From Paracoccus sp. UBA889 (lineage in GTDB: Bacteria; Pseudomonadota; Alphaproteobacteria; Rhodobacterales; Rhodobacteraceae), in contig DBFD01000018.1 of assembly GCA_002294185.1 (NCBI GenBank), forward strand, positions 1 to 46,269: a stretch of DNA of 46,269 nt, read 5' to 3'. Shown here piece by piece: positions 1 through 46,269 of the stretch; position 1 is the stretch's first letter; each line of letters starts with the position of its first letter. A program made the position numbers and the translations under genes. A model generated the notes under the pieces. The model made no database searches and was not told where the DNA came from. It saw only the letters and a program-made list of their open reading frames with translations.

Positions 1-1023
1 CTAGCCCATGCGTTCGCTGCTATGGCTTCCGGGCGAGGCCGGGAAGACGACGGTCTTGTTGTTGTTGTTCGGGAAGACGCGGTGGGTGGCGTGGGCGTGG
101 ATCGCGCGGGCCAGAACCTGGCTTTCGACATCGCGCCCCAGGCTGACATAGTCCTCGGCCGATTGTGCATGGGTCACGCGGATGATGTCCTGTTCGATGA
201 TCGGGCCTTCATCCAGATCGGCGGTCACGTAATGGCTGGTCGCGCCGATCAGCTTCACCCCGCGCTGATACGCCTGCTTGTAGGGGTTGGCGCCCTTGAA
301 GGACGGCAGGAACGAATGGTGGATGTTGATGATCCGACCCGACATCTTCTTGCACAGCGCGTCCGACAGGATCTGCATGTAGCGGGCCAGCACGATCAGG
401 TCGGCGCCGGTCTCCTCGACCACCGCCATGATCCGCGCCTCGGCCTCGGGCCTGTTTTCCCGTGTCACCCTGATGCAGTGGAAAGGAATGTCGTGATTGA
501 CCACCAGTTTCTGGTAATCCATGTGGTTCGACACCACGGCGACGATATCGACCGGCAGCGCCCCGATCCGCCAGCGATACAGCAGGTCGTTCAGGCAGTG
601 GCCGAACCGGCTGACCATCACCACGAGCTTCATCTTGCGGGATTCGTCGCGGAACTGGAAATCGGTCCCCAGTTTCCCGGCAATATGGGCAAAGCCCTTT
701 TCAAGCTGCTCAAGCGTGGCGCCCGTTTCGGGCACGAAACTGACGCGCATGAAGAACCGGCCGGTCTGCGGATCGTCGAACTGCGCGCTTGCGGTGATGT
801 TGCAGCCAGCATCGGCCAGATAGCCCGCGATGGCCGCGACGATGCCGCGCCTGGAGGCGCAGGCAACCGTCAGGCAATATCGGGTGGCCACGGGTTTCGC
901 GTCCATCGGCATCGTCACACTGCCCGGATCGACCCCGGATCCATCGGCTTTCATGCGGGCCCCGACGTTGCAGCCGATCGCCTGCTTCGCCGGCGCCAGA
1001 ACCTTCACGTGGTCTTGGGTCAT
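1..1023 (-). CDS. purU: Formyltetrahydrofolate deformylase
   Basis: Hydrolyses 10-formyl-THF to formate and THF, so it returns folate used as C1 acceptor. An N-terminal ACT-like domain (YCLTVACASRRGIVAAIAG, from about residue 49) is followed by a formyltransferase-type catalytic domain. That domain carries the NIHHSFLPSFKGANPY motif and the conserved TADLDEGPIIEQD segment. The stop codon is the first three bases of the window. The ATG at 1023 overlaps the stop of the upstream flavoprotein gene (ATGA), giving 340 aa. Family members are nearer 280-300 aa and usually begin just before the ACT domain, so the ATGs at 912 or 906 are serious alternatives. The extra 37 codons do have coding-like GC-rich third positions. 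A run of four Asn codons (TTG repeat on the plus strand) lies near the C-terminus. Its position after a GcvT-domain demethylase fits recycling of THF-bound C1 units. Family call firm; start uncertain. Confidence 0.93.
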   Translation of the reverse strand: MTQDHVKVLAPAKQAIGCNVGARMKADGSGVDPGSVTMPMDAKPVATRYCLTVACASRRGIVAAIAGYLADAGCNITASAQFDDPQTGRFFMRVSFVPETGATLEQLEKGFAHIAGKLGTDFQFRDESRKMKLVVMVSRFGHCLNDLLYRWRIGALPVDIVAVVSNHMDYQKLVVNHDIPFHCIRVTRENRPEAEARIMAVVEETGADLIVLARYMQILSDALCKKMSGRIINIHHSFLPSFKGANPYKQAYQRGVKLIGATSHYVTADLDEGPIIEQDIIRVTHAQSAEDYVSLGRDVESQVLARAIHAHATHRVFPNNNNKTVVFPASPGSHSSERMG

Positions 1024-3440
1024 GCGCGCATCAATTCGTTCTGTGGATCATGGAGACAGGGGTCGACCACGCAGGCGGCCACGGCCTCGCCGATCACCTC
1101 GACCGACAGCGGCGTTCCGATCTCTGCGAAATCCGGATCGACAAAGCCCATCGCGATGTTCTTCCCGGTCCGATATCCCCAGCCGCCCGAGGTTACCGTG
1201 CCGATGCAGGTGCCGTTCGACAGAATGCTGTCGCCGCCATGGGCCGGGGCATGACTGCATTCGATAACCAGACTGACGAACCTGCGACGCGGACCTTTCG
1301 CCATCTGCGCCTCCAGGGCGGCCTTGCCCACGAAATTCGGCTTGTCTGCCTTGACGAACCGATCCAGTCCGCTTTCGACCGGGCCGAATTCGGTGATCAG
1401 ATCCGCCTTCCATTGGCGATAGCCCTTTTCCAGGCGCATCGATTCGACCGCGCGGGATCCGAACAGCCGCAAGCCATGGACCTTGCCGGCGTTGCGCAGC
1501 GCGAGATAGGCGGCATGAAGCTGATTGTTGGGGACATGAATCTCGTAGGCCAGTTCGCCCGAGAAGCTGACCGACATCACCACCGCAGGGGCGATGCCGA
1601 CGAAGGCCCGGCGCACGGACAGCCACGGAAACGCACGGGCCGACCAGTCGCCGCGCGCGACCGCCGACAGCACGTCGCGCGATTTCGGGCCGGCCAGAAC
1701 AAGGATGGTCCAGTCGTTGGTCAGCGAGCGCAGCGACACCGACCCGTCATCGGGCAAATGTGTCCGCAGCCAGTCCATGTCGTGGAATTCCGACGCGGCG
1801 GCCGATCCGTACCAGATCGTATCCTCGTCCAGATTGGCCAGCGTCGCCTCGGCCTTTACATGGCCATGCTCGTTCAGCAGGTAGCCCAGCCCGACCTTGC
1901 CGACCTTTCCGGCGATCCGTCCGCAGATCATCCCGTCCAGCCAGTCGCGCGCGCCGGGACCGGTGATCTCGATCCGGTTGAAGCCGTTGACCTCGGTCAG
2001 GCCGACGCCGGTCTGAACCGCCTTCACTTCGTCGCCGATCACATCGAAGGTTTCGTTGAACCGGAAACTGTAGGTTTCCTCGAAATCCGGGCCGGGCTTG
2101 ATATAGGCCATGCGCTCCCAGCCGTTGACGACGCCGAAATCCGCCCCCTCGGCGGCCAGAACGGGGGTCAGGGGCGTGGTCTTGATCGGCCGGCCGGCCG
2201 GGCGATGCTCGTGCGGAAAGTGAAAGCGGAATTCGTTCTGGTAATCCTCGATCGCCTTCAGGGCGGTCAGTTCGACATTGCCATGGCCGGCAAAGCGACG
2301 CGGGTCGATGCCCCAGGTGTCATAGCAGGCCTCGCCATGCACGATCTGCTGCGCCAGCAGCCAGCCATGGCCACCACCTTCGCCCAAGCCGGCGCGCAAG
2401 CCGATGATGCAGAACGCATTGCGTTTCCCCGGAATGGGTCCGACCAGGGGTGCGCCGTCGATCGTGTAGGTGATCGGTCCGTTGACGACGGTATGGATTC
2501 CCGTCTCCATCAGGGCCGGCATCCGCGCAAAGGCACCTTCCAGCACGCTCATCACCCGATCCAGATCGTCGGGGCAAAGCGCGTTGACGAAATTCGGGTC
2601 GATCCCGTCCATGCCCCAGGTCTTGCAGTCCTGTTCGTAGAAGCCGACCAGCAGGCCGTTCTTTTCCTGGCGGCAGTAATAATCGCTGATCGGGCAGCGC
2701 AACAGCGGCATACGGTGGCCGGCCTCCTCGATGGCCCGGATCGGCTCGGTCAGGAAATACTGGTGTTCCATGGAGGCGACGGGGTGATGAACGCCCATCA
2801 TCGCGCCGACCTCGTTCACGCGATAGCCGCAGGCATTGACGACGATTTCGCAGCGGATGTCGCCCTGTTCGGTATGGACGCTCCAACTGTCATCGGTATG
2901 CTGGGTCAGCCCCGTCACCGGGGTATTGCGATAAACCTCGGCCCCGGCGCGACGGGCCCGGCGAGCCAAGGCCTGACACAGCTGCGCCGGGTCGATATCG
3001 CCGTCCAGCGGATCCCAAAGACCGCCCAGCAGGTTGTCGGTCGAGATCAGCGGGTGACGGCGGCCGCATTCCTCGGCGTCGATCAGTTCGAAATCGACGC
3101 CCATGCCCTTGGCGACGCTGATGAAGTGGCGATAGCCGTCCATCTGCCGATCGGTATTGGCCAGCCTTATGCCGCCATCGGCATGATGGTAGTTGATCGG
3201 ATATTCGGGATCGTCCGCCAGTTCCTTGTAGAGCCTGATCGAGTGGCTCTTCAGCCCGACCATGGTCTGCGTGGCGCCGAAATTGGTCACCTGCGCCGCG
3301 GAATGCCAGGTCGTGCCCGATGTCAGTTCATTGCGCTCGACCAGCACGACATCGGTCCATCCTTCTTGTGTCAGATGGTACAGCGTCGAACATCCCGCGA
3401 TACCCCCACCGATAACGACCACGCGCGTCTGATTCTTCAT
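1020..3440 (-). CDS. Dimethylglycine/sarcosine dehydrogenase-like FAD + GcvT protein
   Basis: An 806-aa two-domain demethylase. The N-terminal half is a DAO-type FAD oxidoreductase with the dinucleotide-binding GGGIAGCS motif near the start. It also has SGTTWH, in which His46 (from this start) matches the histidine that carries covalent FAD in dimethylglycine and sarcosine dehydrogenases. The C-terminal half, from about residue 420, is an aminomethyltransferase (GcvT) fold with a GcvT C-terminal barrel, expected to pass the methyl-derived C1 unit to THF. The longer GTG start at 3446 is possible, but a GGAAAG ribosome site sits five bases before the ATG at 3440. The gene overlaps purU by four bases, so the pair should be co-translated. 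The substrate could be dimethylglycine, sarcosine or a related N-methyl compound; the sequence does not decide. Confidence 0.88.
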   Translation of the reverse strand: MKNQTRVVVIGGGIAGCSTLYHLTQEGWTDVVLVERNELTSGTTWHSAAQVTNFGATQTMVGLKSHSIRLYKELADDPEYPINYHHADGGIRLANTDRQMDGYRHFISVAKGMGVDFELIDAEECGRRHPLISTDNLLGGLWDPLDGDIDPAQLCQALARRARRAGAEVYRNTPVTGLTQHTDDSWSVHTEQGDIRCEIVVNACGYRVNEVGAMMGVHHPVASMEHQYFLTEPIRAIEEAGHRMPLLRCPISDYYCRQEKNGLLVGFYEQDCKTWGMDGIDPNFVNALCPDDLDRVMSVLEGAFARMPALMETGIHTVVNGPITYTIDGAPLVGPIPGKRNAFCIIGLRAGLGEGGGHGWLLAQQIVHGEACYDTWGIDPRRFAGHGNVELTALKAIEDYQNEFRFHFPHEHRPAGRPIKTTPLTPVLAAEGADFGVVNGWERMAYIKPGPDFEETYSFRFNETFDVIGDEVKAVQTGVGLTEVNGFNRIEITGPGARDWLDGMICGRIAGKVGKVGLGYLLNEHGHVKAEATLANLDEDTIWYGSAAASEFHDMDWLRTHLPDDGSVSLRSLTNDWTILVLAGPKSRDVLSAVARGDWSARAFPWLSVRRAFVGIAPAVVMSVSFSGELAYEIHVPNNQLHAAYLALRNAGKVHGLRLFGSRAVESMRLEKGYRQWKADLITEFGPVESGLDRFVKADKPNFVGKAALEAQMAKGPRRRFVSLVIECSHAPAHGGDSILSNGTCIGTVTSGGWGYRTGKNIAMGFVDPDFAEIGTPLSVEVIGEAVAACVVDPCLHDPQNELMRA

Positions 3441-3721
3441 CGCCACTTTCCGTCTTGCAGAAGCTTGACCTGCAATCAGGGAACGGGACGGGCCTGCCTC
3501 GGGTCAATCGCAATGCCCCATGTTCAGGAAATCAGAACGATACCGCAGTCGGTTGCGAACGGGGCTCGCGCCTTGCCGGGACATGACCGGCTTGCGAACC
3601 GATGGGAATGCTGCATTCTCGCGGCTGACGAGGCACAGCCGCATCCCTGGGCATCGAGACTGGCGCAACCCGCAAGACATCCGTGCGCGCGCCCGGAGCC
3701 GGAGAGAAAATCGACCGCGAC
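3441..3721. promoter_or_regulatory. Divergent promoter region with palindrome
   Basis: This 281-bp gap separates the demethylase gene from the divergent LysR gene and holds no convincing ORF. It contains a perfect 13-bp palindrome, GAATGC-T-GCATTC, at 3606-3618. Two direct copies of TTGCGAAC lie at 3553-3560 and 3592-3599. Divergent LysR arrangements normally place the regulator's operator in such a gap, so these are candidate binding sites. I see no clear -35/-10 pair. Confidence 0.4.
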
Positions 3722-4732
3722 ATGACCGACAACCGCATCAGGCCAAAACTCACCGCCGACGCCACGGGCCGGCTTTCGCTGCGCGGTCTGCGGGTTTTCA
3801 TCGCGCTGGAACAGGCGCGTTCGGTGGCCGAGGCCGCCAGGGCCCTGGGGCTCAGCAAGTCCAATGTGTCGCAGCAGATCACGACCATGGAAAACGGCAT
3901 CGGAGCCAAGCTGTTCGACCGGACGCAAAAACCGATCTCGTTGACACCGGCGGGTCAGGCTCTCAGCCTGCACGCGCATCGGATTCTCGCCACGGTTTCG
4001 ATTGCCGAAGAGGCGTTGGCAGAGCTTGACCTTGGCAGTCTGCCCCGTCTCGACTTTGCGGTCATCGACGATCTGGACGCCTCGCTGACCCCTGCGCTGG
4101 CCGCGTCCCTGCAAGCCAGACTGCCGCGCTGCTTCATCTGCACCTTTTCGGGCCGCTCCGATCAGGTCACCTCCCGGCTGATCTCGCGAGAGGCCGATAT
4201 CGCCGTTACCGCCAGCATCCCCGCCAACATGCACCAGTTTCAGATCCTTCAGATTCTGCGCGAGAAATTCGTGCTGGTGACGGCGCGCGGGGCATATTCC
4301 GCAGATCTCGACTGGCGCGCGCAGCTGTCGGACCTGCCGCTGGCGCAGTATTCCGAAGCGATGCCGATGGGTCGAATGGTATCGACGCATCTGAAGCGGA
4401 TCGGCTTTTACGCGCCGCGACGGTTTTCCTTCGAGGCCAGCAGGTCGGTCATTGCGACCGTTGCCCGCACCGGCGGCTGGACGCTGACAACACCGCTCAG
4501 CATTCTCGACGCTGGCCGGTTCAAGGACCAGATCGATCTGTCGACGCTTCCCTTTGCAGGGCTGTCTCGGCAGATCTATCTGATCAACCGGGTGGATGAA
4601 CTGGGTTCGCTACCCGAAACCCTGGCCAGACAATTTCGCGCCCTGCTTCAACAGGAGGCGGTGCGGGAATTCGCCAGAATGGCGCCACATATGACCGGCT
4701 CGATAGAGGTGTGTCACGAATTGCTGGTCTGA
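3722..4732 (+). CDS. LysR-family transcriptional regulator
   Basis: A 336-aa regulator with an N-terminal winged helix-turn-helix (LRVFIALEQARSVAEAARAL, then LSKSNVSQQI) and a C-terminal substrate-binding-like effector domain. The ATG at 3722 is preceded by GGAGAG. An in-frame ATG at 3683 would add 13 residues with no family support. The gene is divergent from the demethylase/purU pair, so by the usual LysR arrangement it probably controls that operon and itself. It runs convergently into the amidohydrolase gene, with 79 bp between their ends in which I see no terminator. The effector is unknown; a glycine-betaine-derived compound would fit the neighbour but is inference. Confidence 0.9.
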   Translation: MTDNRIRPKLTADATGRLSLRGLRVFIALEQARSVAEAARALGLSKSNVSQQITTMENGIGAKLFDRTQKPISLTPAGQALSLHAHRILATVSIAEEALAELDLGSLPRLDFAVIDDLDASLTPALAASLQARLPRCFICTFSGRSDQVTSRLISREADIAVTASIPANMHQFQILQILREKFVLVTARGAYSADLDWRAQLSDLPLAQYSEAMPMGRMVSTHLKRIGFYAPRRFSFEASRSVIATVARTGGWTLTTPLSILDAGRFKDQIDLSTLPFAGLSRQIYLINRVDELGSLPETLARQFRALLQQEAVREFARMAPHMTGSIEVCHELLV

Positions 4733-4811
4733 TCCCGTTCCAGAGCAGCAGTTTCCGCCGGCGCACCTTGCCCGCCAGGTCCACATGGCCGGACAAGCTT
4801 GCACCGATGCA

Positions 4812-6227
4812 TCAGCCTTCGCCGACGGGCGGCCTGGTTTCGGGCGGAATCGGACAGGTATAGGGGTATTCGGCCAGATGCGATTCATGGGCCTTTTTCG
4901 CCGCCGCGATCAGGGCCGGATCGGTCAGCGCCCTGCGGGCGGTCGCGGCCATCACCTTGGCGGCGTGCAGCATCCCCTTGTGCGCGGCGGGCGCCTTGCC
5001 CTGCGCGGTCTGCTGCCAGCTATGCAGCGCCGTGCCCACCGCGCAGGTCGCCACGCGCGCCTGGACGGTCGGGACCGCCCAGCTGACATCGCCCACATCG
5101 GTCGAGCCCATGCCGCCCATGAAGGGCCGGTCCAGGGGCGCGATGAAATCGCACAGCGCCATGTCATAATCGGGTTTCATCGCCAGACGTTCGAATGTGT
5201 CGGCAATGTCTTCGCGCGACAGGCTTTCGCGGATGCTGCTGGCAAAGACTGCATCCTCGGCGTCGAAGGGGACGGGGCCCAGAGCCTCGAACTCGGCCTG
5301 CATCGCCTCGGACAGGGGTCGGTTCTCGGTCAGGTTCGACACCGCCGAAAAGACGCGCGAGGTTACCCGGGTTCCCGACATCAGCGCCGCGCCCTCGGCG
5401 ATGGCGCGCACGCGTTCGACCAGTGACGACAGTCCGCCCAGGCTGGGGCTGCGGATCAGTTGGCGCACCGTGGCCCTGGCCTGCACGACGTTCGGCGCGA
5501 TGCCGCCCGCGTCCAGATAGGCGTAATGCACCCGCGCCGCATCCGGCATGTGTTCGCGCATGTAGTTGACGCCGATGTTCATCAGCTCGACCGAATCCAG
5601 CGCGGACCGCCCCAGTTCAGGCGCGCCCGCCGCGTGCGCCGCCTTGCCGTGGAAGGTGAAATCGATCCGGGTATTGGCCAGCGACCGCATGTCGTCGACC
5701 GCGTTGAAACTGGCCGGGTGCCAGGTGATGGCGATATCGACGTCGTCGAACTGACCCTCGCGGACCATGTAGGTCTTGGCGGCGCCGCCTTCTTCGGCGG
5801 GACAGCCGTAATAGCGCACGCGGCCGGCAATGCCTTCGGATTCCAGCCAATCCTTGACGGCGGTGGCTGCGGACAATGCGGCCGAACCCAGCAGGTTGTG
5901 CCCGCAGCCATGGCCGAAGCCGTGATCGGCGATCTGCCGGGGCTGGGCCAGCCCGGGTTCCTGCGACAGGCCGGGCAGCGCGTCGTATTCGCCCAAGATC
6001 GCGATGACCGGCCCGCCTTCGCCCGCCTCGCCCATCACGGCGGTGGGAATGCCGGCGACATTCCGGGTCACGCGAAAACCCTGCTCGCGCAGCATCTGCG
6101 TGTGCGCGGCGCAGGACTTGACCTCGTCATAGGCCAGTTCGGGTGTGTCGAAGACGCGATCGGCCAGGCCGGTGAAATCCACCGCCTTCTGATCGACGAA
6201 AGGCCAGATCGGGTTGTCGTTTCGCAA
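4812..6227 (-). CDS. M20 amidohydrolase, AbgB-like
   Basis: A 471-aa metal-dependent amidohydrolase resembling p-aminobenzoyl-glutamate hydrolase subunit B. The metal-binding GHGCGHN motif is at residues 105-111, the catalytic Glu pair of PAEEGG at 145-146, and a WHP histidine at 170. The late segment MGSTDVGDVSW is typical of AbgB-type enzymes. The start is TTG at 6227, supported by AAGGAGA eight bases upstream; no ATG fits better. The gene is the last of the first dipeptide-transporter operon, 25 bp after the second ATPase. Taken with that transporter it probably cleaves an imported N-acyl-amino acid or peptide-like amide in the cytoplasm. True AbgB works with an AbgA partner, which is absent here, so the p-aminobenzoyl-glutamate substrate should not be assumed. 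Confidence 0.85.
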   Translation of the reverse strand: MRNDNPIWPFVDQKAVDFTGLADRVFDTPELAYDEVKSCAAHTQMLREQGFRVTRNVAGIPTAVMGEAGEGGPVIAILGEYDALPGLSQEPGLAQPRQIADHGFGHGCGHNLLGSAALSAATAVKDWLESEGIAGRVRYYGCPAEEGGAAKTYMVREGQFDDVDIAITWHPASFNAVDDMRSLANTRIDFTFHGKAAHAAGAPELGRSALDSVELMNIGVNYMREHMPDAARVHYAYLDAGGIAPNVVQARATVRQLIRSPSLGGLSSLVERVRAIAEGAALMSGTRVTSRVFSAVSNLTENRPLSEAMQAEFEALGPVPFDAEDAVFASSIRESLSREDIADTFERLAMKPDYDMALCDFIAPLDRPFMGGMGSTDVGDVSWAVPTVQARVATCAVGTALHSWQQTAQGKAPAAHKGMLHAAKVMAATARRALTDPALIAAAKKAHESHLAEYPYTCPIPPETRPPVGEG

Positions 6228-6252
6228 CTGAAATCTCCTTGGAAGTGGGGCG

Positions 6253-7257
6253 TCAGGCCGCCCGGTCGTTCAGGTGGCAGGCCGACATCCGGCCGGGCGC
6301 CACCTCGCGCAGGGCCGGCACCTCGGTGCGGCAGCGGTCATGGGCATGGGGGCAGCGGGGGTGGAAATGGCACCCCTTGGGCGGGTCCAGGGGCGAGGGG
6401 ATCTCGCCCTTGATGGCGTGATAACGGCGCTTGCCGGTCTCGAATGTCGGGATCTCGCTGATCAGCGCCTGTGTATAGGGGTGATTCGGACGGGCGATCA
6501 GTGCCTCGGCCTCGCCCAGTTCGACGAGGCGGCCGAGATACATCACCGCGATCCGGTCCGAGACATGTTCGACCACGCCCAGATCGTGACTGACGAACAG
6601 GTAGGTCAGGTCGTAATCCTGCCGCAGCTTCACGAACAGGTTCAGCACCTGCGCCTGGATCGACACGTCCAGCGCCGCCACGGATTCGTCGCAGACCAGG
6701 AAGTCGGGCCGCACCGCCAGCGCGCGGGCGATGCCGACCCGCGCCCGCTGGCCGCCGGAAAACTGATGCGGATAGCGTTTGGCCGTCGTCGGATCCAGCC
6801 CCACCTGGTCCAGGATATCCTCGACATAGGCATCCACCCGGTCCCTGGACACGATGCCGTGGACGCGTGGCGCCTCTCCGACGATGTCGCGGACCCGCAT
6901 CCGCGGGTTCAGCGAGGACATCGGATCCTGAAAGATCATCTGGATCTTCAGCGCGGCATCGCGGGCGGCGGCGCCCTTCAGCCCGGCCACGTCCTGTCCG
7001 TTATAGACGATGCGTCCGTCCGAGGGCGCGTCCAGCCCCGCAACCATCCGCCCCAGGGTGGACTTGCCGCAGCCGGATTCGCCGACCAGACCCAGAACCT
7101 CGCCCCGGCGGATGTCCAGGCTGACATTGTCAACGGCATGGACGGTCACCGGCGCGATCTTCGCGCCCAGCTTGCGGGCGGTGCGTTCGGCGATGTCCAG
7201 ATTCTTGGTAAACCGTTTGGACACGTTGTCGATGGTCAGGATGGTCTCTTGGGTCAC
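6253..7257 (-). CDS. Oligopeptide/dipeptide ABC importer ATPase, DppF/OppF type
   Basis: A 334-aa nucleotide-binding subunit. It has Walker [10 protein letters not shown] at 59-67, ABC signature [14 protein letters not shown] and Walker B LVCDES. The second Oligo_HPY-type C-terminus, with its cysteine-bearing [14 protein letters not shown] segment, is typical of peptide importers. The start is the GTG at 7257, whose GTGA overlaps the stop of the preceding ATPase. A longer reading frame from 7389 would lie within that gene and has no family support. The residue after Walker B is Ser rather than the usual Pro (DES for DEP), a mild deviation. With its neighbours it powers a family-5 ABC importer. 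Confidence 0.93.
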
Positions 7258-8240
7258 GACGTCAGCCTCTGGTCCGCATCGGCATAGGGATGATGGCAGC
7301 GCAGGCTGCGATCCGCCCCGGCCGGGTCCAGCGATGGCTCGACCTGGCAGGCGGCATCGGCGCGCGGGCAGCGGGGGGCGAACTTGCACCCTTCGGGCAG
7401 GTTCAGCAGCGAGGGGGTCATGCCCTTGATCTGCGTCAGCATCGCGCCGTGACGCTTGCCCTGCGGCACGCTGTCGATCAGCCCGCGTGTATAGGGATGG
7501 CGGGGGTTGGAAATGACCTCGGCCGTGGGGCCTTCCTCGATGATGCGGCCGGCATACATCACGGCCAGCCGGTCGGCGAGGCCCGACACCACCGCCAGGT
7601 CATGGGTAATCCAGATCAGCGCCGTCCCGGATTGCGTGCACAGGGCCTGCACCTCGGACAGGATCTGCGCCTGGATGGTCACGTCCAGCGCCGTGGTCGG
7701 TTCATCCGCGATGATCAGGTCGGGCTTGTGCAGCAGCGCGATGGCGATGGCCACGCGCTGACGCATCCCGCCCGAGAACTGGTGCGGATAGCCTTGCAGA
7801 CGTTCGTCGGGGGACGAGATGCCAACCTGCACCAGCGCCTCTCGCGATCGGCGCAGCGCCTCGGCTTTGGTGACCCTGTCATGGGCCCGCACGGTTTCGA
7901 TCATCTGCGTGTCGATGCGCAATACCGGGTTCAGCGTCATCATCGGATCCTGAAAGATCATCGCGATGCGCTTGCCGCGCAAGGGACGCAGCGCAGCCTC
8001 GCCGCCGGCGACAAGATCGTCGCCATCGAACAGGATCCGGCCGCCGGTCACGCGGCCCGGCGGATCGACCAGCCCCAGGATCGAAAAGCCGGTGACCGAC
8101 TTGCCCGATCCCGATTCGCCCACCAGGCCCAGGATCTGCCCGCGTTCCAGCGAGAAGCTGACCCCGTCCACCGCCTTGGCCACGCCGTCGCGGGTGAAGA
8201 AATGCGTCTGCAGGTTCCGGACATCCAGCAGGGCGGTCAT
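7254..8240 (-). CDS. Oligopeptide/dipeptide ABC importer ATPase, DppD/OppD type
   Basis: A 328-aa nucleotide-binding subunit. Walker A GESGSGKS lies at 41-48, with signature [15 protein letters not shown], Walker [13 protein letters not shown] and a switch histidine in ITHDLAVV. The C-terminal [14 protein letters not shown] segment is the peptide-importer extension. Its ATG overlaps the stop of the permease gene upstream (ATGA), and its own stop overlaps the GTG of the DppF-type gene. Stoichiometric translation of the membrane-ATPase core is therefore likely. The DppD and DppF types form a heterodimer on the cytoplasmic face. Confidence 0.93.
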
Positions 8241-9148
8241 TTCTGCAACCTCGGGTTCAGGACATCGCGCAGACGATCGCCGACAAGGTTGATGGCGATG
8301 ATCGTCATCACCAGCGCGATGCCCGGAAAGATGCTGATCCAGTAGCTGCCCGACAGCAGGTAATCATAGCCGTTCGCGATCAGCAGCCCCAGCGAGGGTT
8401 CCGTGATCGGCACGCCCACACCCAGAAAGGACAGCGTCGCCTCCAGCGCGATGGCCTGCGCGATCTGGACGGTCGCCACCACGATCAGCGGCGGCACGCA
8501 ATTGGGCAGCAGGTGGCGAAACATGATGCGCGGATTGGACAGCGCCAGGCAGCGCGCGGCATCGATATAATCCTTGCGCCGCTCGACCATGGCCGAGCTG
8601 CGCACCGTGCGCGCGTAATAGGCCCATTGCACGATCACCAGCGCCAGGATCACCTTGTCGACGCCGCGCCCCAGCAAGGCCAGCAGGATCAGCGCGATCA
8701 GGATGGCCGGGAAGGACAATTGAAGATCGACGATCCGCATGATGATGCTGTCCAGCCGGCCGCCGAAATAGGCGGCCGAGACGCCGACAATGGTGCCGAT
8801 GGTGATCGCCAGCGCCAGCGACACCATCGCGACCATCAGACTGACGCGCAGCCCGTACATGATGGCCGACAGCATGTCGCGCCCCTGCTGGTCGGTGCCC
8901 AGCCAATAGGTCATGCCGGTGCCGAAGCTGGCCTCGCCGGGCGGCAGGGCGCCGTCCATGATGTCCAGCTGGGCCAGGTCATAGGGGTTCTGCGGCGCGA
9001 TCCAGGGCGCCGCGAGGGCGATCAGCGCGATCAGGATGAACAGGATCAGCCCGATGACGGCGACGGGATCCTCGAGGAATTCCTTGACGATGCGCCTGGT
9101 CGGGCTGTCGATGCGCACCGGCGCGGCGGGGCTGGCGATGTCGGTCAT
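8237..9148 (-). CDS. Dipeptide ABC importer permease, DppC type
   Basis: A 303-aa inner-membrane permease. The hydrophilic N-terminus leads into a first transmembrane helix (about residues 32-50). A periplasmic stretch with the family motif FGTGMTYWLGTDQQGRD follows, and then a block of about five helices. The coupling (EAA) loop appears as EATLSFLGVGVP near the C-terminus. This two-part layout is standard for DppC/OppC. The start ATG overlaps the DppB-type stop by ATGA. It pairs with that protein to form the channel. Confidence 0.92.
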   Translation of the reverse strand: MTDIASPAAPVRIDSPTRRIVKEFLEDPVAVIGLILFILIALIALAAPWIAPQNPYDLAQLDIMDGALPPGEASFGTGMTYWLGTDQQGRDMLSAIMYGLRVSLMVAMVSLALAITIGTIVGVSAAYFGGRLDSIIMRIVDLQLSFPAILIALILLALLGRGVDKVILALVIVQWAYYARTVRSSAMVERRKDYIDAARCLALSNPRIMFRHLLPNCVPPLIVVATVQIAQAIALEATLSFLGVGVPITEPSLGLLIANGYDYLLSGSYWISIFPGIALVMTIIAINLVGDRLRDVLNPRLQK

Positions 9149-10122
9149 CCCTTCATCTCCGACAGGCGGATGCGCGGGTCCAGGAGCGAATAGATCACGT
9201 CGACGGCCAGGTTGATGCCCACGATGATCAGCACCGTCAGCATCAGGTAGGCGACGATGACCGGACGATCGAGCAGGTTGATGCTGTCGATCAGCAGCTT
9301 GCCCATGCCCGGCCAGGCAAAGACGGTTTCGGTGACGATGGCAAAGGCGACCATCGAGCCCAGCTCGAGCCCGATGATGGTGACGACGGGGATCATGATG
9401 TTCTTCAGCACATGGACCAGCACGACGCGGCGGCCGGACAGGCCCTTGGCGCGGGCGAATTTCACGTAATCCTGCAGGCAGACCTCGCGCGTGTTGGCGC
9501 GGGCCAGGCGAATGATCAGCGACATCTTGAACAGCGCCAGATTGATCGCGGGCAGGATCAGGTGCGACAATCCGTTCCAGGTCAGGAAGCTGACCTGCAT
9601 GCCCAGGAATTCGGTCGTCTCGCCGCGTCCGCCCGCGGGAAGCCAGCCCAGGATGACGGCGAAGACCAGGATCAGCAGCATCCCCTGCCAGAAGTTCGGC
9701 AGCGAGAAACCCAGGATCGAGCCGCCCATGATCGTGCGCCCGGCGATGCTGTGGGGGCGCAGTCCGGCCCAGACCCCCAGCGGGATGCCGATGCCCACCG
9801 ACAGGATCAGCGCGACCAGAGCCAGCTCCATCGTCGCCGGCAGGCGATCCAGGATGATGTCCAGCGCCGGGCGGCCATAGACGAACGAGGTGCCCAGATC
9901 GCCCTGAAGGGCATTCCAGATGAAGATGCCGAACTGCTGATACAGGGGCTTGTCCAGGCCCAGACGTTCGGTCGTGGCCAGGATGTCGGCCTGGCTGGCC
10001 TCGGGGTTGATCAGCACATCGACGGGATTGCCGATGAAATAGACGCCGATGAATACCAGCACCGCCATTGCCATCACGGCAAGCAGGCTCTGGCCAAGGC
10101 GGCGGACAAGATAGACGATCAT
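9145..10122 (-). CDS. Dipeptide ABC importer permease, DppB type
   Basis: A 325-aa inner-membrane permease starting MIVYLVRRLGQSLL, the characteristic opening of DppB/OppB proteins, with a helix at about 9-30. The extended periplasmic loop holds the RLGLDKPLYQQFGIF motif, and further helices and a C-terminal LLDPRIR tail follow. An ATG at 10167 would add 15 atypical residues, so I prefer 10122. The gene is first of the permease-ATPase set and follows the binding-protein gene after 73 bp that hold a strong hairpin. Confidence 0.92.
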   Translation of the reverse strand: MIVYLVRRLGQSLLAVMAMAVLVFIGVYFIGNPVDVLINPEASQADILATTERLGLDKPLYQQFGIFIWNALQGDLGTSFVYGRPALDIILDRLPATMELALVALILSVGIGIPLGVWAGLRPHSIAGRTIMGGSILGFSLPNFWQGMLLILVFAVILGWLPAGGRGETTEFLGMQVSFLTWNGLSHLILPAINLALFKMSLIIRLARANTREVCLQDYVKFARAKGLSGRRVVLVHVLKNIMIPVVTIIGLELGSMVAFAIVTETVFAWPGMGKLLIDSINLLDRPVIVAYLMLTVLIIVGINLAVDVIYSLLDPRIRLSEMKG

Positions 10123-10160
10123 GGCTTGGATCCCTGGTGGGCCGGCAATCGGCAACGGCA

Positions 10161-10186
10161 CCGGCACCCCACGTCAGGGGGGCCGG
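10161..10186 (-). terminator. Intercistronic hairpin after binding-protein gene
   Basis: CCGGC and GCCGG arms plus CCCC and GGGG arms form a nine-pair stem with one mismatch and a six-base loop. It lies in the gap between the binding-protein stop and the DppB-type start. No T-run follows on the minus strand, so it is unlikely to be a full terminator. Such hairpins often protect the upstream message or dampen downstream expression, giving more binding protein than permease. The structure is seen; the role is inferred. Confidence 0.5.
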
Positions 10187-10195
10187 CGGTTCGGA

Positions 10196-11797
10196 TCACT
10201 TGGCGGCGGGCTTGACCTCGGTGGCCATGGTATATTGATCCACGCGGGGTTCGTAGGACAGGTCCGACTTCATCGCCCAGACGGTCTGTTCGTAGTGCAG
10301 CGGGATGATGCCGTAATCGTCCAGCACCATGGTTTCCGCCTCTTGCAGCATCTGGTCGCGTTTCTCGTCGTCGATGGTCGACATCGCCTCGATCAGCAGG
10401 GCGTCCATGTCCGGGTTGGAATAGCGCCCGGCATTGGTCGGTCCCATGCCCGTTTCGGGGTCATAGGTCGCCACCAGCGATTTCAGCGGCGAGGACATGT
10501 CGCCCGAGGACGCGCCCCAGCCGGCCATGTAGATCGGGAATTCCAGCGCGTTGCGGCGCGAGAAGAACTGACTGGCGGTGCTGGCATCGACGCGGGTCTG
10601 GATGCCGATGCGGGACATCATCTGGGCGACCGCCTGGGCCACCTGTTCGTCGTTGATATAGCGGTCGTTCGGCGTGCCGAGCGTGATCGAGAAGCCGTCG
10701 GGATAGCCGGCCTCGGCCAGCAGCTCCCTGGCGCGTTCGGGGTCATAGGCATCGACCGGACGGCCCGAGGTGCCGAACATCGGCGGCGGCAGCAATTCGC
10801 CGGCGGGCTGGGCATAGCCGCCCATGATCCGTTCCGCGATGGCTTCGCGGTTGATGGACAGGGAAATCGCCTCGCGGACGCGGGGATCCAGCAGCGGGTT
10901 GCCCTCGGCGCCGCTGATGCCGGGTGCATCTTCCTGCTGCAGCATGTGCAGATAGATGATCCGGTTGGACAAGGCATCGACGACCGAGAAGCCCGCCTGC
11001 TCGATCCGGGGGATGTCCTGGATCGGGGGCGATTCGATCATTTCCACGTCACCGGCCAGCAGCGCGGCCACGCGCGGCCCGTCGCTTGTGATCGGCCGCA
11101 TCACGACCCGTTCCCAATCGGGCGTGCCGCCCCAGTAATCGTCGAACCGCGTCACGACCATTTCCGAGCCGCGGGTATAATTGTCCAGCACGTAGGGCCC
11201 GGTGCCGACGGCGATCCCGGGATCGTTGAAGGCCGGCGCCTGGGGCACATCGCCCATCCCCTCGCAGGTGCCGTCGGGTCCATAGGTCACCTGGTCTTCG
11301 GCGCCCAGGGCGTTGGCCGACACGATCGCCAGACTCCACATTTCGCTGGGCAGAAGCGGGTTGGTGGCCTTGGTCCTGATGGTCAGCGTATAATCGTCTT
11401 CGGCCTGCATGTCGGCGATGCCGGCAGTATAGATCGTGTAGGCCGATGGCGAATTCTGCACCAGCGGCACCCGGCAGAAGGAATAGATCACGTCGCGGGC
11501 GGTAAAGTCGCTGCCGTCGTGGAACTTGACCCCCTGGCGCAGCTTGAACCGCCAGGTGGTGTCGTCTACCGCCTCCCAGCTTTCGGCCAGGCCGGGGGTG
11601 ACCTTCTGCACCGCATCCTGGGTGGTCAGCGCCTCGAAGATGTTCTTTGTGACCTGGATATTGGTCGACAATTGATGGAATTGCGGGTCCATCGAGGTCG
11701 CCTCGGACTTGAGGCCGATGGTCAGTTCCTGGGCCGTGGCGGGCGCGATTCCGGCGACGGCAATGCCGGCCAGCAATGGCAGGGTCAGCGCTTTCAT
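10196..11797 (-). CDS. Family-5 solute-binding protein (dipeptide/oligopeptide type)
   Basis: A 533-aa periplasmic binding protein of the DppA/OppA class. A signal peptide of about 22 residues (hydrophobic PLLAGIAVAGIA, likely cut after ATA) is followed by QELTIGLKSEATSMDP. The SBP_bac_5 signature region (GLAESWEAVDDTTWRFKLR then GVKFHDGSDFTARD) comes next. Start choice: AGGAAGG lies eight bases before the ATG at 11797 but only two before the ATG at 11803. The reading frame open to 11908 has no support. It should capture ligand for the permeases downstream. A divergent LysR gene lies 147 bp away with a palindrome between. Confidence 0.93.
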   Translation of the reverse strand: MKALTLPLLAGIAVAGIAPATAQELTIGLKSEATSMDPQFHQLSTNIQVTKNIFEALTTQDAVQKVTPGLAESWEAVDDTTWRFKLRQGVKFHDGSDFTARDVIYSFCRVPLVQNSPSAYTIYTAGIADMQAEDDYTLTIRTKATNPLLPSEMWSLAIVSANALGAEDQVTYGPDGTCEGMGDVPQAPAFNDPGIAVGTGPYVLDNYTRGSEMVVTRFDDYWGGTPDWERVVMRPITSDGPRVAALLAGDVEMIESPPIQDIPRIEQAGFSVVDALSNRIIYLHMLQQEDAPGISGAEGNPLLDPRVREAISLSINREAIAERIMGGYAQPAGELLPPPMFGTSGRPVDAYDPERARELLAEAGYPDGFSITLGTPNDRYINDEQVAQAVAQMMSRIGIQTRVDASTASQFFSRRNALEFPIYMAGWGASSGDMSSPLKSLVATYDPETGMGPTNAGRYSNPDMDALLIEAMSTIDDEKRDQMLQEAETMVLDDYGIIPLHYEQTVWAMKSDLSYEPRVDQYTMATEVKPAAK

Positions 11798-11897
11798 CGT
11801 CATGTCCTTCCTGTTGGGGTTTGCTGTCGGGGTTGTCGGTCCGGGGTTGATCCCCGGTGTTGCAATCCTGCTTGGCGGACAGGGTATTATGCGATAA

Positions 11898-11913
11898 CCA
11901 GATGTCAATCTGG
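11898..11913. promoter_or_regulatory. Candidate LysR operator CCAGA-N6-TCTGG
   Basis: A perfect inverted repeat, CCAGA-TGTCAA-TCTGG, flanked outward by GATA and TATC so that symmetry extends further with one extra base. It lies between the divergent binding-protein and LysR genes, about 100 bp upstream of the former and 32 bp upstream of the latter. The place and dyad form are what a LysR regulator controlling a divergent transporter would use. No binding is shown. Confidence 0.5.
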
Positions 11914-11944
11914 AATATCAATGCGTTTTTGTAATAGGTCGCAC

Positions 11945-12901
11945 ATGGATCCCGAAACCGCCGCCGATGCCGACCAGCGCCGCGCCGGCATAACCCTGCG
12001 CGAACTCGAGGTTTTGCAGTCGCTGGTCGGCGGCGGCACGGCCATCAACGCCGCACGCAGGCTGGGCATCTCGCAATCCGCGGTCAGCCGCCGGCTGGCG
12101 CAGCTCGAGGATCGTCTGGGTTTTCAGCTGTTCATGCGCGCCGGCGGCCGGCTGGTGCCCACGGTCGAGGCCTTGTCGATCAACGAGCAGTTGACGCCCG
12201 TCTTCGAGACGCTGGCGCGCATCGCCAATCACGCGGCACAGCCCGAAACGGCCCATGCGGGCACGCTGTCCATCGTCGCCCCGCCGACGATCGCCCATCG
12301 CTTCCTTCCCAGCCGGATCGCAGCCTTCAAGCGGCGCAACCCCGACCTGCAGATCACCTTTGACGTGCTGGCCAGCGACAGCCTGCTGACGGGCATCGCC
12401 GAGGGTCGGTTCGATGTCGGGATGACCGACAGCAACGTGGCCCATGAAGGCATCACCAGCGAGCTGTTTCTGGAAACGCAGGCGATCTGCATCCTGCCCA
12501 AGCAACACCACCTTGCCTCCTTCGAGGTGATTCGCCCCGAAGACCTGCGCGACGAGGCATTCATCGCCCTGTCGCGCCGCCATTCCAGCCGTGCCGCCAT
12601 CGACCGGCTGTTCGACCGGGCGGGCCTGCACCTGAACCGCGTGATGGAGGCATCGACCAACGTGTCCGTGACCGAATTCGTGCGCGAAGGCCTGGGCGTG
12701 TCGCTGCTGAACCCGTTCCCGCTGGTCCACCAGATGGGCGAGAATGTCGTCATGCGCCCCTTTCTACCGGCCATCGCCTACAGCACGAACTTTCTGCTGC
12801 CTTCCAGCCGTGCGCCCTCGTCGGTGGCGCTGGCCTTCATGCAGGCGGTCCGCGTCAGCCTTGACCGCGCCGCCTACCCCAAGCCGCCGCATTCGACCTG
12901 A
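11945..12901 (+). CDS. LysR-family transcriptional regulator
   Basis: A 318-aa regulator. The N-terminal HTH (LRELEVLQSLVGGGTAINAA, then ISQSAVSRRLAQLEDRLGFQLF) and C-terminal effector domain are intact. The ATG at 11945 fits family length; another ATG at 11921 would add eight residues. A very long reading frame in the same phase from 10121 is an artefact of the GC-rich opposite gene. It is divergent from the dipeptide transporter and 14 bp upstream of the ArgE-like gene, so it probably governs both. The ligand is likely the imported compound or its breakdown product. Confidence 0.9.
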   Translation: MDPETAADADQRRAGITLRELEVLQSLVGGGTAINAARRLGISQSAVSRRLAQLEDRLGFQLFMRAGGRLVPTVEALSINEQLTPVFETLARIANHAAQPETAHAGTLSIVAPPTIAHRFLPSRIAAFKRRNPDLQITFDVLASDSLLTGIAEGRFDVGMTDSNVAHEGITSELFLETQAICILPKQHHLASFEVIRPEDLRDEAFIALSRRHSSRAAIDRLFDRAGLHLNRVMEASTNVSVTEFVREGLGVSLLNPFPLVHQMGENVVMRPFLPAIAYSTNFLLPSSRAPSSVALAFMQAVRVSLDRAAYPKPPHST

Positions 12902-12915
12902 CAAAGGAAATCCTG

Positions 12916-14088
12916 ATGTCCACACCGTCCAGCCGCGATATCCTGGCGCAGCTTGTCGCCTTCGACACGACCAGCCGCGTCTCGAACCTGCCGCTGATCC
13001 GGTATGTGGGGGACTTTCTATCCGCGTATGGGGTCGAGAGCCGCACGATCCCGGACGAGACCGGTCAGAAGGCCAACCTGTGGGCGACCATCGGACCCGC
13101 CGACCGGTCCGGTGTGATCCTGTCGGGACATACGGACACGGTGCCGGTGGATGGTCAGGACTGGGCCAGCGATCCGTTCACGCTGGATGCGCGGGACGGC
13201 AGGCTGTACGGGCGCGGATCCTGCGACATGAAAGGCTTTCTGGCCTGCGCGCTGGCCGCCGTGCCGGGCCTGGTCGCGCGGGATCTGGCCCGTCCCGTGC
13301 ATCTGGCGTTTTCCTATGACGAGGAGGTCGGCTGCGTCGGCGTCGTGGGCCTGCTGGAGATGCTGCAATCCGAAAACATCCGCCCCGCCATGTGCATCGT
13401 CGGAGAGCCGACGCTGATGCAGGTGGTCACCGGCCACAAGGCCAAGCGGTCGATGCGGGTGACGGTGCGGGGCCGGGGGTGTCATTCCTCGCTGGCGCCG
13501 CAGGGCGTGAACGCGATCGACCAGGCCGCGCGGCTGATCGTGCGGATGCAGGACATCGCCGCCCGGCTGGCCGCGCGGGGCGGTATCGACCGTGACTACG
13601 ACATCACCCACAGCACCGCCCATACCGGCATCATCCGCGGCGGCACCGCGCTGAACATCGTGCCCGACATCTGCGTCTTCGATTGCGAATTCCGCGTGCT
13701 GCCCTTCGAGGATGCCGATGCGCTTGTCGACGAACTGCGCGACTACGCGCGCGAGCTGGAGGCCGCGATGCAGCGTATCGCCCCCGAAGCCGGGATCGAG
13801 ATCGACCTCTATGCCCAGTTTCCGGGGCTGGACACGTCGCCCGACGCGCCCGTGGTGACGCTGGCCAAAAGCCTGACGGGCAGCAACGGACATTCCAAGG
13901 TCGCCTTCGGAACCGAAGGCGGCCGCTTTGACCAGATGCTGGGCGTGCCGACGATCATCTGCGGACCGGGGTCGATCACGCAGGCGCACAAGCCGGATGA
14001 ATATGTGGAACAATCGCAACTGGACGCCTGTGACGCCTTTCTCGCGCAGCTTGCAGATTGGGCCCGTATCGGACGCGATTGGCGGTGA
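12916..14088 (+). CDS. argE: Acetylornithine deacetylase-like M20 peptidase
   Basis: A 390-aa M20 zinc hydrolase close to ArgE, which removes the acetyl group from N-acetylornithine. Metal and catalytic residues are visible: H72 and D74 in SGHTDTVPV, D104 in GSCDMKG, E136-E137 in SYDEEVG, E164 in VGEP, and a late QAHKPDEYV histidine. The start has AAAGGAA six bases upstream. Only 14 bp separate it from the LysR gene, so they are probably co-transcribed. Next to an amide transporter and AbgB-like enzyme it may act on an imported N-acyl amino acid rather than in arginine synthesis. The family call is firm, the exact substrate is not. Confidence 0.85.
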   Translation: MSTPSSRDILAQLVAFDTTSRVSNLPLIRYVGDFLSAYGVESRTIPDETGQKANLWATIGPADRSGVILSGHTDTVPVDGQDWASDPFTLDARDGRLYGRGSCDMKGFLACALAAVPGLVARDLARPVHLAFSYDEEVGCVGVVGLLEMLQSENIRPAMCIVGEPTLMQVVTGHKAKRSMRVTVRGRGCHSSLAPQGVNAIDQAARLIVRMQDIAARLAARGGIDRDYDITHSTAHTGIIRGGTALNIVPDICVFDCEFRVLPFEDADALVDELRDYARELEAAMQRIAPEAGIEIDLYAQFPGLDTSPDAPVVTLAKSLTGSNGHSKVAFGTEGGRFDQMLGVPTIICGPGSITQAHKPDEYVEQSQLDACDAFLAQLADWARIGRDWR

Positions 14089-14110
14089 CCGGCCGCTACC
14101 GAAAGACGGA

Positions 14111-16495
14111 TCAGACAGCAGATCGTCCCGGGCTGGTTGCCGGTTTGAACCGCAGCAGCCGTGCCGTGGCCTTGCTGATCGCATCCGGCGAGTAGAGGAA
14201 GGGCACATGGTCCGATGCCGCCCATGTCTCGGCCAGGTCGGCGTAGTGCCGCGAACGCGGGTCGCCGGATTGGCCGGGATAGTTCAGACACAGGCTGCGA
14301 TCCCAGTCTCCCACATCCATCACCAGCCGGACCGAGGCGCCGGAGGTGACCGAAAAGTCCTCCGGCCGATAGGCCATGTTCATGACGGTGGACTGAGAGC
14401 CGCCCACGCCATGCGGTCCGACATCCCATTCGGCATTTCCGCGCAATGGGCTTGCGGCGTGACGCATCAGCGCCTGATGCAGACGGCTCCAGGCCCAAGC
14501 GGCGGGATCGGGTCCAAGCCGCGTCGCACAATCGGCCCAGGCCGCGGCGAGTGTTCGGGTCAGAAGCGCGTCGCGATCTTCCGTGCTCCAGGCAGGCTCG
14601 GGCGTCTCGATCAGCACGACCAGGCGGTCAAGGTCGCCCGGCAGCAGAAGCCGCCGCAGATCCGGATCGGGCGCGAAGCGGCCAAGGATGCCGGGGCGAA
14701 GGTGGGTCATCCACCACAATTCGAACAGCGCCGCCGGCGCGCTCTGGGCCGTCAGACAGGAATTCCATCCCGAAAGCAATCGAAGGGCAGCGCCGGTGTC
14801 GCCGGTCGCCGGGAGATTCTCGAGACAGGCGCATAGGCGTTTCGCGATCAGGGACAGGACGTCGGTCTGAAGGGCCGCGGAATCGGCAAGCCCATGGCGC
14901 GTCTGTTCGGACAGGGTTTGTCTGATGCGGCGGGCACGGCTGCCATCGGCCCATTCGTGCCCGATCGAAGGCGCGCCCTTCGCGAGAAACGATTTCGGCA
15001 GGTTCATCTCGTTGGCCGAGGCCACGAAACCCCCGGCCGGGTTCTTTGCCCGTGGCAGCGCGGCGGCATCCCGAAACCCCTGCCATTCGTATCTGCCATC
15101 GCCGGGAACCGGCAGGATTCCGGGCCAGTTGGCGCGCAATGGCACCAAACCGGCCGTGAACCAGCCGATATCGCCTTTCGTGTCTGCCGCGACATGGTTC
15201 ACCGCCGGGCTGCCCCAATGCGACAACGATCGCGCAAAGGCATCGACCGTATCGGCGCGAAGATAGGACAGGCTGCCCAGATAGGCGGCGCTTCCCGGTT
15301 CGGCCCAGACCGACCGGATCGCCACAAGCCGCCGGCGCCGGTGGTCCTGGTGCAGGATCGGTCCGTGGCGGGTGAAGGAAAGGGCAAGATGCTGATCGGG
15401 ACAGCCCTTGACCGCGAAGCGTTCATCGACGCGCACCACGCTTTCCCACCCGCCGCCGTAGCGGTAGCGATCGGGATCGGCAGGATCGGTCTCGTAGACA
15501 TAGACGTCTTCCTGATCGGCCCGGAAGATCGTCAGCCCGAAGGCCAGATCCTGATTATGGCCTATCGACACGCCCGGCACGGCGGGTTCGCCCGCCCCGA
15601 TCACGTCCAGGCCCGGCGCGCGCAGGTGAACGAGATAGCGAAGCGATGGCACGGCCTGGGTTCGGTGAGGATCGCTTGCAAGGATCGGCCGGCCCGTTTC
15701 GGTTCGCTCGCCATGCACCGCCCAGTTGTTCGAGCCCTCGTCGGCAAGCCGGCGCACCACCTCGGCCTGGGCGGTCACGCGCGACCAGCTTGGCGCCTCG
15801 TCCAGCGTCGCTTGCAGCCGCGCGGGTTCGAAGCTGACCGGCGCGGTCCCGAGCTTGTAGAGTTCGCAGGCCGCAAGGGGCACATCGCGGGGATCCGGAC
15901 CGGTCAGGGATCCCGGATCGACCGGGGGTTCCAGATCGGCGCGCAGCCGATCGGTTTCGGCATCGGCCCTGCCTAGAACCTGCGCGCGGAGGATCTCGGA
16001 CAATGCGTTGTGGACCAGCGCGTGGCTGCGGATCCGCACAACGTCTTCCGGTTCCCAGCTTGCGGGACGGGTTCCCAGCAGCGCGAATTCCGGCGGCAGG
16101 CGATCGGGCTCGACCCGGGTCAGTGCGATCCAGGCATTGATGCCCGCGACGAAGGCTGCGCAGATGTCCCGCGTCCCGTCGCCATAGGCCGCCCATTCCG
16201 CGTCCATGTCGCCGCGATAGAGGAAATGTCGCGCGGCATGATCCTGTGCAAGATACCCCGGACCGAAATCGGCGGCCAGCAGGCCAAGCCCGCGCTTGCG
16301 CCACAGGTCGATCTGCCACAGGCGGTCGCGTGCCGCGTTCCAGCCCTGAAGGAAGAATACATCGTGAAGGCTGCCCGCCTCGATATGGGCGATGCCCCAT
16401 CGATCGACGCGGATCTCGGCCGGTCCTTCAAGGCCGTGCAGGACGAATGTCTCGGGCGCGGTCCCGGGATTCGTGTCAGAAGGGGTTTCAGGCAT
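14111..16495 (-). CDS. Penicillin-acylase-family amide hydrolase
   Basis: A 794-aa Ntn-hydrolase. Family members are made as one chain and self-cleave before a Ser that becomes the N-terminal nucleophile of the beta subunit. Here the ADEGSNNWAV motif puts that Ser at 255. The alpha part before it contains GWNAARDRLWQID, and the beta part has GHNQDLAFGLT and a late CLNYPGQSG segment typical of the family. Relatives cleave side-chain amides of beta-lactams, acyl-homoserine lactones or other N-acyl compounds. No signal peptide is visible, while many characterised relatives are periplasmic, so a cytoplasmic substrate delivered by the neighbouring importer is plausible. The gene ends the long second-transporter operon, 30 bp after the DppF-type ATPase. 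Confidence 0.9.
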   Translation of the reverse strand: MPETPSDTNPGTAPETFVLHGLEGPAEIRVDRWGIAHIEAGSLHDVFFLQGWNAARDRLWQIDLWRKRGLGLLAADFGPGYLAQDHAARHFLYRGDMDAEWAAYGDGTRDICAAFVAGINAWIALTRVEPDRLPPEFALLGTRPASWEPEDVVRIRSHALVHNALSEILRAQVLGRADAETDRLRADLEPPVDPGSLTGPDPRDVPLAACELYKLGTAPVSFEPARLQATLDEAPSWSRVTAQAEVVRRLADEGSNNWAVHGERTETGRPILASDPHRTQAVPSLRYLVHLRAPGLDVIGAGEPAVPGVSIGHNQDLAFGLTIFRADQEDVYVYETDPADPDRYRYGGGWESVVRVDERFAVKGCPDQHLALSFTRHGPILHQDHRRRRLVAIRSVWAEPGSAAYLGSLSYLRADTVDAFARSLSHWGSPAVNHVAADTKGDIGWFTAGLVPLRANWPGILPVPGDGRYEWQGFRDAAALPRAKNPAGGFVASANEMNLPKSFLAKGAPSIGHEWADGSRARRIRQTLSEQTRHGLADSAALQTDVLSLIAKRLCACLENLPATGDTGAALRLLSGWNSCLTAQSAPAALFELWWMTHLRPGILGRFAPDPDLRRLLLPGDLDRLVVLIETPEPAWSTEDRDALLTRTLAAAWADCATRLGPDPAAWAWSRLHQALMRHAASPLRGNAEWDVGPHGVGGSQSTVMNMAYRPEDFSVTSGASVRLVMDVGDWDRSLCLNYPGQSGDPRSRHYADLAETWAASDHVPFLYSPDAISKATARLLRFKPATSPGRSAV

Positions 16496-16525
16496 GGGTC
16501 GGGCTTTCTCGCTGTCTCGGTCCGC

Positions 16526-17518
16526 TCAGACGTGATGGCAGGCGACGAAAGCGCCGTCAGGACGCGGTGTCAGCTCGGGCCGGGACTGCGAACAGATTTC
16601 GGTGGCCAGCGGGCAACGGGTATGAAAGGCGCAGCCCCTTGGAATTTTCGCCGGACTTGGCAGTTCGCCGTGCAACGGAAACCGCTCCTTGCCGCGCTGC
16701 AGAACGGGATCCGGCTCGGGCACGGCCGACATCAGCGCGCGGGTATAGGGGTGATGGGCTTTGGCAAAGAAGGTCTCGCGCTCGGCGATTTCGACGAAAC
16801 GTCCCAGATACATGACCACCACGCGATCGGCGATGTGGCGCACGACGCCCAGATCGTGGCTGACGAACAGGTAGGACACGCCGGTCCGCCGCTGAAGTTC
16901 CACAAGCAGGTTCAGGATCTGCGCCCTGACCGACACGTCCAGCGCGCTGACCGGCTCGTCGCAGATCACCAGATCGGGCTCCAGCGCAAGCGCCCGGGCG
17001 ATCACCACCCGCTGACGCTGCCCACCCGAGAACTGATGCGGATAGCGGCTGGCGAATTCGGGACGCAGTCCGACCTGACGCAGAAGCCGGGCCACGCGCG
17101 CCTTCAAGGCCGCGCCGCGGGCCACGCCGCGCACCAGCAAAGGCTCTGCGATGGCGGCGCCGATGGTCGCGCGGGGATCCAGGGACAGGGCCGGATCCTG
17201 AAAGATCATCTGCACCCGACGGCGGATGTCGCGCAAGGCACGCCGCGAGGCGCCCGTCACCTCGTCGCCGCCGATGCGGATGCTGCCGCCGGGCTGCACC
17301 GGCTCCAGACCGACGATGGCGTTCGAGAGGGTCGATTTGCCGCAGCCGGATTCGCCGACCAGCGCCACCGTCTCTGCGCGGCCGATCGTCAGGGAAACGC
17401 CGTTCACGGCGCGGATCACCGGGCGTTCGCGGTCCAGCAGTCCTTTGCGTCCGCCGAAATATACGGCGACGTCGTGCAGCTCCAGCACCGGCGATCCGGC
17501 CCTTTCCCCGTCGCTCAT
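16526..17518 (-). CDS. Oligopeptide ABC importer ATPase, DppF/OppF type (second system)
   Basis: A 330-aa ATPase with Walker [10 protein letters not shown], signature FSGGQRQRVVIARAL, Walker B LVICDEPVSALD and the peptide-importer C-terminal GCAFHTRCPLATEIC segment. Its ATG at 17518 overlaps the stop of the DppD-type gene by ATGA. A reading frame open to 17629 lies inside that gene and is rejected. Together with the DppD-type subunit it energises the second importer. Confidence 0.93.
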   Translation of the reverse strand: MSDGERAGSPVLELHDVAVYFGGRKGLLDRERPVIRAVNGVSLTIGRAETVALVGESGCGKSTLSNAIVGLEPVQPGGSIRIGGDEVTGASRRALRDIRRRVQMIFQDPALSLDPRATIGAAIAEPLLVRGVARGAALKARVARLLRQVGLRPEFASRYPHQFSGGQRQRVVIARALALEPDLVICDEPVSALDVSVRAQILNLLVELQRRTGVSYLFVSHDLGVVRHIADRVVVMYLGRFVEIAERETFFAKAHHPYTRALMSAVPEPDPVLQRGKERFPLHGELPSPAKIPRGCAFHTRCPLATEICSQSRPELTPRPDGAFVACHHV

Positions 17519-18534
17519 GCCGTCACCCTGGTGCCCTGTTTCGACAATTCGCCGATCCGGTCGATGTGCCAGCAGGCGGCGCGGTGTCCGGTGCCGCAAT
17601 CGAACAGCGGCGGCTGTTCCGTTCTGCATTGCTGGTCGGCAAGCGGACAGCGATCGGCGAACCGACAGCCCGGCCCGAATTCCTCGGCCGTCGGCACCGT
17701 CCCCTCGATGGTCGGCAACTCGGCCTTGGCCGCCGCATCCAGCCTGGGCACGCTTGCCAGCAGCAAGGCGGAATAGGGATGCCTGGGCGACGAGAACAGC
17801 GCCTGCACCGGCGCGATCTCGGCAATCCGGCCGGCATACATCACCGCAACCTCATCGGCGATATCGGCGACCACCCCCATGTCATGGGTGATAAACACGA
17901 TCGAGGTGTGATGCTCGGCCACCAGCTTCTTCATCAGGTCCAGGATCTGCGCCTGGATGGTCACGTCCAGCGCCGTCGTCGGTTCGTCCGCGACCAGCAC
18001 CTTGGGGCTGTTGATCAGCGCGATCGAGATCATCACCCGCTGGCACATGCCCCCCGACAGTTCGAACGGATATTGATGCAGACGCCGGTCCGGATCGGAA
18101 ATGCCGACATCGGCCAGCATGTCGCGCGCCTTGGCCATCGCCTCGGCCCGGCCGACATCGTGATGCAACCGGTAGGCCTCTGCCACCTGGCTGCCGATCG
18201 TCGTGAGAGGGTCGAGCGAGGCGGAAGGCTCCTGGAAGATGATCGCAATCTCGCGGCCGCGAATGTGGCGCAGCGACCTGTTGGACAGAGCCAACAATTC
18301 GGTGTCGCCCAGCCTTATGCGTCCGCCAGCCAGCCGCGCGGCGGGCGGCAGCAGACCCAGGATGGCATAGGCGGTCAGCGATTTGCCACAACCCGATTCG
18401 CCGACCAGCGCCATGACCCGCCCCGGCCGCACGATGAAAGAGACATCGTCGACGACCCGGGCGCCGCCGATCTCGACGCTCAGGCCCTCTGCCGTCAGGG
18501 TGCGGGCCCCGTCGCTGCCGGTCCCGTCGCTCAT
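17515..18534 (-). CDS. Oligopeptide ABC importer ATPase, DppD/OppD type (second system)
   Basis: A 339-aa ATPase beginning [13 protein letters not shown]. Walker A is GESGCGKSL, Walker [13 protein letters not shown], with a switch histidine in FITHDMGVV. The C-terminal [14 protein letters not shown] segment marks the peptide-importer class. The signature reads LSGGMCQRV, with Cys where Arg is usual in these ATPases. The start at 18534 overlaps the SDR stop by ATGA; the frame open to 18840 is a shadow inside the SDR gene. Unusually, an SDR enzyme gene stands between this ATPase and the permeases. Confidence 0.92.
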
Positions 18535-19310
18535 TCCGGCGCCCGTGGCCGCTGATAGGTGCCGATCGAGTTGCCGCCATCGACGCTGAGCGTGGCACCG
18601 GTGATGAATCCGGCCGCCTCCGAGCAGAGAAAGGCGATCGCCGCCGGCGCGTCCTCGGGGCCGCTCTCGCGTCCCAGGGGGATCCGTTCCAGCATCCGCG
18701 CGACATAGTCCCGGTCCAGATGGCTGACTTCGCTGCCCTGGGCAAAGCCGGGCTCGACCACGTTGACGCGAATGCCGTGCTGCGCACATGCCAGCGCCAG
18801 GCCCTTGGACAACCGGTCCACTGCCGTTTTCGAGATGCAATAGGGCGCGCCGGTGGTGTTCATCTGCCGCGCCGCGCCCGACGAAATGTCGATGATGCTG
18901 CCTTTCACGCCTTCCGCTATCATCAGCTTGGCCATTTCACGCCCAAGATAGAAGGGGGCGCGGACATTCACGTCCATCACCAGATCCCAGTCCGAAAGGT
19001 CCATCTGCATCAGGTCGAAACGCGTATAGATGCCCGCATTGCTGACCAGGATATCCGGCGCGCCCCATTCGCGAGCGACCATGGCGACCAGTTCGTCCAT
19101 CGAGGCTTGCCGTGTCAGTTCGGTCTCGTGGACCAGAATGCGGGACGGATCCGGTTCCAGATCGGCGACCATGGAATGCAGCGCATCGGCGCGGCGATCC
19201 GACAGGCACAGTCTTGCGCCACGTTGCGCGAAATACCTGGCGATGCGTCGCCCGAAGATGCCCGCGGCGCCGGTCAGGACAAGGCGTTTGTCGGCAAAGT
19301 CGATGTTCAT
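18531..19310 (-). CDS. SDR-family NAD(P)-dependent oxidoreductase
   Basis: A 259-aa classical short-chain dehydrogenase/reductase. It has the cofactor motif TGAAGIFG at 13-20, NAG at 91-93, N115, and the catalytic S144, Y157 and K161 (YCISK). The C-terminal GATLSVDGG motif is standard. It should oxidise or reduce an alcohol/carbonyl in the cytoplasm. The gene sits between the DppC-type permease (12 bp away) and the DppD-type ATPase (ATGA overlap), so it is expressed with the transporter. It probably acts on the imported compound or a product of the acylase. Substrate unknown. Confidence 0.92.
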   Translation of the reverse strand: MNIDFADKRLVLTGAAGIFGRRIARYFAQRGARLCLSDRRADALHSMVADLEPDPSRILVHETELTRQASMDELVAMVAREWGAPDILVSNAGIYTRFDLMQMDLSDWDLVMDVNVRAPFYLGREMAKLMIAEGVKGSIIDISSGAARQMNTTGAPYCISKTAVDRLSKGLALACAQHGIRVNVVEPGFAQGSEVSHLDRDYVARMLERIPLGRESGPEDAPAAIAFLCSEAAGFITGATLSVDGGNSIGTYQRPRAPE

Positions 19311-19322
19311 GGATATTCTCCT

Positions 19323-20189
19323 TCAGCGGGACCGGGAGCGCGGATCGATCCAGTCGCGCAGCCAGTCCCCCAGCACGTTGACGGAAAAGACGAGCAGGAA
19401 AAGGCAGGCGCCCGGCACGAAGACGATCCACGGAGCCCGTTCCAGATATTGGCGTCCGACGCTCATGATCGACCCCCATGACGGGGTTGGCGGCTGGATG
19501 CCGAGGCCCAGGAAGGAAAGGCCGCTCTCGAACAGGATCATGAGGCCGAATTCGGCCGTTGCGACGATCAGGATGGGACCGGCGATGTTCGGCAGGATGT
19601 GGTGGATCAGAATGCGCCCGGCGCCTGCACCCGCCAATTCGGATGCGCGGATGAACGGAAGTCCCGCGACGGTCAGCGTCTGACCGAATGCCACGCGGGT
19701 GTAGCGTGGCCAGCGGGTCAGTCCCAGGACCAGCACCAGCTTGATGAAGCCCGGCCCCAGCACCGCCACGGTCAGGACGGCCAGCAGGATCGCCGGGATC
19801 GACATCATGATGTCCACGGCGCGCATGATGAGGGTCTCGACCCAGCCGCGATACCAGCCGGCCACCATTCCCAGCGACACGCCCACGACCGTGGACACCG
19901 CGACCGACAGGACCGACACGGCAAGCGAGATGCGGGCACCGTAAAGCACGCGGGACAGCAGGTCGCGACCCAGATCGTCCGTTCCCAGAAGATAAGTGAC
20001 GTCGCGATAGGTGTAGCCCGGCGGCCGGAGCCGCGCGAGAAGGCTTTGATCGTTGGGATCTTGCGGCGCGATCCAGGGTGCCAGCACGGCCAGCACCACG
20101 ATCACGACGAACAGAATCGCGACCAGGACGACCGATAGCGGCATCTGCGGCAGGCGCGGCCGGGGAAGGGGGAAGGTGATGATTGCCAT
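19323..20189 (-). CDS. Dipeptide ABC importer permease, DppC type (second system)
   Basis: A 288-aa inner-membrane permease. It has a first helix at about 17-42, a periplasmic stretch with YLLGTDDLGRDLLSR, then about five more helices. The coupling loop has ESGLSFLGLGIQPP. A TAGGAG ribosome site lies seven bases before the ATG. It follows the DppB-type gene by 10 bp and forms the channel with it. Confidence 0.92.
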   Translation of the reverse strand: MAIITFPLPRPRLPQMPLSVVLVAILFVVIVVLAVLAPWIAPQDPNDQSLLARLRPPGYTYRDVTYLLGTDDLGRDLLSRVLYGARISLAVSVLSVAVSTVVGVSLGMVAGWYRGWVETLIMRAVDIMMSIPAILLAVLTVAVLGPGFIKLVLVLGLTRWPRYTRVAFGQTLTVAGLPFIRASELAGAGAGRILIHHILPNIAGPILIVATAEFGLMILFESGLSFLGLGIQPPTPSWGSIMSVGRQYLERAPWIVFVPGACLFLLVFSVNVLGDWLRDWIDPRSRSR

Positions 20190-20199
20190 GTCGCTGCTC

Positions 20200-21120
20200 C
20201 TACCGCATCAGCCTGATACGCGGATCGACGAAGCCGTAGATGAGGTCGGCCAGCACGCTTGTCAGCACGTAGACCACCGAAATCAGCAACACGATCATCT
20301 GGACGACCAGAAAGTCCCGCGCCTGGATCGACTGGATGGCCAGCAGGCCGATGCCGGGCCATGCGAAGACGGTTTCGATGATCACGGCGCCTGCCAGCAG
20401 ATTGCCGATCTCGAGCGCCGTGATGGTGATGAGCGGGATTGACGCATTTCGAAGCACGTGCCGGAGGATGGTCTGATCCATCCGCATTCCCCGCGCCGTC
20501 GCGGCACGCACGTAATCCTTGCCCAGTTCGTCGAGGATCGCGATGCGCGTCATCCGTGCAAACGTCGCCATCGACACGGAACCAAGAGCAATCGACGGCA
20601 TGACAAGGGCCGAAATGCTGCCCGTGCCCGAGGTCGGCAGCCAGCGCAGCAGCACGCCGAAAATCGCGATCAGCAGGATGCCGGACAGGAAGGTCGGCAC
20701 GCTCTGACCGGTCACAACCACCGCGGTCAGGCCGCGTTCGATCCAGCCGCCACGCCGGGTCGCCATGACCACGCCGATCGGAATGCCAAGGCCCAAGGCG
20801 ACCGCAAGGGCGCCTGCGGCCAGTTCGATTGTATAGGGAACGCGCGCGGCGACGATCTGCGATACCGGGACGCGCTGCACGACGGACGTTCCGAAATCGA
20901 GACGCAGAAGATCGCCCAGGTAATCCAGATATTGCACGCCGATCGGCCGATCGAACCCCAGCTGACGCCGCAGGTTGGCGATCACCTCGGCCGATGCATC
21001 CTGCGGGACCAGCAGAAGGGTCGGATCGCCCGACAGGTGCATCACGACGAAGACGATGGTGAGGACGCCGAAGATCGCGATGACCGCCTGCAACAGGCGA
21101 TTGACGATGTAGCGCAGCAT
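20200..21120 (-). CDS. Dipeptide ABC importer permease, DppB type (second system)
   Basis: A 306-aa inner-membrane permease opening MLRYIVNRLLQAVIAIFG. The RRQLGFDRPIGVQYL motif is in the periplasmic loop, and the C-terminus reads GFVDPRIRLMR, both characteristic of DppB/OppB. About six helices are predicted. It follows the binding-protein gene by 21 bp, much closer than in the first transporter, and no hairpin separates them. Confidence 0.92.
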   Translation of the reverse strand: MLRYIVNRLLQAVIAIFGVLTIVFVVMHLSGDPTLLLVPQDASAEVIANLRRQLGFDRPIGVQYLDYLGDLLRLDFGTSVVQRVPVSQIVAARVPYTIELAAGALAVALGLGIPIGVVMATRRGGWIERGLTAVVVTGQSVPTFLSGILLIAIFGVLLRWLPTSGTGSISALVMPSIALGSVSMATFARMTRIAILDELGKDYVRAATARGMRMDQTILRHVLRNASIPLITITALEIGNLLAGAVIIETVFAWPGIGLLAIQSIQARDFLVVQMIVLLISVVYVLTSVLADLIYGFVDPRIRLMR

Positions 21121-21141
21121 GGCCCTGATGTCCCCTGGCTG

Positions 21142-22647
21142 CTATTCGGACCAGCTCATGTCCATGACGAACATCGACTCGTTTGCGGTCGGCTGCCACT
21201 GCAGCCGTTCGCTGGCGCCATAGAGCGCATAGACCTGATAGAGGCCCAGTCCAGGCACGTCTTCGCGCAGGATCTGGTAGGCGGTTTCGTATTCGGCCTT
21301 GCGTTTTGCCTCGTCCAGCGTCGAACGGGCGGCATCCACCGCCTCGTCGAATGCCGGATTGGAATATTTGGCCCAGATGCTGCCGGTGCGGAACAGCGGG
21401 AAGATGATGCCGTCGGCATCCTGACAGGCGCAGGACCAGGCCCCGATCGCCAATGATCCGGCATTCTCGGGATCGCCCTGCCGCCGCTTGAGGAAGGTCG
21501 CCTGGTCGCTGGACGAGATCGAGACATCAAGCCCGACATCCTGAAGCATCTGCTGGATCGCCTGGACCATCGCCTGATTATACGAGGGTGACGTGAGGAA
21601 TTCGAGCGTCGCGCCTTCGGCTCCGGCCTCTTGCAGCAGCGCCCTGGCCTTGTCCGGATCATAGGGATAGCCTTCGATCTGGTCGGTATAGCCGAAGATC
21701 GGCGGTGCCCCGAGAATGTTGACCGGCGAGGCATAGCCTTCCAGCAACGCATCGATCAGGGTCTGGCGGTCCAGCGCATAGGCGATTGCCTGACGCACGC
21801 GCACATCTTCCGTCGGCCCGGCCTGCGCGTTGATATAGAGATATCCGACCCGTTCGGTCGGCACCGACAGCAGCTTCACGCCGCTTGCCCCGTCGACGCT
21901 GGATGCCTGATCCGGCGGCACGTCGCGGATCAGGTCGGCCTGGCCGGTCTTGAGATCGGCAATCCGCGTCGAGACATCGGGCACGGCACGGAACAGCACC
22001 CGCTCGAACGGTGGCTGGCCGCCCCAGTAATCGGCGAAAGCTTCCAGTTCGGTCTCGACGCCCTTCCGCCAGGCGGTCAGCTTGTAGGGGCCGCTGCCCA
22101 TGGGCTTCAGGTTGAATTCTTCGTCCCCGACCGCCTCGACATAGGCCTTGGGCACGATCGAAAGCTTGACGAGTTGCGCCAGAAGCGCGGGATAGGGCGA
22201 CTTTGTGGTGATCCTGACGGTGGTCGGATCAATCGCTTCGGCCCTCTCGATCTGGTTGAACTGCGACAGCTGCGGGCTGTTCAGGTCGGGATCGATGATC
22301 CGATTGATCGAATAGGCCACGTCCTCGGCCGTCAGGGACGTGCCGTCATGAAAGGCGACGTCGTCGCGGATGGTGAAGGTCAGGGTCGTGTCGTCGTCCT
22401 GCGTCCAGCCGGTCGCGATCTGCGGGACGATCTCGCCTTCGGCGTTCCGTGTCACGAGGTTGTCGAAGATGTTCCGATAGACGGAATAGCTGTCGGTGTT
22501 CCACTGCAGGTGCGGATCAAGCGTCGCCGGATCGCCCGGCAGGTCGATCGTCAGCAATTCCTTGGTCTGGGCCAGCGCCGGTCCGGCGGCAAGCACCGCG
22601 GCCAGCAATGTCGAGGCAAGAAGCCTTACTGAAAGTCTCGGTCTCAT
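21142..22647 (-). CDS. Family-5 solute-binding protein (second system)
   Basis: A 501-aa periplasmic binding protein. The signal peptide (LLASTLLAAVLAAGPALA, cut near residue 26) is followed by LTIDLPGDPATLDPHLQW and the family-5 signature around IATGWTQDDDTTLTFTIR. AGAGGA lies six bases before the ATG. It sets the specificity of the second importer, but the ligand cannot be read from sequence. A 102-bp gap separates it from the NodB-like gene upstream; this gap holds two direct copies of TTGGTCTT (22682-22689 and 22691-22698) and no gene. Confidence 0.92.
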   Translation of the reverse strand: MRPRLSVRLLASTLLAAVLAAGPALAQTKELLTIDLPGDPATLDPHLQWNTDSYSVYRNIFDNLVTRNAEGEIVPQIATGWTQDDDTTLTFTIRDDVAFHDGTSLTAEDVAYSINRIIDPDLNSPQLSQFNQIERAEAIDPTTVRITTKSPYPALLAQLVKLSIVPKAYVEAVGDEEFNLKPMGSGPYKLTAWRKGVETELEAFADYWGGQPPFERVLFRAVPDVSTRIADLKTGQADLIRDVPPDQASSVDGASGVKLLSVPTERVGYLYINAQAGPTEDVRVRQAIAYALDRQTLIDALLEGYASPVNILGAPPIFGYTDQIEGYPYDPDKARALLQEAGAEGATLEFLTSPSYNQAMVQAIQQMLQDVGLDVSISSSDQATFLKRRQGDPENAGSLAIGAWSCACQDADGIIFPLFRTGSIWAKYSNPAFDEAVDAARSTLDEAKRKAEYETAYQILREDVPGLGLYQVYALYGASERLQWQPTANESMFVMDMSWSE

Positions 22648-22749
22648 GGCGTCCTCTCTGTTGGTTGGTCGGTGTTTCTTGTTGGTCTTTTTGGTCTTGC
22701 CGGATGTAGCCCCGGTTCTGTCTTTTCCTTCGCTGTCCGCCGCTTGCGC

Positions 22750-23661
22750 TCAGGTCGAGCCGGTCAGCCCGGCCTCCCGGGCGCAATAGCGGGCGATCTC
22801 GGCATGGGTGGCCACCCAGGCACCGCCCTTTGCCTGCACGGCCCGGATGACCTCTTCGAGCACGAAGATACGCGAGCGGTGGCCGATATGATGAGGGTGC
22901 ATCGTCACCTGGAACAGACCGCCTTCGGTCTGCGCCAGCTCCATTTCCCGAAGCAGGATCTCCAGCACCATCGCCGGGCCGGCATAGGGGCGGGCATGGC
23001 TCATCCGGTCCATCGCCATATAGGGCGCGTCGTCGCGGATCCATTCCACCGGAACCTCGACGATCCCGGTCGCCTCATCGCCATCCAGGATCTCGTAGGG
23101 GTCGTCATCGGCCATCAGCGAGGAATCATAGAGCAAACCCATCTCGCGGATGATCGACAGGGTATGGGGACTGAAATCCCACGACGCCGTCCGCATTCCG
23201 ACAGGCCGCGTTCCCGTCAGCCGTTCCAGCGCGTCGGCCGCGCGCAGCGACAGCTCTCGCTCGGTCGCATGATCGAGTCGGGAGTTCATCTCGTGGATCC
23301 AGCTGTGGATCGCCATTTCGTGCCCGGCACCGGTGACTGCCTGCACCTCGTCGGGATGCAGCAGGCCGGCAACGGCGGGCATGAAGAAGGATGCCGGGAC
23401 CGAGGCCCGATCCAGCACGCGCAGGATCCGTTCGATGCCTCGCCTTGCGCCATAGGCGCCCTGCGACATGCGACCGACCGAATTTCCGCCGTTGCGCAAT
23501 TCGAACGTCTCGTGATCGCTGTCGAAAGACAATGCGACGGCCCATGTCGCGCCGTCTTTCCACGTTTCGGGCCGCAGTGACCGCCCGGCGGCCGCCTGAC
23601 CTGCCTTCCGGCGCCAGGTTTCCTCGGGCCAGGTCCAGGGATCGGTCGAATCTCCGGCCAT
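22750..23661 (-). CDS. NodB/polysaccharide-deacetylase-fold hydrolase, imidase/PuuE-like
   Basis: A 303-aa NodB-homology hydrolase. The metal-binding aspartates are in LSFDSDHE rather than the TFDDG of true polysaccharide deacetylases, and the histidine pair is in HSWIH. The SFDSD variant and lack of any signal peptide or membrane anchor fit the cytoplasmic branch that includes PuuE-type allantoinases and cyclic imidases, which open ring amides. I therefore doubt a cell-wall role. The ATG at 23661 has GGGAG six bases upstream; the ATG at 23667 abuts that site. The gene is first in the second-transporter operon and divergent from an IclR gene. Together with the penicillin-acylase-like enzyme this suggests degradation of an amide or imide. 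Confidence 0.82.
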   Translation of the reverse strand: MAGDSTDPWTWPEETWRRKAGQAAAGRSLRPETWKDGATWAVALSFDSDHETFELRNGGNSVGRMSQGAYGARRGIERILRVLDRASVPASFFMPAVAGLLHPDEVQAVTGAGHEMAIHSWIHEMNSRLDHATERELSLRAADALERLTGTRPVGMRTASWDFSPHTLSIIREMGLLYDSSLMADDDPYEILDGDEATGIVEVPVEWIRDDAPYMAMDRMSHARPYAGPAMVLEILLREMELAQTEGGLFQVTMHPHHIGHRSRIFVLEEVIRAVQAKGGAWVATHAEIARYCAREAGLTGST

Positions 23662-23755
23662 TGCCATCTCCCGTCACAGGGCGCTTCGGCGCATTCATCC
23701 TGACTTCGACCCTAGCCCCGACTGGGATCTGGACAAGCGGCTAAATCGCGGTTTC

Positions 23756-23771
23756 ATTCATGTATGTGAAT
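23756..23771. promoter_or_regulatory. Candidate operator overlapping the iclR-type start
   Basis: A perfect inverted repeat, ATTCA-TGTATG-TGAAT, spans the ATG of the IclR gene. It lies about 95 bp upstream of the divergent NodB-like gene. A repressor bound here would block its own translation start region and could affect the divergent promoter. Seen as symmetry only. Confidence 0.4.
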
Positions 23772-24572
23772 AAGGAAGTGAAAAGCGCCGGTCGGGTCCT
23801 GGACCTCATCGCCTATCTCGCAAATTGCCGGGAGCCTGTCGGCCTGGCACGGGTTTCGCGTGACATGTCGCTGCCCGGCAGCAGCTTGCACGCACTTCTT
23901 CACACGCTTGTCGCGCGCGGTCATGTCCATCAGGGCACCGACGGCCGGTTCGTTCTGGTCGAGGAAAGCCGGCACGGTTTTCCGTTTCGCCGCAACGAGA
24001 ACGCGCTTGTCCATGCAGCGATGCCCGTGATGATGCGACTGCGCGATCACAGCGACGAGACGGTGATCCTGTCGATCCTGACGGCGGGCGGCGAAATCAG
24101 GCGGCTGTCGAAAGTCGTGAGCCGCAATCCGGTGCGCTATGATGTCCATATCGACGCGGCGATCACGCCCCATTGCACCGCCAGCGGCCGCGTGCTGCTG
24201 GCCTATGCGCCGGGCAAGGTCGTGAACGCCTATTTCGCGCGGGTGACCATGCTCGGCTATACGCCGCGCACCGAAACCCGGCCGGCCGTCCTGCGCGATT
24301 TGCTGCATCAGGTCCGGCGGCAGGGTCATGCCGTGAATGATGGCGAGTTCGTCACCGGATCGACCGGCATCGCCATTCCCCTTCGCGGCGCGAGCGGCAG
24401 GGTAGTTGCCGCGCTGAACCTGGGAATGCCCAGCACGCGATACCTGGGCCGCGAGCGCGTTCTCTTGGCGATGTTGCAGGAGGCCGGCCGAAAGATTCAG
24501 ACGGCGCTGGTCACAGCCGCGACGGTGCAGGCCGCATCCATGGAGCAGGGAAATTCAGGTGATGATCGCTGA
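23760..24572 (+). CDS. IclR-family transcriptional regulator
   Basis: A 270-aa regulator with an N-terminal winged helix (SAGRVLDLIAYLANC, then SLPGSSLHALLHTLVARG) and a C-terminal IclR effector domain (ITPHCTASGRVLLAY, and GSTGIAIPLRGASGRVVAALNLG). IclR proteins usually control adjacent catabolic operons in response to a pathway metabolite. It is divergent from the eight-gene amide/transport operon and is its obvious regulator. Its stop lies 2 bp from the stop of the convergent LuxR-type gene. Confidence 0.9.
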   Translation: MYVNKEVKSAGRVLDLIAYLANCREPVGLARVSRDMSLPGSSLHALLHTLVARGHVHQGTDGRFVLVEESRHGFPFRRNENALVHAAMPVMMRLRDHSDETVILSILTAGGEIRRLSKVVSRNPVRYDVHIDAAITPHCTASGRVLLAYAPGKVVNAYFARVTMLGYTPRTETRPAVLRDLLHQVRRQGHAVNDGEFVTGSTGIAIPLRGASGRVVAALNLGMPSTRYLGRERVLLAMLQEAGRKIQTALVTAATVQAASMEQGNSGDDR

Positions 24573-24586
24573 GGCTATCGGGCCTC
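24571..24586. terminator. Possible shared bidirectional terminator hairpin
   Basis: GAGGC-TATCGG-GCCTC forms a five-pair stem across the meeting stop codons of the IclR gene and the convergent LuxR-type gene. It is short and lacks a clear T-run on either side, so termination is only a possibility. Confidence 0.25.
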
Positions 24587-25114
24587 TGATTTCGCTTCGA
24601 CCAGGCGATCCTCTCCGGCCAGAAGTTCTTCAAGAAAGACGCTGAACAATTGTGCGCGGCTTTCCACGCCTGCCTTCGAATAGATGCGCGTCGATTGCGC
24701 CCGGATGGTTCCGGTCGCGGTGCCGCGAAACTCTGCTATCGCCTCATTGTCGAACCCCTTGAGAATGAGCAGTCCCACATCCTTTTCCGATGGCGTCAGA
24801 TTCCATTCCTCGAAGAAGGCATCGATTATCTGCGCCATCTCGCCGCGCGCGCCGCGCAGGCCGCGGTCCAATTCTTCCATGCGGCTCATGACCGCCCGCA
24901 GTTCGATCATCAGAAAGACGACACCGGCGATCAAGACGACAGAAGCAACCGCCTCCATGTAGAAATGGGCTTCGCTGAGATAGGTGTCTTCCTTGAAATC
25001 AGAGACGACATCGCTGAAGAAGAACGCCGCGCTCAGCGCCTGCAACAGAATGATCACGGCGAGCGTCACCGCCCGCCGTTTGTCGTTTCTGGATCGCTGC
25101 AAACTGTTTTTCAT
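24575..25114 (-). CDS. Membrane-anchored LuxR-type HTH regulator
   Basis: A 179-aa protein. Two transmembrane helices (about 15-35 and 52-72) flank a short loop. A charged, probably coiled-coil linker (RAVMSRMEELDRGLRG) and a C-terminal GerE/LuxR helix-turn-helix follow (LTPSEKDVGLLILKGFDNE onwards, to about 170). No receiver or autoinducer domain is present, so sensing must come through the membrane part or partner proteins. Its ATG overlaps the cytochrome b561 stop by ATGA, tying it to that membrane haem protein and the PepSY protein. A membrane-bound DNA-binding protein acting with a redox partner is my inference. Targets unknown. Confidence 0.83.
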   Translation of the reverse strand: MKNSLQRSRNDKRRAVTLAVIILLQALSAAFFFSDVVSDFKEDTYLSEAHFYMEAVASVVLIAGVVFLMIELRAVMSRMEELDRGLRGARGEMAQIIDAFFEEWNLTPSEKDVGLLILKGFDNEAIAEFRGTATGTIRAQSTRIYSKAGVESRAQLFSVFLEELLAGEDRLVEAKSEAR

Positions 25115-25695
25115 TCGACCGGTCTATCATTCGGGATGCGCTTGCGGCCGTGTATCATCGCCTGCACAAGCGGGACACCCGAACGCCATGTGTCGAAGAC
25201 AACGCCAAGGACATGTGCCGTGATTGAAATCAACAGCCAATCATAGGCCAGATCATGGGTCTGCGCGACCCAGTCGACACCGAAGAACCTGGCAGTCCCC
25301 ATCATGTAGCCGGTCGCTGCGATGACCAGCAGCGTCGCCCAGATATTATAGACCATCAAGGCTCCCAGGGGGTTGTGGGACAGGTGCACGGTCTTGTCTC
25401 CCCGGCGCATCTCTTTCAGATAGCCTAGCGCCCGGAACGGATTTGGCGGGAAGGCCGAAAACCGCGCAGGGCGCGAGCCGATGATTCCCCAAAGCAATCG
25501 GACCCCGACAAGCACCAGCATCGTATAGCCAGCCCACAGATGAAGGGGGCTGTCCTTGGCGACAATGGCCGCGTTGATCACGACCATCAGAACCACGCCC
25601 CAATGGATCAGGCGGACCAGCGGATCCCAGACCTGAACCGTCCTGTCGGTGCGGGCGCTTTCGCGCCCGCTGCCGAGATCATGTTTTCCCAGCAT
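25111..25695 (-). CDS. Cytochrome b561-family membrane protein
   Basis: A 194-aa dihaem b-type cytochrome with four transmembrane helices. Likely haem-ligand histidines are H31 (LIHW), H52 (LHLWAGY), H147 and H161 (ITAHVLG); the SHNPLGALM loop at 106-114 is typical of the family. It would move electrons between quinol and a periplasmic or membrane partner. The start at 25695 follows the PepSY stop by 7 bp, and the stop overlaps the LuxR-type gene, so the three form one unit. Family members often pair with small PepSY proteins or c-type cytochromes. The role of this one is unknown. Confidence 0.88.
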   Translation of the reverse strand: MLGKHDLGSGRESARTDRTVQVWDPLVRLIHWGVVLMVVINAAIVAKDSPLHLWAGYTMLVLVGVRLLWGIIGSRPARFSAFPPNPFRALGYLKEMRRGDKTVHLSHNPLGALMVYNIWATLLVIAATGYMMGTARFFGVDWVAQTHDLAYDWLLISITAHVLGVVFDTWRSGVPLVQAMIHGRKRIPNDRPVE

Positions 25696-25702
25696 GACGG
25701 CA

Positions 25703-25954
25703 TCACTTCGACAGGATTTTCGTCACGAGTCCGGTGGCCGGATCGACGTAGACCTCGTTGAGCGTCTTGCCCATGACGGCATAAGCCTCGATCTTGCCGT
25801 CCTCCATCTGCACCTTGCGGACCTCGTAGCCCATCCCGACAAGGCCGGCCTTGACCTCGTCCATGGTTTTCCCCAGCTGGGCGCCCTGGGTGACTTCGGC
25901 GGCAAAGGCAGGAAGTGCGACGACCATCGCGGTGGCAATCAGGAACTTGCGCAT
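25703..25954 (-). CDS. Small secreted PepSY-domain protein
   Basis: An 83-aa protein. The signal peptide (FLIATAMVVALPAFA, cut near residue 19) is followed by one PepSY-like unit: KTMDEVKAGLVGMGYEVRKV, then the DGKIEAYAVM strand and the VYVDPATGLV strand. PepSY modules are periplasmic domains often found with redox membrane proteins or inhibiting peptidases. The start is set by AAAGGA seven bases upstream; the frame open to 26362 reads through non-coding DNA. It is first of the PepSY-b561-LuxR unit and probably contacts the cytochrome on the periplasmic side. Confidence 0.85.
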   Translation of the reverse strand: MRKFLIATAMVVALPAFAAEVTQGAQLGKTMDEVKAGLVGMGYEVRKVQMEDGKIEAYAVMGKTLNEVYVDPATGLVTKILSK

Positions 25955-26342
25955 TTGGTATCCTTTCAGGTTGAGTCGCGACGACATCGCGACGGTCCGG
26001 TGCAGATGCTCCTGTCCGCCGGGGAAAAACAGGCACGGCGGGCTTATGCAAGCCGGCATAAGCGTCAGCGTATGGGGCCGGCCCGACGACATTTCGCCGA
26101 AATGGGGGCGACTGTTGCGGAAAAACGGCCATCGCGACAGGGGGAAGGACCACCGAAGATGCGCGGGATCATCCCGCGCGCCGCTCTGCCGTTCGCTGAG
26201 CCGGGACTGGGGGCAGGTGTCTGAAACGCCATTCGGGTTCGGCCCCGCGTCGCGGCCCCCTTGGCCGTGACGATCACGATAGCTTCGCTTGCCCGGCCGG
26301 TGTTTGGCTATAGGAATGGCGTGACAGAACAAGAGGCCGGAC
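25955..26342. promoter_or_regulatory. 388-bp divergent intergenic region with 8-bp-arm palindrome
   Basis: No credible gene lies here. The striking element is GCTTATGC-AAGCCG-GCATAAGC at 26042-26063, a perfect inverted repeat with eight-base arms, 88-109 bp upstream of the PepSY start. It is a good candidate operator for the membrane LuxR-type regulator or for a redox regulator of the divergent flavoprotein gene at 26343. A TATAGG hexamer stands at 26309-26314 upstream of that gene, without a well-spaced -35. Confidence 0.5.
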
Positions 26343-27221
26343 ATGGAAGACTGCATCATCATCGGCGGAGGCCCGGCGGGACTGACCGCGGCGCTCTATC
26401 TTGCCCGGTTCCTGCGCCGCGTCACGGTTTTCGACGCCGGAGCGGGGCGGGCGCGGATGATCCCGAAAACCCATAATCTCGGACCCTTTCCGGACGGCAT
26501 TTCCGGGAAGGAGCTTCTTGACCGGATGCGCGCGCATGCCGAACTTTACGGTGCCAGGATCGAAAACGCGACGGTCGAGGCGGTCCAGAAACAGGGCGAC
26601 CTGTTCCGGGTCACGGCCGACCGCCGGACCGAAACCGCGCGCTTCGTCATTTTCGCGTCCGGGGTCGTCAACCATCGGCCGCCGCTGTCGGCCAGCGACC
26701 ACGATCGGGGCGTCGCGCAGGGGCTGATCCGTTATTGCCCGGTCTGCGATGCCTATGAAATTCGCGACAAGCGTGTTGCCGTCCTGGGGAATGGCGCGCA
26801 TGGCCTGGCCGAGGCGCGCTTCGTTCGCGACTATTCCCCGACGGTGACGCTGATCCCGCCCGAGGGGATTCCGGCGCGCGCAAGGGACGGGATCGGCGCC
26901 CTGGACGCGCCGATGAAAGGTCTGGCTCTGACGGATTCGCAGGTCGTCGTGACGCTGGAAGACGGCCAGACGCACCATTTCGACACGCTCTATGTCGCCC
27001 TGGGCACCTCCGCGCATTCGGAACTGGCCGGTTCGCTGGGCGTCGGACTTGGTGATGCGGGCTGCATCATCGGCGATGCAAAACTGAAAACCAGCATCGA
27101 CGGAGTCTATGCCATCGGTGATATCACCGACGGGCTGGATCAGATCGCCCATGCGATGGGTCAGGCCGCCGTGGCCGCGACCGCGATCCACAATGCGCTG
27201 CCGGGAACCCCACGCGAATAA
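26343..27221 (+). CDS. Thioredoxin-reductase-like FAD/NAD(P) oxidoreductase
   Basis: A 292-aa flavoprotein of the thioredoxin-reductase fold. FAD motif GGGPAG is at 8-13, redox-active CPVC at 132-135, a second nucleotide-binding GNGAHG at 149-154, and the late GDITDG motif contacts FAD. The dithiol reads CPVCDAYE where true thioredoxin reductases have CATCDG, so this is a side branch whose partner need not be thioredoxin. No thioredoxin gene is adjacent. It is divergent from the PepSY/b561/LuxR unit and may belong to the same redox circuit. Expected cytoplasmic. Confidence 0.87.
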   Translation: MEDCIIIGGGPAGLTAALYLARFLRRVTVFDAGAGRARMIPKTHNLGPFPDGISGKELLDRMRAHAELYGARIENATVEAVQKQGDLFRVTADRRTETARFVIFASGVVNHRPPLSASDHDRGVAQGLIRYCPVCDAYEIRDKRVAVLGNGAHGLAEARFVRDYSPTVTLIPPEGIPARARDGIGALDAPMKGLALTDSQVVVTLEDGQTHHFDTLYVALGTSAHSELAGSLGVGLGDAGCIIGDAKLKTSIDGVYAIGDITDGLDQIAHAMGQAAVAATAIHNALPGTPRE

Positions 27222-27222
27222 T

Positions 27223-27251
27223 GACCTGCCCATGGCGACGGATCGCAGGTC
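27223..27251. repeat. Inverted repeat after the flavoprotein gene
   Basis: GACCTGC (27223-27229) and GCAGGTC (27245-27251) pair perfectly with a 15-base loop, starting 2 bp after the flavoprotein stop. It could be a weak terminator or an operator for nasT. No T-run follows. Confidence 0.3.
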
Positions 27252-27296
27252 GTCCGTCCCGGTGCCGATGCGCCCCGCATTCGGCAGGCAGATCTG

Positions 27297-27310
27297 GGCA
27301 AACAAGGTGC
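27297..27310 (+). promoter_or_regulatory. Possible sigma-54 promoter upstream of nasT
   Basis: GG at 27297-27298 and GC at 27309-27310 are ten bases apart, as sigma-54 promoters require, with GGCA and GTGCA around them resembling the -24 and -12 elements. Nitrogen-controlled genes are often transcribed this way. GC-rich DNA produces such spacing by chance, so this is weak. Confidence 0.25.
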
Positions 27311-27398
27311 ATCGGGGCGAAAGGCATGGTCACGGGTGCCGGACATCCTTGCGTCGCAGGGCTGCCTGTGCCAACGCGAGAAGCGTGATCGGGTCGCC

Positions 27399-27986
27399 AT
27401 GCTGAAAAAACTTCTCATCGTCGTCGTTGAATCGGATCCCGACCGGGCGCAGGCGATCGCGGACGGGCTGGGCGACGTCGGCGATCACGATATCCGCATC
27501 CTGGCCGAGCATTCGGCGCTGGCCCGGCGCGTGGCCGAACTGAGCCCGGACGTGGTCCTGATCGACATCGCCAATCCGTCGCGCGACATGCTCGAGGAAC
27601 TTGCGCTGGCCTCTGGTCCGGCCGAACGGCCGGTGGCGATGTTCGTGGATCGTTCGGACGAACAATTGACGCGATCGGCCATCGAGGCGGGGATGTCGGC
27701 CTATGTGGTGGACGGGCTGCGCCCGGACCGCCTGAAGCCGATCATCGACGCCGCCGTCGCGCGCTTTCATATCCTGCGGCAATTGCGGGCCGAACTGGCC
27801 GCCACCCGTGCCGCGCTGGAAGACCGCAAGATCGTGGATCGTGCCAAGGCCGTGCTGATGAAGGCGCGCGGCATCGACGAGGCCGAGGCCTATGCGCTGC
27901 TGCGCAAGACGGCGATGGATCAGGGCAAGCGCATCGGCGAAATCGCGCAGCAACTGGTGACGGCGGCGGGATTGCTGGGGCGATGA
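27399..27986 (+). CDS. nasT: ANTAR-domain antiterminator, NasT type
   Basis: A 195-aa cytoplasmic response-regulator-like protein. A receiver domain (about 4-125, with D56 in VVLIDI) is followed by an ANTAR RNA-binding domain (about 138-190: DRAKAVLMKARGIDEAEAYALL). In known NasST systems NasT binds hairpins in the leader of the nitrate-assimilation message and prevents early termination; NasS holds it inactive until nitrate binds. The upstream frame from 27336 has no support, so ATG 27399 is chosen. Its stop overlaps the nasS start (ATGA), giving the expected one-to-one pair. Confidence 0.92.
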   Translation: MLKKLLIVVVESDPDRAQAIADGLGDVGDHDIRILAEHSALARRVAELSPDVVLIDIANPSRDMLEELALASGPAERPVAMFVDRSDEQLTRSAIEAGMSAYVVDGLRPDRLKPIIDAAVARFHILRQLRAELAATRAALEDRKIVDRAKAVLMKARGIDEAEAYALLRKTAMDQGKRIGEIAQQLVTAAGLLGR

Positions 27987-29164
27987 TCGCGCTGCGGCTA
28001 GGCTATCTTCCCCTGGTTGACGCGGCGCCGCTGATTGTCGCGCGCGAGCTGGGTTTTGCTGCCGAAGAAGGGCTGCAACTGGATCTGATCCGGCTGGGGG
28101 CCTGGGCGCAGGGCCGCGACATGCTGGGCGCGGGGCTGATCGACGCGGCCCATATGCTGGTCCCGATGCCGATCGGTCAGGCGCTTGGGCTGGGGCCGCG
28201 CCTGCCCGACCTCGATCTGGTGATGTTTCTGTCGCATGGCGGCCAGGCGGTGGGGGTCAGCACCGCGATCGAGACCCGGCTGCGCGCGGCAGGTCACGGC
28301 TTTGACTTCTCCGACGCCGGGGCGGCGGGCCGGGCCTTGCGCGGCGCGATCACCGGGCCGCTGCGGGTGGGGGTGCCGTTCATGTTCTCGACCCAGCTTG
28401 AACTGATCCGCCACTGGCTCGGCGCTTCGGGATTCAGCGAAGATGATCTGCATCTCAAGACCGTGCCGCCGCCGATGATGGCCGATGCGCTGGCGGCGGC
28501 CGAAATCGACGCCTTCTGCGTGGGCGAACCCTGGGCCTCGTTTGCGGTCGAACGCGGCATCGCCGCGCTGCTGCTGCCGGGCACGGCGATCTGGACCTCG
28601 CCGCCCGAAAAGGGATTGGTCCTGCGGCGTGACTTCGCCGAAACCCGGCCCGGGCAGACCGGCGCGCTGATGCGCGCGATCTGGCGGGCGGGGCGCTGGC
28701 TGGATGAACCCGACCATCGCGGCACCGCCGCCGAGATCGTGTCGCGCGCCGAATATCTGGATCTGCCGTCCGAACTTGTTGAACGCGGGCTGACCGGCCG
28801 GCTGCTGGTTTCCCCGGCCGGCGAGGCGCGCGCGGTCCCGCGCCTGCTGGCGTTCAATGCCGGAGCGGCCAGCTTTCCCTGGAAAAGCCTGGCCGCGCTG
28901 ATCGCGCGCAATATCGCACTGCGCCACGATTTGCCGCCCGAGGGCGCGATGCAGCGCGCGATGGGGCATTTCCGCACCGATCTTTATCGCCGGCACCTGA
29001 GACCGGCAGGCGCGTCCCTGCCCGGCGCGTCGCTGCGACTGGAGGGGATGATCGGTGAAGATCGCACCGTCGCGGCCGAGCGTGGCCAGATGATCCTGCG
29101 CGCCGACAGCTTCTTCGACGGCTTCGTGTTCGAGCCGCCGATCCCGGATTCATCCATAAACTGA
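27983..29164 (+). CDS. nasS: Nitrate sensor, NrtA/CmpA-like binding protein, NasS type
   Basis: A 393-aa protein of the nitrate/bicarbonate-binding family (LRLGYLPLVDAAPLIVARE; GVPFMFSTQLELIRHWL; CVGEPWASFAVERG). It has no signal peptide, unlike transport-linked NrtA, which is how cytoplasmic NasS is recognised. It binds nitrate or nitrite and releases NasT. The gene overlaps nasT by four bases and precedes the transporter by 298 bp of leader DNA. Confidence 0.92.
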   Translation: MIALRLGYLPLVDAAPLIVARELGFAAEEGLQLDLIRLGAWAQGRDMLGAGLIDAAHMLVPMPIGQALGLGPRLPDLDLVMFLSHGGQAVGVSTAIETRLRAAGHGFDFSDAGAAGRALRGAITGPLRVGVPFMFSTQLELIRHWLGASGFSEDDLHLKTVPPPMMADALAAAEIDAFCVGEPWASFAVERGIAALLLPGTAIWTSPPEKGLVLRRDFAETRPGQTGALMRAIWRAGRWLDEPDHRGTAAEIVSRAEYLDLPSELVERGLTGRLLVSPAGEARAVPRLLAFNAGAASFPWKSLAALIARNIALRHDLPPEGAMQRAMGHFRTDLYRRHLRPAGASLPGASLRLEGMIGEDRTVAAERGQMILRADSFFDGFVFEPPIPDSSIN

Positions 29165-29462
29165 CCACTTTTCAGGCAATCACCGCATCCGCCGCAAAAA
29201 CTTGATGCGCCGCGCGGTTTTCCCCGGTGGCATCGGTCGCGATCGCGGTGTTCCGCTTGCCCTGCCGCCGGACAAGCGTGAAGATGCAGGACATGGCCAG
29301 GACGCAATGGCGCGCCACAGGCCCGTTCGCAACGTTGCGCACGATTTCCGCGAGGACGCGGTTCCCCTGACAGCCTGATTGCGCGTTCCGCCGCGGACCT
29401 CCCTCTGGGAGCCACGATGGATGTCTGCGCGATCCGTCCCACGCCAGCCATCGGAGCATCTC
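29165..29462 (+). promoter_or_regulatory. nas leader: candidate NasT target region
   Basis: This 298-bp gap holds no gene but several dyads. CGCTTG (29254-29259) pairs with CAAGCG (29273-29278). TGGCGCGCCA is at 29308-29317, and the 12-bp palindrome CGCAACGTTGCG is at 29328-29339. A CCGCG-AGGA-CGCGG hairpin lies at 29348-29361, and CTCCC-TCT-GGGAG at 29399-29411. The CGCG strand of the fourth can instead pair with CGCGT at 29382-29386, so two exclusive folds exist. A leader with competing hairpins is what NasT-type antitermination uses. I do not see a clear pair of ANTAR hexaloops or a terminator with a T-run, so the exact element is unproven. A weak sigma-54-like GG/GC pair lies at 29309-29322. 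Confidence 0.5.
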
Positions 29463-30674
29463 ATGTCCCATCCTTCGCAGCAGGATTCACGCCGCGCGCT
29501 GAGCCTGTCCACCCTTGCCTTCACCATCTGTTTCGCCGTCTGGACGATCTTCTCGATCATCGGCATCCAGATCAGCCAGCAGCTTGGCCTGTCCGAGACG
29601 CAGTTCGGCCTGCTGGTGGGGCTGCCGATCCTGACCGGCTCGCTGAGCCGGATCGTTCTGGGCGTTGCCACCGACCGACTGGGCGGGCGTCTGGTCTATA
29701 CGCTGAACATGCTGAGCGCCGCACTGGCGACGCTGCTGCTGTCATGGGCCACGACCTATCCGCAAATGCTGCTGGCCGCGCTTGGCGTGGGTCTTGCGGG
29801 CGGGTCCTTCGCGGTCGGCGTGGCCTATGTGTCCCGCTTCTATCGCGATGCGCAGCAGGGCACCGCGCTTGGCATTTTCGGCGTCGGCAATGTCGGCGCG
29901 GCGGTGACCAAATTCGTCGCGCCCTTCGTGATGGTTGCCGTCGGCTGGCAGGCCACGGCGCAAATCTGGGCCCTCGCGCTGGCCGTGACGGCCGTGCTGT
30001 TCTGGATCCTCAGCAAGGATGATCCGGTCACCGCCGCCCGGCGCGGCAGCGCGGCATCCCGGCGCAGCCTGCGCGCCGAATTCGCGCCGCTGAGGAACCT
30101 CCAGGTCTGGCGCTTCTCGGCCTATTACTTCTTCGCCTTCGGCGCGTTCGTCGCGCTGGCGCTGTGGCTGCCGCATTACCTGATCGGTGTCTATGGCTTC
30201 GACGTGAAGGTGGCGGGCATGGTCGGGGCGGCCTATTCGATCCCGGCCTCCATCTTCCGCGCCTATGGCGGCGTGCTGTCCGACCGGATCGGGGCGCGCC
30301 GGGTGCTGTATGCCACCTTCGCGGTGTCGCTGGCGGCGACCGCGATCCTGTCGATCCCGGCGGGGGTCACCCTGCCGGTGTTCCTGGTGGTGATCTTCAT
30401 TCTGGGCTTCGTGATGAGCCTGGGGAAAGCCGCCGTCTACAAGCATATCCCAAGCTATTATCCGCACAATGTCGGCGCCGTCGGCGGCCTGGTCGGCATG
30501 ATCGGCGGATTGGGCGGCTTCGCGCTGCCGCTGCTGTTCGGCTGGCTGAAGGATCAGACCGGGCTGTGGTCCAGCTGTTTCATGGTTCTGTTCGTGCTGG
30601 TCGCCGCCTGTGCGCTGTGGATGCACGCCTCGGTCCGTCGCATGGGCCGTCCCGCCGCCATGCAAGCCGCCTGA
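29463..30674 (+). CDS. nasA: Nitrate/nitrite MFS transporter, NarK/NasA type
   Basis: A 403-aa major-facilitator transporter with about 12 transmembrane helices. The nitrate/nitrite-porter signature GVGNVGAAVTK is at about 140-150 and the related GGLVGMIGGLGGF late in the protein. A short N-terminus leads straight into helix 1. CGGAG lies eight bases before the ATG at 29463; the ATG at 29379 would put 28 atypical residues in front. It brings nitrate into the cytoplasm for the reductases encoded next. Named after the Paracoccus scheme, where nasA is the transporter. Confidence 0.92.
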   Translation: MSHPSQQDSRRALSLSTLAFTICFAVWTIFSIIGIQISQQLGLSETQFGLLVGLPILTGSLSRIVLGVATDRLGGRLVYTLNMLSAALATLLLSWATTYPQMLLAALGVGLAGGSFAVGVAYVSRFYRDAQQGTALGIFGVGNVGAAVTKFVAPFVMVAVGWQATAQIWALALAVTAVLFWILSKDDPVTAARRGSAASRRSLRAEFAPLRNLQVWRFSAYYFFAFGAFVALALWLPHYLIGVYGFDVKVAGMVGAAYSIPASIFRAYGGVLSDRIGARRVLYATFAVSLAATAILSIPAGVTLPVFLVVIFILGFVMSLGKAAVYKHIPSYYPHNVGAVGGLVGMIGGLGGFALPLLFGWLKDQTGLWSSCFMVLFVLVAACALWMHASVRRMGRPAAMQAA

Positions 30675-30688
30675 AAGGATCTGTCGCC

Positions 30689-33127
30689 ATGAAGAAGAAA
30701 CTGGTCGTTATCGGCGCCGGCATGGCCTCGGGCCGTTTGCTGGAACATCTGTTTGAAACCGCCCCGGACGCCTGGCAGGTGACGCTGTTCAACGGCGAGC
30801 CGCGCGGCAACTACAACCGGTTGATGCTGTCGCCGGTCCTGTCGGGCGAAAAGACCTATGACGACATCGTCACCCACGATGCTGACTGGTATGCGGCCCA
30901 TGGCGTCGATTGCCGCTTTGGCCAGCCGGTGGTGCGGATCGACCGCGCCGCGCGCGTGGTCCATTCGAACCAAAGCAGCGCCGAATATGACGCGCTGGTG
31001 ATCGCCACGGGCTCGGCCCCCTTCATCATCCCGGTGGCGGGCAAGGATCTGCCCGGCGTCGTGACCTATCGCGATCTGGAAGACACCGATGCGATGATCG
31101 AGGCGGGCAGGGCCGGCCGGGATGCGGTCGTGATCGGCGGCGGCCTGCTGGGCCTGGAAGCCGCTGCCGGCATGGCTGCGCGCGGGGCGAAGGTCACCGT
31201 CATTCACCTGATGGGCCACCTGATGGAACGCCAGCTTGATCCTGCGGCGGGCTATCTGCTGCAACGGGATCTGGAACGGCGTGGCATTGCCGTCCACTGC
31301 AAGGGGGCCACTAAGGCGATCCTGGGTCACGACCGGGCCGAGGCGGTGCTGCTGGAAGACGGCACCGTCTATCCCGCCGATCTGGTCTGCATGGCCGTGG
31401 GCATCCGCCCCGAGACCCGCATCGCCGTGGACGCACGGCTGGAGGTCGAGCGCGGCATCACCGTCGATGACGGCCTGCGCACCAGCGATCCGAACATCTT
31501 CGCACTTGGCGAATGCGTGGAACATCGCGGCCAGCTGTTCGGCCTTGTCGCGCCGCTTTACGATCAGGCTCGGGCGCTGGCCCGGACCCTGTCCGGCGAG
31601 ACGGCCGAATTCCGCCCGGTCCAGACCGCGACCAAACTGAAGGTGACCGGCTGCGATCTGTTCAGCGCGGGCGATTTCGCCGAGGCGCAGGGCCGCGAGG
31701 ATATCGTGTTCCGCGATCCGGGGCGTGGCATCTACAAGCGGCTGGTCCTGCAGGACAACCGCGTCATCGGCGTGGTCATGTATGGCGACACGGCTGACGG
31801 CAACTGGTTCTACGGGCTGATCAAGGACGGCACCGATATCGAGCAGATGCGCGACACGCTGATCTTCGGTCCCGGCTTCCAGGGAGGGTCCAGGCCGGAC
31901 CCTATGGCGGCCGTTGCAGCCTTGCCGCCTGAGGCGGAAATCTGTGGCTGCAACGGCGTCTGCAAGGGCAGCATCGTCAATGCCGTGCAAGGGGGCGCGA
32001 CCACGCTGGACGCGGTTCGCGCCGGCACCAAGGCCAGCGGATCCTGTGGCACCTGCACCAGCCTCGTGGAGCAGGTGATGCGTCTGACGCTGGGCGATGG
32101 CTTTGCCGCCGCCGCGCCCGGCGGAATGTGCAAATGCACCGATCACAGTCACGAGGATGTGCGCCGGCTGATCCGGTCGATGGGTCTGAAATCCATCCCC
32201 GCCGTCATGCAGGAACTTGGCTGGAAGTCCGTCGGCGGCTGCCGTTCCTGCCGTCCGGCGCTGAATTTCTATCTGCTGGCCGAATGGCCGCTGGAATACC
32301 GGGACGACCGGCAATCGCGCTTCGTGAACGAACGCAACCACGCCAATATCCAGAAGGACGGCACCTATTCGGTGGTGCCACGCATGTGGGGCGGCGTCAC
32401 CACGCCGGACGAATTGCGGGCCATCGCGGATGCGGCCGACAAGTATGGCGTGCCGATGGTCAAGGTCACCGGCGGCCAGCGGATCGACCTGCTGGGCGTG
32501 CGCAAGGAGGATTTGCCGCTGATGTGGGCCGATCTGAACCGGGCCGGGCTGGTCTCGGGCCACGCCTATTCCAAGGGGCTACGGACGGTGAAGACTTGCG
32601 TGGGCAGCGAATTCTGCCGCTTTGGCACACAGGATTCGACCGGGCTGGGGATCCGGCTGGAAAAGCTGCTATGGGGGTCCTGGACACCGCACAAGGTCAA
32701 GCTGGGGGTTTCGGGCTGCCCCCGCAACTGCGCCGAGGCGACCTGCAAGGATGTGGGCATCGTCTGCGTGGACAGCGGCTACAACATCAGCGTCGCCGGC
32801 GCCGCCGGCATGGAGGTGAAGCAGACCGAGCATCTGGCCGCGACCCCCTCCGAGGACGAGGCGGTCGAGATCGTCACCGCCTTCATCCAGCTCTATCGCG
32901 AACACGCCCGTTATCTCGACCGGCCCTACAAGTGGGTCGCCAAGGTCGGCCTGGACTGGGTCATCGCGCAGGTCGTGGATGATCCCCGAAACCGCCGCGC
33001 GCTGGTCAAGCGGTTCGAGACCAGCCAGTCGGTCTATCGCCGCGATCCCTGGGCCGAACATTCGACGCCTTCGGAAACGCCCCGCTGGGCCCCGCTTGCC
33101 GATCTGACCCTGGAGGCCGCCGAATGA
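30689..33127 (+). CDS. nirB: Assimilatory nitrite reductase, large subunit
   Basis: An 812-aa sirohaem enzyme that reduces nitrite to ammonium with NAD(P)H. In order: an FAD/NAD(P)H-binding domain (VVIGAGMASG; VIGGGLLGLEAA), a BFD-type [2Fe-2S] domain (C419 and C421, then C453 and C456), and the nitrite/sulphite reductase half with C637 and C643 (CVGSEFC) and C677 and C681 (CPRNC) for the coupled 4Fe-4S/sirohaem. AAAGGA precedes the ATG. It lies 14 bp after the transporter gene and overlaps nirD by ATGA. Equivalent to nasB in Paracoccus naming. Slightly shorter than E. coli NirB but apparently complete. Confidence 0.95.
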   Translation: MKKKLVVIGAGMASGRLLEHLFETAPDAWQVTLFNGEPRGNYNRLMLSPVLSGEKTYDDIVTHDADWYAAHGVDCRFGQPVVRIDRAARVVHSNQSSAEYDALVIATGSAPFIIPVAGKDLPGVVTYRDLEDTDAMIEAGRAGRDAVVIGGGLLGLEAAAGMAARGAKVTVIHLMGHLMERQLDPAAGYLLQRDLERRGIAVHCKGATKAILGHDRAEAVLLEDGTVYPADLVCMAVGIRPETRIAVDARLEVERGITVDDGLRTSDPNIFALGECVEHRGQLFGLVAPLYDQARALARTLSGETAEFRPVQTATKLKVTGCDLFSAGDFAEAQGREDIVFRDPGRGIYKRLVLQDNRVIGVVMYGDTADGNWFYGLIKDGTDIEQMRDTLIFGPGFQGGSRPDPMAAVAALPPEAEICGCNGVCKGSIVNAVQGGATTLDAVRAGTKASGSCGTCTSLVEQVMRLTLGDGFAAAAPGGMCKCTDHSHEDVRRLIRSMGLKSIPAVMQELGWKSVGGCRSCRPALNFYLLAEWPLEYRDDRQSRFVNERNHANIQKDGTYSVVPRMWGGVTTPDELRAIADAADKYGVPMVKVTGGQRIDLLGVRKEDLPLMWADLNRAGLVSGHAYSKGLRTVKTCVGSEFCRFGTQDSTGLGIRLEKLLWGSWTPHKVKLGVSGCPRNCAEATCKDVGIVCVDSGYNISVAGAAGMEVKQTEHLAATPSEDEAVEIVTAFIQLYREHARYLDRPYKWVAKVGLDWVIAQVVDDPRNRRALVKRFETSQSVYRRDPWAEHSTPSETPRWAPLADLTLEAAE

Positions 33128-33459
33128 CGCGCTATGTCGATATCGCATCGCTGGAAGACATCCCCGCCCAGGGCGCACGGCTGATCCGCACCACCGATGG
33201 CTGCGTCGCGCTGTTCCGCACCGCCGACAACCGCGTCTTCGCGCTGGATGACCGCTGCCCGCACAAGGGCGGCCCGCTGTCCGAAGGCATCGTGCATGGC
33301 CATCAGGTCACCTGCCCGCTGCATGACTGGGTGTTCGACCTGACCACCGGGGCGGCCCGGGGCGCCGATCAGGGGGCGGTCCGCACCTGGCCGGTCCGGG
33401 TGGAACGCGGTCGCATCCTGATTTCCGCCGAAAGCCTCATGCGCGGCAAGGCCGCCTGA
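33124..33459 (+). CDS. nirD: Nitrite reductase small subunit, Rieske-type
   Basis: A 111-aa Rieske [2Fe-2S] protein with ligands C45 and H47 (CPHKGG) and C64 and H67 (CPLHDW). Many enteric NirD proteins lack these ligands; here all four are present, matching the NasG ferredoxin of Paracoccus, which is thought to pass electrons between reductase subunits including nitrate reductase. It is translationally coupled to nirB and lies 11 bp before the next small gene. Cytoplasmic. Confidence 0.93.
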   Translation: MTRYVDIASLEDIPAQGARLIRTTDGCVALFRTADNRVFALDDRCPHKGGPLSEGIVHGHQVTCPLHDWVFDLTTGAARGADQGAVRTWPVRVERGRILISAESLMRGKAA

Positions 33460-33470
33460 AAGGAAAGCCC

Positions 33471-33626
33471 ATGATCACGCCTTCCATTGGCGAAATCACG
33501 CGCGGCGACGCCACCGCGATGATCGCTGCGACCCGCCACCGCGGGTTGTCCGGCCTGTCGCGCGGCCCGATTGCGACCGTCCGGCGCACAGCCGTCCTGG
33601 CGCCACAAGGACAGATCGCGCCATGA
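33471..33626 (+). CDS. 51-aa protein of unknown function in the nas operon
   Basis: A short gene between nirD and the nitrate reductase. It has AAAGGA with good spacing before its ATG, GC-rich third codon positions like its neighbours, and a stop overlapping the next gene's ATG (ATGA). The product (starting MITPSIGEITRGDATAMIA) is basic, without membrane helix, signal peptide or metal motif. I do not recognise it. In Paracoccus this slot holds nasH, usually described as a second transporter, so it may be a replacement, a remnant or a short independent protein. The coupling suggests at least that it is translated. Confidence 0.6.
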   Translation: MITPSIGEITRGDATAMIAATRHRGLSGLSRGPIATVRRTAVLAPQGQIAP

Positions 33627-36271
33627 ACATGCATTCCCCGGCGGGCGCGGTTCGCACGACCTGTCCCTATTGCGGCGTCGGCTGCGGCGTGCTGGCGACA
33701 CCGACACCGGAAGGCGGCCTGACCGTCGCCGGCGACCCCGATCATCCGGCGAATTTCGGAAGGCTTTGCGTCAAGGGTGCCGCCCTGGCCGAAACCGTGG
33801 GTTTGCGGGGCCGGCTTCTGGCCCCGCAAATCGACGGGCGCCCGGCCGGCTGGGACGCGGCGCTGGACCTGGTGGCGCGGCGTTTTGCCCGGACCGTCGC
33901 CCGGCACGGTCCGGATTCGGTCGCCTTCTACGTCTCGGGGCAGCTGCTGACCGAGGATTACTATGTCGCCAACAAGCTGATGAAGGGCTTTATCGGCAGC
34001 GCCAATATCGATACCAATTCACGGCTTTGCATGGCCTCGTCGGTCGCGGGGCATCGGCGCGCCTTCGGCAGCGATACGGTGCCGGGGCTCTATGCGGATC
34101 TGGATCAGGCCGATTGCGTCGTCCTTGTGGGTTCGAACCTCGCCTGGTGCCATCCGGTTCTGTTCCAGCGACTGGCGGCCGCGCGCGAGAAACGCGGCAC
34201 CAGAATCGTCGTGATCGATCCGCGCCGCACCGCCACCTGCGAGATCGCCGATCTTCACCTGCCCATCGCGGCCGGGGCGGATGCCGCCCTGTTCAACAGG
34301 CTGCTGGCCGAGATCGACAGGCGCGGACTGATCGCGCCCGATCCGGCCCTGGACGGGCTGGACCAGGCCCTTCTGGCCGCAAACCGGACCGATGCCGCCG
34401 TGACCGGGCTGGCGACCGCGGATCTGGCCCGTTTCGTGAACCTGTGGTGCGACAGCGAAAAGGTCGTGACGCTGTTTTCGCAAGGGATCAATCAATCCGA
34501 CAGCGGCACCGACAAGGTCAACGCGATCCTGAATTGCCATCTCGCGACGGGGCGGATCGGACGACCGGGCATGGGACCGTTTTCCGTCACGGGTCAGCCG
34601 AACGCCATGGGCGGGCGCGAGGTCGGCGGGCTGGCCAACATGCTGACCTGCCACCTGGAGATCGAAAACGCCGCCCACCGCGACGCCGTGCGGCGATTCT
34701 GGAATGCGCCGCGCATGGCCGAAAGGCCGGGACTGAAGGCCGTGGACATGTTCCGCGCGGTCGAGGAGGGACGGATCAAGGCGCTGTGGATCATGTGCAC
34801 CAACCCGGCGGTCTCGATGCCCGACGCCGACCGGGTCGCCCGCGCCATCGCCGGCTGTGACTTTACCGTGGTTTCCGACATCATGGCGCGAACCGACACG
34901 ACGCGGCTGGCCGATGTCCTGCTGCCGGCGACCGGATGGGGCGAAAAGAATGGCACCGTCACCAATTCCGAACGCCGCATCAGCCGCCAGCGGCCCAGCC
35001 TCGCGCCCGTGGGGCAGGCGCGCGACGACTGGCGCATCATTGCCGATGTCGCCCGGCGCATGGGATGGGGCGACGCCTTCGGCTGGTCCCACCCGTCAGA
35101 AATCTTCGCCGAATATGCGGCGCTTTCGGGGATCGCCGGCGGTCTTGGCAGCGATTTCGACATTTCCGATTGCGCGGGGATCGGCAGGGCCGCCTATGAC
35201 GGGATGACGCCGTTTCTCTGGCCGCGTGCTGGTGCGCGGCAAGGAGGCCGCTTTTTCGGTGACGGCCGCTATCATACCTTCTCGGGTCGCGGATGCATGG
35301 TGGCCGTCGCGCCGCGCCCGCCGCAGCCGGTCACGGGCGAATTTCCCTTCCGCCTCAATACCGGCCGTGTGCGCGATCACTGGCACAGCATGACCCGGAC
35401 CGGACTTTCACCCAGCCTCTCGCGTCATCTGGCCGAGCCATTCCTGGAAATCCATCCTCGCGACGCCGCCGCGCTTGGCTTGTCACCCGCAAGTCTGGCG
35501 CGGGTCAGCGGAGCGCAGGGAGATGCGCTGCTGCGCGTCCTGGTCACCGACCGCGTCGCTGCCGGGCAACCCTTTGTCCCGATGCATTGGAGCGCCGAGA
35601 CAGCGGCTTCGGGGCGCATCAACAGCGCCATACCCGCGCTGGTGGACGCTGTTTCGGGCCAGCCGGCGCTGAAATCGTCGCCCGCAGCCATTCGGCCCTT
35701 TGGCGCGGTCTGGTATGGCTTTGCGATATCCCAGGCCCCGATCAGGCCCGATTGCGAATATTGGGCGGTCTCGGCCCTGGCTGGCGGCTATCAGGCGGAA
35801 CTGGCCGGGCTGCACGAACCCGATGACTGGACCGCCTTTGCAAAGCACCTGTTCTCTTTGACATCAGATCCGCTTGCCGTGCATGACCGGCGGCGCGGCC
35901 TTGCACGATTGGCCTTTGCCGGAAACGGCCGCGTGCAGGCGGCGCTTTTCGTCTCTGGCGAGCCGGTTGCCCTGTCGCGCCATCATGTCGCTGCGGCGCT
36001 TGGCTGTGACATGGACGCGAACCTGTTGGCCGGCCGTCCGGGTGTCCACCAGCCGGACGAGGGCGCGATCGTCTGCGCCTGCGCCACCGTCGGCATGAAC
36101 AGCCTGGTACGCGCGATCACGACGCAAGGACTGGTGACGCTGGATGCGGTCGGCAAGGCGCTTGGCGCCGGCGCCAATTGCGGTTCCTGCCGCCCCGAGA
36201 TCAGCAACCTGCTGACAAGGCTCGGCGATCCCGATCTGCCAAAGCCCGGAAACGGGTTCGATGCCGATTGA
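33623..36271 (+). CDS. nasC: Assimilatory nitrate reductase, molybdopterin catalytic subunit
   Basis: An 882-aa molybdenum enzyme reducing nitrate to nitrite in the cytoplasm. The N-terminal 4Fe-4S ligands are C14, C17, C21 and C49. Large molybdopterin-binding domains follow (DTNSRLCMASS supplies the Mo-ligand cysteine region; ATGWGEKNGTVTNSERR; and the C-terminal TGRVRDHWHSMT). A BFD-type [2Fe-2S] module ends the protein with C818, C820, C853 and C856. No Tat signal, so not a periplasmic Nap enzyme. Length matches NasA/NasC proteins. Electrons probably come from NirB through the Rieske protein, as proposed for Paracoccus. It ends the operon. Confidence 0.94.
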   Translation: MNMHSPAGAVRTTCPYCGVGCGVLATPTPEGGLTVAGDPDHPANFGRLCVKGAALAETVGLRGRLLAPQIDGRPAGWDAALDLVARRFARTVARHGPDSVAFYVSGQLLTEDYYVANKLMKGFIGSANIDTNSRLCMASSVAGHRRAFGSDTVPGLYADLDQADCVVLVGSNLAWCHPVLFQRLAAAREKRGTRIVVIDPRRTATCEIADLHLPIAAGADAALFNRLLAEIDRRGLIAPDPALDGLDQALLAANRTDAAVTGLATADLARFVNLWCDSEKVVTLFSQGINQSDSGTDKVNAILNCHLATGRIGRPGMGPFSVTGQPNAMGGREVGGLANMLTCHLEIENAAHRDAVRRFWNAPRMAERPGLKAVDMFRAVEEGRIKALWIMCTNPAVSMPDADRVARAIAGCDFTVVSDIMARTDTTRLADVLLPATGWGEKNGTVTNSERRISRQRPSLAPVGQARDDWRIIADVARRMGWGDAFGWSHPSEIFAEYAALSGIAGGLGSDFDISDCAGIGRAAYDGMTPFLWPRAGARQGGRFFGDGRYHTFSGRGCMVAVAPRPPQPVTGEFPFRLNTGRVRDHWHSMTRTGLSPSLSRHLAEPFLEIHPRDAAALGLSPASLARVSGAQGDALLRVLVTDRVAAGQPFVPMHWSAETAASGRINSAIPALVDAVSGQPALKSSPAAIRPFGAVWYGFAISQAPIRPDCEYWAVSALAGGYQAELAGLHEPDDWTAFAKHLFSLTSDPLAVHDRRRGLARLAFAGNGRVQAALFVSGEPVALSRHHVAAALGCDMDANLLAGRPGVHQPDEGAIVCACATVGMNSLVRAITTQGLVTLDAVGKALGAGANCGSCRPEISNLLTRLGDPDLPKPGNGFDAD

Positions 36272-36273
36272 CA

Positions 36274-36343
36274 ATCAATATCGGTAAAATTATCTTTATA
36301 AAAGCCACACAAATTAAATCTATTGATAGCGCGGCTTTCATAA
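36274..36343. promoter_or_regulatory. AT-rich control region with interleaved inverted repeats
   Basis: The 79 bp between nasC and the LysR gene are much more AT-rich than their surroundings. TTATAAAAGCC (36296-36306) matches GGCTTTCATAA (36333-36343) in 10 of 11 pairs. ATCAATA (36274-36280) pairs perfectly with TATTGAT (36321-36327), and the two repeats interleave. Likely the LysR promoter and autoregulatory sites; the longer repeat might also end nas transcription. Confidence 0.5.
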
Positions 36344-36350
36344 ACGCAAG

Positions 36351-37253
36351 ATGACCATTCGCAACCTGAGAACCTTGATCGCCTTTGCCGATCACGGCAC
36401 CTTTTCGGCTGCGGCGGAAGCCGTCTTCATTACCCATGCCGCCGTCAGCCAGCAGATGAAATCGCTGGAACAGGAATGGAATGTCGTTCTGTTCGACCGT
36501 TCCCGCCGGACACCCGTGCTGACATCGGTCGGCAAGGCGCTTGTCGCAAAGGCGCGCGAGATCGTCGCCGCCTATGACGGCATGGTCCTGTCCGTGTCGG
36601 GCGAAGCGGCGTTCAGCGGCGAACTGATCCTGGGCGCCGTGCCGACGACGCTGACCGGCCTGGTTCCGTTCGTCATTTCCATGCTGAAATCCGAACATGC
36701 CGGGCTGCTGGTTCGCGTCGTGCCGGGCCAGACCACGGAACTGGCCTTGCAGGTCGAACGCGGCGCGCTGGACGCGGCGATCCTGACCCGTCTGCCGGCG
36801 GTTCCGCGACGGCACGAGTGGCAGGAAATCGCCCAAGAGAACATGGTGCTGCTCGCCTCCAGGCAATCTGTCAGCGACGACCCGATCGAGCTGCTTCGGA
36901 GCCATGCCTTCATCCGGTTTTCGCGCGAAGCCGTGGTCGGCACGATGATCGAAAACTGGCTGCAGTCGCAAGGCATCGAAGTCAAGGAAAGCATGGAACT
37001 GGCCAATCTCGATATCATTGCCAGCATGGTCTATGCAAATCTGGGGGTTTCGATCGTTCCGGTGCAGGCGGTCCCGCCTCCGATCAGCCTGCCCTTGAAG
37101 CGCCTTGCCCTTTCCCCGGCCATGCCCCGCCGGGTTCTGGGGCTCTTGTCGCGGTCGGACAATGTGAAGGGGCAGGTGCTGGAGCAGCTTTTGCAGAAGC
37201 TGCGCGAAGCGGTCGAAATCGGCCGGTTCACGCCGCCCGGAACCGCGGTCTAG
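36351..37253 (+). CDS. LysR-family transcriptional regulator
   Basis: A 300-aa regulator with an intact N-terminal HTH (IRNLRTLIAFADHGTFSAAA; THAAVSQQMKSLEQEW) and effector domain. It reads in the same direction as the nas operon, 79 bp after it, but its own AT-rich promoter region suggests separate expression. It meets the dicarboxylate cluster tail to tail; the two stop codons share one CTAG. It could regulate that cluster or nitrogen genes. The arrangement does not decide, since it is not divergent from either. Confidence 0.9.
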   Translation: MTIRNLRTLIAFADHGTFSAAAEAVFITHAAVSQQMKSLEQEWNVVLFDRSRRTPVLTSVGKALVAKAREIVAAYDGMVLSVSGEAAFSGELILGAVPTTLTGLVPFVISMLKSEHAGLLVRVVPGQTTELALQVERGALDAAILTRLPAVPRRHEWQEIAQENMVLLASRQSVSDDPIELLRSHAFIRFSREAVVGTMIENWLQSQGIEVKESMELANLDIIASMVYANLGVSIVPVQAVPPPISLPLKRLALSPAMPRRVLGLLSRSDNVKGQVLEQLLQKLREAVEIGRFTPPGTAV

Positions 37254-37987
37254 ACCATGTCCCGAAGCGGAATCGCGATCCCGGCCACGAACATCATCAC
37301 GATCAGCAGGCGCCGGAACTGGTCATCGCTCAGGTGCTTGAATGTCCACAGGCCCATCTGCGCGGCGATCAGCGTTACCGGCAAAGCGATGGCCATCACC
37401 TTCAGGGACGCCGCGTCGTAGACGCCATCCATTGCCATCAGCGTTGCCGAAATTCCCAGGACGACGACGTTGTAGGGCTGCAAGACGGCACGGCTCTGTT
37501 CCTTGGTCCAGTCTCGCATCGAGATCCACATCGTCGGCAGGGCGCCCGACAAACCCGATACCGCGCCAAGAAAGCCGCCGACCAGCCCGATTCCGCTGTC
37601 GATGATCGGGGTCGGGCGACGCAGGCTGGGCAGGTCGCGCCGCAGCGTGAAGAAGCCACCATAGAGGATCATGAATCCGGCGACGATGAACTTCAGAAAA
37701 TCGGCGTCGATGCGATGCAGAAGGCGCAATCCGATCGGAATACCGATCAGCGCGGGTATCAGGAACCGGGACAGCTGCCGCCATTCGATCGCGCGACGCA
37801 CAAGGATTGCCCCCTGCACCCCGCTGACGACCGACATGACCAGAACCACCGACACGGCCTGGGTTGGTGGCATCACCTGCAGCCACCAGCCAAGCGTGAA
37901 AAGCGCGGTTCCGAAGCCGGCCAGCCCGTTCACGAACCCGCCCGAAAACGCTCCGGCCACCAGGACCAGAAGATATTCGCCGTTCAC
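37250..37987 (-). CDS. TauE/SafE-family anion exporter
   Basis: A 245-aa membrane protein with about eight helices and the family's glycine-rich repeats (FSGGFVNGLAGFGTALF and VGGFLGAVSGLSGALP). Relatives export sulphite, sulphoacetate or other small organic anions. The GTG at 37987 overlaps the NIPSNAP gene stop (GTGA) and is preferred; the frame open to 38077 lies inside that gene. It is the last gene of the SDH/fumarase-like operon. Its own stop shares CTAG with the convergent LysR gene, leaving no room for a terminator between them. Confidence 0.87.
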   Translation of the reverse strand: MNGEYLLVLVAGAFSGGFVNGLAGFGTALFTLGWWLQVMPPTQAVSVVLVMSVVSGVQGAILVRRAIEWRQLSRFLIPALIGIPIGLRLLHRIDADFLKFIVAGFMILYGGFFTLRRDLPSLRRPTPIIDSGIGLVGGFLGAVSGLSGALPTMWISMRDWTKEQSRAVLQPYNVVVLGISATLMAMDGVYDAASLKVMAIALPVTLIAAQMGLWTFKHLSDDQFRRLLIVMMFVAGIAIPLRDMV

Positions 37988-38301
37988 GCAGGAACCTTGA
38001 AGAACGGAGCGGGCACGAGCAGCTTGTTCTCGACCTTCGCGACCAGGGGACGCATCTGTTTGGCATAGGACTGCCATTCCGGCGACGCCTGCAACTGCTT
38101 GCGCCGCTGGAAACGGTCGTCAAGCGATTCATAGCCCCACATATGCACGATCTGGTTCAATGGTCCGAAATCGGTGTAGTAGTAGCCGACCATCCTGCCC
38201 AGGATGCGAACCTGAACCTCCATTCCCTGTTCTTCGTAAAGTTTCAGAAAGACCGGTACGTTTCCTGCGTTCAGCGTGTAGATGCGTTCATCGACAAACA
38301 T
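37984..38301 (-). CDS. NIPSNAP-family protein
   Basis: A 105-aa protein of the NIPSNAP family, an alpha/beta-barrel fold related to small dimeric enzymes. Typical features are FVDERIYTLNAGNVPVFLKL at the start and IVHMWGYESLDDRFQRR in the middle. The ATG at 38301 has GAGGAA upstream; the frame open to 38490 is not supported. Bacterial NIPSNAP genes often stand in catabolic operons, with no agreed function. Here it is coupled to the exporter gene by GTGA. Confidence 0.88.
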   Translation of the reverse strand: MFVDERIYTLNAGNVPVFLKLYEEQGMEVQVRILGRMVGYYYTDFGPLNQIVHMWGYESLDDRFQRRKQLQASPEWQSYAKQMRPLVAKVENKLLVPAPFFKVPA

Positions 38302-38540
38302 CGTTTCCTCATGCATTCGGAAGGGAAAGAATGATCCAGAGCGGCCGGCATGCCTGTCGGCGCGGCCCAGAGCCGCGATGGCGGACCTGCCACCAACGGC
38401 AAGCCTTCGGCGACATCCGCAGGCCGGCACGAAGATTGCTGACACCTGACACCAGCGCGACAATGCCAGCGCGGGCCGGGCGATCGCCATGGTCTTCGGC
38501 CCCGGGCAGGATCAGACTGCCGGACAGACCGCTGACTTCC
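38302..38540. other. 239-bp gap without a gene
   Basis: Between the hydratase beta-subunit gene and NIPSNAP I see no credible reading frame on either strand. It contains GC-rich short dyads (GGCATGCC and others) but no clear promoter or terminator. An internal promoter for the NIPSNAP/exporter pair is possible. Confidence 0.4.
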
Positions 38541-39209
38541 TCAGCCGATGACTTCGTCCGTTCTGTCATCGGTTTCCCCATACCGCTTGAGGACGGCGGG
38601 GCGCGTCCCTTCATAGACCTTGGCAAGACCGCCTGCGATCTTCGCGTTCTCGCGTTCGAACAGGCAATTGCCCTCGATGTCGGATGCGACGATGAAAGGT
38701 CCCATGTTTTCCGCCTCGATCACCCACATCGCCTGGGCCAGGCCCAGTTCCTTGCGCCAGTGCAGGCCTTTGACATTCTTGATTCCGCGCCCCAGCAGGG
38801 CGCCGGTGCCATAGCCGACGGTGGTCAGATAGATGGCGCCGTTGGGAACGAATTTGGTCCGATAGTCTTCCGGGCTCATGCCGCCCTTGCCGATGATGAT
38901 GCGCGCGCCCGAGATGCGGAACCAGTCCGCGATCCACCTGGAAAAACGGAAACTGGCTGTCGCGGTCACGGCACCCATGTCGAAGCTGCCATCGTCGCGT
39001 TGCGCCGCGGCTGGCGCACAGTGGAAATTGGCCGCGCTTTCGGCCGGCAGGTCCATCGGGATGGGGACACCTTCCTCGATCGCGCGCTTGTAGACACCTT
39101 CCCGGCCGGTATAGATCACGCCGTCCAGATGCACGATGTCCCCCAGCTTCAATGCTGCAAGGTCTTCGGGCGACGGTGTCGTCGAAAGGCGAATGATCTT
39201 GTGGGTCAT
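38541..39209 (-). CDS. Class I fumarase/L-tartrate dehydratase-like beta subunit
   Basis: A 222-aa subunit homologous to the C-terminal domain of class I iron-sulphur fumarases and the beta subunit of tartrate dehydratase. Key segments are LKLGDIVHLDGVIYTGREG at the start and ARIIIGKGGM in the middle. With the alpha subunit it would add or remove water across a C4-dicarboxylate. GGAGAAA lies eight bases before the ATG at 39209. A 102-bp gap with a small hairpin (TGCGG-CCTT-CCGCA at 39265-39278) separates it from the alpha gene, unusual for paired subunits. Fumarate, tartrate, mesaconate or a substituted analogue cannot be told apart from sequence. Confidence 0.9.
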   Translation of the reverse strand: MTHKIIRLSTTPSPEDLAALKLGDIVHLDGVIYTGREGVYKRAIEEGVPIPMDLPAESAANFHCAPAAAQRDDGSFDMGAVTATASFRFSRWIADWFRISGARIIIGKGGMSPEDYRTKFVPNGAIYLTTVGYGTGALLGRGIKNVKGLHWRKELGLAQAMWVIEAENMGPFIVASDIEGNCLFERENAKIAGGLAKVYEGTRPAVLKRYGETDDRTDEVIG

Positions 39210-39311
39210 GACATTTTCTCCTTCAAGCGCGGGGCTTGGAGCCATCTTTTCGCAGCCGGATCCTTGCGGCCTTCCGCATCGGGCCGCGTCAGGTTGCGCG
39301 GGGGCCGGATG

Positions 39312-40280
39312 CTACTGTGCCGCGGTCGCGGTCGCGGGCCATTCGACCGTCTCGCGGCGCTGAAACGGGGTGAACCATTGCGGATCGGTGCGGTGTTCGA
39401 CCCGCCCGTCGGCATGGACCCGCGCGCAGGCCCGCCGGGATGACAGGCAGAAGGCGTGAACACTCATCTGCATCCCGCCGGTGTGGCAATAGCCAACCTC
39501 GATATGGCAATCGACGACCATCGACTTGCCGACGAAACCCATGGCGCCCATGCCGATCGAGTTGCCGAGTTCCTTGAACTCCATCTCCAGCTCGGCGATC
39601 CTGGGGTCGGGGTTGCGGTCGCCGACGGTGCGCAGGCAGGCGGCGCGCTTGCCCAGCACCATGCAGGTATCCTTCGAGCCGCCCAGCCCGATACCGATGA
39701 TCGCCGGCTGGCAGGCCAGACCGCGTTTGCCGAAGGCGACAAGACTGTCCAGATAGAACCGCTTGATCCCCTCGATCCCGTCGGATGGAAACAGCATCCG
39801 GTAATCGGTGCCGAACAGGCCGCCCTTGTGCACGGTCGTCAGGTCGATCCAGTCGCCCTGGCCGGGGGCTGACGGCTCGAAACCGTATTCGATCTCGGGC
39901 GCGTTGATACCGACATTGTTGTCGTGATCGGTACGCCACAGCGGATGGACCCGGTTGGGGCGCAGCGGAACGCCGTTCGTCGCGGTCGCCGTCGCCCGAC
40001 GCAGGGCTTCTTCCAATGCGACGGGACCGCCCTCGATCTGCGCCTCGTTGCCCATCTTGACATACCAGCGCGGGCACCCCGTATCACCGCACATCGCGCG
40101 ACGATCCTCCTTTGCGGCTTTGTAGTTCTCCAGCATGGCTTGAAGAACGAAGGACGACAGATCGCCGTCCTCGACACTGGCCGTGGCTTCAAGCCCATCG
40201 AGATAGTCTTGCGGGATCTCGATGGCCGCCTTGTCCATCAGCACTTCGGCGGTGGATTCGATGAGGTCTATGGAAATCAT
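39312..40280 (-). CDS. Class I fumarase/L-tartrate dehydratase-like alpha subunit
   Basis: A 322-aa subunit that carries the 4Fe-4S cluster. Likely ligands are C64 (CGDTG), C190 (GLACQPAIIGIGLGG) and C278, by comparison with class I fumarases; C69, C206, C265 and C284 are extra cysteines. The GYCHTGGM segment is typical. One-chain FumA enzymes join this domain to the beta domain; here they are separate genes, as in tartrate dehydratases and many non-enteric fumarases. It starts 12 bp after the flavoprotein stop, so it belongs to the SDH-like operon. Such enzymes are oxygen sensitive. Confidence 0.9.
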   Translation of the reverse strand: MISIDLIESTAEVLMDKAAIEIPQDYLDGLEATASVEDGDLSSFVLQAMLENYKAAKEDRRAMCGDTGCPRWYVKMGNEAQIEGGPVALEEALRRATATATNGVPLRPNRVHPLWRTDHDNNVGINAPEIEYGFEPSAPGQGDWIDLTTVHKGGLFGTDYRMLFPSDGIEGIKRFYLDSLVAFGKRGLACQPAIIGIGLGGSKDTCMVLGKRAACLRTVGDRNPDPRIAELEMEFKELGNSIGMGAMGFVGKSMVVDCHIEVGYCHTGGMQMSVHAFCLSSRRACARVHADGRVEHRTDPQWFTPFQRRETVEWPATATAAQ

Positions 40281-40292
40281 GGATCGTCTCCT

Positions 40293-42059
40293 TTACCGGG
40301 CCGCCTGCACCAGCGTCTCGGGCTCGCCCTCGGGCAGCACGGTTTCGCCCGGCCGAACGATTGTGAACCGGACCGGGTCGCGCGATACGCGCAGCCCCTC
40401 GGCGGTTTTCCGCGCCACCGTGAAATACGAGGTTTCCAGATCTCCCTGATCGGGAAAATCCTCGCGGAAATGCGCGCCTCGCGAATTCTCGCGCGCCAGG
40501 GCAGCCTCGGCGATGACTTCGGACACGTCGACCAGCGATGCCAGGTTGAGCCAGTCGTGCCAGGTCAGGTTGAACGCCAGGTTGGACGGATCGACGCCGA
40601 TATCCTGCAGGTCGGTGGCGACCGTCGCGATCTTTTTCAGGCCGCTGATCAATCCCTGTTCGGTCCGCATGACGCCGACATCGTCCCACATCGCGTCCTG
40701 CAATACGCGGCGCAGGTTCTGGACATTGCCGACAGGCTTGCCAAACGGGCGTCGCGCGCGCTCGATCTCGGCCGACAGGATATTCTCATCCGGATCGCGC
40801 AGTGCCGTCATGGCGCGAATGTCGCGGCCCATCACGTCACCCGCGATACCGCCATAGACGGTCGAATTGGCGACGCCATTTCCGCCCAGCCTGTTCGATC
40901 CATGCGCCCCGCCCGCATCCTCGCCGGCGACATACAGCCCTTCCATGGCCGTGCGGGTATCGACATCGACAACGACGCCGCCCATGAAATAATGCGCGGT
41001 CGGCACCACCTCCACCTTGCCGCCGGCAAGATCGAAGCCCGAATCGGCGCAGCGCTGGACCATGCCCTTGAACTTCTTCGCAACGATGTCGGGGCCAAGA
41101 TGCGCCATCGAGATGAACACCCCGCCATTGGGCGATGAATTGTTCTTGCGCATCTCCGAATAGATGCCGCGGCTGACCACGTCGCGGGTCGAGCGTTCGC
41201 CGCGGGTGTCATAATCGTACATGAACCGGTGATCGTTGCCGTTCAGCAGATGCCCGCCCGCGCCGCGCAACCCTTCTTCCAGAACGGTGCCGGTCATCTT
41301 GGTATGGTCGCCGGCCAGCAGCCCGGTCGGATGGAACTGAACCATCTCCATGTCGCGCAGCGGCAGCCCCGCGCGCAGCGCCATTGCAAGCCCGTCCATC
41401 GTCTTGTCGCCCGAGGGCGTGTGGTATTTGTACATGGTGGGGCCGCCACCCGTTGCCATCAGCACCGTCCTGGCGCGGACAAAGCGGAACTTTCCGCTGC
41501 GCATGTCGATGAACAGGACCCCGGCGAGGGCCGAGCCATCCTTGGTCGGGATCAGTCCGACGGCGCGATGCTCCTGAAGCTTTTCGATCGGGCGGGCCAG
41601 AACCTGTTCCATCAGCCGGTTGATGATCTCGATCCCGGTCAGATCGCCCTTGTGCACCGTGCGATCGGCCGTCTGTCCCGCGAACGCCTTGTGATGCAGC
41701 GAGCCGTCCGCAACCCGGTCGAAGAAGCAGCCGATTTCGTTTTCCAGTTCGCGGACACGCACGACCGCCTGTTCGCACAGCCGCCAGGCCATGTCCTGAT
41801 CCGGCAGCCACTTGCCGCCGACGATCGTGTCCATGAAATGCCGCTCGACGGTGTCTCCATGTCCCAGGGCCACATTGTAGCCGCCCTGAACCATGCGGGT
41901 GCAGCCGCATTTGCCGATCAGCCCCTTGACCGCGATGGTGATCTTGGTCCCCGGCGGCGCCGATTGCTGGGCATGCAGCGCGCCGAAAAGCCCTGCTCCG
42001 CCGGTGCCAAGGATCAGGATGTCGGTGTCGTGACGATCGATATCGCTTTTCAGGGGCAT
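40293..42059 (-). CDS. SDH/fumarate-reductase-like flavoprotein subunit
   Basis: A 588-aa flavoprotein of the SdhA/FrdA/aspartate-oxidase family. FAD motif LGTGGAG is near residue 17. Substrate-site motifs are FHPTGL, GERSTRDVVSRG, HYFMGG and HGSNRLGGNG. The loop that normally reads SHT, with the histidine bearing covalent FAD, here reads GCT (Cys53), so FAD is probably bound non-covalently. In known members loss of this link lowers the flavin potential and disfavours succinate oxidation. ATG 42059 is chosen; GTG 42065 overlapping the previous stop is an alternative. Subunit genes are arranged B, anchor, anchor, A. A second main SDH is expected elsewhere in the genome, so this is probably a paralogue with a special substrate. 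Confidence 0.9.
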   Translation of the reverse strand: MPLKSDIDRHDTDILILGTGGAGLFGALHAQQSAPPGTKITIAVKGLIGKCGCTRMVQGGYNVALGHGDTVERHFMDTIVGGKWLPDQDMAWRLCEQAVVRVRELENEIGCFFDRVADGSLHHKAFAGQTADRTVHKGDLTGIEIINRLMEQVLARPIEKLQEHRAVGLIPTKDGSALAGVLFIDMRSGKFRFVRARTVLMATGGGPTMYKYHTPSGDKTMDGLAMALRAGLPLRDMEMVQFHPTGLLAGDHTKMTGTVLEEGLRGAGGHLLNGNDHRFMYDYDTRGERSTRDVVSRGIYSEMRKNNSSPNGGVFISMAHLGPDIVAKKFKGMVQRCADSGFDLAGGKVEVVPTAHYFMGGVVVDVDTRTAMEGLYVAGEDAGGAHGSNRLGGNGVANSTVYGGIAGDVMGRDIRAMTALRDPDENILSAEIERARRPFGKPVGNVQNLRRVLQDAMWDDVGVMRTEQGLISGLKKIATVATDLQDIGVDPSNLAFNLTWHDWLNLASLVDVSEVIAEAALARENSRGAHFREDFPDQGDLETSYFTVARKTAEGLRVSRDPVRFTIVRPGETVLPEGEPETLVQAAR

Positions 42060-42061
42060 GA

Positions 42062-42403
42062 TCACACCGCTTGCAGGAAAAAGGTTCCGGAGACGAGAAC
42101 CGAGAGGCCCACCGCCCCCGCCGCCAGCGTCTTCTGGCGAGAGGTCCATGGCATCAGTTCAAGCGCGAGAAGGCGCAACCCTCCGAAGAAATGGACGGCC
42201 AGCAGGAAGACCAGCCCGAATTCCGCGAATTTTACCAGCGGCATGTCCGTCCATGCCAGGAATCCGTCCAGCCGCGCGGCTTCGTTCAGGGCCATGGACA
42301 GAACCCAGAAATGCGCCGGCAGGAACAGGGCCAGCAAGGCCCCCGAGACGCGATGAAGAATGAAGGCATACCAGAGCGGATGGGTGCGGTGCGGGCGGAT
42401 CAT
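42062..42403 (-). CDS. SDH-like cytochrome b / membrane anchor (SdhC-like)
   Basis: A 113-aa protein with three transmembrane helices. HRVSG at about 17-21 and the HFFGGLRLL segment are typical of SdhC quinone-site and haem-ligand regions. It anchors the flavoprotein/iron-sulphur dimer and links it to quinone. The ATG at 42403 overlaps the other anchor's stop by ATGA; the frame open to 42517 is a shadow. The next gene, the flavoprotein, follows within a few bases. Confidence 0.85.
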   Translation of the reverse strand: MIRPHRTHPLWYAFILHRVSGALLALFLPAHFWVLSMALNEAARLDGFLAWTDMPLVKFAEFGLVFLLAVHFFGGLRLLALELMPWTSRQKTLAAGAVGLSVLVSGTFFLQAV

Positions 42404-42744
42404 GCGACACCCCCGGGGGCGGTAACGGCCCAGACGGCGCGCACGCCCATCCAGACCAGAACCAGAAAGGCAATCCAGGTCAGCACGGAAAGGGCGCGCG
42501 CCCCAAGACCCAGCCATTCATGTGCGATGACGCGCAGGCCGATCGCCGCGTGGACAGACACGGCAATGACAAAAGTCCCGTAAAACGTCGCCCAGGCAAA
42601 GCTGCCCTGCGTTCGTCCCAGGATCTCGGCTGCGCTTAGCCCGCCCTGAATCGCATAGATCATCACCGCGAGGTGCCCGATGACCAGAGGCGCCATGACC
42701 AGCGCCGACAATCGCTGCAGCAGGTAAAGCCGGATGTCCAGCAT
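42400..42744 (-). CDS. SDH-like second membrane anchor (SdhD-like)
   Basis: A 114-aa protein with three helices. LLQRLSALVMAPLVIGHL at the start and SVHAAIGLRVIAHEW in the middle give histidines suited to haem b. It pairs with the SdhC-like anchor. It starts 3 bp after the iron-sulphur gene's stop. Both anchors are short and diverged, but the HxxxG-type pattern and position leave little doubt about the role. Confidence 0.83.
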   Translation of the reverse strand: MLDIRLYLLQRLSALVMAPLVIGHLAVMIYAIQGGLSAAEILGRTQGSFAWATFYGTFVIAVSVHAAIGLRVIAHEWLGLGARALSVLTWIAFLVLVWMGVRAVWAVTAPGGVA

Positions 42745-42747
42745 CGG

Positions 42748-43476
42748 TCAGGTCCTCCGCCTGAAGAACGCGGCGGCGGTCGCCCGCTTCAGCCCGGCGA
42801 TCGCGTCCATCGGATTCAGTCCGTTGGGGCAGAAATGCGCGCAACTTCCCATCGAGTGACAGTTGTGGCAGCCACCGGCGCCGCTGACCGCATCAAGGAT
42901 TTTGCGCGAACCCGCATCCCTGGAATCGTTGTAGAGCGTCCAGGCACGATTCAGCGCCGCGGGACCGAGGAAATCGGGATTCCCGGCCACGGTATCGCAT
43001 GACGCATAGCAGACCGAGCAGTTGATGCATTCGATCCCGGCATCGGCCTTTACCCGCTGAACGCTCGCCGGGTCGATCTCCTCGATCTGGTCGTTGCGGG
43101 TCTTCGACGGGTGGAACACGCCTTCCGCCTTGACCCATTTCTCGAAAAACGGGTCCATGTCGGCCGCGAGATCCTTGATGACCGGCAGATTGCGCAGCGG
43201 CCCGATCTCGATGCAATTGTCCTTCAGCACCTTCTTGACATGCGTGCGACAGGTCCAGCGCGGCTGGCCGTTCACCATCATCGCGCAGGATCCGCACATT
43301 CCGACGCGACATGCAAAACGGTATGACAGCGTGGGATCGTCGTTCTGCTGGATCCACGCCACGACATCCAGCACGGTCTGGCTGTCTTGCGCGGGAACGT
43401 CAAAGATCTGGAATTCGCCACCTTCATGGTCGCCGCGCCAAACGGAAACCTTCATACGGGTATCGGTCGAAGACAC
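42748..43476 (-). CDS. SDH/fumarate-reductase-like iron-sulphur subunit
   Basis: A 242-aa subunit with all three cluster sites: [2Fe-2S] C56, C61, C64 and C76; then C150, C153, C156 and C160; then C203, C206, C212 and C216 (CPNGLNP). The fourth cysteine of the second group is followed by Asp instead of the usual Pro, and the third group has an extra cysteine. The GTG at 43476 is the likely start because AAGGAT lies eight bases upstream; the ATG at 43455 has no ribosome site. It is first of the operon, so the main promoter should lie just upstream. Confidence 0.9.
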   Translation of the reverse strand: MSSTDTRMKVSVWRGDHEGGEFQIFDVPAQDSQTVLDVVAWIQQNDDPTLSYRFACRVGMCGSCAMMVNGQPRWTCRTHVKKVLKDNCIEIGPLRNLPVIKDLAADMDPFFEKWVKAEGVFHPSKTRNDQIEEIDPASVQRVKADAGIECINCSVCYASCDTVAGNPDFLGPAALNRAWTLYNDSRDAGSRKILDAVSGAGGCHNCHSMGSCAHFCPNGLNPMDAIAGLKRATAAAFFRRRT

Positions 43477-43717
43477 GGTGCCGGATCCTTGTCTGCTTGC
43501 GTGATGTTCATCTCTTTCCAACGATGCATACGTTTAAATGAAAGTTACAAAAAGCGACAATTACTATACAATCGTGTTAGTTTAGCTGACATATTCGGGC
43601 GGGGCACCTCTGTCGCATCACCCGATCGCCGGTGGCCTGCGCCGAATATCCGGAACAAGCCCCTTGCGCTTTCCTTGAATACATCCATATACCATCCATA
43701 CAGATGGAGAATGGAAG
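43477..43717. promoter_or_regulatory. Divergent AT-rich promoter region
   Basis: A 241-bp gap between the SDH-like operon and the CopG-type gene. Its middle (43520-43590) is strongly AT-rich. TTACAA (43545-43550) and TACAAT (43567-43572), 16 bp apart, make a plausible promoter toward the CopG gene. A weak TTGTCG/TTAAAC pair faces the SDH-like operon. Two direct CATCCATA copies (43682-43689, 43693-43700) and a CCATC-N6-GATGG dyad (43692-43707) lie just before the CopG start and are listed separately. Confidence 0.5.
43682..43707. promoter_or_regulatory. Candidate ribbon-helix-helix operator
   Basis: CATCCATA occurs twice with an 11-bp period, and the second copy overlaps a perfect CCATC-CATACA-GATGG dyad. 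This ends 10 bp before the CopG-type ATG. Ribbon-helix-helix proteins bind tandem short repeats one helical turn apart, so self-repression fits. Inference from pattern only. Confidence 0.45.
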
Positions 43718-44134
43718 ATGGGCAACGTCACGCAGATCGGCCAAAGGATGCCCGAGAACGAGAAGATCACCATCAATATGGGATTCGTGGATCTCGGCAG
43801 GATCGACCTGCTCGTGCAGGAAGGATTCTATTCCAATCGCAGCGACTTCATTCGCACGGCGATCCGCAAGCAGTTGGACACGCATGGCGACGCGGTGGCC
43901 AGATCGATCGAACGGCATACGATGGAGCTTGGCCTGCGCGACTACAGCGCAGCCGATCTGAAGGCCGCGCGCGATGCGCATGAAATACTGCATATCAAGG
44001 TCGTCGGCCTCGTGCGGATCGCATCCGACGTGACGCCGGAACTCGCCCTCGCGACGATCGGGTCCATCGACGTGCTGGGGGCCCTTCAGGCCAGCCCTGA
44101 GGTCAAGAAGGCACTTGGGTCGCGTATCCGCTGA
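43718..44134 (+). CDS. CopG-type ribbon-helix-helix regulator
   Basis: A 138-aa protein. The N-terminal ribbon-helix-helix (KITINMGFVDLGRIDLLVQEG, then YSNRSDFIRTAIRKQL, about 16-56) binds DNA. The C-terminal part of about 70 residues (HIKVVGLVRIASDVTPELAL) may sense a ligand or multimerise. GGAGAATGG lies just before the ATG. The gene is 23 bp upstream of the esterase gene, so it is probably a co-transcribed self- and partner-regulator. It is not accompanied by a ParE/RelE toxin, so a toxin-antitoxin role is unlikely. Confidence 0.85.
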   Translation: MGNVTQIGQRMPENEKITINMGFVDLGRIDLLVQEGFYSNRSDFIRTAIRKQLDTHGDAVARSIERHTMELGLRDYSAADLKAARDAHEILHIKVVGLVRIASDVTPELALATIGSIDVLGALQASPEVKKALGSRIR

Positions 44135-44157
44135 CCCCCAATCAAGGAAAAACAGAG

Positions 44158-45279
44158 ATGACAGACGATGCAAGCTCGGCGATGCGCCGGGCCAGTGACC
44201 TTGTGCGCGCCGGAAACCCGATCGCTGCCACGGAAATGATCCAGGCCGCCTTGCGCGGCACGGCCGCGTCCGCCATGTCGCGACCGGGGCCGGTTCCGGA
44301 AACGCTGCGCGCGGCAGAAGATGTCGCGCCCTTCGGCAAGGGCCGGGGTTTGCGCAAGACCCTGGCCGAACTGGCCGCCCGAGCACGGCCGGGCGGCGGG
44401 GTGGGCGGTGCGCCCGCACCCGAGCCGGTGCTGCCCAGGGGTGCCCGCTTCGACCATGGCAGTTTCACCTGCCCGGCGGGAGAGCGGGCATACCGTCTCT
44501 ACATTCCCGACCTGCGAGCGCGGCGCCCTGCCGGTCTGGTGATGATGCTGCACGGTTGCACCCAATCGCCTGCGGATTTCGCGAATGGCACCGGGATGAA
44601 CCGGATCGCCGATGCCCATGACCTGATCGTGGTCTATCCCGGCCAGTCGCGTGGGGCGAACATGCAATCGTGCTGGAACTGGTTCGCGCCGTCCGATCAG
44701 GAACGCGGAAGCGGAGAACCCGCGATCCTCGCCGGTCTGGCCGTTCAGATCCGTCAGGATCACGACATCCCCGAGGACAGGATTTTCGTTGCCGGATTGT
44801 CGGCCGGCGGTGCGATGGCGGTGATCCTCGGACGGGCCTACCCGGATGTGTTCACTCATGTGGGGGTGCATTCCGGTCTGCCCTACAAGGCGGCCCGCGA
44901 CGTGCAATCCGCCTTCGCGGCGATGGGCGGCAGCTTGCGCCAGACTTCTGGCGCACCCCTCCGCCCGCTGCCGACGATCGTGTTTCACGGTGCGGCGGAC
45001 GCCACCGTCAACGCGGCCAACGGACAGCGGATCGTGGACGAGGCGGGCGCCGCCGGGGCCGAGCTGCGCGATAGCGGCACGATGGGCGGGCGCCGCTATA
45101 TCCGTGATACTGTGCTGGCCCCGAACGGTCAGCCGATCCTTGAACATTGGCGCATCGACGGGCTGGGCCACGCCTGGTCGGGCGGCGATGCGACCGGCTC
45201 CTATGCCGATCCGGCCGGCCCCGACGCAAGCGCGGAAATGGTGCGGTTCTTTCTTGACGCGACCGGGACGGTTTTATGA
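44158..45279 (+). CDS. PHB-depolymerase-family esterase
   Basis: A 373-aa alpha/beta-hydrolase of the Esterase_PHB/LpqC type. Nucleophile S215 is in GLSAGG, oxyanion motif HGC at 132-134, acid D281 (HGAAD) and histidine H338 (GLGHAWSGG). About 100 residues of low-complexity, Ala/Arg-rich sequence precede the fold, and no signal peptide is visible, so an intracellular polyhydroxybutyrate or short-ester substrate is likely. Coupled with the CopG-type gene. Confidence 0.88.
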   Translation: MTDDASSAMRRASDLVRAGNPIAATEMIQAALRGTAASAMSRPGPVPETLRAAEDVAPFGKGRGLRKTLAELAARARPGGGVGGAPAPEPVLPRGARFDHGSFTCPAGERAYRLYIPDLRARRPAGLVMMLHGCTQSPADFANGTGMNRIADAHDLIVVYPGQSRGANMQSCWNWFAPSDQERGSGEPAILAGLAVQIRQDHDIPEDRIFVAGLSAGGAMAVILGRAYPDVFTHVGVHSGLPYKAARDVQSAFAAMGGSLRQTSGAPLRPLPTIVFHGAADATVNAANGQRIVDEAGAAGAELRDSGTMGGRRYIRDTVLAPNGQPILEHWRIDGLGHAWSGGDATGSYADPAGPDASAEMVRFFLDATGTVL

Positions 45280-45444
45280 CATGACCTCCTTCCCGACATG
45301 CTCCGTCGCGGCCAAAACCACCTTCGGTCCGACAAGGGGCCGGATGGCGGCAAGGTCGGAAACTGCCGCCCCAGGCCACGCGACGCAGCCTGCCGGGGTC
45401 TCCGGCCGGCCTGTGCGCATCGTCCCGGCCGCGGCGACGTCGGG

Positions 45445-46269
45445 TCAGGTCCGGCCTTTCGCGGAACCAAGATGATCGGCCTTTTCCGCATCGCGCGCAC
45501 CCATCGGTTCGTCCGGGCCGACGGTCGAGTCGGCGGCGGTCTGGGCCTCGATCTCGGCGTTCAACTCGGCTCCGAGCAGGACGATGAAGGCCGAAATCCA
45601 CAACCACATCAGCAGGATGATGACACCCGCCATGCTGCCGAAGGTCTGGTTGTAGCTGCCGAAATTGCCGACGTAGAGAGAGAAGGCGATCGATGCGAGG
45701 ATCCAGATCACGCAGGCCGCGATCGCGCCGGGCGTCAGCCATCGCCATTCCGCGTCATCGCGCGACGGACCATATCGGTAAAGAACCGCAAGCCCGATTA
45801 TCGTCATGATCGCAAGCAGGATCCAGCGCGACAAGGCCAGCACCGTTTTCAGCCAGCCCGGCAGGGCGACAAGATCCAGCGCGACCGGCACCGCCAGCGC
45901 CGCGAGAAGCCCCAGCAGCAGGCCGACGATCAGAAACACCGTCAGGCCAAGGGTCCACAGGGTCTTGCGGATGAATCCGCGATCCTCGTCTTCATCATAG
46001 GCGACGTTCAGCCCTTCCATCAGGCTGCTCATTCCCTTGGACGCGGAATAGATCGCAAGCAACAGGCCGATCAGGAACGCGATCCCCAGGCCCGCATCCT
46101 GCGATCCCGCGACGGCGACCGCCTGATCGAGGATGATCTGCGCGGCCTGCCTGGGGATCATCTGGGTCAGCGTCGCAAGCTGCGCGGTCACCTGGGCAGG
46201 GTCAAGCACCATGCCCGCCAGCGCCATCAGCGCCGTGATAGCCGGAAAGATCGCCAGCAAGGCGTAGAA
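45445..46269 (-). CDS. YihY/BrkB-family membrane protein (N-terminus cut off)
   Basis: The visible 274 residues (FYALLAIFPAITALMALAGM onwards) form most of a six-helix YihY/virulence-factor-BrkB protein, ending in a hydrophilic tail. The frame is open to the window end with no start, so the first residues lie outside. The function of the family is not settled; it is not a reliable virulence marker. The 165-bp gap to the convergent esterase holds nothing I can name. Confidence 0.88.
   Translation of the reverse strand, partial: FYALLAIFPAITALMALAGMVLDPAQVTAQLATLTQMIPRQAAQIILDQAVAVAGSQDAGLGIAFLIGLLLAIYSASKGMSSLMEGLNVAYDEDEDRGFIRKTLWTLGLTVFLIVGLLLGLLAALAVPVALDLVALPGWLKTVLALSRWILLAIMTIIGLAVLYRYGPSRDDAEWRWLTPGAIAACVIWILASIAFSLYVGNFGSYNQTFGSMAGVIILLMWLWISAFIVLLGAELNAEIEAQTAADSTVGPDEPMGARDAEKADHLGSAKGRT

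Follow-up and report, generated by a model that had tools for sequence, protein, structure and literature searches.

Eight minus-strand genes at positions 37250-43476 of a 46,269-nt stretch of the Paracoccus sp. UBA889 genome (hereafter the window) bring together a four-subunit succinate dehydrogenase (SDH)-like complex and both subunits of a class I fumarase-like hydratase, which raises the question of whether they encode TCA enzymes or a module dedicated to another substrate. The set had been described in an earlier note and was recovered in full: all open reading frames were found at these coordinates and the families named there were matched above the Pfam gathering cut-offs, with Fer2_3/Fer4 for SdhB, two Sdh_cyt, FAD_binding_2 and Succ_DH_flav_C for SdhA, Fumerase for HydA, Fumerase_C for HydB, NIPSNAP and TauE.

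The sdhB-like gene (42748..43476) starts with GTG at position 43476 and encodes an iron-sulfur subunit that scores 191.6 bits against TIGR00384 (cut-off 88), with 13 Cys arranged as in the three SDH clusters. It is followed by genes for an SdhD-like membrane anchor (42400..42744; 29.6 bits with PF01127, over its cut-off, and 24.3 bits with TIGR02968, below its cut-off of 41.8), an SdhC-like cytochrome b556 subunit (42062..42403; TIGR02970, 57.3 bits, cut-off 52.3) and an SdhA-like flavoprotein (40293..42059; PF00890 and PF02910). The hydratase, which resembles class I fumarase/tartrate dehydratase, is encoded by hydA for the alpha subunit (39312..40280; PF05681, and TIGR00722 with 204.2 bits, cut-off 100.65) and hydB for the beta subunit (38541..39209; PF05683, and TIGR00723 with 105.9 bits, below its cut-off of 145.15). 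Last come a NIPSNAP family gene (37984..38301; PF07978, 81.1 bits; best PDB match 5kak_A) and a gene with a GTG start for a TauE/SafE family exporter (37250..37987; PF01925, 113.6 bits). The four sdh genes are separated by 3 bp or overlap, sdhA and hydA lie 12 bp apart, hydA and hydB 102 bp and hydB and the NIPSNAP gene 239 bp, while the NIPSNAP and TauE genes overlap by 4 bp. The sequences leave no doubt about the folds of the operon proteins. A LysR-type gene on the plus strand (36351..37253; PF00126/PF03466), convergent with tauE, likely regulates the sdh-hyd operon; its orthologues adjoin many of the relatives, being present in 42/80 named loci (the best 80 of 511) and in 18/20 cluster regions versus 1/40 control regions.

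The earlier note had set this module apart from the TCA enzymes and had taken the absence of a second SDH or fumarase from the genome as grounds against this. Both were found outside the cluster, namely a second SdhA on contig 73, 33% identical to the cluster SdhA, and a class II FumC on contig 50 that scores above cut-off, so that the operon represents a dedicated module; the cluster gene is the sole PF05681 match in the genome. Conservation in relatives, proposed there as a check, holds for a six-gene core, sdhBCDA-hydAB, rather than for all eight genes: among the best 80 of 511 named relatives, in which many contigs end early, HydA occurs in 80, HydB in 78, SdhA in 74 and SdhB, SdhC and SdhD in 73 each, versus 45 for TauE and 8 for NIPSNAP, which are thus optional. 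HydAB pairs also occur without Sdh genes in their neighbourhood, which speaks against the pathway favoured below. Of the 24 positive genomes of one survey, 20 regions were covered, together with G557 (locus L127) and the window itself (G000), leaving aside G1256 and G1181; locus L180 was set aside as well. The cluster is patchy in occurrence, with 47/292 genomes of the order carrying it, and is present in 12 plasmid records (11 inspected, all but H5; H2, H10 and H11 have no annotation there); it is a mobile gene cluster.

Comparison of the flavoprotein with 83 relatives indicated a fixed set of active-site substitutions. The flavin His that binds FAD covalently (H45 in E. coli SdhA, whose numbering is used here) is Cys in 83/83, and an added Lys or Arg (34/49) occurs on an inserted loop in 83/83. 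Among H242, T254, E255, R286, H354 and R399, which we take to have substrate roles, five are retained in 83/83 and the exception, Thr254, is replaced by Glu in all 83. Glu at 254 is an odd residue for an anion site. The complex is like complex II (E. coli SdhCDAB and FrdABCD) in its four subunits, its iron-sulfur Cys and membrane anchors, in the Arg used for catalysis and the His/Arg of the substrate site, and in having flavin, iron-sulfur and membrane subunits all within one operon. It differs by the Cys, the Glu and the Lys/Arg loop of its SdhA, which is only 33% identical to the genome's own SdhA and misses the SDH/FRD model cut-offs (TIGR01812, 404.9 versus 567.3 bits; TIGR01816, 327 versus 727.35), and on these grounds the cluster SdhA is assigned to a distinct subfamily. 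Aspartate-oxidase-like chemistry was also considered and was ruled out: the E. coli NadB Glu that aligns to SdhA F119, presumably a functional residue, is Phe in 83/83.

The hydratase presents a similar picture. HydA retains C64, C190 and D66 in 89/89 and C278 in 88/89 relatives, and HydB retains T84, R88 and K108 in 87/87; we take these to be the three cluster Cys and the catalytic Asp, Thr, Arg and Lys. The residue after the first cluster Cys is Gly or Ala instead of Gln in 89/89 (CGDTG in 83, CADTG in 6) and HydB has TATASFRF in place of GPTTxxRM in 87/87, so that the CQDTG and GPTT motifs of E. coli FumA and TtdAB are absent from the 89 HydA and 87 HydB relatives. By sequence comparison HydAB is thus classified in the class I fumarase/tartrate dehydratase superfamily, as a distinct subfamily. 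It shares both subunits, the cluster Cys and the catalytic Thr, Arg and Lys with two-subunit class I fumarase, L-tartrate dehydratase and mesaconase, and differs from them in the two motifs and in sharing an operon with an SDH-like complex. In both enzymes catalytic machineries are retained while substrate sites are altered in a fixed way, and the change at one carboxylate site is consistent with a substrate in which another group takes the place of one carboxylate.

In the window's order, the neighbourhood of the core hints at sulfite. Genes for TauE, YeiH or sulfite oxidase were found there in 18/20 cluster regions versus 0/40 control regions on the same contigs, and TauE alone in 17/20 versus 0/40; the references were neighbours of this cluster, the 20 regions came from the top of the list of 47 carriers, with its long contigs, and the 40 control places were picked by hand, so that the contrast shows those orthologues to be tied to the cluster. 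YeiH or sulfite-oxidase genes directly follow hydB in 11/80 named loci (best 80 of 511), the representatives of both (L064 and L082, respectively) scoring below NCBIfam cut-offs; no remnant of either was detected in the window at E<=1e-3. Sulfite dehydrogenase operons adjoin several cluster copies, and SorA scores above cut-off in the Methylobacterium nodulans copy. Outside the window's order sulfite genes are rare (3/20 class-wide and 1/8 distant loci). SSADH (0/20 versus 5/40), ComC (0/20 versus 1/40) and 3-sulfinopropanoyl-CoA desulfinase (2/20 versus 1/40) were not enriched near the cluster relative to control regions. TauE need not mean sulfite, because the family is broad and a TauE is named as probable 3-sulfopropionate exporter in the available text of PMC11489063.

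In Paracoccus versutus pTAV3 the genes beside the core encode dehydrogenases of the sulfolactate type and a sulfite oxidase, and also include two UxaA-family genes accompanied by a sulfate exporter; the NT-26 copy has an SSADH and a sulfolactaldehyde-reductase-like gene nearby. Such physical linkage, together with exporters and dehydrogenases for sulfite and with transporters of the tripartite or TRAP type, recalls known degradation clusters for sulfolactate, DHPS and taurine/isethionate, from which the six-gene core differs in lacking a known desulfonating enzyme and in that complex II and class I fumarase are the sources of its enzymes. The operon is thus probably a catabolic module for some organosulfonate. 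The earlier idea of a C4-dicarboxylate or analogue is narrowed to this class by the sulfite-handling neighbours, and within it we infer the substrate itself, along with the order of the reactions, the carbon that is hydrated and the cargo of TauE.

We favour, at a probability of ca. 0.4, a route in which the SdhABCD-HydAB pair oxidises 3-sulfopropionate to sulfoacrylate and then hydrates it to sulfolactate. The substrate, succinate with a sulfonate for one carboxylate, arises from e.g. homotaurine; the membrane-bound complex would convert it to 3-sulfoacrylate, with electrons passing to quinone, and the iron-sulfur hydratase would add water to give 3-sulfolactate. This would enter known desulfonation, via sulfopyruvate and sulfoacetaldehyde to Xsc or via SuyAB, and TauE, YeiH or a sulfite dehydrogenase would then carry the sulfite out of the cell or oxidise it, with LysR as putative regulator and NIPSNAP as putative accessory. 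The same steps, 3-sulfopropionate to sulfoacrylate to sulfolactate, are attributed to Roseovarius nubinhibens in a thesis (J. Mayer) cited in the part of PMC11489063 that was available, a likeness of reaction steps, no genes being named for it in that part; among the 80 named loci (best 80 of 511), at least 15 carry a Roseovarius label. A literature search on sulfosuccinate, sulfofumarate, sulfoacrylate and 3-sulfopropionate, covering few subscription journals and theses, found the favoured route described nowhere at the level of genes. Downstream, Xsc occurs in 44/47 carriers versus 14/33 non-carriers, a difference confounded by relatedness, and a SuyB-like gene is not associated with the cluster (4/47 versus 2/33); the 33 non-carriers were taken in list order from 245 and include 10 of the 18 listed from the same genus. 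SuyB is our presumed name for this gene, its only NCBIfam match being galactarate dehydratase, below cut-off. A search of the window genome yielded no SuyB-like match, no close ThDP enzyme (31%) and no close SlcC (37%), and its ComC-family matches are all below cut-off; sulfolactate use in this genome is therefore not assured.

A reading that competes with the 3-sulfopropionate-to-sulfolactate route has the iron-sulfur hydratase itself break the C-S bond: an SDH-like complex without histidyl flavin (possibly cysteinyl-linked) would make an unsaturated sulfonate, HydAB would hydrate its sulfonate carbon, and the hydroxysulfonate would collapse to a carbonyl compound and sulfite. We know of no mechanism for desulfonation by such hydratase-driven cleavage and none was found in the literature, and we hold it doubtful as a general proposition. 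Applied to 3-sulfopropionate, where the bisulfite adduct would fall apart to malonate semialdehyde and sulfite, and MMSDH (MmsA) would yield acetyl-CoA, it appears distinctly unlikely. The operon does contain sulfite genes while no known desulfonating lyase is part of it, and carriers G176, G212 and G236 lack both Xsc and a SuyB-like match, the G236 copy (L211) keeping YeiH after hydB. In Pseudomonas MPC6 the gene directly next to hydB encodes an MMSDH that scores above cut-off (695 versus 448.5 bits), and homologues occur in 4/119 loci examined (L126, L170, L171, L175), an observation that counts against the route to sulfolactate and is better fitted by direct desulfonation; however, MMSDH is missing from the 80 named (best of 511) and 20 class-wide loci. 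In iron-sulfur hydratases the hydroxyl is normally placed next to the iron-binding carboxylate, which favours sulfolactate, as does the thesis route cited in PMC11489063 (available part), which yields this product.

Other substrates would lead elsewhere. With sulfosuccinate or another substituted sulfonate, SdhABCD would give sulfofumarate, from which water added at the sulfonate-bearing carbon would release oxaloacetate and sulfite, a scheme that accounts for the sulfite genes, needs no further enzymes and, the substrate being chiral, fits a tripartite transporter and racemase-like neighbour (16/80 named loci, best 80 of 511). It has no need, however, of the MMSDH, the ThDP enzyme or the dehydrogenases for C3-sulfonates found beside some copies, it retains both carboxylates, so that Glu for Thr254 at one carboxylate site is unexpected, and the literature search found no paper on such genes; we regard it as unlikely. 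Likewise unlikely is a sulfur-free succinate analogue (methylsuccinate, mesaconate, hydroxylated or ether-linked succinate) with an organic anion as TauE cargo. Class I fumarases hydrate mesaconate, a 2-substituted fumarate, according to the text available from PMC4682846, a point that serves both substrate classes, and family III CoA-transferase genes in 13/80 named loci (best 80 of 511), with oxalate, glutarate and mesaconate CoA-transferases as best, sub-cut-off NCBIfam matches, fit branched-acid routes. Most class-wide and distant loci have no sulfite genes and the TauE family is broad; against this stand the 18/20 versus 0/40 of the matched control and the copies with sulfite dehydrogenase operons. 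Finally, an ordinary SDH and fumarase, spare or conditional, would explain family membership and the retained catalytic residues, yet is most improbable given substrate- and flavin-site changes that are invariant in 83/83 and 87/87 relatives, the patchy, partly plasmid-borne occurrence and the housekeeping enzymes outside the cluster.

According to the available text of PMC11489063, which in 2024 showed 3-sulfopropionate formation, 3-sulfopropionate and 3-hydroxypropanesulfonate arise in anaerobic breakdown of sulfoquinovose and dihydroxypropanesulfonate, and their bacterial degradation had not previously been reported. If the proposed route is true, complex II and class I fumarase would have been recruited jointly for a sulfonate, and a widespread, partly plasmid-borne 3-sulfopropionate module would close a gap in organic sulfur cycling and supply a marker gene. 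Genes annotated as "succinate dehydrogenase" or "fumarate hydratase" within such clusters should then not be counted as TCA enzymes.

The operon occupies 37250-43476 on the minus strand, where ORFs and profile matches bear out the eight genes and families named in the earlier note. The first gene, sdhB, has a GTG start at 43476 and is followed by genes for an SdhD-like anchor, an SdhC-like cytochrome b, an SdhA-like flavoprotein (40293-42059), the two subunits of a class I fumarase-like hydratase (hydA, hydB), a NIPSNAP protein (37984-38301) and TauE. A LysR gene lies convergently on the plus strand; beyond it, a molybdopterin enzyme (33623-36271) has formate dehydrogenase and nitrate reductase as best models, both below cut-off. 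With ORFs for an antiterminator-like regulator, a transporter, a nitrite reductase-like and a molybdopterin nitrate reductase-like protein, 27336-36271 looks like a nitrate/nitrite assimilation region, apparently with no tie to the operon finding.

The same note had set this module apart from the housekeeping enzymes, and the genome (3.24 Mb, 97% complete) agrees: contig 73 encodes a second SdhA, 33% identical to that of the cluster, and contig 50 a class II fumarase that passes its cut-off, hydA being the sole class I fumarase-family match. That the cluster encodes ordinary enzymes is very improbable.

The SdhA of 83 family members (the window and 82 relatives) was aligned with E. coli SdhA, FrdA and NadB and the genome's other SdhA. 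In succinate dehydrogenases the histidine at H45 (E. coli SdhA) carries covalent FAD; in 83/83 members this position is a cysteine (window residue 53). T254 is likewise replaced by glutamate in all 83, H242, E255, R286, H354 and R399 are invariant, and an inserted loop just ahead has Lys in 34 members and Arg in 49 at window residue 254. E. coli FrdA without its flavin histidine loses succinate oxidation and keeps fumarate reduction, so that in the cluster enzyme either the flavin would be held otherwise or the natural substrate would be easier to oxidise. Because the cysteine is fully conserved, a cysteinyl flavin link is conceivable, non-covalent flavin being a possible alternative. Among 89 HydA, C64 and C190 occur in 89 and C278 in 88, and CGDTG (83) or CADTG (6) stands where FumA and TtdA read CQDTG; in 87/87 HydB, TATASFRF replaces GPTTxxRM, with the motif's Thr and Arg and the Lys of GKGG kept. 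Residue roles in both subunits are presumed from the Leishmania fumarase structure. In all three proteins the substitutions are fixed, as in an enzyme that still works, and do not reflect decay.

Co-occurrence of all eight families, as proposed earlier, holds for the core sdhBCDA-hydAB and not for the other two genes: among the best 80 of 511 named relatives, HydA is found in 80, HydB in 78, SdhA in 74 and SdhB, SdhC and SdhD in 73 each, TauE in 45 and NIPSNAP in 8. These 80 loci also carry LysR (42), TctA (36), a ThDP enzyme (19), a mandelate-racemase-like enzyme (16), CoA-transferase III (13), nitroreductase (13), YeiH (8) and sulfite oxidase (5). HydAB occurs without Sdh genes in the available flank at L051, L053 and L055 (named loci) and L190, L191 and L196 (class sample). 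At least one of TauE, YeiH and sulfite oxidase is present at 47/80 named loci (YeiH or sulfite oxidase at 12/80), 3/20 class-wide, 1/8 distant and 8/11 plasmid loci. YeiH lies immediately 3' of hydB at L059, L064, L066, L084, L106, L117 and L124, and a sulfite-oxidase gene fills this slot at L072, L082, L098 and L113; at L091 both are upstream on the opposite strand. The L064 YeiH (128.8 of 232.6) and L082 SorA (179.6 of 600) fall below their NCBIfam cut-offs.

Several neighbours recur. NIPSNAP repeatedly adjoins YeiH or sulfite-oxidase genes (L059, L066, L106, L113, L117, L124, L168, L176, L177), which hints at a tie to sulfite or sulfonate handling. The ThDP enzyme, of acetolactate synthase/hydroxyacyl-CoA lyase type and below all NCBIfam cut-offs (L112:16498-18099, L134:8110-9723, L126:12821-14422 and others), is possibly a sulfopyruvate decarboxylase. 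At 16 named loci, among them L085:12749-13888, the cluster has beside it an enolase-superfamily member closely resembling PDB 3ddm (330 bits), which may be a racemase or a lyase for sulfolactate. An Amidohydro_2 gene adjoins hydB in five distant copies (L169:12794-13633, L125, L126, L170, L175). A 3-sulfinopropanoyl-CoA desulfinase (L172:21745-22917; 635.3 bits, cut-off 600) or a homologue is found near six copies (L172, L079, L089, L092, L105, L106).

In 20 carrier genomes the 20-kb cluster region was compared with 40 further 20-kb stretches drawn from the same contigs, using as references proteins from the cluster's own neighbourhood, which biases toward matches at the cluster. TauE occurred in 17/20 vs 0/40, YeiH and sulfite oxidase each in 2/20 vs 0/40, and any of the three in 18/20 vs 0/40; LysR (18 vs 1), TctA (13 vs 0), ThDP (8 vs 0) and racemase-like (5 vs 0) genes behaved similarly. 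SSADH (0/20 vs 5/40), ComC (0 vs 1) and the desulfinase (2/20 vs 1/40) were not enriched at the cluster.

Annotated plasmid copies have varied surroundings. In the Methylobacterium nodulans copy the core is preceded by soxC and a gene for cytochrome c; after it come an amidohydrolase and a dicarboxylate symporter, then YeiH, a SorA that scores 695.9 bits against a cut-off of 600, accompanied by cytochrome c, and lastly TauE. Pseudomonas MPC6 has a Tct transporter, TauE, the core, an MMSDH abutting hydB (695.3 bits, cut-off 448.5), NIPSNAP and YeiH, with sulfite oxidase and cytochrome c farther off. In Pseudorhizobium NT-26 the core is accompanied by YeiH, NIPSNAP, LysR, TauE, a TRAP transporter, an enzyme resembling sulfolactaldehyde reductase (324.3 bits, short of the cut-off of 348) and SSADH (690.7, cut-off 646.35). 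On pTAV3 of Paracoccus versutus, the core, YeiH, NIPSNAP, TauE, LysR, a sulfolactate-dehydrogenase-like gene (203.9 bits against a cut-off of 500), a 2-hydroxyacid dehydrogenase and a Tct transporter are followed by a HisD-like gene with SDR and ADH genes, which we take to be of HpsN type, two UxaA-family genes and a putative sulfate exporter, presumably SuyAB-SuyZ, and sulfite oxidase. The Sulfitobacter S190 copy has no sulfite gene within the region viewed, the only one in P. seriniphilus is a YeiH ~7 kb from the cluster, and both Cupriavidus copies lack matches to the reference sulfite genes used; they share with L125 a TauE-family gene of another kind (Pfam-tested in L125 only).

Across genomes, Xsc above cut-off occurs in 44/47 carriers vs 14/33 non-carriers (Fisher p 5e-7, a statistic that ignores relatedness) and, within the window's genus, in 3/3 vs 1/10; a SuyB-like gene occurs in 4/47 vs 2/33, and three carriers (G176, G212, G236) have neither. 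The window's genome encodes Xsc within the first 15,905 bases of contig 32, near a GMC oxidoreductase, YeiH and ORFs read as TRAP-like and phosphotransacetylase-like, a locus that we take to resemble an isethionate or taurine degradation cluster. This genome has no close homologue of the ThDP enzyme (best 31%) or SlcC (37%) and no ComC homologue above cut-off.

We put the probability that the substrate is some organosulfonate at about 0.75, the three sulfonate readings below taken together. A sulfonate can replace a carboxylate: the SDH-type complex would desaturate 3-sulfopropionate to 3-sulfoacrylate, a fumarate analogue, and addition of water next to the carboxylate would give 3-sulfolactate; sulfolactate and sulfopyruvate may be substrates of the neighbouring racemase-like enzyme, ThDP enzyme and 2-hydroxyacid dehydrogenase. 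This specific route is tentative, at somewhat less than even odds. Hydration at the sulfonate carbon, a direct desulfonation to malonate semialdehyde and sulfite, is unlikely. Sulfosuccinate or another sulfonate as substrate is slightly less doubtful than that, and a sulfur-free analogue, favoured by the scarcity of sulfite genes at class-wide and distant loci and opposed by their 18/20 vs 0/40 count at the cluster, is doubtful to nearly the same degree.

PMC11489063 describes degradation of 3-hydroxypropanesulfonate and 3-sulfopropionate as previously unreported and cites the thesis of J. Mayer for conversion of 3-sulfopropionate via sulfoacrylate to sulfolactate in Roseovarius nubinhibens; the cluster's two enzymes match these steps, for neither of which the literature covered names an enzyme. 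In other papers, GABA enzymes can convert homotaurine to 3-sulfopropanoate (PMC5320631), the mechanism of degradation in Bilophila is unclear (PMC12890257) and class I fumarases hydrate mesaconate (PMC4682846). The literature covered, that under open licence, yielded no published account of the gene set.

HydA homologues (E<=1e-40) occur in 47/292 genomes of the order, with 83-88% identity when the window's own copy is not counted, and in 3/21 listed genomes of its genus; at E<=1e-50 they occur in 24/385 genomes of the class, 10/398 of the phylum and 6/369 of the class of a distant carrier, these samples overlapping. Twelve plasmid records bear the cluster (Paracoccus 4, Sulfitobacter 2, Cupriavidus 2, and one each from Pseudorhizobium, bacterium NT-25, Methylobacterium and Pseudomonas). 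Patchy occurrence, strong conservation and frequent plasmid location together suggest that the cluster is a mobile catabolic module.
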